From Trileptium ribeirensis (lineage: Eukaryota; Nematoda; Enoplea; Enoplida; Thoracostomopsidae): DNA of 64,000 bases. The stretch covers positions 114,071-178,070 of the forward strand of contig JASANE010024760.1 in NCBI GenBank assembly GCA_030248225.1, given 5' to 3'. Below are positions 1 to 64,000 of this stretch, piece by piece. A program made the position numbers and the translations under genes. Numbering within the stretch: position 1 is the first letter of the stretch; each line of letters starts with the position of its first letter. The notes under the pieces were generated by a model, which was not told the origin of the DNA, made no database searches, and was given only the letters and a program-made list of their open reading frames with translations.

Positions 1-1
1 A

Positions 2-1759
2 GATTTTATGTGTGACCAGCGTACATTTGTACACTGGAAAAAATACCGGTTCAGTTCTTGGTACAAAAAGTTCTATTTCGTGTTTTGCAACTCTCTGTGA
101 AATTGGAGGTACGCAGTGCACAGCTTTGGGTAACGTTATCGCATGACCCCTAGCAGTGTCATCACAAATTTGATAGTTCTTTTGTTGAGTGATACTTAGA
201 CTCACTGTAGGTAAGCTGTTGAAAGCGAATATTAGCAAATAACTCCATATGTATACCATAGTAATCATAGTGCATAATTTGAGTGCGCGAAAAGTCGTAG
301 AGGTGCATAACTCAAGGGTAGGCAGCGGTGTGATTAGGTTTACAAAGTAAGGGAACTTAGTTTCTTTAAGCCTTTCTAGTTGATCTTTAAGTGCGTCATT
401 TTCAGTTTTTCATTTTTCAGTAGTTTCAATTGCATTTACATATCTTCGCTGTGCAGAGGAAGAACGCTCGTGCTCCCTAGAAGGCGTTCTCGACGGTGTA
501 ATCGACCTGCGCGGATAATCTCGCATACTAGGTTCGCGGTAATCTCGCCTAGCCGTATCCCGATAGTCTCGCGTGTTTGTGTTACCATAGTCTTGCCTAC
601 CGCGGTCTCCATAGTTTCTGAATTCACTATAACCCCCATAGTTACGATCGGGTTTATTAGGACAGGTGTAACTGTGATGGTTCCGGCGACAGAAGTCACA
701 CCGCACGTTCCCAGCTGCAGGAGACCTATTCTTAAAATTCATGCGGTTGTAATCTGTAAATCGGGATGATCGCCTATAATTACTACCACCACGGTTTTGA
801 GTACGAAAGAAGCTGTCTAACCGTCGGTGGAGTCGTTCGATTTCTAAGCCATGGTTAGGAGTTTCAGTATTAGTTCGATTGGTTTGGGAGTTGACAGCCC
901 CAACTAAATCAGTTTAGGAGTCAAACCTAACTTGCTTAGTTTTGTTATCATTAAGATGTGTTAATAAAGTTGCCTGGTTATCAGCCAGTTTAAGTAAGGC
1001 CTGTTTTATGCCATCCAACTCTAGTGTAGATTCAGAGCCTCTAGTGCATTCAAAAGTTTCAGAATTGGTTAGTAACCTAGTTTGAGCGTCATCTTTTTCA
1101 GCTAACTTAATTGCTTCTTCAAGAGACTTAGGCTCCTTGGATAGTAGGAGCTTTTTAAGTCGCGGTAGTCTAAGCCCTTGAATGAAGAACTCGCATGCAA
1201 AAGAGTCTAGTGTTAGTATCTTGCTCAGGCTATGCTCCGCGTGCTAAGACTTTAATAGCTTCCCGAAATCTGTAACTGTTTCGCTTACTAGCTGCTTCCT
1301 GCGCGTAAGTTCATTACGCTTAAATTTCTCCCCCTCAGGAGCCTGTAGCGCATGACATTTTCCCTTATAAGTGACGCATAACTTCGCTTAGTCGGCTCAG
1401 GTAAACCCTAAACCCCTATAGTACTCTAGTTCGGTGCCATGCAAGTATGCAGGTAATATTTTAAGTTTGCAAGCCTCGTTCCAGTTATTAGCATTCGCGA
1501 TTAATTTAAAAAGCTCATACCACTGCTTAAAATCTTCCCCTAATTTACCATAGTAGAACGATAAATCTGCCTGATAAGAAGGTGTCGAAGTGATATTGTC
1601 TATGTCTATGACTTGTCCTTGCAGTGTGGCAAAAATCTCATTAGTTGCTGTTTGACGTTTCAGTAGTTCAGATATGTCTTTATTTTGTTTCTCAAGAGCC
1701 CGTAACATGCTGTCAGTTCGGTCTTTAGGTGTAGTACCTGAAGCGCCTGGGTTAGTCAT
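2..1759 (-). pseudogene. Decayed LTR-element gag followed in the same frame by env start
   Basis: On the minus strand one frame can be followed from an ATG at 1759 to the window edge, broken by stops at 1397-1399 (TGA), 1388-1390 (TAA), near 1246 and 915, and at 410-412 (TGA). The first 120 codons look like a retrotransposon gag/capsid start (G-x4-DF-x2-WY, then an N-x-W and P-x2-L-x-G-x-E pattern). A CCHC zinc knuckle (C-x2-C-x3-H-x4-C) is near 690-715, followed by an Arg/Tyr-rich tail. After the TGA at 410 the frame stays open to base 2. It shows a hydrophobic signal-like stretch and then a Cys-rich segment of the kind seen at the start of env-like proteins of invertebrate LTR elements. Protease and pol would lie beyond the left edge. 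The element is clearly non-functional. The family is uncertain; the env call is weaker than the gag call. Confidence 0.6.
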
Positions 1760-2495
1760 TAAATGTGTTTTCGTGCGTATATGTATTTAGTATTCCACGT
1801 TAATCCTCAGTATTTTATCGCTTTCGGTTACTGACCTTACTGCTCTGTATACTTGGTCCTGGCCTTGAATGCTTGGTGCCGGGCCGCTGTGAAATGGAGA
1901 AGTTCTGTCCGAAGGCGAGTTATTAATGAGCGAGTTCCGCTCGACAGATATGGGACGAGTACCGCCCTAAGGAGTATGGAAGGTACGAGGTCCGCACGAC
2001 GGCAAAATAACAGAAGGAGCGAGTTCCGCTCGAGGGGTTGCTGGTGGGAACGAGTACCGTTCTATGGCTCCCGTAGGCGTCGGGAGAGCTTCCGGCACAA
2101 GCAAGAAGGCGTGACCTAGTAGGGTGAGCTAAAGTGTCAGTGAGTGACGCGCTAAGTTAGTGATGCCCTATGTTAATAATGTCCAAAGTCTATAGTAACT
2201 GTAGTAGTTAAGAAATGTGCAGCATTTGACGTGTTACGTTGAGCGCGAAGCTGGCGATGCGTGGTGACCTTAAATTTTGTTTTATAGTAGCTATGAAGGG
2301 CGTAGCTGTTGATAATGTGTACCACACTTCTCTGTGAAAAAGCGTACTCAGTTCTCTGTGAATCGTTAATTGGTGGGAGGTAGTAGTTCCTATAGTTTCG
2401 AATTAATCGAGTTAATGTTTGGTAGTACAGCGCTTCCCCAGTACGACCTCCAAAATGTAACACCCAAGCACAACATATAGAGTACAAGTGATGTT
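1760..2495 (-). other. Probable leader of the left-edge LTR element; no gene
   Basis: This stretch lies upstream (minus sense) of the decayed gag and probably holds its leader and perhaps LTR sequence, but no second LTR copy is in the window to prove it. It contains two copies of a small perfect stem (GAGCG/CGCTC around AGTTC) near 1927-1942 and 2017-2032, plus related CGAGTACCG variants. Short ORFs here have no recognisable domain. Confidence 0.3.
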
Positions 2496-2511
2496 TTATG
2501 CACAGTATGGA

Positions 2512-2711
2512 TTAAGTCGAAAACATTGCCATAGTTGTTCGATCTGTAAAAAAAATAAAAGATAAATCAAAAGCAAGTTGCTCACCCGAAACACTTCCAA
2601 CCAACGGATGACTCTGCTTAAAGTTGAATCGGCACGTACAACTGAATTTTCCAAACACGCCTTCAAAAGTATGCCCGTCAATAAACTGGAAGTTGTATTT
2701 ATACAATTCAA
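2512..2711 (-). pseudogene. Possible avidin-like exon fragment
   Basis: Minus-strand reading gives a short segment with the order T-F-E-G-V-F ... H-P-L-V-G-S, which resembles the second and third strands of avidin-type biotin-binding proteins (G-x-Y ... (Y/H)PL-x-G). A GGTGAGC donor follows this motif, and a T-rich ACAG acceptor lies about 40 bases further on, so a very short intron is plausible. The frame after it ends at TAA within about ten codons. No signal peptide or biotin-binding Trp residues are visible. This is most likely a gene fragment or a chance resemblance. Confidence 0.2.
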
Positions 2712-2829
2712 TTCATCAGACTAAACATGAAAGCGGCAAAGACAATAGCCATTCATTGGTGATGAATAGTAATATCGTTAATAAATAACAGTTATATTAA
2801 ATATTTTGAATCATATTCCAAACTTTGTT

Positions 2830-3735
2830 TCAATAGTATGAACCGGGAGTCGCCTAGCTTCCCTCTCCTTGTTCATGAACCGTGGCCGTGGCCGCCGGGT
2901 AGTCCCACTATAAATTTTGCCCGGAGGAGAAGTTAGTAGTATGTACTGATAAGAATAGTATATACTAGCTCTCCCCCGATCCATGGGACACAACCCCCGT
3001 TTCATGCCACCCCCATAATTTTGGTCTCCCCCGTTCAGGTATTGACTAGTATCGCAAAACGTGAGGGTACGGTGGCTCAAGATTTTGAACGATAAAAGTG
3101 GTACTACGGTTAAACATTCATTGAAATATGTTGCAGTCTTGAATTTATGGTTTGTGCCGAAACACCTCATAATTTGAACAAACATCATCACAAACATGAA
3201 AAAATTAATAAAGTAAAATAGTATGAACCGGGAGGCGCCTAGCTTCTCTCTCCTTGTTCATGAACCGTGGCCACCGGTTAATCCCACTATAAATTTTGGC
3301 CGTAGGAGACGTTCGTAGTATGTACTGATAAGAATAGTATATACCAGCTCTACGCCGTTCATGGGAAACAACCCCCGTTTCATGCCACCACCATAATTTT
3401 GGTCGCCCTCGGTTCAAGTATTGACTAGTATCCCAAAACGTGAGAGTACGGTGACTCAAGATTTTGAAACCTAAAAGTGGTGCTACAAATAAATATTAAT
3501 TGAAATATGTTGCAGTCGTAAAATTATGGTTTGTGCCGAAACACCTTATAATTAGAACAAAAATCATCACAAACATGAGGAAATTAATAAAGTAAGGTCG
3601 TATGAACCGGGAGGCGCCTAGCTTCCCTCTCCTTGTTCATGAACCGTGGCCACCGGTTAGTCTCACTATAAATTTTACCCAGAGTGCAAGTGAAGTTACT
3701 AGTATGTACTGATAAGAATAGTATATAAAATATAA
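2830..3735. repeat. Tandem repeat, about 380-bp unit, 2.3 copies
   Basis: Three direct copies begin near 2835, 3221 and 3600 with GTATGAACCGGGAG and share most of their length, including CTCTCCTTGTTCATGAACCGTGG and a TAAATTTT block. The third copy has an internal deletion and stops near 3730. Minus-strand ORFs of 84 and 128 codons over copies 1 and 2 follow the repeat and look non-coding. The array ends about 70 bases before the first recognisable DGAT2 exon. Confidence 0.75.
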
Positions 3736-3800
3736 AATTGACCTTTGCTTATACATATCGTATGTTTTGGTTTATTTGCGCCGATACTGTACTATTGCAG

Positions 3801-3973
3801 AAATTACCTGTTTGGCAGCCATCCGCATGGAATCATCAGCATGGGCACTTATGCAAACTTTGTCACTGAAGCAACGGGATTTTCGAAGAAATTTCCAGGC
3901 CTCAAAAGTCACGCTTGTACTCTTGTTGGCAATTTTTGGTTTCCTTTCCGTAGAGAATTTGTTATTGCTTGTG
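3801..3973 (+). CDS. DGAT2: DGAT2-like exon with HPHG motif
   Basis: The acceptor TATTGCAG ends at 3800 and the donor G|GTACGT starts at 3974. The exon encodes the HPHG catalytic motif and the conserved ATGFSKKFPG and FWFPFRREF segments. The acceptor position is inferred from the AG just before the conserved Asn-Tyr; the frame is also open further upstream. Confidence 0.88.
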
Positions 3974-6900
3974 GTACGTATATTTCTATTGCTATTATTG
4001 TAAGTCGAATTAGTCACAATAATGTGAAATCTTTATTCCCGCGACCAAACAAGGCGACGCTTTGCATTTTTAGAAATAGCTGGTAACTAATCAAATCTAC
4101 TAACTGTATCGAGCCAGGCTAGCGGATTTTCCTGCTAATGCTTTGCTAGCGACAAAAATCGTAAAACTTTATTTATTCGTCTGTGAAACAAATTCAGTCC
4201 ACTTAGCTCACGCTGAACCACGTTTTCCGGGTCAAGCTGGACCCCAAATGCGTCAAGGGTCACACGTCGTGGAATTTGGACGTCCGAGTATCTATTTTTG
4301 GCCACCTGTATCTCTGAATAGAGACTTCTCAGCGAAAACGGAGATTACTTTCCCAAACTCAGAGCTCACAAAAAACTACAGCTTTGGCTGTACATTACTT
4401 TTTTACCAAGCGACTCTCTGGGCTGCTCTGGGTCCAAATGGAGTATTTCGAGTGTCGACCCATTTTGACATAACACCGTTTTTTGCGTTGTAACATGTTA
4501 TTGGTGGGTACGAGTGTCACACCTATATAGTTTTTCGAGAGATTGCCGTCAGTGACCTATCACGGTTGCTGCATGATGTCGTTCCATATGGTATGGGATC
4601 TTTTGGGTTGTCCTTTTGCTCTAGTGAAATGTTATTGCGGGGTATTAGCGTCAAAACATTCTTATATAGGTTTTAATCACCCTGAATACGATGGTATTGC
4701 CGTCGGAGAGCTGTAGTTGTTACTGTATCAAATCCTTCCAGGAGATATGGGGTGTTTAAGGTTCTGGCGACCTATTTTCACGAACAGGTATTTTGCTTTT
4801 TGCGGCACGTTATTGCGGGGTGCGATCGTAAAAAATGTCATATATTGGTTTTCAAGAACGCGGACTACAATGATAGCTCTACACTTCCGTCGTAGAGCTG
4901 TTATTGCTGTATCGTATCCTTCCACAGGGATATGGGGTTGTTTTAAGGTATACCGACCTATTCTCACAGAAAACGTTTTTTGCTTTTGTGGTATGTTGTT
5001 GCAGGGTGCGCGCATCAAAGCTTTCTTATATAGGTTTTCTAGCACGTTGAATGCGATAGTATTGCTGTCAGAGAGCTGTTGTTGATGTATCGTATCCTTA
5101 CACGGGGATAGGGGATCTTTTAGGGTCTGCCGATCTATTCTCACAGAGCACCTTTTTTGCTTTTGGGGCATGTTAATGCGAAGTGCGAGAGCCAAAACAT
5201 TCCTATATATTTTTGAGCACGCTGAATGTGATGGTATTGCAGTCGCAGGCCTGTTGTTGCTGTATCATGTCATTACAGGGCTATTTGTGGTGTTTAAGGT
5301 CGGCCCATTTTCATACAACACATTCTAATCGCACAGAAACACCAGTAAAGCTTGAAATATTTCTTAGCCGCCATTTCGCTCCGTTTCCACTCAATTGCGA
5401 GGTACTAGTAAAACGCAATAATAATAAGAGGTTCCTTCAGTATCTGTAGAATCTTTTCATAACATTTGAGCTGCGTGTGCATACGAATTATTTCAGTGTA
5501 CCCATGTGATTATTTATGACTATTGATGTTAAAGCAAATTAAACCATTTGAAATTTAAAGGCATTTATAATCGGAACTACAGCTAGTGCATACATATGCG
5601 CCGGAAATGATTGTCGCCTTTCACAAACGCGCCAACAAGTATTGAGAGCAGTGCTGTAGCATAGTACGAATATCGAGTAAATAGCCAACAAGCAACGATC
5701 GTGTCTGGCAGGTACTATGAACATTTTGCAGTGTTATGGATATAAAACTGAATATAGAAATTAACAATATATATATATAACTAGAGCTGGTTTCTATATA
5801 CTTATTAACCAGTGTTAAAACCAAGAAAATGCAATTCGTTGCCTAATGAAGAGAACTAAAATGTCAAAACTAACTAATGTCAATAAATATCTTTGACTAT
5901 TTTGGTTTGCCCTTGATCTACATTATACTGTCGCAACTGTGAAGCAACGTATTTTCTTATACAACACCGGATGCATGAACTTTGAAAACGTTCTTTTTCT
6001 GAAATATTATGTTTTGCCTTTTTTTCTGACCAAAAATTCGAAAAACTGACGCTGATTTAACCCTTTGTGATCATTGCGACATGGGGTATCGACATTTTGC
6101 ATTATAACTTCTTTCAGTGATGTGATATCAGAAATTATGCATCAACATTCTTGTTTGAAATACTGTTTCGAGCTATGTATTTTTCAATGTTTAAAAAATA
6201 TGACCTAACTTCAAATTTTGGACTGTTAAATCTTTTTGCATGTTTCAGTTGAACGAGTCGTTTATAAATTTGTTTAACCGGCTAAACGTGTTGGTTTAAT
6301 TGTTTTCACTCTTCTGCGAGCATCTACTGATATAGGAGGCTATCTATTCTCAATTTAGGCACCAGAAGGTCAAAATTTAACAATTTTAAATTTGTGGTTA
6401 TGACGCTATGTAGGTTTTCGAGGTCGCTAAATACGATGAGTTTAATGATATTTACGTTTTATACGCTAGACGTTACAAGCCTGCGAAGTGTTAGTAGTAA
6501 ACGAACCCTAAAGCTTAATTTTGTCGTTTTGCAAGTTGTATGTAATTAGTAAATTAATTTTAAAATTTTCAGTGATTTTGGTCATTGCAGGAAGAAATAC
6601 GGACTTGTTTTTGAAATGCGCGTAAAGTGATCATCATTTTATTCAACATGTCTTAATGGTATATTATTGTATCTATAGCCACTGATGGTGGCTAGAAAAT
6701 TCAACTTAGGTGCTTGACTCAACATTGAATGAAAACCATTCGCTGCTCTTCGTTTTTCTTCGCTGTGCGAATAAATTACATGGTTCACTTTCCACAGGCT
6801 GCGCGAATTTTTAGCTTAAAATGTCACGACATTGACGCTCGCGTAGGAAGAGATTACAAATAACATGTATAATGCCGCTCGTTATCTTTGGGTGTTCCTG

Positions 6901-9900
6901 CTGTTGTTTTGTTCAATTTTGTACCCAAAGTTAGCATTCTCTTGATTTCAGGCGGAGTTGATGTGAGCAGAGAAAGTATTCGTTATTGCCTCACCAAAAT
7001 GGGAACGGGGCATATTGTGGTCATTGTAATTGGAGGTGCTAAAGAAGCCCTTGATGCCCGTCCAGGCATGTATCGGTTGCAGTTGCTCAATCGTCGTGGT
7101 TTTGTCAAACTTGCTATTCAAGCTGGGTACGTTTGTTCATTTGGTACGTCACTAAGTACGGATGATTACTATCCGGCTTGTTCGGACGGTTTATTTCCCG
7201 ATATGATGTATCACTGTTAGTGTTTCAGTGAATCTATTATAATAAATTTAAAGCGACTTGCTTAGGAAAACGGTACCTACAAGCTAAGAAATAATGTATA
7301 AGTGTACAATTTAGTACTAATTTAGATGTATTACGTTATGACAAACTACTTGCTTTGACATTACCGAATTTTGGCAACATAAAACTTGTTCGACATAGGC
7401 AAGGAATGCATCCGTCTGTAAGGAGGTGGATGGATTGTTGGAAGACTATTAGTAAGTTAAGAACATCACAGTTACAGCATGAAATACAACAAATCATTCT
7501 CTAACTTTCGCGAATGCGCGAATACTAGTTTATTGAACATAAGTTATTTTGTTCGTTTCAAAAGATTCGCTATTTATTTCTACAACTGCGTATATATTAA
7601 TATACTGTTAAAAGTTGTGTGGAAATTTCCACGATATCTGCCACGACTTTAGAAAATAATATAAAAGTAGTTTTCGGGTGTTCAGTCTGACATACTTTTC
7701 TTCCATGGGGAAAGAGTCGGTTTTATACCGGTTTGCTCAGGAATTGTTCGTTTTAAATAGGTTGGTCGCTGTAGAACAAGATTGGCCCAAATTAAACTGG
7801 AGCTAATAATAGTTTCGATCTGTGCTGCTTCTGTACTGTCGGCACGTAGTTTGTTCTCAAAATTCTAACCAAAAAGATTGAATAAAACCGTAATACAACT
7901 GTTAGTAAATTTAGTTCATTTGGTGAACAGAATTTTAACTAATAAGCCATAGTAGGAAACTCACTATAAGCTAAAATTGAAACAACTTTTTTAACACCAA
8001 ATTACATTCGGCTAAATTAATTTTGGTACCGCCGATTCAACCGTCAGCAAGCCAATATAAATCGAATTTTTTTAAATTTTAGAAAACGCATAGCCGGCCG
8101 TATTTTAGACGCCAAATTAAGTTTTAGCCTTAATTTTAATCAGCTTTTTGGGCAGTGATCTGGCGGTAATTTCGGCTTTACGCCAAATTACTTGAAATTT
8201 ATACAAAGATACGACAAAATTTCCATTATTAGCACAAAACAGATTTTGGTTTCTTCTTACTCTTTTCAGTGGTAATGATCAATATTATGAATGATGATTG
8301 TTTTATACGATGGCTCAGATCCCGAGAAGGTGCGGCTGCAGCAAAAGAGGGCATCGGGCTAGACTCTAGGTGGCTCACATGGGAACAACTGTGTTTTTTA
8401 AAAGCGATAACAGATATACCACCGTTGCGAGTTGCTGCTTTCAGTTTGTTCCAGATGTGCGGGGCGGAAGTATCGAAACGGTTGCACTTGCGCAGACGTA
8501 TTTGAAGTAGGCGTTCTGATAGAAGACGATTTCGCTGGCAGAGATGCAGTAATCACTGATGACAGTTGGTGCAGATTCCCGAAGGCACATATCTGTTCTT
8601 GTAGCTGTTATGCATTTGTATCCTTTGTGAAGATTTCATCCAAATTTGTCTAGCCAACAGTGAGAAGCTATCACAGCAATCCTTACACAGATTTTGGCCT
8701 AAAATTGGGGGTTTTGTGTCTATGCGTGCGCATAAAAAGTGTTACTGTAATTTCACTAGCCTAAAAATACATTATATTAAAAGAGACATGGGTCCTTGGA
8801 AGCTATTTTCAAATGAGTTAGCTGGCTGGAATTTGAACAGTGTTTAAACTGGAATGTAGATCGTTAGTCAACTTCAACAAACGCTGCAATATACATGGGT
8901 GATTGCGCGTGTATACACGAATTTAGCAAGCGTAAACTACAAATCGAATTCATCAGATTGATTTCTAATACATAAGGTTTAAGCGATTATAATAAAACAA
9001 CGAAACATACAGTTGTACAGTCACGCCTAAACAAAAGCTAAACTTTCTCGAACTAGTACTGGTTGGTTCACCTTTTTGGTACTGGAAATTCGTAGAGCAA
9101 TGAGAAATGACTGTCTATCTGCTTAATGATATATTCATATGTAATGATTGCATTGAGTATTTAAATTTTGACATTTCATGTTATATCCTAGCTCCCCTGT
9201 TAACACGATATGCCGTTGTTACTCTAAAAACAGTTAAGGTTGCGAAATTATAATATTAGTGCATACTTTTTCGGGAGTTTTAGTTGACCATTTCAACCCA
9301 GAGAGGTAACGACAAGCCAAACATAAGGTTCAAAATAATGAAACCACCGTGATTATAGGGTGCAACAACTCTATAAGCCAAAAGTAACAAAACGTGTAAT
9401 AGTCCAAAAACTGGCTTTTAGTTATGTTTTCAAACTTACAGTTTATTGGAGCTTTAAAAAAGTTTTGGCCCATAACTGGAACACGGTTGTGCTCAAACAG
9501 TGTTATGTATGTGCATTGTAGTTCGCTATGAGAACAGTTTGGTATTTTTGGCCCGGCGTCTTATCGAAAAGTTATAACTTAAAATGTTGCTGGACCACAA
9601 TAATTGGTCATATTCAAAAAGTTTTCAATTTGTATTAGTTGTGTAAAATTTTGGATGGGAATCATAAAAACAGTGCTAACACAAATCCATGTGCAAAAGT
9701 AGCTTCTATCGCGCTTCAATATAATTTTACGAAACTTCATGAGTTGTGCGTCATACAGATTTAAGGAACACAATAATTTTTTTCACGCTTGACCGCAATT
9801 TGAGGTACAAAAATATGTGGTTCTTGAATGTGATTACTGTGTTACGGTGTCAGCTATAATTTAGCTGTAAATCGTTCAGTATAAAATGTTAGCGTTGATT

Positions 9901-12900
9901 TAATCTTCGCTGACGATAAACTAGTAAGCTTTAATTGCGTCACGTTTTCAATTTAATAAATCTGAAATATTATGTTTTATTTAAAATGTATCGGTTTGAA
10001 TCCATATGCTATTTCTACAAGTAACGCACACAAATAAAAAGAAATAGTTGCCTAAATTTTCAGTTAGCAATTGAGCAGTTGCAAAATTATTTTTCGATAA
10101 CTATTCGTAAAAAGATTATTAAGTATTGTTTTTATTAAATATTATACAAATTTTGTTTTTATATGTGTAATATTCTCCTTATTTTATTTCAGTGCTGATT
10201 TAGTTCCAGTGTTTACATTTGGTGAAAACGAGTTGTTTGAACAATTTCACAATCCAGAGGGTTCTTTCATACGCAAGTTTCAAGTATGTCAGTTGAACCT
10301 TAGCCCTTAGCTGCGTTTCCGCCAGAAAAAAGGATTATAAACACAGATTAACTTGACTTTATTCTGATCAGTATAACAGCAAACTCCGTGCTCATAATAA
10401 ATATTTCAGATTAATGCTACATTTTTAAACCTAATGAGTAAACTTATTAGAAATGCTATTATGCCTATTAAGAGTTTAAACCAGGCGGATCTTTTTCGGA
10501 TCACGTTTTTTCATTGCACGTGTCACACCTAACAACTAGAATTTGGTTTGATTGACTTTATAAGTTTGGTTTGTCAAGTAATTTCATGTAATAATTTATT
10601 TGTATTTGTTTTGTGTTGGAAACAGCTGTAATGACGTCATTCTCAAGGTCTTATAAAACATCTTCTGATTCTATTGCTATTCTGTGGTTTTGAATATAAT
10701 GGTGTCGTAGTCCTAGCGTTTTCAGTTATAACATTTTTTTACTAAGGGCTACATGTTTGCTGTCCAAGAATAAGTTTTAATTTTAATATATTGTGTATTA
10801 ATTAGTGTCGTGATATATGTATGTATATTAATTATTATTGCCATGGTAGAGTTAGGTTTTGTCTACCATGCATAATGGCGCTATAAAAGTGTAGCATGTT
10901 ATGTTGTCTAGGTGCCACGAGATGGATGTTTTCGTAGCGTTCGACATTTTACAGTTTGGAGTTGTGCTACTTATAATGCACACAGCCACGCTTACATTCT
11001 CAATTTATTGACTATATAACTTTATGATTATGTTTCAGGACTTGTTCAAAACATACGCTGGATTTAGTCCGCCAATATTCAGTGGTCGCGGTGTCTTTAA
11101 TTATACAATTGGATTTTTACCATTCAGACGGCCTATGACAACCGTTGGTAAGTGCAGGTTACGGTGAGAAGTATGTTTCGAATCCAAATTGAGTCCATTG
11201 CATTTTGTCTATCTGTTTTGTCGCTGCTTTATTTTATTTTCGAAAATAAGATCTGGTTCAGAAGGCGAGTAAATCCAATACTTATTGATTGACCATTCTT
11301 CTTTAAAGTATATGCTTAGCTACTTAGCTACCAGACGGGACATACGAGATATCGCAGAGAAACACAACGCACATATTGGTACATTATGTCATTAATTAAA
11401 GCTCGTATCGCTATGAGCAAAATGCCATTCCCCGAGCAGGATTGTATGAATTGTGGTTATATATGATATTACTGTTTCGGCTTATCATTATGTATATGCT
11501 CACGCTTCCGTTTGTTCGCAACTGGAAATGTACTTATTAGTTAGATCTTTATTTCTTCTAATATAAGACCCAAGAAATTACAATATTATTTGTGTACAAA
11601 TTATGCTAGTTGATCTTAAATTGCAATCTTCTTATGTTGACGTATTTATCAGTAGTTTTCTGTTTTTATTTGCACAACATCGTCAATAAATTATAAACGG
11701 GTACTGTTATTCTGTTTAGAAGCGCTTTAAGGGACATTGTTTTGTACAAAAGTGTGAAATAGCAGGATGACTATTTCTAATGACACAGAGTCTTGTAATA
11801 CTGGAGATACTACATTAACCTAGAGGCTTCTCGTGGCTAGGTTTTAGAATTTATTGCGAACGTATCAGTACAAACAATTCGGGTTGTTTCGAGCAAATGA
11901 TTTCACGATATTCGAAATATATACAAACGTCTTAGTAAATAAAGGTTTTAAAAGTATTTTGTGTAGCGTATAACTAATCACTGCAAATTTTCACAGCTAT
12001 CATTGCCCTTATTTCGTTAAACAAAATAGTGTAGTCTCATCCGTACTGTTTGAATAATTGTGACCCAACATAACAACACATCACACGCAGCTACACAGAG
12101 CCTCAGTCGCTCTACTGAACAATGATGAAATCCGTTACCATTTTATGACTCGCTTATGGTAATCCGGTTACTGTAGTGACCCGGTAAATACACCACTTTC
12201 GACAGCAGCTAAGCTGTATATAAGTTCTGCGAAGCAGCCGTAAAATAAGCAGTGTCGGAAAACTTTTAATTACCAAACAGATGTCACTTCTTGACAAATC
12301 GTTACTACAAACGAATTAAAGCAACGTTTTTGTCAGGTTTAGCCCGCGAATACAGTTCTTGACGAAAATATAATGTCCAAGTGGCATGTTAGCCACTTAG
12401 ATGTGCCATGGAAACCATTTTGTCATCGTTTGAGATTGTGTGTACTGTGACTTGTAATGTGTTCAGAAATAACATACTAAGGTGAACACATGCTGCTGCA
12501 CAGGTCTATAAATTCTGTTTACATGTGCGCCCACAAGACGTGCCCCACCTCGCAGCTCACCATACTGTTTGAATAGCTGATTTCGAAAGTGGTGGATTTA
12601 CTGGGTCACTACAGTAACCGGATTACCATAAGCGGGTCACAAAATGGTAACGGGTTTCATCTTTGTTCAGCAGAGCGACTGAGGGTGTAGCTGCGTGTGA
12701 TGTGTTATTCATTCAAACAGTATGGTGAGCTGCGAGGTGGGGCACGTCTTGTGGGCGCACCTGTAAACAGAATTTATAGACCTGTGCAATTTATATTGCA
12801 TTTATACCTGCAAATTTATACACCAATTATTATATAACACATTCTGCTGCACTGGTCTATAAATTCTGTTTACATGTGCGCCCACAAGACGTGCCCCACC

Positions 12901-13943
12901 TCGCAGCTCACCAACCTTCTTCTAAGGTTCCATCCTACTATGCGTTACTAAAGTTACAAATTTAGTACAATCGCAGTCTCTGAATAGCTGAATATATTTT
13001 TTGGGAGATATAAGAGTCGAACTCGATATCGATAGTCGAGCCAAGCCTAGCGTCGTTACGGATGAGCCACACAGCTAGAGAGGAAAACAAAAGACAATGC
13101 TGTGTTACTCTGTTGTGTTGAATACGGGGCAGGGGAGAGTGCTATAGGCTTCCAAATCTGTTGGGGTTGGTATCGGGTAACATCTCGGGCCCCGATCACA
13201 GATGTGACCTGAACTGATTGGTGACCCGGATGTATCTCGGGTTATTAGTTAATTTCAACGGCCGCTGCATATAAGTGCAAAACATTTCACAAATCGTGAC
13301 CTCGTAAATAAGGGCAGTCATAATTATTACGCGGTCATCGCTTTGACGATAGTGAACTCACTTGACAAAACAAACCAGGTGTACGCAAGTCTACGAATGT
13401 GTACAAGATAAAAACGCGCCTGCAGTCGTGTTTTCAAGTGTACACGATCAGCTATTCATTCGGGATTATCAAATTAATGACGAGAAGCAACGTCCATTTG
13501 CTGAAAAAGAATCGACGTTGAAAGCAGTCGCCCTCAGCGAAAAGCAAACCTTTCACACTCGAAAAATATTTACAAACGATTAATTTAACAACTAATGGGA
13601 TTTATGTGAAAATCGTTTGCTTTTATTTCTGAGCGTAGCTAGTGTTCTAGACAAATAGACTTAATATTTTCCAAGAACAGCTTTGCATTGAGCAGTGTCG
13701 ATGACATCGACTGAACAGTTAGTTCGTAGCTGCAGTATAAATTAAATAGATTTAGTTTAAAATGGTATCAGATGATATGTTTCAGTTGGAAAACCAATCC
13801 GTATCGAGCAAGCCCTTGTGGACCCAAGCCCTGAACTAGTGAATGAAATACATGCCAAGTACTGCAAAGGTGTGACTGAACTTTTCGAAGAAAACAAGCT
13901 AAAGTATGGGTTGTCAGAAACCGATCGTCTGGAAATGGTGTAG
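3801..13943 (+). CDS. DGAT2: DGAT2-family diacylglycerol/monoacylglycerol O-acyltransferase (3' five exons)
   Basis: Exons at 3801-3973, 6952-7126, 10193-10283, 11039-11147 and 13786-13943 join in phase and end at TAG. Together they encode about 200 residues matching the C-terminal two thirds of DGAT2/MOGAT enzymes. These ER and lipid-droplet membrane proteins transfer fatty acyl-CoA to diacyl- or monoacylglycerol in triacylglycerol synthesis. Visible family hallmarks are the active-site HPHG motif, an NFxxEATGFS-like stretch, RESIRYCLTK, the GGAxEALxxRPG block, and RRGFVKLAIQxGADLVPVFxFGEN, which spans exons 2-3. Donors are GTACGT, GTACGT, GTATGT and GTAAGT; acceptors are TTTCAG (the first is TTGCAG). 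The N-terminal transmembrane part, normally about 120-150 residues, was not found upstream, so the gene is partial here or its first exons lie beyond the left edge. No internal stop or frameshift is seen, so it looks functional. DGAT2 and MOGAT cannot be separated on this evidence. Confidence 0.93.
4480..5290. repeat. Degenerate tandem repeat in DGAT2 intron 1, about 170-180-bp unit
   Basis: About five diverged copies share a TTTTTTGCTTTTG core, then GTTATTGCGGGGTG, CTTATATAGG and an ATCCTTCCAGGGATATGGGG-like block (cores near 4480, 4615, 4790, 4975 and 5155). ORFs of about 120-155 codons on both strands follow the repeat and have no recognisable domain. The rest of intron 1 (5300-6951) shows nothing I can name. 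Confidence 0.65.
6952..7126 (+). CDS. DGAT2: DGAT2-like exon with RESIRYCL and GGAKEAL blocks
   Basis: The acceptor GATTTCAG ends at 6951 and the donor GTACGT starts at 7127. The exon holds 57 whole codons plus split codons at both ends, matching the phases of its neighbours. It carries the RESIRYCLTK and GGAKEALDARPG signatures and the start of the RRGFVKLAIQxG motif. Confidence 0.92.
10193..10283 (+). CDS. DGAT2: DGAT2-like exon with VPVFTFGEN motif
   Basis: The acceptor TTATTTCAG ends at 10192 and the donor CAA|GTATGT starts at 10284. One base completes the preceding Gly codon and 30 codons follow, beginning with ADLVPVFTFGENELFEQF, which is the end of the main acyltransferase signature. 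Confidence 0.92.
11039..11147 (+). CDS. DGAT2: DGAT2-like exon with FSGRGVFNYTIGFLPFRRP
   Basis: The acceptor ATGTTTCAG ends at 11038 and the donor G|GTAAGT starts at 11148. The 36 codons carry the family's F-x-GRG and the LP(Y/F)xxP block before the TTVVG hinge. Confidence 0.92.
12040..12915. repeat. Fold-back inverted repeat cluster in last DGAT2 intron
   Basis: Sequence near 12040-12215 returns as its reverse complement near 12570-12725; the shared block includes GGTAATCCGGTTACTGTAGTGACCC, given here by position 12161-12185. Beside it a second motif (CTATAAATTCTGTTTAC, then GCGCCCACAAGACGTGCCCCACC) occurs at about 12495-12565 and 12850-12912, and inverted at 12725-12785. The arrangement is that of a fold-back element or of nested inverted-repeat elements. 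No ORF is present. Confidence 0.8.
13010..13083 (-). repeat. tRNA-like SINE head (candidate)
   Basis: On the minus strand a TAGCTGTGTGG A-box-like sequence is followed about 50 bases later by GAGTTCGACTC, a good pol III B box. The stems do not fold into a convincing tRNA by eye, so a tRNA-derived SINE is likelier than a tRNA gene. Confidence 0.3.
13786..13943 (+). CDS. DGAT2: DGAT2-like last exon
   Basis: The acceptor ATGTTTCAG ends at 13785, and the exon runs to TAG at 13941-13943. It encodes VGKPI, then the conserved Y-x(2)-G-x-TELFEENKLKYGL helix and a short acidic tail, which is the normal DGAT2 C-terminus. No obvious AATAAA lies in the next 200 bases. Confidence 0.92.
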
Positions 13944-15991
13944 ATCTTATTATATGTGTTGCAGCTTCATTCATTGTGTGCAAATATTAAAACAAAATTT
14001 GTGCAATTCAATGTATGTACTTTAAAACTATTGGCACAATTTTTTTAAGTGTGTTGCAGTATATCCAATAGCGTGTACAAATTTTCAGGTTGTATTTTCA
14101 ACTTTATTGTCAAATATTACAGCCGGAAATTACGACAGCTCAAATATACAAATTTATTTCACTTAGTTAATATCAGACGACATCGGTGTAGCCGGTGGAT
14201 CCAGAGGTGCGCACTCCTCTTTGGGTTATTAATGCGATAAATTTGATATCTGGTGAAACTGACGTTTACTTGTTGCGTTTGAAGTTACTTAGACTTGCTC
14301 TACGTTTGGCGACTACCCATGTCAATATACTTTGGGAATAACGTTAAACATCTTAGATACACAGCAAATGGACGTTAACTTCCTTTGCGAAAATATCATT
14401 ATCGATACTGATTTGTGTACTTTTTACAGCAGAAAAATTTCAATGAAGCACTGTAGTCGTGTAGCTGCCGAATTCGTACCTGCGCGAGTAGTGGAACCGC
14501 CAGCGTTTAGTAACGAGCGTTAATTTAAAACACGGCTATCTAAGAGCATATTCGAATCCCAAAGATCATTGTGCAGTGAGGGAACAACGCTTATACAACG
14601 AATTTACGCAACGCTTCGCCATGTTTACGGTTGCCACGGGCACAAGCACGCAAACAGCTTGGGTGCACAGGGCGCAGTACGATCGAAAAAACCTGGGAAG
14701 GAAGGGATATAGAATATCCTGCAAACTTTCTACGATTATGTGCATGCTGTTTACTATGAGCTTATATATGCATACATGCATCACAAACTTGCTAGATGTC
14801 TGGGGGGGGTCGACTTGCATATCCGTCCCCCAGAAATATATCGCTATATATAATTGATCAACATGGCAAATTTAGGGGGCACGCCAGACATACTTCTAAA
14901 ACAAACATCATTGACCAACGTACCAACTTCCTGCGGGTACGACCTACATGCACCCCGATATTTGCGCCCATGACGGTAGACATTTGTGCGTTCGTGGTTT
15001 TTATTAAAATGCTAAATGCGATTCATAGTGTCATATAATGTCATATCACTTGTGCAATGATTTTATTATTGCGAATTTAATTTAATTTTTTTATATTTTC
15101 TGATCTTGTCATTATTTATTTGCTCAATAGTTTAGATAAATTATTTTTAATGAGTTTACAGTTATTGCGATTTCTGAACAGTAAATACATTTTATTTTTC
15201 ACTCTTTTAGAAGCAGTCAGAGTTGAAAGCGGGGTGGATAGACCTGTGCTTAGTGTACGGATAAGGTAAGGCACAGCGCGATGGTTTTGACTCCGCGTGG
15301 TTAATGGGCCGGGCATATCTACGTGTAATAATAAACCTCAAAACTATTGAAGCTTTGGACGTATTACTATACCAAAATGCCAGCCTTTCAAATTTCAAGC
15401 GAATAACACAACGGTTGTATAAATTATGACGATTGTTTTCAAAATCGAGTGATCTGTGGGGCTCTCGATTTAACCACGTATGAACCTTATCGTGCTTAAT
15501 AAATATAGTGATACCGGATATCTGAAACAATCCAAAAACCCTGCATAGAAAAGTGTGAACTCTATTGTTAGCTTTCGTGTAACATGTTTAACGACAATGA
15601 AGATTATGTTATTGTGACAATCAGCTCTTTTGAGAATGCACTACGCTTATATGTATTGTTATTTCCAGTATATTTACTAATGTTTATAACGGCATTTTAG
15701 CTGCTAGATAAAGCAGCAGTGAAAAAGGAATTCTCTGCCTGACCACCAGCCATGGGTGATTTAGTGCACTGCAACTTCTGATTTATATATTACCGACAGA
15801 AGATTTCGATGGCTGTTATGACCGAAGAATCCAGAGATGGACAAACTTAAAATATCAAGCTTCTATTTTAAACTTCAGAGACTGCACACAAGACTTGGCC
15901 ATCCACTACGGCAGCTCTATTTTATGATGTTTTAAACCTTTAGCGCCCTAGCTAGTTTGTATATCATGCAATGTTTGACAAACTGAAGCCG

Positions 15992-16060
15992 GCGTCATGG
16001 ATCGAACCCCGATGGCATTGGGGAGAGCGGCAAACGCGAACCATTGAGCTATCTGAGAGT
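15992..16060 (-). repeat. tRNA-like SINE head (candidate)
   Basis: The minus strand has TAGCTCAATGGTTCG, a close A-box match, and GGTTCGATCC, a perfect B box, at tRNA-like spacing. Flanking acceptor stems do not pair, and the surrounding 150 bases are unlike a tRNA gene, which suggests a pol III-driven SINE. Confidence 0.4.
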
Positions 16061-16189
16061 TGTTTCTCGTGTCATTAAGAAACCCCGCAAAGAGCGAATA
16101 ACGTGCATCCGAACATAAACGCGACATGCATGGTTTGCACGACACGATGCAATACGCGCTAATGCCAATTGGAAAATTTGATGAAAAGG

Positions 16190-16450
16190 TTTAAGGATGG
16201 CGGTATAAACAAACAAGGTTGATTTGGATATATTTACCTACTTTTTCACTTTGTCAAAAGCAATTGCCATTCAGTTGTTCACTGAACACAAAATTTCTTT
16301 TTTGCGTTAATGAACAGAAACTTAGTCCGTTTCATATTTCATACATTTTAATTTGAAAATGTTCGTGAACACTGGTGTTAAAGTAAATATGCTGGATTGC
16401 ATTCGCTAATGGCGTTATGGAGCAGAAAAATGCCGAAATCTCATACGGCT
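16190..16450 (-). repeat. Diverged copy of the 60.6-kb inverted-repeat element
   Basis: Blocks such as GTCCGTTTCATATTTCATAC and CATTCGCTAATGGCGTTATGG match, in reverse complement and in the same order, sequence at about 60720-60935. The terminal TAAACTTAA repeats are not intact here, so this is a degraded copy. Confidence 0.6.
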
Positions 16451-16889
16451 ATTGAAATATAAATTTTGCTCTCTAACAAGGTTTTGTACATGGTGTCAAA
16501 AGAGGATGGTTGTGTCGCATCTTACGTCTACTCTTGCATAACATTGAATTAAACATTAAGTAACAGCGGGAAATGCTGAAAAAGACAAAACAACAAAAAA
16601 CCCATTGGTAGCATCAAAATGTTTGGTAACTTAACTATTAATTGTTTAATTAAAGGTTGTACTCGGTTTATTTTGCAAATTCAGGGTAAAATAATAGAAA
16701 GTCCCTGCATTGAATTTTCGTCTACATTATAAATTGTACCATGGGTAGCACTCACCGGTACAAGCCCATTCGCATTTATTACATGTCGTTAAATTATGAA
16801 TTGTCAAAACAAAATGTTTAGTAATTATATAAGTCTTTCCTTCTTAAACCAAAGCTTAGCGTGTACAATGTTGAACAATCTTTTGCTCC

Positions 16890-16965
16890 AACTATGGCTT
16901 GAGCCCAGAGCACTCGGGAGCAAGTCTAGTACGTTAGACGCTACGCTATACAATAGCTGTGGCTC
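16890..16965 (-). repeat. tRNA-like sequence (candidate SINE head)
   Basis: The minus strand has TAGCGTAGCGTC (A-box-like) followed by GGGCTCAAGCC (B-box-like) about 40 bases on. No complete cloverleaf is apparent. The call rests only on the two boxes. Confidence 0.25.
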
Positions 16966-17623
16966 AGTTCCTTAAGCAGTAAGTACAACTTTTCTATAAC
17001 GAATACTGCAACCCAACAGATGATATCTGCTTTGTCAGCCATAGATATGCCGCCACAAGAACAATGTCATACTAATTATAGCCTGCACCAGAACATACTC
17101 GACTACTCTGAATTTATACGAACATATCAAGTACCACTCTAGAGGTGCATTCACACATCACAAAGTCTGACCGAAACACGTCAAACTTTTTACTCAAACT
17201 ATGAGCTCAAAATTTGACGTGTGCATTTTTAATAAAAAATAATATCACAATACTTCAATATTTACGCTCAAAAATTTTCAAGCCGTAGTCCCTTTTCTGT
17301 GTGGATAGTGCGCGACTAAATCTATGATGACACCACCAATGATTCTATTTTGCAATACCTGGATGTGGAATTCCCATCCATTGTAGCGGAATAATAAGAA
17401 ACGCGATAAGGCTCATTGCTAGCCAAGGCGTAACGATTTTGAATCAGCTAATGACTCTTAACATTTGCTATATTTGCAAAAAGATTCGCTTCAGTTCACA
17501 GAATTAATTTTAGCTGTGAAGTTACAAAAGTCAACGGTTCTATTGTTTCGGAATTGTTCGCGAGCAAGACCGTTTTAAATTCAAGTCGGATATACATATA
17601 TATACTTCGTTAAATACATTCTT

Positions 17624-17638
17624 GGGGGGGGGGGGGGG
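17624..17638 (+). repeat. Poly-G tract (15 bases)
   Basis: An uninterrupted run of 15 G residues marks a sharp change from AT-rich sequence to a GC-richer block of about 300 bases (17640-17945). The block could be the end of an inserted element, but nothing in it is recognisable. Confidence 0.7.
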
Positions 17639-20207
17639 TAGGGAAGTTAATTTTCTCTGAGGCGCTGCCTTCGGCGCCAAGCGCCGATCCACCTGACAGG
17701 TCAAAGAGCTGCCCTGCTGGTCGTAAACTCCACCCTATCTCCTCGAGGACAGGGCTATCCCTTTGGGACGTTGGACCCCGAGCATTTAGTGCGATCAAAC
17801 CCCGTTAAGTTCTCGACACCATACACATGGCTTCGCACTCACTCTCACAACCGCACCCTCCTGCCAGAACCTTATACATCCCCAGAGCCGACGGCACTTG
17901 GACAACTATGGAGGCGCCATCGGTGACAGATCCTCCCTATCAGGATTTTTTGAAACATTGGATTGGTTAAAATTTTGTTCGTTTATAAGAAATTCTTGTC
18001 AAATTTAAGCCCCTTAGTCATTTTTGGTATACGCTTAATAAGACCCTTTATAGGCATGCCAAAATTTACTTGGAAGTCGCTGAAGTCTTTAAAGCAGCGT
18101 GATGTTTAAAAATCAATATGGGTATTTTCGTTAGTTTTCATATAAACTCAGCTTTTTGACAAATTAGAATCTTGGATTTTCTGGTGTTCGAGTTGCGCAT
18201 TGAAAGTTTAATTACTGTAAACAACGTCATAGTTTTGGTTAAATTGGGCCAGCAAAAAATGTTTAATATATATTTATAAATTATTACATGAGCTAAGTCC
18301 ACGTAGGCTGTTACTTTGACCAAAATTACGCACACATTCTGGCTTGCAACATAATCATGACAGGCCCACATATTACAATATATATAACAGCTTTAGTGGG
18401 CACTTGTTTGCTAACCACTGTCGTTCGTATCTAATGCATTAAGGGCAAGCCGCATAGCGCCACTCTGCATTAAGCTGAATTAATCTCGCAGTTAGTGAAA
18501 ACGTCGCTTAGTGTATATATACAGACCCAGCGCGGAAGTTTATGGGTACTGTTTTACTGTAACAAAATGCCTTATATACAAAATAAGGTGCGGGATGAAA
18601 CTTCAGTATTCGCCGGTCATAATTTTGCTGTTGTCGGACTCGGCCTTAAAACAAAATTAATACGAGTACCGCGCTTGTTTTCGATATTTTTTGCACAAAA
18701 ACTGGAAATTTGGAGAAAGAAATGGATCCTCGAATGCTATATGAGGAGTGGTGATGGATCCCAAGAAGTGAAAGTTCCAAAGATCTCTGTAGAAATTTTA
18801 TCAGTTATACCAAATTTGCCCGGGTTTACAGAAATAAAAAAAGTAATGTCCGATCGCAGCGACGTCGCGACCTACAGAATTTTGCAAAAATTTAGATTTT
18901 TTAGTCTGCCGAAATAGGCATATATAGTGCATGAATTAATGATATGTACCTACACAGTGAGAATTGGTACTATAAACTGCTGTTAAAATTTCTTTTTCGA
19001 ATTGTGTTTTGCTATCGGATTCTGATAATTTTTATGGTCATTAAAATATAAGAAATGTTGGTCATTTTTAAAATCATTTTCAGTATATATATGTATAAAA
19101 ATATTTTGGCTACCCTAGGTAGTGTCGTACGATTAATTTGCGGTAAAAAAACAAAAATCTAATGAACGTTACATGATAATAAAAACTGCTTTCCTAACAA
19201 TTTTGCAGACAATACCAAATCAAGAAATTTTTCCATCTAGCCAATCGTTTATGCAACTAAATTATACACCTTAATTAAAAGTTAGTATCATCAAACGTAA
19301 CGTTCTCACAATTCACATACGATTTTTGCACTTTCAAGCAGTATAGCCTACCTGTGATGTTCATAATTCGAAGTCTGCTTCCAGACTAATCGGAATGGAC
19401 ATGCCTTACAACAGAGCCCAACAACTGTCTACCAAACTTCCATTCTTGTGGTCGGCTTTTTATTGCGGTGCTTTCCGCGTCTGGATCAGACCGAGTCAAT
19501 ACCGGGTCACAAGCGGCGTGACCAGGTGTCCCAGTCACAGATAAGAAATGAATCTATGACCCGGTTTCATCTCTGGTACAAACAATATCTGTCACGCCGC
19601 ATGTCCTCAAAAAATTTTCCATTAAATTTAAATTAAAATTATTTGACATTTTAAAGAAGTATTCTGATATTTTTGCACTATCATGATTATTTTTAAAATT
19701 CAAACAAATTAAATCTGAAGTTTAAACTTTAATTTTGAAGTTTAGACAATTTTCAAAAAATATTTAATTTTAGTAAAATATTTATTAAGTTATGATATTA
19801 TTTAAAGAATATGTAACTGTTCATTAACCATTAATGATGCTTGTGCAAACCAATATGCAACAAAGAAAAGATTTTTGCACTATAAATCAATATTTGCTGT
19901 GATAGAAATATCCAATCATTTGTGTCATTATATATAATTGTCCTATTTACTGCAAGATAAATAATTATATATACATAAAATAATATAAAGGCAAACTTGA
20001 ACATTTACGAAAACACTCTTGCGTTAAAATTAAATATATAAGTAGGAATCATTTGTAAACGAATGTAGTGTTATCACTTAATTGTGAAAAAGTTTTCCTA
20101 GTAGAGGTCAACACGTGGTACGGCTCAAGTAATCCTGAGGGACGGAAATAAAATGCAGGCCATGCCGTTCTCGATATACTAAGCTTAAGCCTTAGTCTAT
20201 GTCATAT

Positions 20208-22164
20208 TGTACTAGGACCAGAATATTCATTGTGGTGCCCGGGCAACCCCGGCTTACACGATTCCTCGGTGGATCCTGGTCTGACCGATGGGAACCGCTT
20301 AGCTTAGCGGGCTGCTCGGCGGGATTACCAGGGTGTTCGGCCTGGCCCCTATAGTGGCCCGTGTGTCTAATGGCATTGAGGTCCCCGGGAGGGTCATCCC
20401 CTAAGCCTGCTCACAGGTAATAAGGCTGACCCGTCATTCCCTCTAACTTCGATGACTGGGAGCGGAGGCAGCGTGGAACTTTGTACCAGAGATCCTCGAA
20501 ACTATGAGCCACGGTTGCTTAACAATATTGCAGGGGAGCGGTGGGAAGGGCGGCGAGCGCGGGCAAGCCCAATGCTGCGGAGCGGGGGGGGCCTGCCTTA
20601 ATCTTCCGATGTTGATTCGCTTAGCTGGAATATGTGTCGTAGTGCGATACGGTTTGAAAACGAGCTAAAGTTTTGGGCGGCGGGCGTCGAATGGCAGCGA
20701 TAACACAAGACGGCGTTCACGGGCATCTCTAGAAGGTACCCGGAAGGTAGCGTGCTGGGGAACCAGGTTGTAAATGGAATGGCACTGATCGCGAGTTCAA
20801 GAGAGATCTACACTTTCGCGGGGAGGGGCGGTGATTAGACCTATGTGGGTTGAGCTCGCCTTGTTCAAGTCGCTGACCTAGTGGCATGCTAAATTAGCTC
20901 AAATCTAAGTCGCCTAGAGCAAATACACACTCCAATTGTTTACTTATTTTTCATTAATTGTATTTCCTTGGCATACAAAAACTTCCCAATCGGGAACACT
21001 CCACAATGTGTATACGTATAATACAACAAGAATTTATATGATACAATGCCTGAGTTCCCGCACGGAACCCTCGTCGCTGAGCAATTATAGACATTTTACC
21101 AGGGCGTCACCCTGCTAGCCACCTTCAAATTTTCAGCAGTGGAAAACGATCCCTTAGCTCCCTCAGAGCTCTTTAAAGACGAAATGTATAAATTTTGGTA
21201 ATTATTCACCATTGGTAATGAATGTTCACAGTCACCAACATCTAATAGGGATGACGAAATTGTGTCTCGGGAGCACCAATTGGGCTCTTTTAGAAACGCG
21301 GAACCCTCAGCCCAAAATTTATTGTTCTTGAGAGTTCTTGCTTACTGTTTACCTTCCCGTGAATTACCCAAAATTTCATCACCGTTCGTAGTACCACCTT
21401 AAGTTTCGTCCTAAATTTGCCTTGATTCAATTGGGGAAGCGCGGGCTCAGCACTTACAGTAGCGCGAGGCATCCAACGGACACCGCAGCCCCTGCAAGGG
21501 CTGCCCCTATTCCGATGCTTAAGCGAGAAAGTCTTAAAACTCTGGGAGATGCCCCGGGCAGGCCTCTTCCACGCGTCCGCAGTCGAAGAGTCCACCCGAG
21601 TAAAGCATAGTCTCCAAAATTCGTAATGTTTTAAATTTGCGCCGAGCGTTAGACTCGCGTCCGCCTCGGTAAAATTTCCTACACTGTTAACTTCTCGTGG
21701 TCATTCCAAAGAAGTCATCTCAATCCCTACACGTTCCTATTGGCACGCAATTCCTAAAACAAACTCGAAAATACACGTACACCCACTGGGCCTCCATGAC
21801 GAACGCCACCCAGTGGGCGGGGAACCAGTCGAGCATGGGATACTTCCTTTCCTATCCACCTTTTTTATCAAAATTTCGACTATATTTTGTCAAAACCTTC
21901 CCCTTCGATTCCTGCAGCATGGGCGCAGCGCCTACGGGAGCGCGAGGCATCCGACGGACACCACAGCACCCGCAAGGGCTGTCCCTTATCCTAAGCCTGA
22001 GAGAGAGAAGCATCGAAAAGCCTCGGGTGGGCATCTTCCGTACGGCTGCATGCCGAAGAGCCCACCCGGACGAAAAGAAAATCCGAAACGAAGTCAAAAG
22101 CAAGCGAAAATTCAAAAATTGGCGACAACCGCCAAAACCGACCGAATTTAACAGAGTAAGAGCC
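20208..22164 (-). repeat. 3' LTR of the giant element, first part (left of the BEL insertion)
   Basis: Aligns base for base with 50157-52143 apart from scattered differences and a missing block of about 40 bases near 20222. It is cut at GAGCC (22160-22164), the BEL target site. It contains an internal direct duplication: a GC-rich block at 21421-21610 resembles 21890-22080 (shared GCGCGAGGCATCC and GCAAGGGCTG). Plus-strand ORFs here recur in the other LTR simply because the LTRs are copies. Confidence 0.88.
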
Positions 22165-22310
22165 TTTAACGAATAAAGTTTACGTTAATTATAACAACAA
22201 CACATTGACAACAATCATCCTTATATAGTGTCTGTCCGAATGACATATGCAAATCAATTTTAATAGCCAGTTCTTTCATCATCTTCATCAAACGGAAAAG
22301 AAATGTGACA
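22165..22310 (-). repeat. BEL 3' LTR
   Basis: 146 bases, differing from the other LTR at a single position (C/T near 22267). On the internal side, in minus sense, a purine-rich GGTGTGGAG directly precedes the LTR start and is the likely polypurine tract. Confidence 0.93.
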
Positions 22311-22460
22311 CTCCACACCAAAAAAACGAATCGCCCTTGCATAAAAGGACCATAAAAGTGAAAACAAATCGATTCACTGATTCACAACTAAAAAGTCCCA
22401 AAGTATGGCAAGTTCATAAACAACCAATTGTGAAACCAAATCGGCTCCCCTACTAGAAAT

Positions 22461-23486
22461 TTAATTTCGTGATCGCCGAGCCTCCCAACGCAGCGACAGA
22501 GCAACCGTGCTCAGCTCTGGCAGATGACTAACCCATGCTCGCCAGAGTTCTCGCAGACCAGCATGGTTTATATGGAACCCATCATCGGCGAAGATACGGT
22601 GGCGCCATGCTGAATCTTCGACAAAAGGGTTTTCATCAACAGCGCCCCAATTGAGGCAGCGAAGACCATACTTGTTACATTCCGATTCTATCAGATAGGA
22701 GAATTCCAATGCAGCAGGGACAGATGGTTGAAGAATCGGGCAGCTAATTAAAATCCGATCCGCGGGATACTCGCGGTGATATAACTCTTTCGTCTTCATA
22801 TAATTCAACATTTTCTGCCAATTCTGCCGCGCCAGCATATGACCCTTATGGATATCGTTAATTCCGCAATGGATGATCACATAGCAAAATTCGGTAAAAT
22901 GGATGCGTTCTGTTGTCAAGATGTCGACAATACGTGGGAATGTAGCACCGCTCGCCCATCGAACTTCACCGCCTTCAACTGCTGCAATGCAAGAACACAT
23001 TGAATCCGAGAGCACCAGCACCGTGCGTTCAGCATACTGTCGAGGAATTATAGGCGACTTCAGTAGACTACTTGGATCCCATCGCGGTACTAATTCGTTG
23101 GTTGGCAGCAACCGGTTGAGCTTCGACAATATCTTCCCATATAAATTGAATCCGGGGATGTCCTCTTGACACAAGCGTCTATTTCGAAATTGCTGGCTTA
23201 GACGACTTCCGCTTTCATATACGTAGTCACTTCCATACGCGATGATTACATCACTAGGTCGTATGTCTACGGAAACTAGTTCACCTTCGAACACGTCTGC
23301 AAATCGCGACGTATTAGCATTAAGGAGCTGATGTTTCAGCACACAAGTGATGATTTTCGGCAAGGCAAATACCACAGTCGCAGAAGGGTTGTATCCGTAC
23401 GACCATAACCAAGCGTCGATTTTATGCGGGTCGTCTTGCAATTCCTTTGAGTTATAGAGCTTGTCTACTAGATTATCTTTATTATC
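22461..23486 (-). CDS. BEL C-terminal NADAR-like half domain plus SGNH/GDSL hydrolase
   Basis: This is an open frame continuing that of the integrase ORF after a TAG at 23487-23489; there is no good ATG, so it is read as the C-terminal part of pol. Residues about 20-110 (counted from 23441) match the second half of NADAR: a helix with L-x2-A-x-T-SRF, then LV-x5-SDVI-x3-G and a GFNLYGKILSKL segment in place of the usual N-x-LG-x-LLMxxR. Residues about 138-315 form an SGNH hydrolase: SDS (145-147, block I Ser), CGIND (192-196, block III Asn), and DGFH (287-290, block V Asp and His). All four catalytic residues are present. SGNH enzymes are esterases, lipases or deacetylases; the substrate here is unknown. 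The frame ends at TAA, 150 bases before the LTR. Confidence 0.72.
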   Translation of the reverse strand, partial: DNKDNLVDKLYNSKELQDDPHKIDAWLWSYGYNPSATVVFALPKIITCVLKHQLLNANTSRFADVFEGELVSVDIRPSDVIIAYGSDYVYESGSRLSQQFRNRRLCQEDIPGFNLYGKILSKLNRLLPTNELVPRWDPSSLLKSPIIPRQYAERTVLVLSDSMCSCIAAVEGGEVRWASGATFPRIVDILTTERIHFTEFCYVIIHCGINDIHKGHMLARQNWQKMLNYMKTKELYHREYPADRILISCPILQPSVPAALEFSYLIESECNKYGLRCLNWGAVDENPFVEDSAWRHRIFADDGFHINHAGLRELWRAWVSHLPELSTVALSLRWEARRSRN

Positions 23487-24623
23487 CTAGACAAGCTGAA
23501 TCACTGTCGTTGCCGTTTTTATGCTGGGGAACCGGCTATTGCCTACCAATAACCCCGGGCGCCACACCGAGAAACGGTTGATACGATCAGTTGCAGGTAT
23601 CCCAATGTATCTCGAAGAGTCATCCGACGCCACTAAAAAATTAATTTGTGATGAAATAACCAACACTTGCGAATCAAAATTATTGCCGATATAACTGCCT
23701 TCATCGTTTATTTCCGTCTCGGTTTGAAGAATATTTGATATCTTAGATTTCGCTACAAGAGCAGCATGTCTTAACGGTTCCCGGCAACGAGATCCAGTGT
23801 CTGTTCGCTTACCTTGGGGGCCTTCAGCGGATCTCTCTAGAGGACATAACAACTTGAGGCGCCGGCGCAAACGAGAAACATTTGAAAGAGTCACGTCGGC
23901 TGTTCGAACGCTACCATCGTGGCCTTTATGCAATGCTACTATGCGTCCCAACTTCCACTGTTTCCGAGGAACCTTGTCCGCGATGAGCACGGTCATACCT
24001 AAGTCTGGTGCTTGGTCACTCGTATTTCTCTGCTTCAACTTTCTATCGTTTTCCTTTAGGCCCAACATATATCGACTTTGCCACATGGACCTAAATCTGT
24101 CCAGTATTGCCTTGTTTCGACGCCACAGCAACACTATGTCGGAGTCACTAGTAGTCTCACCATTGGATTCGTCGATACGATCGCTGGATGGATCAAGCAG
24201 GTTAATTGATCGGCCGGTTAAAAGGAAGTTGGCAGGGCACAAAGTAAGTGACTCTAAATCAGAGTCGACATACATCAGCGGCCTCGTGTTCAGGCATGCT
24301 GATATCTCATAACAAAGGGTATGCATCTCTGTCAGAGATACCTTTGCGAAAGAAAGTGAGGAACGAAGACACTGTTTGACCGAAGCCACAAGCCGTTCGT
24401 AGAACCCACCGAACCATGGTGAACGCTCTGGAACAAATTTCCATACTACTCCCTGTGATTGCACCTTTTCTTGTACTAATGGATCACGACACAGTCTATT
24501 CAGCGTAGAGTTGGCCGCCTTGAACTGCTTCGCGTTGTCAAATATCAATATGGACGGTTTGCAATACAATGAGCAAAACCGGCGAAACGCAAGCAAAAAC
24601 TGTTGTGTTGACATGTCCGCCAC
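23487..24623 (-). CDS. BEL integrase C-terminal part and NADAR N-terminal part
   Basis: This continues the frame of 24672-25703 after a TGA at 24672-24674. It has the integrase catalytic Asp in LIFDNAKQF and the Glu in WFGGFYERLV, then the BEL-type extension (LTPANFL-like LTLCPANFLLTG, and PRKQWKLGRI). Integrase acts in the nucleus to join element cDNA to the target. The last 50 codons contain RFSVWRPGLLVGNSRFPSI, which lines up with the first NADAR motif (LSNF...DG...YPSxEH), although the Glu-His pair is not kept. The TAG at the end therefore falls inside the NADAR-like domain, not at a natural boundary. Confidence 0.85.
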   Translation of the reverse strand: MADMSTQQFLLAFRRFCSLYCKPSILIFDNAKQFKAANSTLNRLCRDPLVQEKVQSQGVVWKFVPERSPWFGGFYERLVASVKQCLRSSLSFAKVSLTEMHTLCYEISACLNTRPLMYVDSDLESLTLCPANFLLTGRSINLLDPSSDRIDESNGETTSDSDIVLLWRRNKAILDRFRSMWQSRYMLGLKENDRKLKQRNTSDQAPDLGMTVLIADKVPRKQWKLGRIVALHKGHDGSVRTADVTLSNVSRLRRRLKLLCPLERSAEGPQGKRTDTGSRCREPLRHAALVAKSKISNILQTETEINDEGSYIGNNFDSQVLVISSQINFLVASDDSSRYIGIPATDRINRFSVWRPGLLVGNSRFPSIKTATTVIQLV

Positions 24624-24671
24624 GACCTCTAGATGTACCGTTCGAACAACAGCACATGTAAATAGTGCGAT

Positions 24672-25703
24672 TCAAACCTTCTGGTCGCCAATTGGCGTTC
24701 GTATGATCAGCGGACCGAGGTAGTCCAAACCTGTGGCATCGAAAACTTCACGCTTGCTACAACGAAAATCTGGCAACGGTGGAGTCTCAGGGTACGTGAA
24801 TTTTAAAGCTTTTAATCGTCGACAAAGCTTACACGACTGAATGATCGATCTGACCAAAGAACGACCACGAGGAATCCAATACAATTGGCGTAGCTGGCTC
24901 AAGCAATGTGAAGTGCCCGCGTGAAAAAGTTTGATGTGCATATCTAAAATCACTAACCGGGTGAAATGATCATCCTTTGGAAGTAGTATTGGAAATTTAG
25001 CACTATCGGGAACAGTAGATGACTTAAGGCGGGTTTGACAACGGAGCACACCATCATCACCTTTCAAGATACCAAGCTGTCGCACCAAATGTTTGTCTTG
25101 TCCAGAGCAGGAAGCAGACAATATGCCGTAAAAGTGTTTAGCTTGTACGGCGGAGCACAATAACTTAGTAGTAGCAGACAGCTCTGTAGACCGAAGTACT
25201 CCGATGGTTCTTTTAGCCGGAGCTTGGCAGCAACTTGCAATGAACCACCGAACCCAACAAAGGGATCTAACCAACTTCGATAGGGTGGAAAACCCTTCGT
25301 ATCTGAGGACATCCAGCACAGTACTAGATTGTGCTGCTACCGCTGATAACTGTGATCCGCCTAATTGATCCATAGCCAAAATACCTGTTCCGTCACCTAC
25401 TACAGCACTGTCAGTAGATCTTACAGGTAAATCACCTGTCGATGTTAATGCATTTCGCATGTTACTAGGAATGTCGGGCCATGATATCTCGGCTTCACGA
25501 AGCCAACTTGGACCATGCCACCATCCTGAGTTTGCGTCACACAGTTGGTAGAGGCGACAGCCACGGCTAGCGCAATCAGCAGGATTGCTAGCAGAACGAA
25601 CATAACGGAAGCTCAAATCGAGTTCCTTAGCGACATCATTTATTTCCTTGATGCGGCCTCTAACAAATTTAGTTGACACAGCACCGTGAGCGATCCAATG
25701 CAA
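24672..25703 (-). CDS. BEL RNase H C-terminal part and integrase N-terminal part
   Basis: Same frame as the next ORF upstream (25722-26210), separated from it by TGA at 25722-25724 where BEL RNase H normally has Trp or Cys before TDxQ-x-VLHWI. The ORF carries the RNase H end (SNPADCASRG), the integrase zinc motif (H-x-C..., SCKLCRR) and the first catalytic Asp region (TGLDYLGPL). The TGA that ends it at 24672 replaces the Trp of the strongly conserved KVWIALFTC motif. Confidence 0.88.
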   Translation of the reverse strand: MHWIAHGAVSTKFVRGRIKEINDVAKELDLSFRYVRSASNPADCASRGCRLYQLCDANSGWWHGPSWLREAEISWPDIPSNMRNALTSTGDLPVRSTDSAVVGDGTGILAMDQLGGSQLSAVAAQSSTVLDVLRYEGFSTLSKLVRSLCWVRWFIASCCQAPAKRTIGVLRSTELSATTKLLCSAVQAKHFYGILSASCSGQDKHLVRQLGILKGDDGVLRCQTRLKSSTVPDSAKFPILLPKDDHFTRLVILDMHIKLFHAGTSHCLSQLRQLYWIPRGRSLVRSIIQSCKLCRRLKALKFTYPETPPLPDFRCSKREVFDATGLDYLGPLIIRTPIGDQKV

Positions 25704-25721
25704 AACACACTGGGTATCAGT

Positions 25722-26210
25722 TCAGATGATGCGCCTTATATGACCAAAATTCAACTGCGTGGAAACGAACCTGAGCAACCGGCAACCAACTAACACGGCC
25801 ATTAATTTCAACTGTGGAATGGTATGGTTTCCTGAGGACGCCCGTGTTTTCAGCGGAGCTACCTTTGCTTTGCTGAAGATAAGATAACTACGGCTACTGG
25901 AAGCGGATTTTAGGTAAATAACTGCGGCATAACTTTTGATTGACGCGTCACAAAAGCAATGAAGGCTCGCTTCAGGTTCTAAAAATGGACCAACCAAACG
26001 ATCAATTTTCTGAAAAGGAATAGACTGTAAATCAGACCCAACCTTCAACCATTCTTGTAAGGTATCGTCCTGGAGCTTATCATCCCAATTCAGCTGCTGC
26101 AGCCACGTTTGCTGAATGTGTTGTTTTCCAAGAATAGTAATAGGACTAAAGAAGCCACATGGATCATAGACTCGCGCTACAAATTGCACCAGTTGACGCT
26201 TTGTTGACAC
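25722..26210 (-). CDS. BEL RT connection and RNase H N-terminal part
   Basis: It starts in a frame different from the RT ORF it overlaps, because of a one-base loss near 26245. It encodes the typical BEL/Pao motif STKRQLVQFVARVYDPCGFFSPI, quoted in part (VYDPCGFFSPI), followed by LHCFCDAS, the first RNase H Asp. RNase H degrades the RNA strand of the RNA-DNA hybrid during reverse transcription. Confidence 0.88.
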   Translation of the reverse strand: MSTKRQLVQFVARVYDPCGFFSPITILGKQHIQQTWLQQLNWDDKLQDDTLQEWLKVGSDLQSIPFQKIDRLVGPFLEPEASLHCFCDASIKSYAAVIYLKSASSSRSYLIFSKAKVAPLKTRASSGNHTIPQLKLMAVLVGCRLLRFVSTQLNFGHIRRII

Positions 26211-28027
26211 TGCAGCATGGTCAACATTAATCCTCGGACAAGATAATGAATCGTTCTCGTATCCCAGCTCATACCTAACACTTTAGTGACGATTCCCCAT
26301 TTTCCGCGATCTTCTACTGCCAGAGATGTTTCAAACTCTCTGCTATTGGTATACCACTGTCGTAGGTTCATGGAGGCGTCTGCTATGATTTTCTTTGCGG
26401 ACCTGTAATACACATTCGCTGTTTCGACATTTGAAAGACTTGCTACAACATTATCAACGTATAGGTTCTCGCTCATGAGTTTTGCAGTGGCATCTCTGTA
26501 GAGCGAAAAATGGTGCAGAAGACAAGAAGCGAGCAAAAAGGCACTGCAAACGAGTCCGAATGGTACTCTAGTGAATCGATAGACAATCAAATTGTCACCT
26601 ACGGCAGGTCTGCGGAAATCCCTGACCCAGAAGAACCGTTGAAGATCACGTTCAGATCGTTGAAGACCGACATTGAGGAACGCTTTCTCAACGTCGCTGA
26701 CGACGGCGACTGGTTTCAGACGAAATCGAATCAACAATCCAACTAAATCAGCAAGAAACAACGGCCCACTGTAAAGAGTATCATTAAGGCTGAGAGTACC
26801 ATCCTTTTCTCGGGCGGAAGCATCATATACAATGCGTAATGGTGTGGTCAAACTTTCTGGTTTCATAACGCAGTGGTGGGGCAAGTAATGAATTTGGCCG
26901 GTCGGGAAAGAAGGAGCCACTCCGATGATCTCCTTTTGCAATTGCTCATCGATAATTTCATGATATTTCTGCAATATATCAGGATTCGAAGATAGTCGAC
27001 GAAACAGGGAGCGAAGTCTTCCTAGAGCAAGCTCACGATTCTGCGGAAGCTCTTCAGCATTAATCCTGCGAGGAAATTGCACGTAGTAGCGACCATTTTC
27101 AATAATGCGCGTAGAATTGACCTGGCGAACCGCTTCTTCGTCTGCAGATGAAGGTTGTTCTGTTTTTATTCCTATATCTTCCAAGCGCCAGAATTGCTCG
27201 AGGTTAAATTCTTTATTAACAACCGACGGAAACGAACTCAGCAGCAAAGTAGAGCCTACCCGCCGCGGCTCTATAGCTCTAGAGGTCCCAGCAGCAATGT
27301 AACCAAGTTTTGACGACAGTAGAATCAATCCACCGGGCAACCGAATCTGCTCGGACGTAACAAACTCATAGTACATGTCACCGCCGATCAATACGTCGAT
27401 AGGAAGACTACGAGGACTATCTGACGGCGGCTCTGCCAATCGAACCTGCGAAAGAATCGGATAATCTAATGACTTAATAGGCGGACAAAAAATTGGACAC
27501 GTGATGAACTCCGTTACGTTTGCCTGGACCACAATCTCGTTGTCATTACAATCGATCACAGTGAACTTAATCACATTGTATGTTTTGGAACGCCTTCTTC
27601 TGTCTTCGAAGACACCAAGTGACATCGGCTCCTTGCCTACACAATCTACGTCCAGCTTGGCGGCAGCGGAGGCAGTAATATACGACCGAAATCCAGCCGT
27701 ATCGAAGAGAAATCTCAAAAATACAGGATTCTCCTTACAGGAGCCGCGGCAACATACTAAAGCTGTCTGCATATTGGTAACACTAAAGTCGCTGCGACCC
27801 GTGCCATGAACCGCATTGTTGCTAGCAGGAATGAAGTGAGCAGCTTTGGTGTTCATTTTTAAATTCTGGTTGCTGCCACCTTTGGCAGAAACAGTATTTG
27901 TTGCAGTTTCCAAACTGGTTACTGAACTGAATAGTGAAAAACACAAGCTAGAATGATGGCCCTTACGCTTACAATGGAAACACGACTCCTTGCTTTGACA
28001 CACTCGCGCTTCGTGGCCTTCACACAA
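26177..28027 (-). CDS. BEL gag zinc knuckles, protease and reverse transcriptase
   Basis: Opens immediately after the TGA ending the gag ORF, in the same frame. It carries the rest of a Cys/His cluster (SCFHCKRKGHHSSLC), then an aspartic-protease-like segment with DTAG where DSG/DTG is usual. RT follows, with ISDVEKAF-like VVSDVEKAFLNV, the PFGL block and the BEL-specific YVDN in place of YVDD. It ends in a shifted frame at 26177 just after WDTRT. RT copies the element RNA into cDNA in the virus-like particle. Confidence 0.9.
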   Translation of the reverse strand: MCEGHEARVCQSKESCFHCKRKGHHSSLCFSLFSSVTSLETATNTVSAKGGSNQNLKMNTKAAHFIPASNNAVHGTGRSDFSVTNMQTALVCCRGSCKENPVFLRFLFDTAGFRSYITASAAAKLDVDCVGKEPMSLGVFEDRRRRSKTYNVIKFTVIDCNDNEIVVQANVTEFITCPIFCPPIKSLDYPILSQVRLAEPPSDSPRSLPIDVLIGGDMYYEFVTSEQIRLPGGLILLSSKLGYIAAGTSRAIEPRRVGSTLLLSSFPSVVNKEFNLEQFWRLEDIGIKTEQPSSADEEAVRQVNSTRIIENGRYYVQFPRRINAEELPQNRELALGRLRSLFRRLSSNPDILQKYHEIIDEQLQKEIIGVAPSFPTGQIHYLPHHCVMKPESLTTPLRIVYDASAREKDGTLSLNDTLYSGPLFLADLVGLLIRFRLKPVAVVSDVEKAFLNVGLQRSERDLQRFFWVRDFRRPAVGDNLIVYRFTRVPFGLVCSAFLLASCLLHHFSLYRDATAKLMSENLYVDNVVASLSNVETANVYYRSAKKIIADASMNLRQWYTNSREFETSLAVEDRGKWGIVTKVLGMSWDTRTIHYLVRGLMLTMLQCQQSVNWCNL

Positions 28028-29173
28028 TCAGTTAAGACAGACACGTCCTATCCTTTTCCTGCGCGATTGGTAGTCCGGATACTGATGACACTGATCTGAT
28101 TTATGACTAGAAGTGCTACAGTATTTACAGAGCCGAACATTAGACTTAGCCTGATTTTTATTAAAGTTCAACTGTGATGCTGAAGTAGAAAATCGCAAAT
28201 TGTTTTTGTTCTTAATCGCTAGCTTCGCGTCTGTTACAGCGGCACTTCCCTGCTTATCGGTCTTTGAACTACTTTGGTCGTGAACAAATTGCCGTTCGCT
28301 CATGTCGCGTGCACGGATTTTTTGACGCAACAAATCGCGCAGTTTTGACAATGACCATAGATCTCTACCATTTTGCCTGTGCAGCTCCATTTTCACATGC
28401 AGAGGTAATTTTGACAAAATTATAGGAGTAAAAACCAGTCCATATTGATCTTCACTCAGTCCAAGGCCTGCTAGACTACGTATATGTTTTTCACTTTCAT
28501 CATAAATTCGTTGTAACTGTTGTACATTATGTGAAGCAGGTGGCTGCTCGATTAAGGCAGTCAGATGCGAAAAAATTGCGAGCTGAGGATTGCCAAATCG
28601 GTCCCCTAAAACAGTTTTAACTGCTTCATAGTTTGCAACAGTTAGCGTGTATCCTTCGCACAAGCGCAGAGCATCACCCTCTAAATACCCTTTGAGATAT
28701 TTGAACTTATCAATTTCTGCCAAATTCGGATGTTTATCGATTGTGTTTGTGAAACTGTCCCAAAATTCTCTCCATTTGATGGGGTCCCCGTCGTACTTAG
28801 CTATTTCAAGAGTCGGGAGCTTAATATTTGGTGTTACAGATGCGCCAGGTGTTGGTGATGCACTTATTGGGGTGTGATTAACGGGGGAAATGATACAGTC
28901 ATCAATGCGCAAAGTAACCTTAGCTATAATATCCAAAAAAGATTCGTCGTACTTCACGACTGAATCTATCTCAGTATCAATAGACTGCTCTTCCGTAAGC
29001 CCCTCCAAAATAGCTTCATTAAAATTGTCAATCTTTTGCTTATAAGCGTTTAGCTTAGACAAAATAGTACGCAGTTGTTCAGCAGTTGCTTGATCTGAAT
29101 ATGCTTGTAGTTTGCCATATTCCTTAGTAACATTAGCTTTGTACGCGTTCCGTTGCTTGATAAGTTTAGACAT
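28028..29173 (-). CDS. BEL gag (DUF1759-type)
   Basis: A 381-codon ORF beginning MSKLIKQR. It has a coiled-coil N-terminal third, then the hallmark BEL gag block LPTLEIAKYDGDPIKWREFWDSF (positions 29173 minus about 390-460 bases) and a C-terminal Cys/His region. The terminal TGA (28028-28030) lies inside a zinc motif of the form C-L-N-[stop]-L-C-x-GH-x4-C, exactly where the second Cys is expected. Gag forms the particle and binds RNA. Confidence 0.9.
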   Translation of the reverse strand: MSKLIKQRNAYKANVTKEYGKLQAYSDQATAEQLRTILSKLNAYKQKIDNFNEAILEGLTEEQSIDTEIDSVVKYDESFLDIIAKVTLRIDDCIISPVNHTPISASPTPGASVTPNIKLPTLEIAKYDGDPIKWREFWDSFTNTIDKHPNLAEIDKFKYLKGYLEGDALRLCEGYTLTVANYEAVKTVLGDRFGNPQLAIFSHLTALIEQPPASHNVQQLQRIYDESEKHIRSLAGLGLSEDQYGLVFTPIILSKLPLHVKMELHRQNGRDLWSLSKLRDLLRQKIRARDMSERQFVHDQSSSKTDKQGSAAVTDAKLAIKNKNNLRFSTSASQLNFNKNQAKSNVRLCKYCSTSSHKSDQCHQYPDYQSRRKRIGRVCLN

Positions 29174-29555
29174 AATAAACCACGGACTTACTAGTCACAA
29201 AACAACCCGTCAATAAACCAAGATTCTCGAATTCCCAAAGCACACGACGTTAATGGTGTTGGTTTGCCAAGAAAAGAAACCAAGACGTTGATGATAATAG
29301 CGGCCAATCAACACGACGTTCAATATTATAATGGCGGCAACAGTAGTAAAATCTACTACAACGATCCAAGTTCTGAGGGGAATCGCTCACACAAAACCAT
29401 CAAACCAATCCTTGAAAGCGTTAACACCGAAAAAAACCATATACAGTAAAATCTACCGTAGCTACCTTGGTATATACAAATGAGCAGCTTTAATAGCTTG
29501 ACAATTACAGCTTCACCCGTATACACTGATGTCAAAAGCGTGTACCGAAGGACCA
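29174..29555 (-). other. BEL 5' leader with primer binding site
   Basis: Untranslated leader between the 5' LTR and gag. In minus sense the 18 bases next to the LTR (29555 down to 29538) begin TGGTCCTTCGG. TGG directly after the LTR is the usual start of a tRNA primer binding site, so the primer tRNA should end CCGAAGGACCA. The tRNA identity is not assigned. Confidence 0.5.
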
Positions 29556-29701
29556 TTTAACGAATAAAGTTTACGTTAATTATAACAACAACACATTGAC
29601 AACAATCATCCTTATATAGTGTCTGTCCGAATGACATATGCAAATCAATTTTAATAGTCAGTTCTTTCATCATCTTCATCAAACGGAAAAGAAATGTGAC
29701 A
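29556..29701 (-). repeat. BEL 5' LTR
   Basis: 146-bp partner of 22165-22310 with one substitution. It is followed by GAGCC (29702-29706), the target duplication, after which the sequence of the giant element's LTR resumes. Confidence 0.93.
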
Positions 29702-31171
29702 GAGCCCGACTGGTCCCGTTGCTCAGACGAGCGCCCTGCTTTTATACTGCTGTTCCTACCCCCCTTTCTTTCCGCTTTTTTTTCGCACTCCTACCATTAC
29801 TGCGATTCAACAGGAAAATCCGAATTTAAAAAAAACAATATAATCAAAAGCAAAACAGCATCGTATGTATATGTGCTACATGCCTGGTAAAGCCCCTGTA
29901 AACAAAGCGGCAGGCAACTACAGAACAACACGAAGAGATACCAGCAGCCCATAGCGACATAGACGAACTTTTGTTTTTGTGTAGACAGTGGCCGAAACGT
30001 GCCAAGTCGGCCCTGTAAACAACTAAACCTCGCACTGGTCGGTGCGAGAAAAATTTTAGGGCGAAATATAACGGCGCTCGGGGCGCCGTTTGCTCATAGG
30101 GATATCGGCACATTTTTGCCGACATCGCGAGAACGAAAAACAGTGGGCGGCCGGGGGCAGGACCAGCATCATGCCCTGGCAGGCCGGCTACTGATGAAAA
30201 TTTAAAATTTAATATTTCTTTTATAGGAGGCCTGTTAGAGGCCGATTTAGGAGGCGAAAATCCCAAATTTCGATGTCCCGTTTGAGTTTAGGGGATCCTG
30301 AGCGGACCCGCGGGGGTGGGCGGCCCCGGTTTTGCACTAAACAGTTAGGGGAGAACCCGATAAGTGTCCCGGGCTCCAAAAATCGGGGAGTTTAGATTAT
30401 TTTGGGTGTCCTTTTAGGCTTAGGAGATTGGAGGCTTAAGCGCCTGTTCGGGGATCCATAAGTATTTAAGGGATCCAAATTTTTAGACCCGCCGGGACGA
30501 TTTGACACCCCTGCGAAGTTCTTAAGACGGTTTAGTCACCCTGGTTCCTCTAAAATTTGTCGGAAACCCAAAAATTAAATTTTCGTGTCGCACCCTAAAA
30601 TAGTTCCTTAGAAAATTTGTGCCCGAAATTTGCTTTCCGAAAATTTTGTTCAAATGCCCATCCTGCATATTTTATAGATACATAATGCACTGTATAGGCA
30701 CAGCAGATACCAAGTAGATTACCGCAACTCCTCGACGTGTGCGCTGGGATCGGCCCAGGGCGACCAGTTTTCTTGCAGCACGAAAAGTCCCTGTGGCATC
30801 CGTTGGTCCCCGGCCTCTCCGAGCGCACACCCGTACTCCGCACGATTACGACGTCATGTATAATATAATGCACAACGTTTTATGTACACAATACGGCATC
30901 AATTCACTTCACGAGGATCGACCGGACACCTCTGATCGGGGTACTCTTTCTTCCATGATTTGGTGCCAAAATCACCCCGGGCACCTTCGGTGGAGTGTGA
31001 CCTTATAAACACAATATAAACGAAATACAATTTTTTTTATTTCCAAATTAATACGATACTGCACAATTACGTAATAAATTCATACAGAGGTCACACTCTA
31101 CCGGTATCCGGCCGTCCGTTCTTGTTCCCTACGAAAGCGTTTATTCAATTTCATAAAATTGGGCTGTTACA
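29702..31171 (-). repeat. 3' LTR of the giant element, second part
   Basis: Continues the LTR from the BEL insertion to the terminal CTGTTACA at 31171. It corresponds to 52138-53607 in the right LTR. It includes GC-rich stem-forming stretches (for example GGCGCTCGGGGCGCC near 30072) and a 3' half rich in GGGGATCC-type blocks. The following AAGAGA purine run, read in minus sense, could be part of a polypurine tract. Confidence 0.9.
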
Positions 31172-32612
31172 TCTCTTAAAATTTTTTTGGATTTATTAGA
31201 CTCCTTACTTAGGGTAAGAGTGTAAATCGAAAGGAAAAATGGTTATGAGTGAAATTTCGCCGTTAAATCCGCAGATGCACAGCCCGTTATCTGATTTAGC
31301 TTGAAAATTTCGAAGATTGTTATGAAATTCCATGTAGAATTTACAAAGGTTTTAAGATTATGCGTGAAAATTTAAGAGGGTTTGCGGAAAATTTGGACAA
31401 AATTTGCCGGATTTCCTGAATTTCCGTAAAAATTTGATAAATTTTGGTAAATTTTCGATAACTTTTAGTAAGATTTGATAAGTTTCAGTAAATTTGTATA
31501 ATTTCAGTAAAAGGTTATAAATTTCAGGGCAGAAGGGCGACTTGATGTTATCCGATATCCCTGTGTACGTAAGAGACCGTGAAACACGTCGCTCCTTCTC
31601 CCTTATTTTCCAGAAATTTTCGAAGTTTTCCTTTATGGGCTAAATTGTAAAAATGGTTTAAGTCATGTGAAATTTAAGCTCCATGTATCTAATCATCTAA
31701 GATTATATTATAATTATCCCTATATATATATATATATATGATGTAATATAACCATTTATTATTGTATGTACTATATGCACTGGCACGTACCTCTAAAGTT
31801 TAGTTGGGTTTGGTCACCCCCGAGAAAGGGTCCGGACTACCAGAGTGCCTGACCCAGGAGTTCCCTATAACATCACAATGTTTCCGAAGTTTCCATGGAT
31901 CTGTAGATTTTGAAAAAGGAAAATAAATTTCGTATTTCTTGAATTTGGTACTAGGTTAATTTAACTTGAGTTGGTTTATATTATGCGTGAGTAAACTTAA
32001 GGTGACCCCGACAACCATCCTATTCTGTCATTACCGATATCGAATCGCAAACCGTTGTTACGGAAAACAGGCTTAATTTCATTCGGTTTTTCGCTAACCG
32101 AAAATGGGCAAAATCAAATCAAGTGCAGAAATTCTGTTCCCTAATGTATTATCATTTAAATTTGGATTATACAGTGTTCGCGAACAAATTTAATGCAAAA
32201 CTGACGTCACAATCAAATCGACAAATTTTCGTTATCAAACATTCGGGTAATTTTACATCAATTTTCGCGAACACAAAATGGATAGATTTCAATCGCGAGG
32301 GCTGTGTTCGCGAACAGCTTTACGTCGAATTCCAATCGCAAAAAAGCGTTCCGTAACAAATTTTATCCAAAAATACAAAATAGGATGGTTGCCGGGGTCA
32401 TTTTAAGTTTAGTCGCGCATTAGCAGTGCTTCCGACTCACCTAGCTTCAGACAATGTTTCCTAAGAAGTTTTACTTCGCTCTGTTCCGCACGCTTTCGCT
32501 ACCGCTCGCTGCCACTAGATTTTGTTGGGGCTCTTCCAAAATTTTCGGTTTGCCCTCGCAATAGCCTATCCTCTTACAGTGTGGTCATACCTTCGCGCAT
32601 TTAGTATAGCCC
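31172..32612 (-). other. Giant element 3' untranslated region
   Basis: Non-coding sequence between accessory copy B and the 3' LTR. It contains AT-rich short-period sequence with repeated GATAAATTT/GTAAATTT words (31410-31530), a TA microsatellite (31721-31739) and an inserted inverted-repeat element (31984-32419). No ORF with coding character was found. Confidence 0.5.
31984..32419. mobile_element. Small inverted-repeat DNA element (MITE), TTA duplication
   Basis: About 45-bp terminal inverted repeats: the left end starts TGCGTGAGTAAACTTAAGG and the right end is the reverse complement of TGCGCGACTAAACTTAA. The next bases (TGACCCCGRCAACCATCCTATT) also pair. TTA flanks both ends (31981-31983 and 32420-32422), which suits PIF/Harbinger-type transposition. 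There is no transposase. The interior carries repeated TGTTCGCGAACA palindromes (near 32177 and 32305). Confidence 0.82.
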
Positions 32613-33871
32613 TTAATGCGTTAAGCGTCTTAGCTCGGCGTCTCTAACTAAACGGCTCACCCACTCATGCAAGTTCCGCCGACAATACTGCGACACCATC
32701 GGCTCGTCAAAATGAGGCCTTTCTTGCCATTCCATGTGTGGCTCGTCCCGTTCCCACGCGTCTGCACTGTGGAACGCGACCGGCCAGGAAGGCATGTAAA
32801 CGTTGTGGAAGGTGTCGTGCTGCCGTCGGTGGTTAGCCATTAGTTGTTTGAGCTCGGCCGTCCAGGATAAAGCGTCCTGATTAGTGGCAGCCCATCGGGG
32901 TGCCGGTGGCGCTATAACGATGGCGGTGTTGACTGCAACTCGGCGAGAGAGTACGCCTAAGTGCCGCTTGAATTTACGAAAGGCGGCGTTCGGCAAGGAC
33001 GCGTGGAGCTGCTCCATTGGTGCCTTGCGGTAGATGTATTGGAACCCGCCAAGTATAACGATGCAGCTGGTCTGCGGGGTTAGGATCGCGTTGGCCAACT
33101 GCAGTAAACGTACCATGGTGGAACCTGGTCATCTGTTGACGATCCATTTATTTTCGGTGGCCATTTCTAAGATCGGCAGCGCTAGAGCATCACCTACTAT
33201 AATCGTCCGAGGCGAGCGAACGTGGCCGTTAGTACGGTAATCTCGTACTTCCTCGAGTAATCGGCCCATGACGTTGTGGCAGCGCGTCGGGGCTTCCTGC
33301 TGCTGCAGCTGTTGATTGGTGCGCCAGACGCCCCAGAAAGTGTCCGTGGTGGCCTCTAACAGCTGCTGGTCGTCAGTGAGTCGTAGAATTCGCGCATATT
33401 CCGGTATGGCGAATTTACTGAGCAGAATTGGCCGCATGATATGTTCAAGAAGCGGCTTTAGTCGGGCCTGGGTAATACCGTCGATGAGCTCGTTCTTTAG
33501 CTCTCGCGCTCGTGTCTTCAGCTGCAGCGGAGTGCCTGTCATGAGTAGCAGTTCCCGGACGGCATCGGTCAGTTCCAGCAGCGAGAGCACCTGTACTTGG
33601 TAATGCTTTTCGACGGTCGACAAGGTGTTGCCGTCATGTGCGAATGGGGTTGGTGCCTCGTGCATATTTGACAGTTCCGGCCATTCGGTACCGTGGGATA
33701 GAAATGTCACGTACGGCTTGATTAAATCCACACGGTAAGTCGGAATCGCTGGAAGCTGGAACCACGTCGATTCTGGTGGGGTAAATGGCCCACTCACCGA
33801 TACGCGTCCGCTGGATCGCCTCCGAGTCTGCTCGGCTTCGTCGCTGGTCGAGGTTGCGAGGTGCTGGCCAT
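32613..33871 (-). CDS. NADAR-SGNH accessory gene, copy B (one in-frame TGA)
   Basis: An ATG at 33871 directly follows a TTCTTGCAG acceptor-like sequence, but the long ORF is in a different frame and runs from about 33797. It shows a clear NADAR domain: ELSNM...PFAHDG, TVEKHYQ, IMRPILLSKF, then DTFWG and NVMGRLLEEVRDY. After RSPRTIIVGDALALP (SGNH block I with Ala for the catalytic Ser) a TGA at 33129-33131 interrupts the frame, which continues unchanged with LTPQTSCIVILGGF (block III-like) to TAA at 32613. Copy A has Arg where this TGA lies, so CGA to TGA is the simplest origin. NADAR enzymes cleave N-glycosidic bonds; some remove ADP-ribose from guanine in nucleic acids. Function in a retroelement is unknown. 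It lies between pol/copy A and the 3' LTR. Confidence 0.8.
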
Positions 33872-34104
33872 CTGCAAGAATAAACTCAAATAAATATTCG
33901 GGTTGTCGTTGCGTAGGGTCGCTCCTTTTCGCTGGGCGCTCGCTGGTTAACTCTTTCTGCCCTGCTTTACCTGCGCATTACCTTATAGCACTGTTACCCT
34001 GTGCGTTTCTCTTACCTCCCTAAATCGGCTACTTCTTCCCCTTCTTGTTTGGATTGGTACGGCCTTATTCCTGCCAGGGCTCAGCCTGCTTATATAGGTG
34101 GGCT

Positions 34105-35298
34105 TCACCCAGTGCGCCGGATTAGTTCTTCGGTCCAGTTGCACAGCTGTGGCCAGAACGGCGGGGAGACCACTGGCTCGGGCCACCGATGACGTTCTTC
34201 GCCCCGATGAAACGGACCGATTGCGTCCCAGGCCTCGATCCCTTTCAGCGCCGCAGGCCATTTTGGCATGATGACGCTCATGAGCGCCTGGTGCCCATCT
34301 ACCATCCTGGTCCTCCGATCGGTCAGTTCGTCGAACCATGCCGTACTGTCGACCCTGAAGTCGTCCCAATGTGGCGCCGGTCAGGTGATAACAACGGCCA
34401 AGTCTGCCCGGAGCCGTCGCTCGAGCACCATCAGGTGGCGCTTTATCCGCTTGAGGTAGGCGCCGGGCGAGAAGGCTTTGTTTGGTAGATGCCAAACGTC
34501 CCGGTAGCCGCCGATGATGACCACGCAGTCCGTTTGCGGCGTTAGGAACGCGTTCGCCCAATGGATCAACGAAATCATGTTGAGTCCGGGCCGCACGAAC
34601 GTGATGCGGTTGTAGTCGTCGGCCACATCCAGCAGGGGCAAGGCGCGTTCGTCGCCGACAATGATGGTCCGCGGCCACCGCACGAAACGGTCGCGATGGA
34701 ACGACCGGATGTCGCACAATAAATGTCCCAACACGTTGTGGTACGCCGGTTGGTCAGCGCCGCACTCGCTCCGGTGGACACCTGTGCCCCAGAAGTTATC
34801 GAAGGTGTCGTTGAGGAGCGGCTTGTGGCCCGAATCGTCCAGCTCCTCCCAGTAGTCGAGCTCCTGGAATTTCGCCAATAGGATTGGGCGCATGACGTGC
34901 AGCTGGTACGATTGGAGCCACCGTCGGGTGTTTGCTGGCAGCGTGCGGAGGAGGGCTACGCTGCGTAGTTTGACCTCCGTCGGCGACATTCGCTGGTCCA
35001 GCATGTGGGCGGTCACCGTGACGAAGCCCAACAAGTCCAGGATCGTGATGTAGAAATGCTCGGTGGCGCTGCCGAGCTGGCGGCCATTATGTGTAAAGCC
35101 ACCATGAAGATAATGTTCGTTGGCCAGCGTGGTGTGGTTGGATCGCTTGAGCTCGACCGCATCCCAGAAGCGTGAGCTGCTCATGTGGCTTCGGGGAACG
35201 GCCGGGTAACGGTGTCCATCACACACCCCAGGCTCGTGTAGTACTCCTTGTGGCAGGCGGGGCGCACGGATATCGTTCTGGCTGTAGCTGCGGCGCAT
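34105..35298 (-). CDS. NADAR-SGNH accessory gene, copy A (one in-frame TGA)
   Basis: An ATG at 35298 directly follows a pyrimidine-rich TTCATTTTAG, an ideal splice acceptor, and opens a frame to TGA at 34381-34383. The same frame continues to TGA at 34105 and stays alignable with copy B across the interruption. NADAR motifs are at residues about 57-205: ANEHYLHGGFTHNG, TEHFY (79-83), HVMRPILLAKF, DNFWGTG (167-173) and NVLGHLLCDIR (188-198). The second domain has IIVGDE (212-217, Glu for the SGNH Ser) and VVIIGGYRDVW (259-269). NADAR looks complete, while the hydrolase lacks its nucleophile. Copies A and B share order and local motifs but are strongly diverged, so the duplication is old. Confidence 0.83.
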
Positions 35299-35431
35299 CT
35301 AAAATGAAGGAAGCACTGGTAAGTTTACATAGTATGGATGAAAATTAGGTCTGCCTTAACTTTCACCCTTGTTCTGGGTTTTGTGGGATTTTGGGTTCTA
35401 CCTCGGGGTACGTGCCGTTATGTCGGGTAGT

Positions 35432-38400
35432 TTAGTCCACTTGCGGGTCCGACTCGTCGGACTCGGATTCCTCATGGGGTGGTGGTCGAGGTACGCGCTG
35501 TCGCCAAGCGGCGGGGTGCAGTTCTTGACTGGAGGGGTAGCGTGGGAACGTGGTTGGTGGCAAAGTTCCGCCGGGAGAGCGTTCTCCTGTTAAAAGTGGT
35601 CGCGGGGTCAATATAGGCGCGCTTGTCATCGAAGTAGTGACACTAGTGGATTGTGCGCGTGTGACAGAAGCTAGTCTGGTTGATGTTCCGGCAGTATCGG
35701 CAGTGGTTGTCTCTGGTTCCTGAAAAGTTACGCGTCTAGGCCTGCGTAAGGCGTCCTCTACTTCCTCGTCCGATGCTGCGCCATACGGCCTAAAGACCCG
35801 GTCTCTAGCCTGTCGATACAAAAGGTGCCTGGTTGGGGCCGTTGCATGTGTGGTACTAAGTCGTATTATTCCTGAGGAAGTAGTAGTGGCTGTGGTGCGT
35901 ATCAACTCGGTAATGGTCACTGTGGATGGTCCCGGTTGTTCAGTGCTTGTAAACTGGATAGTTGAACTGCCTCGAGCCGACACTATTTGTTTCCGTTGGG
36001 TGGCCCGTCCGACGAGGCCTTTTCCCCGCTCTTCTGGCGGTGCTCGCGTGCTCCGTTGCTCGCTCGGCGGTGCTCGGGTGCGAGGAGGGGTGCTTAGTGT
36101 CACTGCTCGCCCAGTTCCTCTCCGAGGTGCTGGTGTTTCGCTGCTTGAACTTGCAAGTGTGAATTCACTAAATGAGTCAGAGGCTCCCGGTTGCGTGGTA
36201 GGGGTCCTAGAACTGGTGCTGGATGTTTCCTGTCCTGCCTGAGCGCGTCGTTCGGCAGAGGACGGTTCCTGTGAAGTTTGGCTAGTTAACTCGTCGTCTG
36301 CTTCCGCTGCTCTTACGTCTACTGTCGTGCCCTCTCCGGAGGTTTCCGACAAGTAACTGGACATTGGTGACCCTAGAGGTGGCTGAGTCATGGGTGCCTC
36401 GCGAAAGACCCACTGATGAGGAGACATAGGCCTGTTAGCGGCTGCTGGTGGAGCACTATAAGGGCGCATTGTTGTATAGTCTCCTATGGTCTGAGTTGAC
36501 ATTTCCATTGGTACCCGTAGTCGCGATGCCATGATATGTTCAGCTGGTCGTGATTGAAATAATGGGTGATCCTGCGCGGCGAGCATGATTGCGTAGCGTA
36601 GATCCCCTGAGGTGTACGGTCCTGGTACGACGATTCCGCCTGATGCTCCGCGTGGCGTGGTAGATAGCGTGATGTCCGCTGGGTAGAAATGTTGTCCCTC
36701 GAGTATTCCAACACCTACTGTCGGAACGCCAAACGGAACTTCCTCACTGGTAGCCACTATTCTTTCCATCGTGGTCACTGGCACGGTATGTTGTCCGTAC
36801 TCTACCTGCGTATCTCGGCTACCAGGTTCTGGTATGTATGAGAAGGCCTCCTGACTAGTGACCTGCTCCTGTGATATTGGTGGCCATGATGGTTCTATTT
36901 CCCTATCCGGATCAGTTAGCGGGATCCGATTTCTGACCGTCCTTGGATTTTGAGGTTCGTAGTCGTCTGTCCGATACTCAATATGTTCCATTGCTGCTTG
37001 CTCAGCCTCGATCTCAGCGTAGGTCCGACGATATAAATTAGGGTCGTTAGGGTCACCCATTTCTATGCTTTCCGTATCGGAACTATCACTGACTGCTGTT
37101 CTTACTGTGCGTACTGCTACTTCGTCTACCGGCTCTATCTCGGTGACGAAATCCCTATCAGCGATAATACGTTGGGTTGCCTCAGTCAAACCCCGCTCTA
37201 GTACGGAAGCGTGTACTTGGCCTAACCAATCACCCACGTTGGGTACTGGGTCTAATGCCCTAAAGCATGGCTTAGTTCTATTAATATGTACGACATGGGC
37301 CATGCCTTCTGGATTAGAATGCATTCGTACGCGCATGCACGGCGGGGTGATCCCTAATATTTTGTATGGTCCACACCATCGAGGCGTGAGCTTCCTAGAT
37401 GTTCCTGGTGTAGTATCGTGTCGATAAACCCAAACTAATTCTCCGGTGTGATAGCGTGGTTCGCGAGCTCGCCTATCATATCTTAATCGATTTAATTCTT
37501 GAGCGGCTTTCATTGATTGGTAAGCACGCTCCCTGATAGAAGCCATCCAGCGCTGCGCGTTGGCCCTATAGGAATGTGCTCCTGTGTATCCAGTGGCTGC
37601 ACTATGCGTGTCATATTCTCCGGGCAACCTAGGATAAAATCCATGCATTAGCAAAAACGGCGGGTATTTTGTTGCTGTGTGTACCGAAGAATTGTAGGCC
37701 ATTATGCAAAACGGTAGGGATACATCCCATGAGTGATGGTCATCCTGTGGTACGCTCACTCGTAACAAGTATAGTAGTGTCCTATTGAATCTTTCAATTT
37801 CACCATTTGCCTGAGGGTGATAAGCTAGACTCATGTGCCGAAATATTTGCATTTCCTGGCACAGCTCTTCGAACATGTGTGCTGTGAAGGCACCTCCTCG
37901 GTCAGAATAGAGCTCCCTGGGAGCTCCATATCGGTTGACTACCTCATATAGAAATATATGGGCAGCTGTGTGAGCATCCTGGTGCCTTATTGGTATTGCT
38001 ATTGCAAATTTTGTAAACTGGTCTATGAATGCAATAACATAGCGATTGCCTGCCTGCGACCTAACTTGAATATCCAGTATGTCCACAAATACACGGTACA
38101 TTGGTTGATTTGCCAACGGAACCCTACCCAATCCGGTGGTTATCCGAGAAATTGGGTCCTTCGCGGACTGGCATAGAGTGCATCGCCTGATCCATTGTTG
38201 TACGTGTTCGGACATACCTTTCCAATAGTAGAACTGTTTTAGTTTAGCTATAAGCCGGTCACGGCCAGGGTGTCCTCCATATAAGGTATTGTGTTCATGT
38301 TTGAGTATTTGCTGTACGAGCGTGATAGGGACGCATAATTTATCATTTATATCCCCGGGTTGTAACGGATGCATGTATAGTATTTTGGTATCCGCGGCTA

Positions 38401-40324
38401 ATTCAAAATAGTGTGCCCGCATTTCAATTCTTAGCGCCCCTAATTCGGCCTTAGGCCGTGTTTTGTTATAAAGATACCACCAAATTGGACCCAGTTCTGG
38501 GTCATTTCGTTGGATATATGGTAAGAGTCGCACCAAATTAAAATCTGGGAGGTCCGAAAAGAACGGCAGATATATGTTTTCGTGAGTGTCCTGTGCGTCC
38601 TCAATTCGGACGGTTGGTAGTATCTCCGTTTCATAATGCATCATTAGTTTCATGAGCCGGTCAAACTCTTGTTCTGTTGGTAGCGTGGTTGCTCTTAGGC
38701 CCATTGTTTCTGATTCGGTACGAAACGGTCTTTTGGGTCCTCGAGCCTGAGGTCTGCCTTCAGAACCCGAGATGGTGGTTGTACGGACCGACATCACTGG
38801 GGTTTCTCCTGGATCCATCCTAATCGGGATAGCACTTAGCGTAGCTGCCTGCTGGGTCAGCGTTGCTGGGGGTACTGTAGTTATTTGCGTGTCGGGGACC
38901 AGTTGCGATGGGATTGCTTCGGGGTTGGGTTGGCCTGGAGGAGCTATTGGGCTCCCTGTTATAGGGGTTGGCGCGCCAGTTGCGAGCGGTGCTACCGTGC
39001 GTACGGGATACGGCAGATGCGATTGATCCCATGCTGCGCAGGTTGTTGGCGGGCGAGGTCCGGTGGGTCGTCCTCGGCCCATCATAAGGACTTCGTAAGT
39101 GTCTCCTAATTCCTCAACTACAGATGGGTCGTACCTAGGATCGCGTGATAGGGCATCTGCGTTGCCATTTTCCTTACCTGGCCTATATAATATTTCGAAT
39201 CCCCCAAACTCAAGCAATAGCTCACTTCGCCATTGAGACAGGCGTGAATTTCTGGGTGGTTTATCAAATAGGGTCTTGAGTGGTTTGTGGTCAGTTTCAA
39301 CGTGAAATTTCTGCCCTACAAGGTAATGTTTGAAATGTAACGCGGCCCACCTAATAGCGAGAGCTTCAGTTTCTATGGCGGGATACCTGCGTTGATAATC
39401 AAGGAGGGCCTTGCTAGCGTATGCGATGGGTTTTATTCCTTGTTTAGTTTTCTGGGATAACACTGCACCCATAGCATATCCCGAAGCGTCCGTTTGCAGG
39501 ATAAACGGTTGCGTGAAATCAGGGTGGATTAGGACCGGTTCATCTAGCAGGGCTTGTTTCAGCTTCTTAAAAGCTTCCTCACACCTAGGGGTCCATTTGA
39601 ATTCTGTGTCCTTACGTTTTAATTCATTCAATTGTTCGCAGATGTCCGAATAATTTTGGATAAATTTGTGGTAGTAACCCACAAGTCCTAAGAAACTTTG
39701 GAGTTGTTTCAACGTCTCCGGACGTTTAAATTCTTCTATGGCTATTGCCTTTTCTGGGTCCGGTTTGACACCTTCGGTACTGATTATATGTCCTAAATAC
39801 TTGAGGCTGCCTCGTCCGAAGTGACATTTTGAGGGTTTGAGTTTTAAATTTGCCTTGCGAAAACGATCGAAAACCCGAATCAGGTCTGCCAGATGGGCCT
39901 CGAATGATGGTGAGAAAACTAGGATGTCATCGATGTATATTAGGCATTTTTCCCACTCAAGTCCCTTCAAAATCATTGACATGCAACGCTGAAAGGCTCC
40001 GGGGGACGAATTTAGACCAAACGGTAGGACATTATACTCATACTGTCCGTGTACCGTCACAAAAGATGTTTTATCCTTAGTTTCGGGATCTAATTCTAAC
40101 TGCCAAAATCCCTTATTTAGGTCCAAACTGGACATTAGCTTCGTATTCCTGAGACATCCTAGTATATCATCTATGCGTGGCAGTGGGTATGCGTCTTGTT
40201 CTGCTACTGTGTTGACCTTCCGAAAATCGACACAGAGTCGGAGAGAGCCGTCGCTCTTTGTTACATAGACTATTGGTGACCCCCACGGTGAACTAGATGG
40301 GGCTATGAGGCCCGCGTCTAGCAT
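35432..40324 (-). CDS. Giant element pol: reverse transcriptase, RNase H, integrase, disordered tail
   Basis: A 1630-codon ORF. Homology to RT begins upstream of its first ATG and is broken there by TGA at 40436-40438 in the same frame. Order: RT (YIDD at about 130), RNase H (TDASGYAMGAVLSQ, TDHKPL, NADALSR), a 150-residue Pro/Thr-rich spacer, the HHCC integrase zinc motif (HNTLYGGHPG, CTLCQ), the DDE core (VDILD, YSDRGGAF, NGEIERFN) and a GPY/F-type module (WCGPYKIL). After this comes a Ser/Thr/Pro/Glu-rich tail of about 520 residues ending at TAA. These enzymes copy the RNA genome and insert the cDNA. Domain order and motifs place it in Ty3/gypsy. The tail is much longer than usual and matches no domain I know. 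Confidence 0.92.
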   Translation of the reverse strand: MLDAGLIAPSSSPWGSPIVYVTKSDGSLRLCVDFRKVNTVAEQDAYPLPRIDDILGCLRNTKLMSSLDLNKGFWQLELDPETKDKTSFVTVHGQYEYNVLPFGLNSSPGAFQRCMSMILKGLEWEKCLIYIDDILVFSPSFEAHLADLIRVFDRFRKANLKLKPSKCHFGRGSLKYLGHIISTEGVKPDPEKAIAIEEFKRPETLKQLQSFLGLVGYYHKFIQNYSDICEQLNELKRKDTEFKWTPRCEEAFKKLKQALLDEPVLIHPDFTQPFILQTDASGYAMGAVLSQKTKQGIKPIAYASKALLDYQRRYPAIETEALAIRWAALHFKHYLVGQKFHVETDHKPLKTLFDKPPRNSRLSQWRSELLLEFGGFEILYRPGKENGNADALSRDPRYDPSVVEELGDTYEVLMMGRGRPTGPRPPTTCAAWDQSHLPYPVRTVAPLATGAPTPITGSPIAPPGQPNPEAIPSQLVPDTQITTVPPATLTQQAATLSAIPIRMDPGETPVMSVRTTTISGSEGRPQARGPKRPFRTESETMGLRATTLPTEQEFDRLMKLMMHYETEILPTVRIEDAQDTHENIYLPFFSDLPDFNLVRLLPYIQRNDPELGPIWWYLYNKTRPKAELGALRIEMRAHYFELAADTKILYMHPLQPGDINDKLCVPITLVQQILKHEHNTLYGGHPGRDRLIAKLKQFYYWKGMSEHVQQWIRRCTLCQSAKDPISRITTGLGRVPLANQPMYRVFVDILDIQVRSQAGNRYVIAFIDQFTKFAIAIPIRHQDAHTAAHIFLYEVVNRYGAPRELYSDRGGAFTAHMFEELCQEMQIFRHMSLAYHPQANGEIERFNRTLLYLLRVSVPQDDHHSWDVSLPFCIMAYNSSVHTATKYPPFLLMHGFYPRLPGEYDTHSAATGYTGAHSYRANAQRWMASIRERAYQSMKAAQELNRLRYDRRAREPRYHTGELVWVYRHDTTPGTSRKLTPRWCGPYKILGITPPCMRVRMHSNPEGMAHVVHINRTKPCFRALDPVPNVGDWLGQVHASVLERGLTEATQRIIADRDFVTEIEPVDEVAVRTVRTAVSDSSDTESIEMGDPNDPNLYRRTYAEIEAEQAAMEHIEYRTDDYEPQNPRTVRNRIPLTDPDREIEPSWPPISQEQVTSQEAFSYIPEPGSRDTQVEYGQHTVPVTTMERIVATSEEVPFGVPTVGVGILEGQHFYPADITLSTTPRGASGGIVVPGPYTSGDLRYAIMLAAQDHPLFQSRPAEHIMASRLRVPMEMSTQTIGDYTTMRPYSAPPAAANRPMSPHQWVFREAPMTQPPLGSPMSSYLSETSGEGTTVDVRAAEADDELTSQTSQEPSSAERRAQAGQETSSTSSRTPTTQPGASDSFSEFTLASSSSETPAPRRGTGRAVTLSTPPRTRAPPSEQRSTRAPPEERGKGLVGRATQRKQIVSARGSSTIQFTSTEQPGPSTVTITELIRTTATTTSSGIIRLSTTHATAPTRHLLYRQARDRVFRPYGAASDEEVEDALRRPRRVTFQEPETTTADTAGTSTRLASVTRAQSTSVTTSMTSAPILTPRPLLTGERSPGGTLPPTTFPRYPSSQELHPAAWRQRVPRPPPHEESESDESDPQVD

Positions 40325-40727
40325 GCTATTTAGTTCTTCCCTAAGTGGTTCGCGTAAAGAATGCGCCAGCCTATATGGTGCTTGTTTGATTGGCTTTGCA
40401 TCCCCCGTTTCTATGCGGTGTCGGTGTTCGGTGTATCATCCCAGGTCAAAATCATGCGTGCTGAATACGTCCGCATTTTCAGCGATTACGGTTTTCAGTT
40501 GTTTCAATTCGAAGGGCGATAGTAGTGTCCTATCAAAGTCTATCTTACTCAATACGGTTTGAGCCCGTTCATGGTCAATGGAGCGCTTGCCTGCCTCGAT
40601 GTGCTCGATAATCCTCTCGGGTGGGTAGTGATATGGTTTAGCTGTTTAGCCTCCTTATTTTCCTCGTATCGTATCAAATTTTGATTGGTATCCTTAAGGA
40701 ATTGTATTGTTGGATTGCTCATGACCT
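40325..40727 (-). pseudogene. Protease-RT junction with two frame changes and a TGA
   Basis: Between the TAG ending the gag-env-protease ORF (40728) and the pol ORF, coding-like sequence passes through two frames. A middle frame covers about 40640-40735, and the pol frame opens near 40650 and holds the usual pre-RT region. The pol frame is stopped by TGA at 40436-40438 just before the EHRxRIETGDAKPI motif. One shift could be programmed ribosomal frameshifting, but two shifts plus a stop within 400 bases look more like decay. Confidence 0.7.
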
Positions 40728-43700
40728 CTATGTGCCCAATAGTTTGTCCTGAGTATATGGTGACCGGAGTGTTGCAAAATTGATAACTGCGATTGGTATG
40801 GTCCGCTGACTTCTGAGCACTAATGCGTGTGCCATTGCGATATCCGTCATTTCAGGAGCAGGGACAAATAGAGCGGGTCCTACGCCTGTGTCAGCAATTT
40901 CGGGGATAGCGTTGATAAATGTTTCTGTATTTGGTTCGATGGTGGTGAGTTTTCTGCACATCACCGCTATTAAGGGTGGGTCATAGCGCTCTAAGCCTGC
41001 GAAGGGTATTTTGGCTTCTTCCTCGTCTATGCCAATTTCTAAACAGCGCTCGCGAAAATTTATGATGCATTTTGGCAGTTGCGACAAGAAATTTGTTCCT
41101 AAAATGCAATGGTACGGAGCGGTTTGGGTAACGAAGAATTCCGTCTGCACCTTAATAGGTCCAATTGATAAGGGTACACTTATGCTACCGTCCAATGCTA
41201 ATTCCTGTTTGGTAGCCGATACTATCCGCGTTGAGTCGTCTGGGCGGGGCTGAAGGCCTAACTTACTTACCAAATGTTGTGATACGATAGAGACGTCCGC
41301 GCCTGTATCGATCAACGTGAGGACTGGTGTCCGGTAAATGAAAGCGTTGATGAGCAACGGTGCGTCTATGTGGTGCATGGCATTGACTAGTCGGTGGTAA
41401 GATACTGTGCGATGTCCCCTACGTTGCGCACGCTCGGATACTGCAAATAGTTCCGTAGGTTCCACCAGAACAACGTCCTCGTCCTCATTGGGGTTATTTA
41501 GTCGAGCCGATCGACGAGGGCTCAATGTCCGCAATTCCAGGTGTTCCGTGGAAGCGGCTGGGGCTGAAACTGTAGGCCGAACCGCATCTGGGGTACTATA
41601 CTCGTTTCCCGTTTTGATGTTCAACTCAAGCCTCTTTGGGTTTGTTTGGCCACATGGTCGTTGCTGCCACCAGCGTTGTAAGCGTCCTCTTATACATTTA
41701 GGGCAAAAGCCTGCCTTCTTCCGGAAGTAAATGATAGCCCCTATGCCCACAACTACCAGCACAACGAGCATCCAAAGGTAAGGAGCTACTCCCGTTGTCG
41801 TGATGTATGGGAAGTCGATCACCTTCTTTAACTGCTCATCGGCTATCCGTTGGACCTGTAAGTTGGTAGCCTTGGCATGTTCTAATGAGCTCCAGGTGAT
41901 AGGCCTGAGAGGAATATCTGGGAAGTCATGTATGGTGATGTTAGGTCCGATGTGAACGATGACCTCTCGAGCATCTAATGTACTAGCGAGCATTAGTGGT
42001 CCGACCACTAGCTGGGTATAATTGCTGTGTGACAGCCATAATACTCTATTTTCCGGTATCCTAATGGTTTCTCCGCGCGTGACGTGGCTTAGGTGCTTCT
42101 GCTTGGAGACCACAGCTTTGGGCTCTGCGGTTCGAATTAGCACTCCTTGCGCGGTGGTATATACGTCGGTATGGTTGACCATTGGTCCTACCAATGCGCT
42201 GTTCCTGCATATGCGGCGTGTGTCATCTGGAGCGTCTTCGCCCATGATGATCCAGTCCAAACAGCGTGAAGAATGGTCGGTGGCCAAAGCGTGAACCTCG
42301 CAAAAAGCAATGCCGGGCCGCGTGTTGCATGCGTGCAAGTTCAGCACCTCGTATCGTGCCTGTTCAACCCGCGTAGCGTATTCTGGCAGGGGTAGTCTCA
42401 TGTGCGCTCTACGTTGAGGTACGTTCCAACCGACGTTGTATATCCGAAAATAAGGCCGGACGTCGTCCGATGTAACTAGCGGTACCCTTAAGATGAATGC
42501 AAATTTGAACGTGCCCAGGTCAATGTGCACTGGGTAAATTTGCCCAAACTGGTAGGCTAACGCCGGCTCGCGTATTAGTATGGTTTGCCCTATTCTTGGA
42601 TCCTTTTCGAATAGACGCTTTAGTGTCGCGGCATCCACCACTTTTGGTGATAGCTGCCCGCTCATCATGGCTTCCATGACGGCGTCAACTGAAGAGCGCA
42701 GGCTGGTACGAAACATATGGTTTACCAATTCGCGATGTACCTCGGTCACGTAGCGTTGTTCCTGGCACCTAACCTGTTCTATCATACCAACCACTTCCTG
42801 CATCTCATGGTGCAAGAAGGAGTAAAGCTCCTCGTTAGCGCGTGTTAGTTTCAAAATCGCTCTCGAGTTGCCCTGGGCCACACTATAAGTGTTCCGCATT
42901 TCCTTGGACAGTGCTATTACCTGCTTGTTTAGATCCTTTAGATGTACTGCATTTGTGAAGGCTACCCCTACTCCTAAAAATCCTGTAACTACGCCAGCAG
43001 CTCCGGCTAAGGCAGCGAGAAATCTTTTCTTACGAGCCTTGGGCTCTTCACAAAAATGAACGTTCGCTTCGCAATATTCGCGCATTAGAGCCATGTAATA
43101 ACTTGTATCTAGCACACCCTGATATGTGCTCCTCAGTTCTCGCTCCAACTCTTGAATTTTACGCTGTAGATCCGGCATGGTAGTACAATTCGGGTTGGGG
43201 CAACAGTTCCCCAGGCATGGTTTACCCCTGGGGGTGTAGACACACCACGCCATGCCGGTTGCTTGCCTGCTCGGTTGTAACCCATCTAAGGACAATCGCA
43301 AAACGATCGGTAGAAAAGTGGATCGCGCGGCGGTTATTACCAGACCCTGTGGTTCGATTAGGGTTCCCACTTGTTGGTTAACCATGGCTCCTAAGCGGGC
43401 TGCCTGGTCCGAAAATGGCGTGGCGATTTCCTGGGTTTGACCCATTTGTTGAACGATAAGCAGGAAAATTACTAATCCCACGAATCTAACCCCTCGGTGC
43501 CACAATTCTGCAGCTGCTGCATATCGGCGGCTTAGTTTAATTGAGCAGGGCCGTACCGACCTGGTCAGTATTGTTCGGCCTCCCTCAGTTGCGTCGACAT
43601 ACGGTTCGTCCTCGAGATCGTCATTGTCCGAGGGTGAGTCGAGTTCGGAAACCACGTCGTCCGAGTCGAGCGTTGCAATAGCGGACATGTTAAACTCGTC

Positions 43701-46700
43701 CTCGCTCACGTCGCTGGGCGTTGTACTCAACTCGCTCTCGAACTCCCCCTCGTCGATGAAAGTTACGTATGCGTCCGGGTTGACAATCGAGCCTGCGTCT
43801 ATGTCGTCGTTCGGATCAGCTTGCCAGATATTTTGTGCGGGCTGACGCAACCATAATAGTCTCAGGTATAGCAGTTCTTCGCGTTTCTGCACGCTGTCTA
43901 CATATTCAAAAATGGCATTCGCTATGACTGCATATACGATGTGGTCAATGGACAACACCGGTGCAATGGGACCGGATTCGTCATATTCAGTAACGAGGTA
44001 GTCCAGCAAATACGGTGCGCTGGTCACAGTTTCTAACCATTCCAAGTTAGCTTCCCTGTATGCGGTCAACTCAGAGGCTGTGTGCAACCCATATGTACGA
44101 CTTGGTTGTATGGTGATAGTTCCATTGCGTCGGACTGTGCCGTATTCGGCAGACAAATTCCCCGTATAGTCCCATTCACCGTGATAGGTGATGAAAGTGC
44201 AACCGCTAGTGGGCATAAAACTAGTGTTGTGTTGTTCCTCGCACGCCTGGCATGTCTGAAGGATAGGAACCTGGGACCGGTATATTTCAGTAATGGCCTC
44301 GGTAATACTCATTGAGTTTAACACCCGGGCAACTAATTCCAGTAAGCCTTCGAGGTGTCTCACCATGCTACTGCTGACATGGATCCCGGCCATAGTGTGC
44401 AAGAACGGAGATGCGAACCCTAACAGCCCGGACACAACGGCAGCGTCCCGCCGTCGCTCCAGTGGGGCCGTTCCAGCTACCCGGATCCTGAGCAACTGGT
44501 GGGCATGGCATATCCGCTCCGACACAGCGATGACTCTTCGATAAAATAAGGCCCTAGCGAGTACCTGTTCTCTTCCTGGGCGTAGGCGAGGGGGTATGAA
44601 CGAATAGCGGGGCACTTTCCCAGGTCCCAAAGTTATGATTGTAGGTGCGAACTCGGATTCTGGACCCAATAATACTAATCGTTCCTCGTTGGGCAATCCC
44701 TGTAGAATTAGGGGCTCTACCTTTTCTTCGGTAGGGCCCTTGGGAAATATCTTTCTCAGCGCGAGATCAAGATTGTGTTGAGTATTAGTTGGCGTGCTTA
44801 ATGGCTGCGTGACCTGTTCAGGCGGTTCTATCGGATCGTTAAGTTCTGTAGTGGGGTTTGCATCAATGAGGTTCCAAAACGGTCTAATTCGCAATGATCT
44901 AGGTGTAGCCAGAGTCTGCCCAATTATGTCCATCAGGTTGACCGGCAATCCGGTCGTTCCATATCCAATTTCCTTCACTACGTCCTTACTTAAGTAGCAA
45001 GTCGCTATCTCGGGTTGTGTTACTGTTTGTTCCGTTATCCGGTTGCTTGCTCGGGCGCTTATGTTCAATTCGGATACCATAGGTGTCACAATCATAATAT
45101 TCGAGCTTGGGCTAGCAGTTATCGGCTTCCTTAGGTCAGTATTAGGTTCCACTTGTTCCTTCGTTTCCAATCTCTTATCCTTATCATCCAAAGTCAGGTT
45201 CATTGCTGCTCGACTACCATGATCACCTATACCAGAAATATTTTCGGCACTCGGTTCAGTTTTGTCTCCACGTGGCTCGGAACCCGTTTCACTCACAAGC
45301 AGCACAGCTTCTCTTCCCGGTTCTACACACACGCTGGAGGCATCGGTTCCGGCCGACTCACATTCGAACGCACACATGCTCACCTGCCGGTTGGATTGAC
45401 TATGCCACGACAGACTCAAACCGCAGTTTCCGACCTGGTCAGATCCCACGGCCCCTACACTTAGGGATCGGGCTCTATACGAGTTTGATCCTACATATAA
45501 ATTACAATTTTGAGCGGAGCTCGGGCCATCGGGACGGCTCACTTCCCAACGCCTCCCTTCTCCTGGCCAGTGTCCTCTACGGTCTTCCCCGGCCTCTAAA
45601 GAATCTAGGGTACACATACGCTCTCGAATTTTGAACGGAGTTAGGACAATCGGGCTGACCCGTTTCCCGAAGGTCTCCATCGCACCTGACCAGTGTCCTT
45701 TACGGTCTTCCCCGGTCGGTTGAAACGCTACAGGGGCCTCACACGGCCGCCCTAAATTGGTGGGAGCCAGTTTAGTATCGGATGCATCCACTCGGTTAAG
45801 TTCATTTAGTTCCCTTGGTTCTCGGTTCCCTTCCGCTAGGTTACTCGGTACTCCATTCCATCCATTAGGTTCCGCTAGGTTAGGTTCCACTAAGTTCTCG
45901 GTATCCGCAAGTCCACTAGGTTCCATTAGGTTCACAAGTTCCTCCGCAGGTTCTTCTGGTTCAGCTTCACATGTATAATTTTGAATAAGCCTACAGAAAG
46001 TCGCTTCCCCAGGTTGTGCCGTGCCGGCGTTAGAGCCATTACCTGACACGCGACCCCTATTAATCGGCCCCCGAAGTCCGAACGGCGTCTCTCTAGGTTC
46101 CATTCCATTAGGTTCATTAGGTTCTCCATCCGCTAGGTTCTTAGGTTCCATCCGATGTGCAGCCGCCTGAGATGGGTTACACGTGCCAGCGTTTGGGTCA
46201 TTGCTAGACACGGATGCCCTATTAATCGGCCCCCGAAGTCCGAACGGCCACCTCCCATATTTCTCACTCGGCACATCAGGATCATTAGGTTCCTTTGGTT
46301 CCATTAGGTTCTCGGTTCCTCCTCCCCTCTCACTCCTCTGCTCGGTATCTCGGTACTCTTCACTTCGCGCTGACTCCATTTTGGGATATACATATAAGTC
46401 GGTTGGCCAACCATTACTCACAGGGTCACGAGTCACACCCTGCGCGCCAGGGGTCGGAGACAGTGAAACCGAGCGCCGTTCGGTTTTAGAGTTAATTTGT
46501 TCCATGTTACGCCCTATTTCTACTGGTTTAATTAGTTCGCTGTCAATTGCGTTGTAGTCTCCATTGTCGCCCCACGACCTGGTCGCTTGCGGCAATACTC
46601 CTGCTGGTGTTCGGTTCGTTTGCAACAAATTCAGTTGATATGGCGTTGGTTCAGGTTCAAATTCACACTGGCATTCGTTTTCCGCTTTACTATTTGGGTC

Positions 46701-48410
46701 CTCCTGTGCGTATTGTGCACTGTCTCTAGAGATCATTGCATTGATTTGTGCCGATCGGGCACTCAAACCTGCTCCCGCGCGTTCCTCTAAGGTAGACATC
46801 TCATGTCGCATGACATCTAGACGATGCGCGAGCTCAGGGTCAGCTGCTCGAGTTACTGACATAACTCCTGCGTTGCGGCGACCTGATTGTTCATTTTGAC
46901 TCATAGGTGCCTGTGCAGGCCTGGCTCGAGGGGCTGCCCCTGCTTGATTTGTGTTGTTCCAGCCATTACTGGGTGTACGCGGGCGGAATGGTGCTGCTTC
47001 AGCTGACAATTGTTGTGGTGGGCCTGGGTAACGCGAGCTAGGTGGGTTATTATAGTTGCTGGGCCAATTGCTAGGTCCGTTAGTATCGCGGCCACGCGAT
47101 CGGTTGTAGTATTCTGTTCGGCCATAATTTCCGTATGCATTTGGAGCAGGTTCAGGGCGGTAATATCCTTGCTGCCCGTACCCTACAGGTCCTCGCTGTT
47201 GATTCCATTCATCGCGTCGCGAAGATCGGCCTGCTCCACGGTGCTCAATTACTCGGTAGCGGGGGCGGTTGCTATACTGCGGGGGTGCGCCAGGATAACC
47301 GCTAACGGGTGCGGGTGCATTCTGCATGTAGCCTGGGGCTGCGCGTGTAGACAAGCGAGTGTATTCATTTAGGAGTGGGTCGTACATGTCGGTTCGATAG
47401 TACGGGCATTCCCGTGCAAAATGTCCTATGAAACCGCATCGAAAGCACTGATTGCCAATAGGTGCTGCTGGAATAGCGTTAGCGCCGGCTGCCGGGGTCA
47501 CACTATTCTGCATCATCGCGTTCAGTTGGTGCTGTTCAGTGCGTTTATCTAGCAGATCAATAAGCCGGGCGATCGTGGCGTCGCTACTGGCTGCAGTGCG
47601 TTTATTCTCGTCCAAAGCTTCGCGGATTTGATCTACGAGTTGGGTATTTTCACCTCCTTGTGACATGCAGTTTACCGTTTTGGACCGGCTGCTCTTGCGG
47701 ACCGGTATTCCTATTACCTCTTTCCGAGAAGCTAAGATGGCGTCCTCCTTATATTTGAGTTTGTCCATCATGTGCTTAAAGGACGGGTATGTCTTTCCTA
47801 TGACGCTAGATTTTAATTCCCGTCGTAGTCCTTGTCGCAGAAATTTCTGTAGCAATGCGTCACGTTGGTCACCCTCAACCTCCGGGAACGCTTTGTCCAC
47901 GAGGTTTTGCAAGTCGAGTCCATACAGTGCAACAGATTCGTGTTCCCCTTGTACTCGCATGCGTAACGTTATTAAAGCGTCCTCGTCCCGTTGCGATGAT
48001 GAATACATGAAACCCATATTATAGCAAAGGGCTTCATAAGTTTGCTTTTGGCAGTCGGGGAAACTTTCATATATTTTAAGGGCTTCACCCTTCAGAACAG
48101 TTGGAAAACAGATCAGCTTCTGGTCTAACGTCCATCCGTTTGCGTCGGTCAGGTTATCGTACGTAGCCAGCCAGGCTTCAAAGTCCTGTCCGTCGGCTCC
48201 TGAAAACGGTGGGATGTCCCGTACTTGTATGATGGGACCCGACGTTGTTCGTTGCGTCAGCTCCTGCAGAATTGCGACTAGGGGGTCTCCTGAAATGGTG
48301 GGAGCTGGTGCATTTGTACTACCAGCCGTAGTGGCGGCGCCACTTCCTACATTCGTTGTTCCCGCGGCGCTACTTATTGGCGTCCTATTCGCGCTCGCTG
48401 GCAATGACAT
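40728..48410 (-). CDS. Giant element gag - linker - envelope-like glycoprotein - aspartic protease polyprotein
   Basis: An uninterrupted 2560-codon ORF. Residues about 60-235 are a gag capsid-type domain, and a CCHC knuckle (C-x2-C-x4-H-x4-C) lies at about 320-333. Then come an Arg/Gly/Tyr-rich stretch and a Glu/Pro/Asn-rich linker with internal repeats (PFGLRGPINR twice). A structured region of about 1180-1600 is unassigned and is followed by an acidic stretch. An env-like module starts with a membrane or signal segment (about 1641-1657). It has a Cys-rich ectodomain, a basic KARKKR cleavage-type site near 1790, a Gly/Ala-rich fusion-peptide-like segment after it, heptad-type helices, N-glycosylation sites and a C-terminal membrane anchor (about 2208-2228). 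This organisation resembles class I fusion proteins of errantivirus/baculovirus F type. The aspartic protease follows (LIDTGADVS, about 2365). Env between gag and protease is abnormal; env normally follows pol. Confidence 0.85.
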   Translation of the reverse strand: MSLPASANRTPISSAAGTTNVGSGAATTAGSTNAPAPTISGDPLVAILQELTQRTTSGPIIQVRDIPPFSGADGQDFEAWLATYDNLTDANGWTLDQKLICFPTVLKGEALKIYESFPDCQKQTYEALCYNMGFMYSSSQRDEDALITLRMRVQGEHESVALYGLDLQNLVDKAFPEVEGDQRDALLQKFLRQGLRRELKSSVIGKTYPSFKHMMDKLKYKEDAILASRKEVIGIPVRKSSRSKTVNCMSQGGENTQLVDQIREALDENKRTAASSDATIARLIDLLDKRTEQHQLNAMMQNSVTPAAGANAIPAAPIGNQCFRCGFIGHFARECPYYRTDMYDPLLNEYTRLSTRAAPGYMQNAPAPVSGYPGAPPQYSNRPRYRVIEHRGAGRSSRRDEWNQQRGPVGYGQQGYYRPEPAPNAYGNYGRTEYYNRSRGRDTNGPSNWPSNYNNPPSSRYPGPPQQLSAEAAPFRPRTPSNGWNNTNQAGAAPRARPAQAPMSQNEQSGRRNAGVMSVTRAADPELAHRLDVMRHEMSTLEERAGAGLSARSAQINAMISRDSAQYAQEDPNSKAENECQCEFEPEPTPYQLNLLQTNRTPAGVLPQATRSWGDNGDYNAIDSELIKPVEIGRNMEQINSKTERRSVSLSPTPGAQGVTRDPVSNGWPTDLYVYPKMESARSEEYRDTEQRSERGGGTENLMEPKEPNDPDVPSEKYGRWPFGLRGPINRASVSSNDPNAGTCNPSQAAAHRMEPKNLADGEPNEPNGMEPRETPFGLRGPINRGRVSGNGSNAGTAQPGEATFCRLIQNYTCEAEPEEPAEELVNLMEPSGLADTENLVEPNLAEPNGWNGVPSNLAEGNREPRELNELNRVDASDTKLAPTNLGRPCEAPVAFQPTGEDRKGHWSGAMETFGKRVSPIVLTPFKIRERMCTLDSLEAGEDRRGHWPGEGRRWEVSRPDGPSSAQNCNLYVGSNSYRARSLSVGAVGSDQVGNCGLSLSWHSQSNRQVSMCAFECESAGTDASSVCVEPGREAVLLVSETGSEPRGDKTEPSAENISGIGDHGSRAAMNLTLDDKDKRLETKEQVEPNTDLRKPITASPSSNIMIVTPMVSELNISARASNRITEQTVTQPEIATCYLSKDVVKEIGYGTTGLPVNLMDIIGQTLATPRSLRIRPFWNLIDANPTTELNDPIEPPEQVTQPLSTPTNTQHNLDLALRKIFPKGPTEEKVEPLILQGLPNEERLVLLGPESEFAPTIITLGPGKVPRYSFIPPRLRPGREQVLARALFYRRVIAVSERICHAHQLLRIRVAGTAPLERRRDAAVVSGLLGFASPFLHTMAGIHVSSSMVRHLEGLLELVARVLNSMSITEAITEIYRSQVPILQTCQACEEQHNTSFMPTSGCTFITYHGEWDYTGNLSAEYGTVRRNGTITIQPSRTYGLHTASELTAYREANLEWLETVTSAPYLLDYLVTEYDESGPIAPVLSIDHIVYAVIANAIFEYVDSVQKREELLYLRLLWLRQPAQNIWQADPNDDIDAGSIVNPDAYVTFIDEGEFESELSTTPSDVSEDEFNMSAIATLDSDDVVSELDSPSDNDDLEDEPYVDATEGGRTILTRSVRPCSIKLSRRYAAAAELWHRGVRFVGLVIFLLIVQQMGQTQEIATPFSDQAARLGAMVNQQVGTLIEPQGLVITAARSTFLPIVLRLSLDGLQPSRQATGMAWCVYTPRGKPCLGNCCPNPNCTTMPDLQRKIQELERELRSTYQGVLDTSYYMALMREYCEANVHFCEEPKARKKRFLAALAGAAGVVTGFLGVGVAFTNAVHLKDLNKQVIALSKEMRNTYSVAQGNSRAILKLTRANEELYSFLHHEMQEVVGMIEQVRCQEQRYVTEVHRELVNHMFRTSLRSSVDAVMEAMMSGQLSPKVVDAATLKRLFEKDPRIGQTILIREPALAYQFGQIYPVHIDLGTFKFAFILRVPLVTSDDVRPYFRIYNVGWNVPQRRAHMRLPLPEYATRVEQARYEVLNLHACNTRPGIAFCEVHALATDHSSRCLDWIIMGEDAPDDTRRICRNSALVGPMVNHTDVYTTAQGVLIRTAEPKAVVSKQKHLSHVTRGETIRIPENRVLWLSHSNYTQLVVGPLMLASTLDAREVIVHIGPNITIHDFPDIPLRPITWSSLEHAKATNLQVQRIADEQLKKVIDFPYITTTGVAPYLWMLVVLVVVGIGAIIYFRKKAGFCPKCIRGRLQRWWQQRPCGQTNPKRLELNIKTGNEYSTPDAVRPTVSAPAASTEHLELRTLSPRRSARLNNPNEDEDVVLVEPTELFAVSERAQRRGHRTVSYHRLVNAMHHIDAPLLINAFIYRTPVLTLIDTGADVSIVSQHLVSKLGLQPRPDDSTRIVSATKQELALDGSISVPLSIGPIKVQTEFFVTQTAPYHCILGTNFLSQLPKCIINFRERCLEIGIDEEEAKIPFAGLERYDPPLIAVMCRKLTTIEPNTETFINAIPEIADTGVGPALFVPAPEMTDIAMAHALVLRSQRTIPIAVINFATLRSPYTQDKLLGT

Positions 48411-50156
48411 TTTGATCCGAAATTTAGTTATTAATCCCTATTTGTTTTGAGTTTGTGTGGCGTCCGTGGTCCCAGTCTGACGTGGGTACGGATGGTATGA
48501 TATATACTTTTCTATATGTGTTTACTTTACTGCGGAATCCTCTACTGTTGAACACAATTTCAGTTCACTAAAATACTCGTGTACCTATTCCTTAAGTATG
48601 TGTCTGATTGTGTAAATTTTCGCGGCGCCTGATCACTCGTATCACATACGGTTATACCTCCCTAGCGTATCTCGTACGCTCCTTTCAGTTTCAGCGATTG
48701 TCCCTAATACTTTACCACACGATACCACTAAGTCCGACCTGAGCTCTGATCAAACTGCAACCAGGTTACGGTAATTAACTAGTCTAGCTCCCCACCCTTT
48801 CCTTAAACTTTCGGCTTAAGTATACCCACTAATTCTGTGAGAAAAAGGTGACTTAACTCTAGTGAAAAGCCAATGAAATTCAGAACCACACGAACTTCGC
48901 TGCTAGGCCGCTCCCTAATTAAATGGTTATATACACAAACCCTTTAAAGCGTGAAACGACCAGAAACCCACCCAGCTCCCGATTAGGAGGTACGTGCTGT
49001 AAAATCAGACACCCATAACGGCATTTTGCACGTTTATAATTACTCCAGCTGATCCAACACAAACACTATCAACGCTATAGTGTACAAGTTATGGTAAAAC
49101 AACAGAATACCATGTAATTACAAACTTTATATTTCAAAGTCACACACTGACCCTCGTCTTCCTGAGCTAATATTGACTGTTCGTAATTGCGCTTCCTCGC
49201 TCCGGCGGCGATATACTGGCAGGTACCGATGATTTGCGGACACAGTTGCCGGTGGTGTTGAGGCTCCTGACGATCTGTCCGAGAGCGTCGCGGTATACCA
49301 GTACTGAGGGCGATTTACACGTCCAATCGATCGACAATTCTGCGTATCCCAATCAATTAACGACCAGAGAAATGTCCCAAGTCCCTTACGAAATAATAGA
49401 CACGAGTTATGTACAGGCTAACGGTCCTGTATCGGAATCGCGTCTGTAACTGAAATCGGTTGATTGCGCTGATTACGCTGGTATATTTCAGACGCTGAAT
49501 ATTACTACCAAAAGGCAATCCGGACGACTATTACCAATTTGAACCAATGTTCTGGTACGTATACGCCAAGTGCAAATATAGTTTCGACGATAATCTCTGC
49601 TGAATATAATGATAAGGATAATCAACGTAAAACACCGAAATAAACAATTGCCCCAACACCGGCATTATTAGCTACATGGTGAGATATATGAAGTTAGGTC
49701 GGAGAGATCATTCCCGCGTTGCAACTAGTACTTCTTTCATCAGCACAGCGCCTGGCACCCGCTTGCATTACCTTTAAGTCAGCTCGAAGCTCACGTGATT
49801 CAAGAAGGCCTCAGAAGACAGCTGGATACGCCAGCGCCACTGACGAGCGTAAACGAACATACTCTGCGCGTGTAATTACTGTTATTATACTGGACTTCTG
49901 AAGCACATGAGCCTCCTTGACACAAATAACACATTCATCCGCAAGCAATACGGATTAGTCTTGTTATAGAAAGTTAAACAATCCGATTTATATCATACCT
50001 ACCATCAGATATTGCCTGGCCCCTTAAACACTTTTCACCTATTTCCGGGAACGACCGTCAGTCCACGGGTATGCGAGAGGTCCGGCACCCCTTAATTTTA
50101 AAAGTCTTGTACCAAGATTTTAATAACGCCTCACGGCGTGGCCCCCACTTATATTA
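48411..50156 (-). other. Giant element 5' leader; candidate primer binding site
   Basis: 1.75 kb between the 5' LTR and the gag ATG without a supported gene. In minus sense a TGGGGGCCACGCCG sequence starts at 50147, nine bases inside the LTR end. It could be a primer binding site for a tRNA ending GTGGCCCCCA, but the nine-base gap makes this tentative. Short ORFs in both directions lack recognisable features. Confidence 0.4.
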
Positions 50157-53100
50157 TGTACTAGGACCAGTTCTGGCCCTAAGGGACCCCAGCTGCACCA
50201 CTCTCAGTATTCATTGTGGTGCCCGGACAACCCCGGCTTACACGATTCCCCGGTGGACCCTAGTCTGACCGATGGGAACCGCTTAGCTTAGTAGGCCGCC
50301 GGCGGGTTTACCAGGGTGTTCGGCCTGGCCCCTATGTTGGCCCACGTGTCTAATGGCATGGGGTCCCCCTGAGGGAGGGTCATCCCCTAAGCCTGCTCAC
50401 AGGTAATAAGGCTGAACCGTCATTCCCTCTAACTTCGATGACTGGGAGCGGAGGCAGCGTGGAACTTTGTACCAGAGATCCTCGAAACTATGAGCCACGG
50501 TTGCTTATCAATATTGCAGGGGAGCGGTGGGAAGGGCGGCGAGCGCGGGCAAGCCCAATGCTGCGGGGCGGGGGGGCCTGCCTTAATCTTCCGATGTTGA
50601 TTCGCTTAGCTGGAATATATGTCGTAGTGAGATACGGTTTGAAAACGAGCTAAAGTTTTGGGCGGCGGGCGTCGAATGGCAGCAATAACACAAGACGGTG
50701 TTCACGGTTATCTCTAGAAGGTGGTCGGAAGGTAGCGTGCTGGGGAACCAGGTTGTAAATGGAATGGCACTGGTCGCGAGTTCAAGAGAGATCTCCACTT
50801 TCGCGGGGAGGGGCGGTGATTAGACCTATGTGGGTTGAGCTCGCCTTGTTCAAGTCGCTGACCTAGTGACATGCTAAATTAGCTCAAATCTAAGTCGCCT
50901 AGAGCAAATACACACTCCAATTGTTTACTTATTTTTCATTAATTGTATTTCCTTGGCATACAAAAACTTCTCAATCGGGAACACTCCACAATGTGTACGT
51001 ATAATACAACAAGAATTTATATGATACAATGCCTGAGTTCCCGCACGGAACCATCGTCGCTGAGCAATTATAGAAATTTTACCAGAGCGTCACCCTGCTA
51101 GCCACGTTCAAATTTTCAGCAGTGGAAAACGATCCCTTAGCTCCCTCAGAGCTCTTTAAAGACGAAATGTATAAATTTTGGTAATTATTCACCATTAGTA
51201 ATGAATGTTCACAGTCATCAACATCTAATAGGGATGACGAAATTGTGTCTCGGGAGCACCAATTGGGCTCTTTTAGAAACGCGGAACCGTCAGCCCAAAA
51301 TTTATTGTTAGAGTTCTTGCTTACTGTTTACCTTCCCGTGAATTACCCAAAATTTCATCACCTTTCGTAGTACCACCTTAAGTTTCGTCCTAAATTTGCC
51401 TTGATTCAATTGGGGAAGCGCGGGCTCAGCACTTACAGGAGCGCGAGGCATCCAACGGACAACCCAGCCCCTGCAAGGGCTGCCCCTATTCCGATGCTTA
51501 AGCGAGAAAGTCTTAAAACTCTGGGAGATGCCCCGGGCAGGCCTCTTCCACGCGTCCGCAGTCGAAGAGTCCACGAGAGTAAAACATAGTCTCCAAAATT
51601 CTAAATGTTTTAAATTTGCGCCGAGCGTTAGACTCGCGTCCGCCTCGGTAAAATTTCCTACACTGTTAACTTCTCGTGGCCATTCCAAAGAAGTCATCTC
51701 AATCCCTACACGTTCCTATTGGCACGCAATTCCTAAAACAAACTCGAAAATACACGTACACCCACTGGGCCTCCATGACGAACGCCACCCAGTGGGCGGG
51801 GAACCAGTCGAGCATGGAATACTTCCTTTCCTGTCCACCTTTTTTGTCAAAATTTCGACTGCAATTTTGTCAAAACCCTCCCCTTCGATTCCTGCAGCAT
51901 GGGCGCGGCGCCTACGGGAGCGCGAGGCATCCGACGGACACCACAGCACCCGCAAGGGCTGTCCCTTATCCTAAGCCTGAGAGAGAGAAGCATCGAAAAG
52001 CCTCGGGTGGGCATCTTCCGCACGGCTGCATGCCGAAGAGCCCACCCGGACGAAAATAAAATCCAAAACGAAGTCAAAAGCAAGCGAAAATTCAAAAATT
52101 GGCGACAACCGCCAAAACCGACCGAATTTAACAGAGTAAGAGCCCGACTGGTCCCGTTGCTCAGACGAGCGCCCTGCTTTTATACTGCTGTTCCTACCCC
52201 CTTTCTTTCCCTTTTTTTCGCGCTCCTACCATTACTGTGATTCAACAGGAAAATCCGAACTTTAAATAAAACAATATAATCAAAAGCAAAACAGCATCGT
52301 ATGTATATGTGCTACATGCCTGGTAAAGCCCCTATAAACAAAGCGGCAGGCAACTACAGAACAACACGAAGAGATACCAGCAGCCCTTAGCGACACAGAC
52401 GAACTTTTGTTTTTGTGTAGACAGTGGCCGAAACGTGCCAAGTCGGCCCTGTAAACAACTAAACCTCGCACTGGTCGGTGCGAGAAAAATTTTAGGGCGA
52501 AATATAACGGCGCTCGGGGCGCCGTTTGCTCATAGGGATATCGGCACATTTTTGCCGATATCTCGTGAACGAAAAACAGTAGGCGGCCGGGGGCAGGACC
52601 AAAATCATGCCCTGGCAGGCCGGCTACTGATGAAAATTTAAAATTTAATATTTCTTTTATAGGAGGCCTGTTAGAGGCCGATTTAGGAGGCGAAAATCCC
52701 AAATTTCGATGTCCCGTTTGAGTTTAGGGGATCCTGAGCGGACCCGCGGGGGTGGGCGGCCCCGGTTTTGCACTAAACAGTTAGGGGAGAACCCGATAAG
52801 TCTCCCGGGCTCCAAAAATCGGGGTGTTTAGATTATTTTGGGTGTCCTTTTAGGCTTAGAAGATTGGAGGCTTAAGCGCCTGTTCGGGGATCCATAAGTA
52901 TTTAAGGGATCCAAATTTTTAGACCCGCCGGGACGATTTGACACCCCTGGGAAGTTCTTAAGATGGTTTAGTCACCCTGGTTCCTCTAAAATTTGTCGTT
53001 AACCCAAAAATTAAATTTTCGTGTCGCACCCTAAAATAGTCACTTAGAAAATTTGTGCCCGAAATTTGCTTTCCGAAAATTTTGTTCAAATGCCCATCCT

Positions 53101-53607
53101 GCATATTGTATAGATACATAATGCACTGTATAGGCACAGCAGATACCAAGTAGATTACCGCAACTCCTCGACGTGTGCGCTGGGATCGGCCCAGGGCGAC
53201 CATTTTTCTTGCATCACGAAAAGTCCCTGTGGCATCCGTTGGTCCCCGGCCTCTCCGAACGCACACCCGTACTCCGCACGATTACGACATCATGTATAAT
53301 ATAATGCACGTTTTATGTACATAATACGGCATCAATTCACTTCACGAGGATCGACCGGACACCTCTGATCGGGGTACTCTTTCTTCCATGATTTGGTGCC
53401 AAAATCACCCCGGGCACCTTCGAGCGGTCGAGTGTGACCTTATAAACACAATATAAACGAAATACAATTTTTTTATTTCAAAATTAATACGATACTGCAC
53501 AATTACGTAATAAATTCATACAGTGGTCACACTCCACCGGTATCCGGCCGTCCGTTCTTGTTCCCTACGAAAGCGTTTATTCAATTTCATAAAATTGGGC
53601 TGTTACA
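50157..53607 (-). repeat. 5' LTR of the giant element (intact)
   Basis: 3451 bases, TG...CA, uninterrupted. It carries the empty BEL target (AAGAGCCCGAC near 52139) and the same internal GC-rich duplication as the left LTR (51403-51590 and 51890-52057). The outer flank ATAT at 53608-53611 pairs with 20204-20207. Transcription would start within this copy and run leftward; no promoter can be assigned with confidence. Confidence 0.9.
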
Positions 53608-53611
53608 ATAT

Positions 53612-56600
53612 GAGACATACAAAGCCTAAGTCGGGGGACTGCCGCTTTCTGATCCCCTCGCTCGAAGCCGTTCTTTTTTCTAACGTTATAACGAAATGCC
53701 CCTTAGGGTTGCTTGGGCCGTGGTACAATAGAGTTCGACTACTATGAAAAACAAAGGCAAAATTAAAATTGTGAGGAAAATAAACGTGGGATAGCTAACC
53801 ATTTGCTGTTTTATGAACCATTATGTGGATGGACGAAATGCATTCGCGCAATAAGATGGCTAGAATACCACTGTCGACAAAGCATTTCGATCCTTAATAT
53901 ATATTTAATCTGAGTTTCTAAACTTTACAAGCAAATATTTCGACAGAAATTCTACGAAGCTACCAGAAAACCTCAACATCGATTTCAAATTTAGTAATTT
54001 TTTGCAAAACCTTTACTAAGTGAATGCCTTTCGTAGAAATGTTAGAAAAGTCAAGTACAGTGTTTTGAACCACTACAGGCTTTAATTTGAACGCCGGAAC
54101 TTTCAGCATGTAAATAAAACTATTCGCAAAAGTTCATTTCCATTGCCACAATAAAAATCCTAAATCAATTACCGTTTAGCTTAAATAATGCCTCTCTAGA
54201 ACAGTAGTATATATGTAGTGATTTCATAAAGTAATTTCTGCAATATTTAAACCTTCAGAATGCATGTAATTCCTATAGTAATTTTTCAAACATAAGACGC
54301 AGTACAAAAACTTTATACAGCAGATTTTGAGAAAATGACTGCAACATATTTAGCAATATGCTTAAACGTAGCTATATATATAATAAGCTGTGTCATTTTA
54401 ACATAAGTTGCTTAATTTGTATAGACCTTTTTTCTAAAAGGAACATTGTTTGTGTAGCAGCTTTTTTCAAAAATTATGCCACAGTATGCAGTGACTAATG
54501 TCTTTGGGATTTTAAAAGTACTTCTCTTAAAAATATTCAAAGCACTATTTGATATAAATAAAAAAACGATTTTTCCCGTACTTATTTAGTTGTAGGAATC
54601 AAAATATATCATACAGTAAGTGTTATTGATACATAAAACCAAATAGGATTCAGTGAGGGATTGACACGTAACACCGAGGGTCATTGACATATAAAAACCA
54701 AGTGCTCAGAATTTCTGTTTTGTAAAATTTACTCTGGTATGGCGAAGACATATGTAGTTACGGTGTCGGACCTGTGACCGGTAGTTCACACCGACCCAAT
54801 AACCTATGTTACATTAACCTGTGTTTAGTCTGATGAGATATCCCAGTAGGAACACTTAAGTGTATCACACAGATACCAGCTCATGTCTAGATGTTCTTGA
54901 TATGACTAGTGTTATGTTTATGTTATAAATGGGCCTCCATATCAACGATTTGTCCCGGTATAATCACGGCCATACCATTGTGCGTGGTCGTCGACATAAT
55001 AAACTTACAATGCAACTCAAACGGTAGCGTCGGGGACACCAATGTGTCTTCGCCATCCTGTATTTTATCCAGATTTAGAAACTGGCGGCAAAATATAGAG
55101 CGTAATTTTACATTACATAAACGTATTCTTTAGTATTTCGTATACCCTGCCGTTGGAAGTGCTGCTGGAGAGCTTCTTTAGATCGTCATATTCGAAAACA
55201 CTAAATAACCCTTTGCGGACACTGTGACTATCTCATTGCTTATTGAAATTTAACTGTGTCCATGCCGTTAGACGTAAAAGTCGTACTGGGCGCCATACAT
55301 AATTATTTTAAACACAGTGATGTTGTACAATACGCGATGTCATTAACGATGTTATTCAGGTTTTACATGAACAAAACTGTAGGAATGTGTCTTTCGTAAA
55401 GTGAGGTTTGCCTGCTTTTGACTGCGACCCAAGTGGTAAGCAATACCATAGAACAGTGATCGAAAACGTCACGAAGACCATTCGGATCAAAATAAATTCA
55501 ACTAGAAAAATATATCCCCGTTAAAACATGGAAAATCTGATTCAGTTATGGATATAATAAATCGATATATCATTTTGTAATGAAGCTGGAAACGTTCGTA
55601 AATCTGCATAGACTATGAAGTCATGTCAGTTGATCTGGTAAAATGAATAGTAAAGAAATACTGGTTCTGTACGCTGTACTTTAGTTTAAAAGTCCCAGTA
55701 ACTGTATATTTGTAGGTAAACGCCATGACCTCTTGATTAGTTGCAATCAGTGCAGCATATCAGAGTTTCTGCTGAGGGGACCGTAAAATTGGTGATACCA
55801 GAGATTTACACATTTTCATAACGCCAGGCAATGCTAGACACCTCTGACGCCGCACGACAAATTTTTTCCTAGCGCTTTTGTAGTAATTTACACATCGAAA
55901 TGCATACAGTTCTATTTAACCACGACGAATAGCTGAATAGAGTAGCAAGTCTCTGCACATTACTACTTGTAATCGAGTTACGATATAGTTGTCGCCATCG
56001 TTAGAGGCTCATCAAATTTATTTACTATGAATACGTCGAGTCAAGCTGAGAGTAATAGCGTTATAAGGTTAGCAAAAAACAAGTTAATGCGCCTGTTCGC
56101 CAGATGATGCGCATGAAATTAATATAACTTTTGTAATTTCATGTATATAAGTTGAATTTGAATGGTTCATTTTAGCAGCAATTTGTTGTTTATATTGTTG
56201 TGAACGAAGTCTTTATGACTTTGGTTAATTTCTAAGGATTTATACAAATATATAGCATTTAATTTGTTACAAGGATTTACTAAATTTTATGCTCCAAAAT
56301 AAACCGCAATAAAATAATTGTTTTACCGGTAACGCCTCGCTTCTCTGTACAGAAATATTTTTATAATATTCAATCTTCACAAGTACGTAACATACATGTC
56401 CGCTATTAAGGCGCAACCAAGCTTGTGAAGGTTATTTTTGATGGAAGACTAGTTATATCGAATTTGCCAAAACTACGACAAAATGTTAACCAGTGGCTTA
56501 GAAGAGTCGTCACAGCAAAATTGATTCAAAGAATTCAAATATTTGATTTTAAATTGTTTCGAAGGAATTTTTAATGTCTTATACCTAAGAGCAATTTTCC

Positions 56601-56620
56601 AATTATTTTTTCTTATTTTT
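53612..56620. other. Intergenic AT-rich region without supported genes
   Basis: Only short ORFs with no domains or splice support. I see no repeats, RNA genes or element ends here. Confidence 0.5.
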
Positions 56621-57994
56621 CTATGCAGTCCATGGATTATGGTATAAGGCATGGAAAACAGAGTATTGTTCAACAGCGCTCGCTAAAATAGCAATAATTA
56701 TTCCAAAAACAAACCATTGATTTAAACTCATTAGTCGCGTGAATGATGTAATTTTTGCGCGAAACACTGGTATATTAATTTCATTGTTATTAGGCTTCAG
56801 GAAGTATCTTTTGTTGAGCTCGTGAAAATATCCTGTTTCGCGCATGTGCAAAAATGCTTTATTCACCAACCTTGTAAGTCTGGTTTGATTTCGGTTGATC
56901 ACTGCAGATGTAAGAATCAGTGGCTCGTCCTTCAATGGTACAAAGGCCAGCATAGATAATCGCTTCAACAGCGGAACCCTTGTGATTGGAATTTCGGTGC
57001 ATTGATCAACTGTAAATAGCCTAGAACGCCAGGAAATTTCATAGAGAATCTTTTCATACTGTAAAATAACAGGATGGCTGACAGTCAAGGCATTGACTAA
57101 ATAATCATTCTTTAATATCCACTGCGAGTTCCACATATTATAAACTGTAGTAAATTCTGTCTGTGTTTCATCGTACAAGCTTCCAACGTAGCGGTATTTG
57201 TCGTCCACGATTCGTGTCACAACCGCATCGACAGTAGAAAAAAGGGTCGGTTTAAATACGTATCTTCGAAATTGGTCGATAAGATTAATTTTGTATAATT
57301 GTAATGTCACAAATGCCATGATGCTCCAAAGTGTGATGATACCTATTTGCTGGGTTATACCAATACCGTGAAACAACCATGATGACATACGTTGTCTGAA
57401 GTGAATATTATACCATTTGCATGCTGTTTTAGCAGTTTGTATTGAGAACTTAGATATGCGTAACCAAGATCTATATTTCAAAGAATCACGCATTGCCGTT
57501 AATCTCATTGCTATACAAAAGCGTGATTGCAATAAGGCAATTACGACATTCATTATCATTATCGTTAGTACAAGCATGACCCACACTTTTGTGCTAAAGG
57601 CTTTAAATAAGAGCGCTGTGTTTATATCGCTATTTAGTCTGTTACAAATCACATTGTAACGAATGTAGTCTACTGGTGGTAAGCAAAATGTCGTTTCACA
57701 AATTTCGCGGCTAAGTTCGATTTCTGTGGTAGAAATGTCAATTGTTCCATTAAACACATGTTCGGCAAGCGATTTTGGACTGGGAAAATAGTCGAATTTT
57801 ACTGGTTCTGGCTTTAAGGTAGAATTGTTCCCGTAGTATTTGTATATGCTGTGAAACAATTCGGCGTAAAACCCAGGAAAGTAGCTACATGGATCGTGTT
57901 CGGAAAGTGTCTGAATATATTTATCGGAACAATGTCGATATAAGTATGACGTATCGCCAGAAATGTGACTTGGTGGAATATATGGATATTTCAT
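56621..57994 (-). CDS. Divergent ionotropic receptor-like (PBPe/ligand-gated channel) protein
   Basis: A 457-codon ORF ending TAG with no internal break. The N-terminal 130 residues resemble the first half of an iGluR-type ligand-binding lobe (GFYAELFHSIYKYYG, then a DISTTEIELS segment like the usual DIAVAxLxIT). Membrane segments are at about 136-155 and 214-234, then the second lobe, and a last membrane helix at about 428-446 (WFVFGIIIAILASAVE). The canonical SYTANLAAF pore sequence is absent; its place holds LWSIMAFVTLQLYKINLIDQF. N-glycosylation sites are NNST (56) and NGT (82). There is no signal peptide after the first Met, so a 5' exon may be missing. Such receptors act as chemosensory or glutamate-gated cation channels at the cell surface; ligand unknown. 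A degenerate tandem repeat lies just upstream. Confidence 0.72.
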   Translation of the reverse strand: MKYPYIPPSHISGDTSYLYRHCSDKYIQTLSEHDPCSYFPGFYAELFHSIYKYYGNNSTLKPEPVKFDYFPSPKSLAEHVFNGTIDISTTEIELSREICETTFCLPPVDYIRYNVICNRLNSDINTALLFKAFSTKVWVMLVLTIMIMNVVIALLQSRFCIAMRLTAMRDSLKYRSWLRISKFSIQTAKTACKWYNIHFRQRMSSWLFHGIGITQQIGIITLWSIMAFVTLQLYKINLIDQFRRYVFKPTLFSTVDAVVTRIVDDKYRYVGSLYDETQTEFTTVYNMWNSQWILKNDYLVNALTVSHPVILQYEKILYEISWRSRLFTVDQCTEIPITRVPLLKRLSMLAFVPLKDEPLILTSAVINRNQTRLTRLVNKAFLHMRETGYFHELNKRYFLKPNNNEINIPVFRAKITSFTRLMSLNQWFVFGIIIAILASAVEQYSVFHALYHNPWTA

Positions 57995-58034
57995 TTGAAT
58001 CGAATACTTATGTTTTATGAAAATAAGCTATGGG

Positions 58035-58530
58035 CGAATTACTGACGATAATTCTCATGGAAATGTTTATAAATATGACCAAAAATTTACTGCATGTGAG
58101 GGGATTGCTTAAGCTAATTCTGATAACGCTACTTATAAGTACATATGTGAAGCAAACTATGTGGAGATGACTCTATGGCACTATTTATAAACATATGAAA
58201 TATAAACTATGATAGGATGACTGGCTATAAAATTGTAACGCCACTACTTATAAAATATCGCAAAAATGAACTAATGAAAGAATGATTCACAATAATTATG
58301 ATAGCACTAGTCTTAAATATATAGAAAAATAACCATGTGAAACGATGATTGACTATAATTCTGATGACGCTACCTATATCCAAAATAGAGTATACTTAAG
58401 GAGATTTGTTGCGAATTCTGTTGGTGCAACTTATAAATGCATATGATAAAAAACCACCAGCGAATCAGTGACGATAATTCTGATGGCGCAACTTGTAAAT
58501 GTATCTGAAGAATAAGAGCATGTAGTTTTT
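58035..58530. repeat. Degenerate minisatellite upstream of the receptor gene, about 60-65-bp unit
   Basis: About eight diverged copies of a unit with TGACTATAATTCTGATGACGC, given here in part (AATTCTGATGACGC), then ACTTATAAATGCATATGA and a CATGTGAAACGATGA-like end. It starts within 45 bases of the receptor ATG on its 5' side, so it occupies the presumed promoter or 5' UTR. Confidence 0.6.
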
Positions 58531-59068
58531 ACCAGTTACCATTTGTCGCATAGTGTAACGCACATGGTACAACGTATATTGTGAAGCGATGCTTTCACCA
58601 AGTTTGTCGCGTTGCTTGTGTTAGAACGTGCGTGTTATTTGCTCGCTTTGCGAGATCACTTAGAATCGAACAGCAACTCCGAAATAGTGTGTAGAATGGC
58701 GTACGATTTTCGTACCCAAACGATCCAGGTTCAACCCGTCGCCGCTGCAAAATTTTGTTCAAGACTTTACGAAATCCTCATTAGTTTAAAAGGAAAACGT
58801 TAATAAAATATTGCAGAGCGTCACAATCGGTCGTTGTCAAGAAAAAATAGGTTATAGGTATAGCACTTAAAAGGAATTGTCAAGAGTGTCAATATTGTGA
58901 ACGCCCTTATGAATTAACTATTTTATCTTACGAAGCAAACACCCGAATATTTTTGTTTAGAATTGACCTGATTGAGAGGTAATACCGTTAGAGATGATGA
59001 AGTTGCTTGATTACAGTGAACAAGTGATATATATATGTATATATATATATATTGATCTTTATATATAT

Positions 59069-60111
59069 TGCGCGAGTAAACTTAACCTGCGCTCATCGAC
59101 TATCCTACTTTGTAATAGACGATAGCAGATCGCAAACCATTGTTACGAAAGAAATAAGGAAATTTCATCGGTTTTTCGATAACAGAAAATTGGCAAAATC
59201 AGAAACAAGTACCAAAAATTACACTTTGTGTTCGAACAGAATTTTGACGATTTTGAATTTGCAGTAAAAACCAATATCTAATGCGGCGTTCACGTTATAA
59301 TGTCACCGCTGTTGGGAACTTTTGTCCCCCGGCAGTTGCGATCCTACCGTCGGTGACACCAGTACAGTAAATCAATTTCCGAGGGCGTACGACAGAGCCA
59401 TAGCTATTATATTTTTATTTTTCTTTGCAGTGTCGTACACACCCTTAGCTACCAATTTGGCGCGAATTAACTGTAATTGACACCGTCTGTCGCTAATGCG
59501 GCGTATAAGTCAACTGTAATGTGTTTGTTTTTTAAATTTTCAATATTTGTATATAGGCCATATGAACGTTGACAAAATATCCCGCACACTGTCAGCAAAA
59601 CTGCAAGAACACACGGTGTGGTTGATGCTGTCGACAATTGACAATACCCCTAGCTAGCTACCTTTAAAAAATTTATAACTCATATGTGTCTAAGACGCCA
59701 TGTTGTTGACAGTGTGCTCGGCACTGCGTGGTGTACATGCGTTCCAAGCGTTGGGGACCTCCAAGCGGATCGCCGCATAATGCCCATCAACTTTTGATTT
59801 GTATTTGACTCTGTTTGCGAACATGTTTAACGTAATGCTGACGTCACAAATTAATCATCCCTGTGGTTTAGGTTATAGTGTTCGCGAACAAAGCCAGCGA
59901 ATCCAAATCCTGTAGATTTTCGTTCGCAAAATATTCGGTAATTTTCGTTGAATTTTCGCGAACACAAGTTTGCCGTATTACTATTCCAGAGATGTGTGTT
60001 CGCGAACAGTTTTGTGCCCGATTACGGTTCACCAAAACGTTAGGTAAAAGCTTTTAAACCGAAATAGCAAAACAAGATTGTTGATGGACGTGGATTAAGT
60101 TTACTGCCTCA
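59069..60111. mobile_element. Inverted-repeat DNA element related to 31984-32419
   Basis: The left end TGCGCGAGTAAACTTAA and the right end, reverse complement of TGAGGCAGTAAACTTAA, are flanked by TAT (59066-59068 and 60112-60114). The interior shares GATCGCAAACC(G/A)TTGTTACG, TTTCATYCGGTTTTTCG-like text and the TGTTCGCGAACA palindromes (near 59879 and 59999) with the 31984 element. It holds extra sequence at 59280-59810, possibly a further insertion. A TA microsatellite abuts the left end. There is no transposase ORF. Confidence 0.75.
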
Positions 60112-60631
60112 TATACGGTAACGTGTTAAGCTGTAATGGGGTATGTCAACTTCAGGTGCCGTGATATCGTCAGAAAAAAATTGCTTAATAGTGCAAGGGG
60201 TTTGGAGCGCGACAGTCAACCGACTTGGATATAGGTTTGCTTCTACAGGAGGACTTTTGGCGAGGCTAAGCCAGACTTAGTGTATCGAGAACGGCATAGA
60301 ATGCATTTCACTTTCTCCCCTAAAATTTACACCGATGTATAATACATATATAGCTGATATTATACCTTTGCTGCACGTGATCGATATGTATAGTTCGTGG
60401 CGTAATTTTGCTCGGGAGTATAAATCATTTGGGAAATAACGAACCTACACATGAGGGGAATCAAATGGTGGTCATAATGTTTAATTATTGCTTCTATTCG
60501 TGTTAATAAGCTTAGCGAACGGGTTGATCGATCGCCTGGAATAACTTTTGACATAAATCACTAGCATTTCACATTTTCTCCGACTGGTTTTACATTTGAA
60601 TTAACACCATGTACGAATTCAGTATGGTCAA

Positions 60632-60960
60632 TGCACGAGTAAACTTAAGATGCGCCCCCTGACATCCTCTTTGGATACCATGTACAAAACGTTGTTAAAG
60701 AATGAAACTCGGATTTCAATAGCCGTATCCGATTTCGACACTTTTTTGTTCCATAACGCCATTAGCGAATGCAATTCGGCCCATGTACTTTAACGCCAAT
60801 GTGTGCGCGAACGTTTTCAAATTATAATGTATGAAATATGAAACGGACTAATTTCTGTTCTCTAATGCAAAAATGGAATTTGTGTTCAGTGAACTAATGA
60901 ATGGTAATTGCTTTTGACACAACATGGTGGTAAGGGGTGCAGCTTAAGTTTACTCATTCA
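60632..60960. mobile_element. Small inverted-repeat DNA element (MITE)
   Basis: The ends TGCACGAGTAAACTTAAGATGCGCCCC and the reverse complement of TGAATGAGTAAACTTAAGCTGCACCCC (each quoted by its core GAGTAAACTTAAG) enclose 329 bases, flanked by CAA on both sides (60629-60631 and 60961-60963). It belongs with the other TAAACTTAA elements by its termini, but its interior matches 16190-16450 instead. Confidence 0.78.
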
Positions 60961-60963
60961 CAA

Positions 60964-63900
60964 GACATACCATGGCTAGACCCGATTGGGTATATCAGGG
61001 CAGAACTGTATTATTTGCAATCGATGCTAATAGTGAAGAAAAATTTGAAACGCCCAGAAACAAATCTAACTAGTTCAGGCAATTATCTTAAAACCTTAAG
61101 GTTGAGGGACCCACCTGATGTATTATTGAGAAATCTAGTTTTCGCTATAGCACAACGCAATGAACTTGACACTTGTGGTACTGAAGCGCATGGTTATACT
61201 GCAAAATGAAACTAAAATATGTTGGTATATCTAACTATAACACACTGAATTCTAGGATGGCATTTGACAGCACCCAATAATAAGAGGACACAAAAACTTC
61301 TATCTCAAAGCGGATTGCATTAGGAAATAATGGCAGGCTCTTAAAAGAATTTTTTTCGGAATGCGGCAAATATTTGTAGATATATTCTTTCGTAAATGTT
61401 GGCTTAGCTATTGAAATCTTTGAAATATAAGTTTATCAAAACAGATTGAAGACTAGTTAAGAAAAAGAATGCTATTTTTATTTTAGTTGCTGTCGCTGTC
61501 ATACAGGTTGTAAAATTACACAAAAGGTCCCATTTCAAGCTAATTTCTTCATTTGAAGACGAAATCGCCCCTGGAATAAAATTGCTATACCTATATCGTT
61601 TTGTTTATATAGAAGACTTCGTGCGCTAAAAACATGGAAACTAGTTGCCCGGGAGATTAAATAATCCCAAGCATGAGTTCGTTTTTACTTTTATGTTACC
61701 AATTTCTTAAACGAAGTCCAGTGTGAATTCTTATTTACACTTTGCTGAGGGTAAATCCATATGTGCGTGACTAATAAGCGAAAATGTGAAGTTCTCCAAA
61801 CGTCCCATCTCAAAATGGAATCACTTCAGTGTTGCCAATGAAATGTTCATCATTTAGGATCTTCCTTATGTGAAATATCTTTTATTTTCATTGGGTTTAT
61901 ACACTGAAATACTCACATAGTAGAGTGAGCCCGAAACTAAATACCTTTGCTACTATTAAAAACGTAAAAACATATATTGCATAGCCAATTCTCTATCATC
62001 GAATTATGGCTATGAGGATTCATTTACACCACATATTGGTGTAAAATATGTAAGAAAATTTAAATCTAAAATTAATTAATATTTAGCTTTTACCTGTGTT
62101 GTTGATTCAATACGCTAGAACATTCAATTTGAAGATTCTACTTCTGATTGCCAGCAAATCTAATATCTATCACAGTTGACACATTGGGCGGGCATATAAA
62201 AAATCTCGTGTAAGATTGGCGGTACTATTTACATTCTACAGTGTTGATTGAACAGCGAAGTTAACATAATTTAAGGTATTTCCTATCTTCGTTGTCCATA
62301 AATACCTGAAGTTTGCGTAGCTGAAAGACCTTGATATATGTGTTGCGAAGGAGTCGGCGTTATTACCTATGAACTGGGTTAAGAGTTGAGTAACAAACAC
62401 CTAGACCGCAAATGCGAACACTGTGGTGTGCCTGCTTGCAGAATAGTGAGGTAGCAATTCGATAAATTTCACACTCCTTCGCCATACGAGTTGGTGAGGC
62501 CGCGGTCGTAGAGTCACCGTATGAAATTAAAACTGTACCACTGGGATCTCAGCGTATATTCGTAGCGGGTACTAAACTGTAATTTGATCGTTTGAGAGTT
62601 CACTTTTTAGGGAAAAACACGTCGTAACAGTAAGAAATTCCTTTTCTTTTCGTGATCTAAATTCGTCCAGATTCATATGTTACTGTCTGTACAGCAACTA
62701 TTCAAATGCAAATAAGACTTTTATAGGCATGTATCGTGCGTTTAATAGACAGTGTAAGCATTAATCTTGAGAAAATTACTGCTAACCTACGCAAAATATT
62801 TATATAAAGTAAAATAATATTTGGATTTGTATTCGAAAGCTACAAAACAACTAATGGAACCTCGAACCGCAATCAGGCAACAATTAAATAAATTGCTTCT
62901 CGGTTTCATGTTCAATAGACGTAGTATTGATGTCCGGCTTGGCTAGAGCAAAAATCAATGTCAAACAGTGCATTGTTTGCTTTTATCCTGTTAGGGATAA
63001 AAGCAAACAATTAGCCTAGCATGAGCAGCTGGGATCGTAAGAACTGTGCTGTTTTGTAATAATCCATATAAAATCAAGAGTGTTAAATTTTTTCATTTGC
63101 TAAGTGTGTGAGTATTTTTATTATACTTTCGCGATGCAGGAAACTGACTTTACTTCAATCGCTGACCATTATGTTCCTGGATTTAACAAAAAAGCGTCTT
63201 GTATTAAGCGCCAAGCATGGTTCAGGAATAGCCGAGTCAAAGCTTGAAAATCCGACTCTTTCTCATCTCTATTCCGTCACAATTTTTATTCGAATTAGCA
63301 CAATAACATTACCGATGTGTACAAGTTAAGTTTACTCTCGCGCAAATTTACAGCGCCTGACCGGTTTTATTGCATGAATATTATCTCGTTATCGAACTTT
63401 TGGAGTGCCAAATCCTATAGTTTGGAACATCGAAACTATGGGCTGTTGAATTTTCAAATTGCCGTGCCAATGTTTCGCGTGTAAGTGGTAATAATAAATA
63501 AAGAAATTTTTGTTTTTAACACATAAAACAATACATCACAGCAAGAAGCCAACTAGATATCCTGCCTATTATGGCCTTAGCCTCTTTGTTGCATTAAGTC
63601 AAATCAAACACTTATAACTTTTGTTTCCGAAAATCCCCAAATTTTTAGTTGTCAGCCATAATTTAGGAATCTAAGATGTTCGGGTTTATTTGGGAGGAAG
63701 TGTACTTAATAGGCGTATCATGTTCGAGGTCGATCTATACAAACTTCAGACAGCATCGAGTGTTCATTGCAAATGTTACAAACATCAACAATATTATACC
63801 AACCCCGGGCATTACGAAACACTGGCATAAAAGGGACAGTGGGAACATTTAAGTCTTGCCCCATCTTATAGCAGCAAGATAAAACTATTTCTCAACAGCA

Positions 63901-64000
63901 CGATTTACTCATCTGGTTTCGAACAACATAAAAAAATTTTTTGTTACGTATGACCTTCTTTTAACGCTTGCAAAATGTTACGAAGTGGCATACTGATACG
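60964..64000. other. Intergenic region with an isolated element end; no supported gene
   Basis: TTAAGTTTACTCTCGCGCA at 63326-63344 is a right terminal repeat of the TAAACTTAA element family without a visible partner. A perfect 17-bp inverted repeat lies at 62972-63011. Small ORFs (60937-61209, 63108-63329) have no recognisable domain. Confidence 0.45.
62972..63011. repeat. Perfect 17-bp stem-loop
   Basis: ATTGTTTGCTTTTATCC, loop TGTTAG, then the exact reverse complement. It is not followed by a T-run typical of a bacterial terminator, as expected in animal DNA. It may be a small RNA hairpin or an element remnant. Confidence 0.7.

What the first reader, a model, noticed from the sequence alone, without database searches (positions are those of the whole stretch)
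32613..35298. Two tandem NADAR-SGNH fusion genes carried by a gypsy-type retroelement
Copies A (34105-35298) and B (32613-33797) both show NADAR motifs (a TEHFY or TVEKHYQ helix, MRPILLxKF, FWG, NV(L/M)G-x-LL) followed by an SGNH-like Rossmann domain (IIVGD, I(L)GG). NADAR proteins cleave N-glycosidic bonds; YbiA-type members act on riboflavin intermediates and others reverse guanine ADP-ribosylation. I do not know NADAR as a standard retrotransposon gene. One idea is that it removes ADP-ribose put on element nucleic acid by a host defence; this is speculation.
Basis: partly seen in the sequence, partly recalled or inferred. Interest (0 to 1): 0.92.

Follow-up and report, generated by a model that had tools for sequence, protein, structure and literature searches.

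The report
Paired NADAR genes in a retroelement
A very large virus-like jumping element, found in many copies in one large unidentified genome, carries two side-by-side genes with a domain known for cutting sugar links on modified nucleotides, and selection has kept both, so they probably help the element.

Summary
Two tandem genes lie between pol and an LTR of a 23.9 kb Ty3/gypsy-type unit (29701-53607, minus strand). Both carry a NADAR domain (PF08719; B 5.9e-12; A 1.1e-6, below the curated cutoff). Both window copies are broken. The genome holds at least 129 matches to A; in 20 fetched loci, chosen with an open A, B's NADAR half follows A in 20 and B's second half in 19. dN/dS is about 0.15 for A, 0.04 for B's NADAR and 0.08 for B's second domain; the pol tail gives 0.085. 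A's ATG sits directly behind a splice-acceptor-like AG in 20 of 21 copies. So this is a kept accessory pair, not a one-off capture. The second domain as SGNH is not confirmed by any profile and lacks SGNH catalytic residues. B keeps the NADAR acidic residues and Trp but not the phosphate-binding Lys; A has lost more. NADAR in retroelements is in print (Ectocarpus Gypsy Pol, oyster Tx1 LINE ORF1; PMC12477816); my searches listed no tandem 3' pair with a second domain. The host phylum was not tested. Best reading: B is the working NADAR, A its divergent partner, acting on ADP-ribose-type adducts or element RNA.

The parts
29701..31171 (-). LTR at the 3' end of the unit
   Evidence: 97.0% identical to 52139-53607; begins TGTAACAG; related sequence (75-86% in pieces) behind B in 20 of 20 fetched loci
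52139..53607 (-). LTR at the 5' end of the unit
40728..48410 (-). ORF1, 2560 aa: CCHC knuckle, a long middle part with an env-like segment, aspartic protease at the C end
   Evidence: env-like by sequence inspection only
35432..40324 (-). ORF2, 1630 aa: RT, RNase H, integrase, then a tail of about 600 aa
35299..35300 (-). AG of a splice-acceptor-like site (cttcattttag) directly before the ATG of A
   Evidence: AG in 20 of 21 copies; L021 has GG
34105..35298 (-). gene A: NADAR plus C-terminal domain; broken here by a TGA at 34381-34383
34702..35061 (-). NADAR match in A (residues 80-199)
   Evidence: PF08719 E 1.1e-6
33872..33873 (-). AG of a splice-acceptor-like site (ttattcttgcag) directly before the ATG of B
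   Evidence: B starts were found by looking for AG-ATG, so the count for B is by construction
32613..33871 (-). gene B: NADAR plus C-terminal domain; broken here by a frame break between 33871 and 33797 and a TGA at 33129-33131
33240..33686 (-). NADAR match in B (residues 38-186 of the 222 aa piece)
   Evidence: PF08719 E 5.9e-12
32616..33209 (-). C-terminal domain of B, SGNH-like by pattern only
   Evidence: no profile support

Best explanation
A and B are accessory genes of a large Ty3/gypsy-type element, made by an old tandem duplication and probably expressed from spliced mRNAs whose acceptors sit at each ATG. B is the working member: a NADAR domain that keeps the acidic residues and Trp of the pocket, fused to a second, perhaps Rossmann-like domain that positions it. 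A is a divergent partner that has lost most of the pocket. Together they act for the element by cleaving or binding an N-glycosidic, ADP-ribose-type adduct or NAD-derived end on element RNA or cDNA. Shown: anatomy, NADAR membership, conservation within this genome, purifying selection, state of the active-site positions. Inferred: splicing, pairing of A with B, fold of the second domain, substrate and benefit.
For: NADAR profile matches (YbiA 2b3w best in the PDB, E 0.0052; hhalign to YbiA 84.9%). 129 scored genomic matches to A, 92 without a stop in the matched stretch (my hand count, window and partial matches included). In 20 loci fetched, B's NADAR half in 20 and second half in 19 (not L018); LTR-related sequence behind in 20 of 20. 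dN/dS 0.115-0.16 for A and 0.066-0.109 for B in dS bins of 0.1 and above; B NADAR 0.039, B second domain 0.084, A NADAR 0.158, A second domain 0.152; pol tail 0.085. In B the first Glu stands in 20 of 20 copies where my pattern matched (21 examined), the second Glu in 19 of 19, Asp in 18 of those 19. AG directly before A's ATG in 20 of 21 copies.
Against: The phosphate-binding Lys (K50 in P. nicotianae, K95 in E. coli C7, PMC11543638) is Val in B in 20 of 20 matched copies and hydrophobic in A in 16 of 16 matched, so canonical guanine-ADP-ribose hydrolysis may be absent. A's NADAR match is weak (below the Pfam cutoff; L024's A only E 0.0038 to TIGR02464 and 0.45 to phrog_1017). B has an open frame over 380 codons in only 10 of 21 copies. 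No expression, splicing or activity data. No usable structure: A model pLDDT 41.6, B NADAR model pLDDT 52.3, pTM 0.52.
Confidence: 0.42

Rival explanations
1. A and B are non-catalytic nuclear RNA factors: the NADAR pocket binds RNA or a cap/NAD-like ligand and the proteins control splicing or export of the element's genomic RNA, as CERV does for Cer1 of C. elegans and as the NADAR protein SNA-3 does in trans-splicing.
For: Same position (between pol and 3' LTR) and possibly spliced expression as CERV (PMC10309623, outline and passages); [quoted passage not shown] essential Lys lost in both genes, A further degraded; acceptor-like AG at A's ATG in 20 of 21 copies.
Against: B NADAR is the most constrained part measured (0.039) and keeps both Glu, Asp and Trp, which pure binding would not need. 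No link to CERV or SNA-3 by sequence could be tested; the host phylum is unknown.
Confidence: 0.33
2. Counter-defence eraser: the proteins remove ADP-ribose that a host defence puts on element nucleic acid.
For: NADARs reverse guanine ADP-ribosylation (PMC11543638, PMC11125620, passages and section 12); some animal RNA viruses carry NADAR (PMC9503650, passages); B keeps the acidic residues.
Against: Essential Lys lost; no host ADP-ribosyltransferase aimed at nucleic acid was looked for; the genes are a duplicate pair with one degraded member.
Confidence: 0.15
3. One-off capture of host genes or passenger DNA without function for the element.
For: Both window copies are broken; B is open over 380 codons in only 10 of 21 copies.
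Against: 129 matches, B behind A in the 20 loci fetched (one of them with B's NADAR half only), dN/dS far below 1 out to dS above 1.
Confidence: 0.03

Closest known systems
Ectocarpus Gypsy lineage with YbiA-family NADAR (PMC12477816, passages)
   Same: Ty3/gypsy element with a kept NADAR domain
   Different: [quoted passage not shown] here two separate genes after pol, each with a second domain, in an element with an env-like segment
Tx1 LINE ORF1 with NADAR, Crassostrea gigas (PMC12477816, passages); P0001 looks like that kind by my reading of its N-terminal part
   Same: NADAR in a retroelement protein
   Different: non-LTR element, ORF1 position
E. coli YbiA and DarT1-linked NADARs (PMC11543638)
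   Same: NADAR by profile; Glu, Asp, Trp of the pocket kept in B
   Different: Lys of the pocket lost; A lost more; fused second domain
CERV of Cer1 (PMC10309623, outline and passages)
   Same: accessory protein of a gypsy element between pol and 3' LTR from a spliced mRNA, with globular domains, one resembling an inactive enzyme fold
   Different: NADAR does not occur in the main text of that paper; homology not testable here
GDSL ORF3 of bdelloid LTR elements (PMC5408684, passages)
   Same: SGNH-type accessory ORF in LTR elements
   Different: that paper calls the invariant residues of those LTR-element ORFs intact; here none stands and no profile matches

Membership tests
NADAR (PF08719) | profile match | tested here: met
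   B 5.9e-12 above cutoff, A 1.1e-6 below cutoff; 12 of 12 open-frame copies given (7 A, 5 B) match at E up to 1; TIGR02464 7.1e-15 for one B copy, below that model's cutoff
NADAR (PF08719) | pocket residues E43, K50, E125, D130, W133 (P. nicotianae numbering, PMC11543638) | tested here: inconclusive
   B: all but K50 (Val). A: Trp and mostly Asp kept, E125 Asn or Cys, K50 hydrophobic, E43 Thr or shifted by one
NADAR (PF08719) | N-glycosidase activity | not testable with these tools
   needs an assay
SGNH hydrolase | profile match | tested here: not met
   0 of 10 members; the commonest weak match was DUF4070, 5 of 10, best E 0.015; GDSL PDB hit E 0.86 with 10 rows, gone with 24 rows; hhalign to the window's own GDSL ORF and to TesA not significant
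SGNH hydrolase | Ser, Asn, His catalytic residues | tested here: not met
   the Ser place after GD (or GE, DD) is E, D or A; GG[YF][RQ] in place of GxN; no His at the C-terminal block; the register is my own reading
Ty3/gypsy LTR element | RT-RNase H-integrase order, LTRs | tested here: met
Ty3/gypsy LTR element | primer binding site and target-site duplication | tested here: inconclusive
   none obvious; the 3' LTR is not followed by host DNA but by a BEL insertion and then a second copy of the leader, so no duplication is expected there
Cer1/CERV type | sequence or fold relation to CERV | not tested
   no CERV sequence in reach; structure models too weak

The most novel reading that the evidence does not exclude
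The element runs a two-part NADAR system, an active or ligand-binding B and a pseudo-enzyme A, made from separately spliced or trans-spliced mRNAs, that edits or reads an ADP-ribose or NAD-type mark on its own RNA to steer it past host RNA processing, a retroelement counterpart of SNA-3 and CERV.
Probability: 0.12. Interest if true: 0.85.

Novelty: new variant of a known kind. Interest (0 to 1): 0.6.

Why it matters
It would be a further retroelement setting for NADAR beside the algal Gypsy and oyster Tx1 reports, with strong selection on two paralogues, one of them degraded in its pocket. Repeated capture of one domain by unlike retroelements suggests that ADP-ribose or NAD chemistry matters for retroelement RNA or cDNA, and this family makes that testable with one purified domain.

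Tried and rejected
Passenger or one-off capture: rejected by copy number and dN/dS. Intact SGNH esterase: rejected. Relatives elsewhere: full-length A (2698 candidates, none at E up to 0.01) and alignment A1 of A and B copies (5007 candidates, none at E up to 0.1); IMG/VR, 19 pattern matches, none a relative; the NADAR part alone (A4) gave 3 proteins among the 8000 candidates scored. Relation to the GDSL ORF of the neighbouring BEL element: not significant. The TesA scan gave relatives of 86-100% identity and was not used. Structure models were too weak; the fold search did not complete. Rfam at gathering thresholds: nothing in the window. Host NADAR genes, an SNA-3 orthologue, SL RNA and the host phylum could not be sought because the genome search answered only.

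Selection of rows: the 20 fetched loci were picked by hand from the 129; all 20 match A over residues 1-305 without a stop in that stretch, which favours intact copies. dN/dS: A 19 of 21 copies (L027 and the window dropped, open frame under 380 codons), B 10 of 21. Domain values use pairs with dS between 0.2 and 1.6: 151 of 171 for A (102 for its N-terminal part), 41 of 45 for B (35). The pol tail uses 8 of 21 copies and 25 of 28 pairs. Pairs are not independent.

Full report
What is there. The window lies in a 687 Mb assembly of 20,229 contigs. On the minus strand a 23.9 kb unit runs from an LTR (52139-53607) to a second LTR (29701-31171); they are about 1.47 kb long and 97.0% alike. ORF1 (2560 aa) holds a CCHC knuckle and, near its far end, an aspartic protease; ORF2 (1630 aa) holds RT, RNase H and integrase in Ty3/gypsy order and a long tail. 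Behind ORF2 come genes A and B. Beyond the second LTR lies a BEL/Pao element, and beyond that, at 20224-22164, a 96.4% copy of the leader that follows the first LTR (50208-52144). So a second copy of the gypsy element was joined to the second LTR and the BEL element appears to have landed at that junction (my inference); this explains why no target-site duplication shows.

NADAR is real. A matches PF08719 with E 1.1e-6 (below the curated cutoff) and B with 5.9e-12 (above it). Of open-frame copies, 12 of 12 given (7 A, 5 B) match at E up to 1. A B copy matches TIGR02464 with 7.1e-15 (below that model's cutoff) and phrog_1017 with 5.5e-16; A copies are weaker (L010 3.2e-5 and 1.4e-4; L024 0.0038 and 0.45). 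The nine-row NADAR alignment finds YbiA (2b3w) best in the PDB, E 0.0052.

It belongs to the element. A search of the genome with A gave 129 scored matches (2169 first-look candidates, 129 scored, so a lower bound), 67-100% identical; by my hand count 37 of 129 have a stop in the matched stretch and 92 do not, partial matches and the window itself included. I fetched 20 of them, chosen by hand, all with A matched over 1-305 and no stop there. B's NADAR half follows in 20 of 20 and B's second half in 19 of 20; L018 lacks it. Sequence related to the LTR follows in 20 of 20, in L013 about 3.4 kb further on than in most. A and B are about 33% identical. In a tree of 19 A and 10 B proteins they fall into two groups under midpoint rooting (support 1.0 for B, 0.48 for A), so the split seems to predate the family's spread.

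Selection. Nei-Gojobori dN/dS in bins of dS above 0.1 is 0.115-0.16 for A (19 copies) and 0.066-0.109 for B (10 copies); in the lowest bin it is 0.311 for A (4 pairs) and 0.197 for B (1 pair). By domain: A N-terminal part 0.192, NADAR 0.158, second domain 0.152; B 0.151, 0.039 and 0.084. The pol tail of 8 copies gives 0.085. So both genes are under clear purifying selection, A somewhat weaker and B's NADAR stronger than the pol tail.

Expression. The ATG of A follows directly on AG in 20 of 21 copies, with a pyrimidine-rich stretch before it; L021 has GG. For B the figure is 21 of 21, but B starts were found by searching for AG-ATG. Majority-base agreement before B rises towards the ATG (0.53 to 0.95), though anchoring without gaps makes that likely in any case. 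This is what cis- or trans-splice acceptors would look like; it is an inference.

Active site. By alignment to E. coli YbiA and the residues named in PMC11543638 (section 12): B keeps the first Glu in the 20 of 21 copies where my pattern matched, the second Glu in 19 of 19 matched, Asp in 18 of those 19, while Lys is Val in all 20 matched. A has Asn or Cys for the second Glu in 20 of 20 matched, keeps Asp in 19 of those 20, has a hydrophobic residue for Lys in 16 of 16 matched, and Thr (or a Glu one residue on) for the first Glu. My patterns required the Trp, so its conservation rests on the ten-row alignment. In E. coli C7 NADAR the Lys is essential for efficient hydrolysis (Arg still worked in vitro), and Ala or Asn at the second acidic position lost activity. 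So a standard guanine-ADP-ribose hydrolase is doubtful for A and open for B.

Second domain. It alternates strands and helices in a poor model and carries GD, GG and a C-terminal pattern reminiscent to me of SGNH enzymes, but no SGNH family of Pfam matched; DUF4070 came up weakly in 5 of 10 (best 0.015). The one GDSL PDB hit (E 0.86) did not survive a larger alignment, which put CcpA first at E 0.61, and hhalign against TesA and a GDSL ORF in the window was not significant. I call it perhaps Rossmann-like by pattern, SGNH unproven, and without SGNH catalytic residues.

What is known. [quoted passage not shown] Searches for NADAR or YbiA with retrotransposon, gypsy, transposable element or Ty3 listed no other such report by title: 20 of 104 listed; 20 of 66; 1 of 1; 10 of 1,189; 1 of 1. 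PMC9503650 (passages) lists NADAR in phages, large DNA viruses and animal RNA viruses; retrotranspos-, retroelement and gypsy do not occur in its main text. PMC9303266 (passages) describes SNA-3, a nematode NADAR protein needed for SL1 trans-splicing; PMC10309623 (outline, passages) describes CERV. PMC11125620 and PMC5408684 were seen in passages.

Verdict. A genuine, conserved accessory gene pair and a new variant of a known kind. Mechanism open between a NADAR glycosidase (B) with a degenerate partner (A) and a non-catalytic RNA factor.

Noticed in passing
window 22461-29173 (-): A BEL/Pao element with its frames broken (DUF1759, RT, H2C2, DUF5641) ends with a 326 aa ORF (22464-23441) matching Lipase_GDSL_2 (E 2.2e-5, below the curated cutoff) with SDS, GIND and DGFH standing: an SGNH-type ORF in another LTR class.
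   Followed up: partly
window 20224-22164 and 50208-52144: 96.4% identical: the leader next to the first LTR is repeated beyond the second LTR and the BEL element, and the repeat runs 6 bases into the LTR end, as a target-site duplication of the BEL insertion would give.
   Followed up: partly
window 40728-48410 (-), late part of ORF1: Before the protease lies an env-like segment: RKKR followed by an Ala/Gly-rich hydrophobic stretch, and a hydrophobic anchor further on; env before the protease would be an unusual order. No env family matched in Pfam.
   Followed up: no
window 35432-40324 (-), last 600 codons: Long Pro/Ser/Thr-rich tail behind the integrase, yet constrained (dN/dS 0.085 in 8 copies).
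   Followed up: partly
P0001 (298 aa): NADAR behind a part that to my eye resembles LINE ORF1; Pfam names only NADAR.
   Followed up: partly
window 48411-52138: A 3.7 kb leader between LTR and ORF1; the largest ORF listed there on the element's strand has 129 aa; exons of spliced mRNAs could lie there.
   Followed up: no
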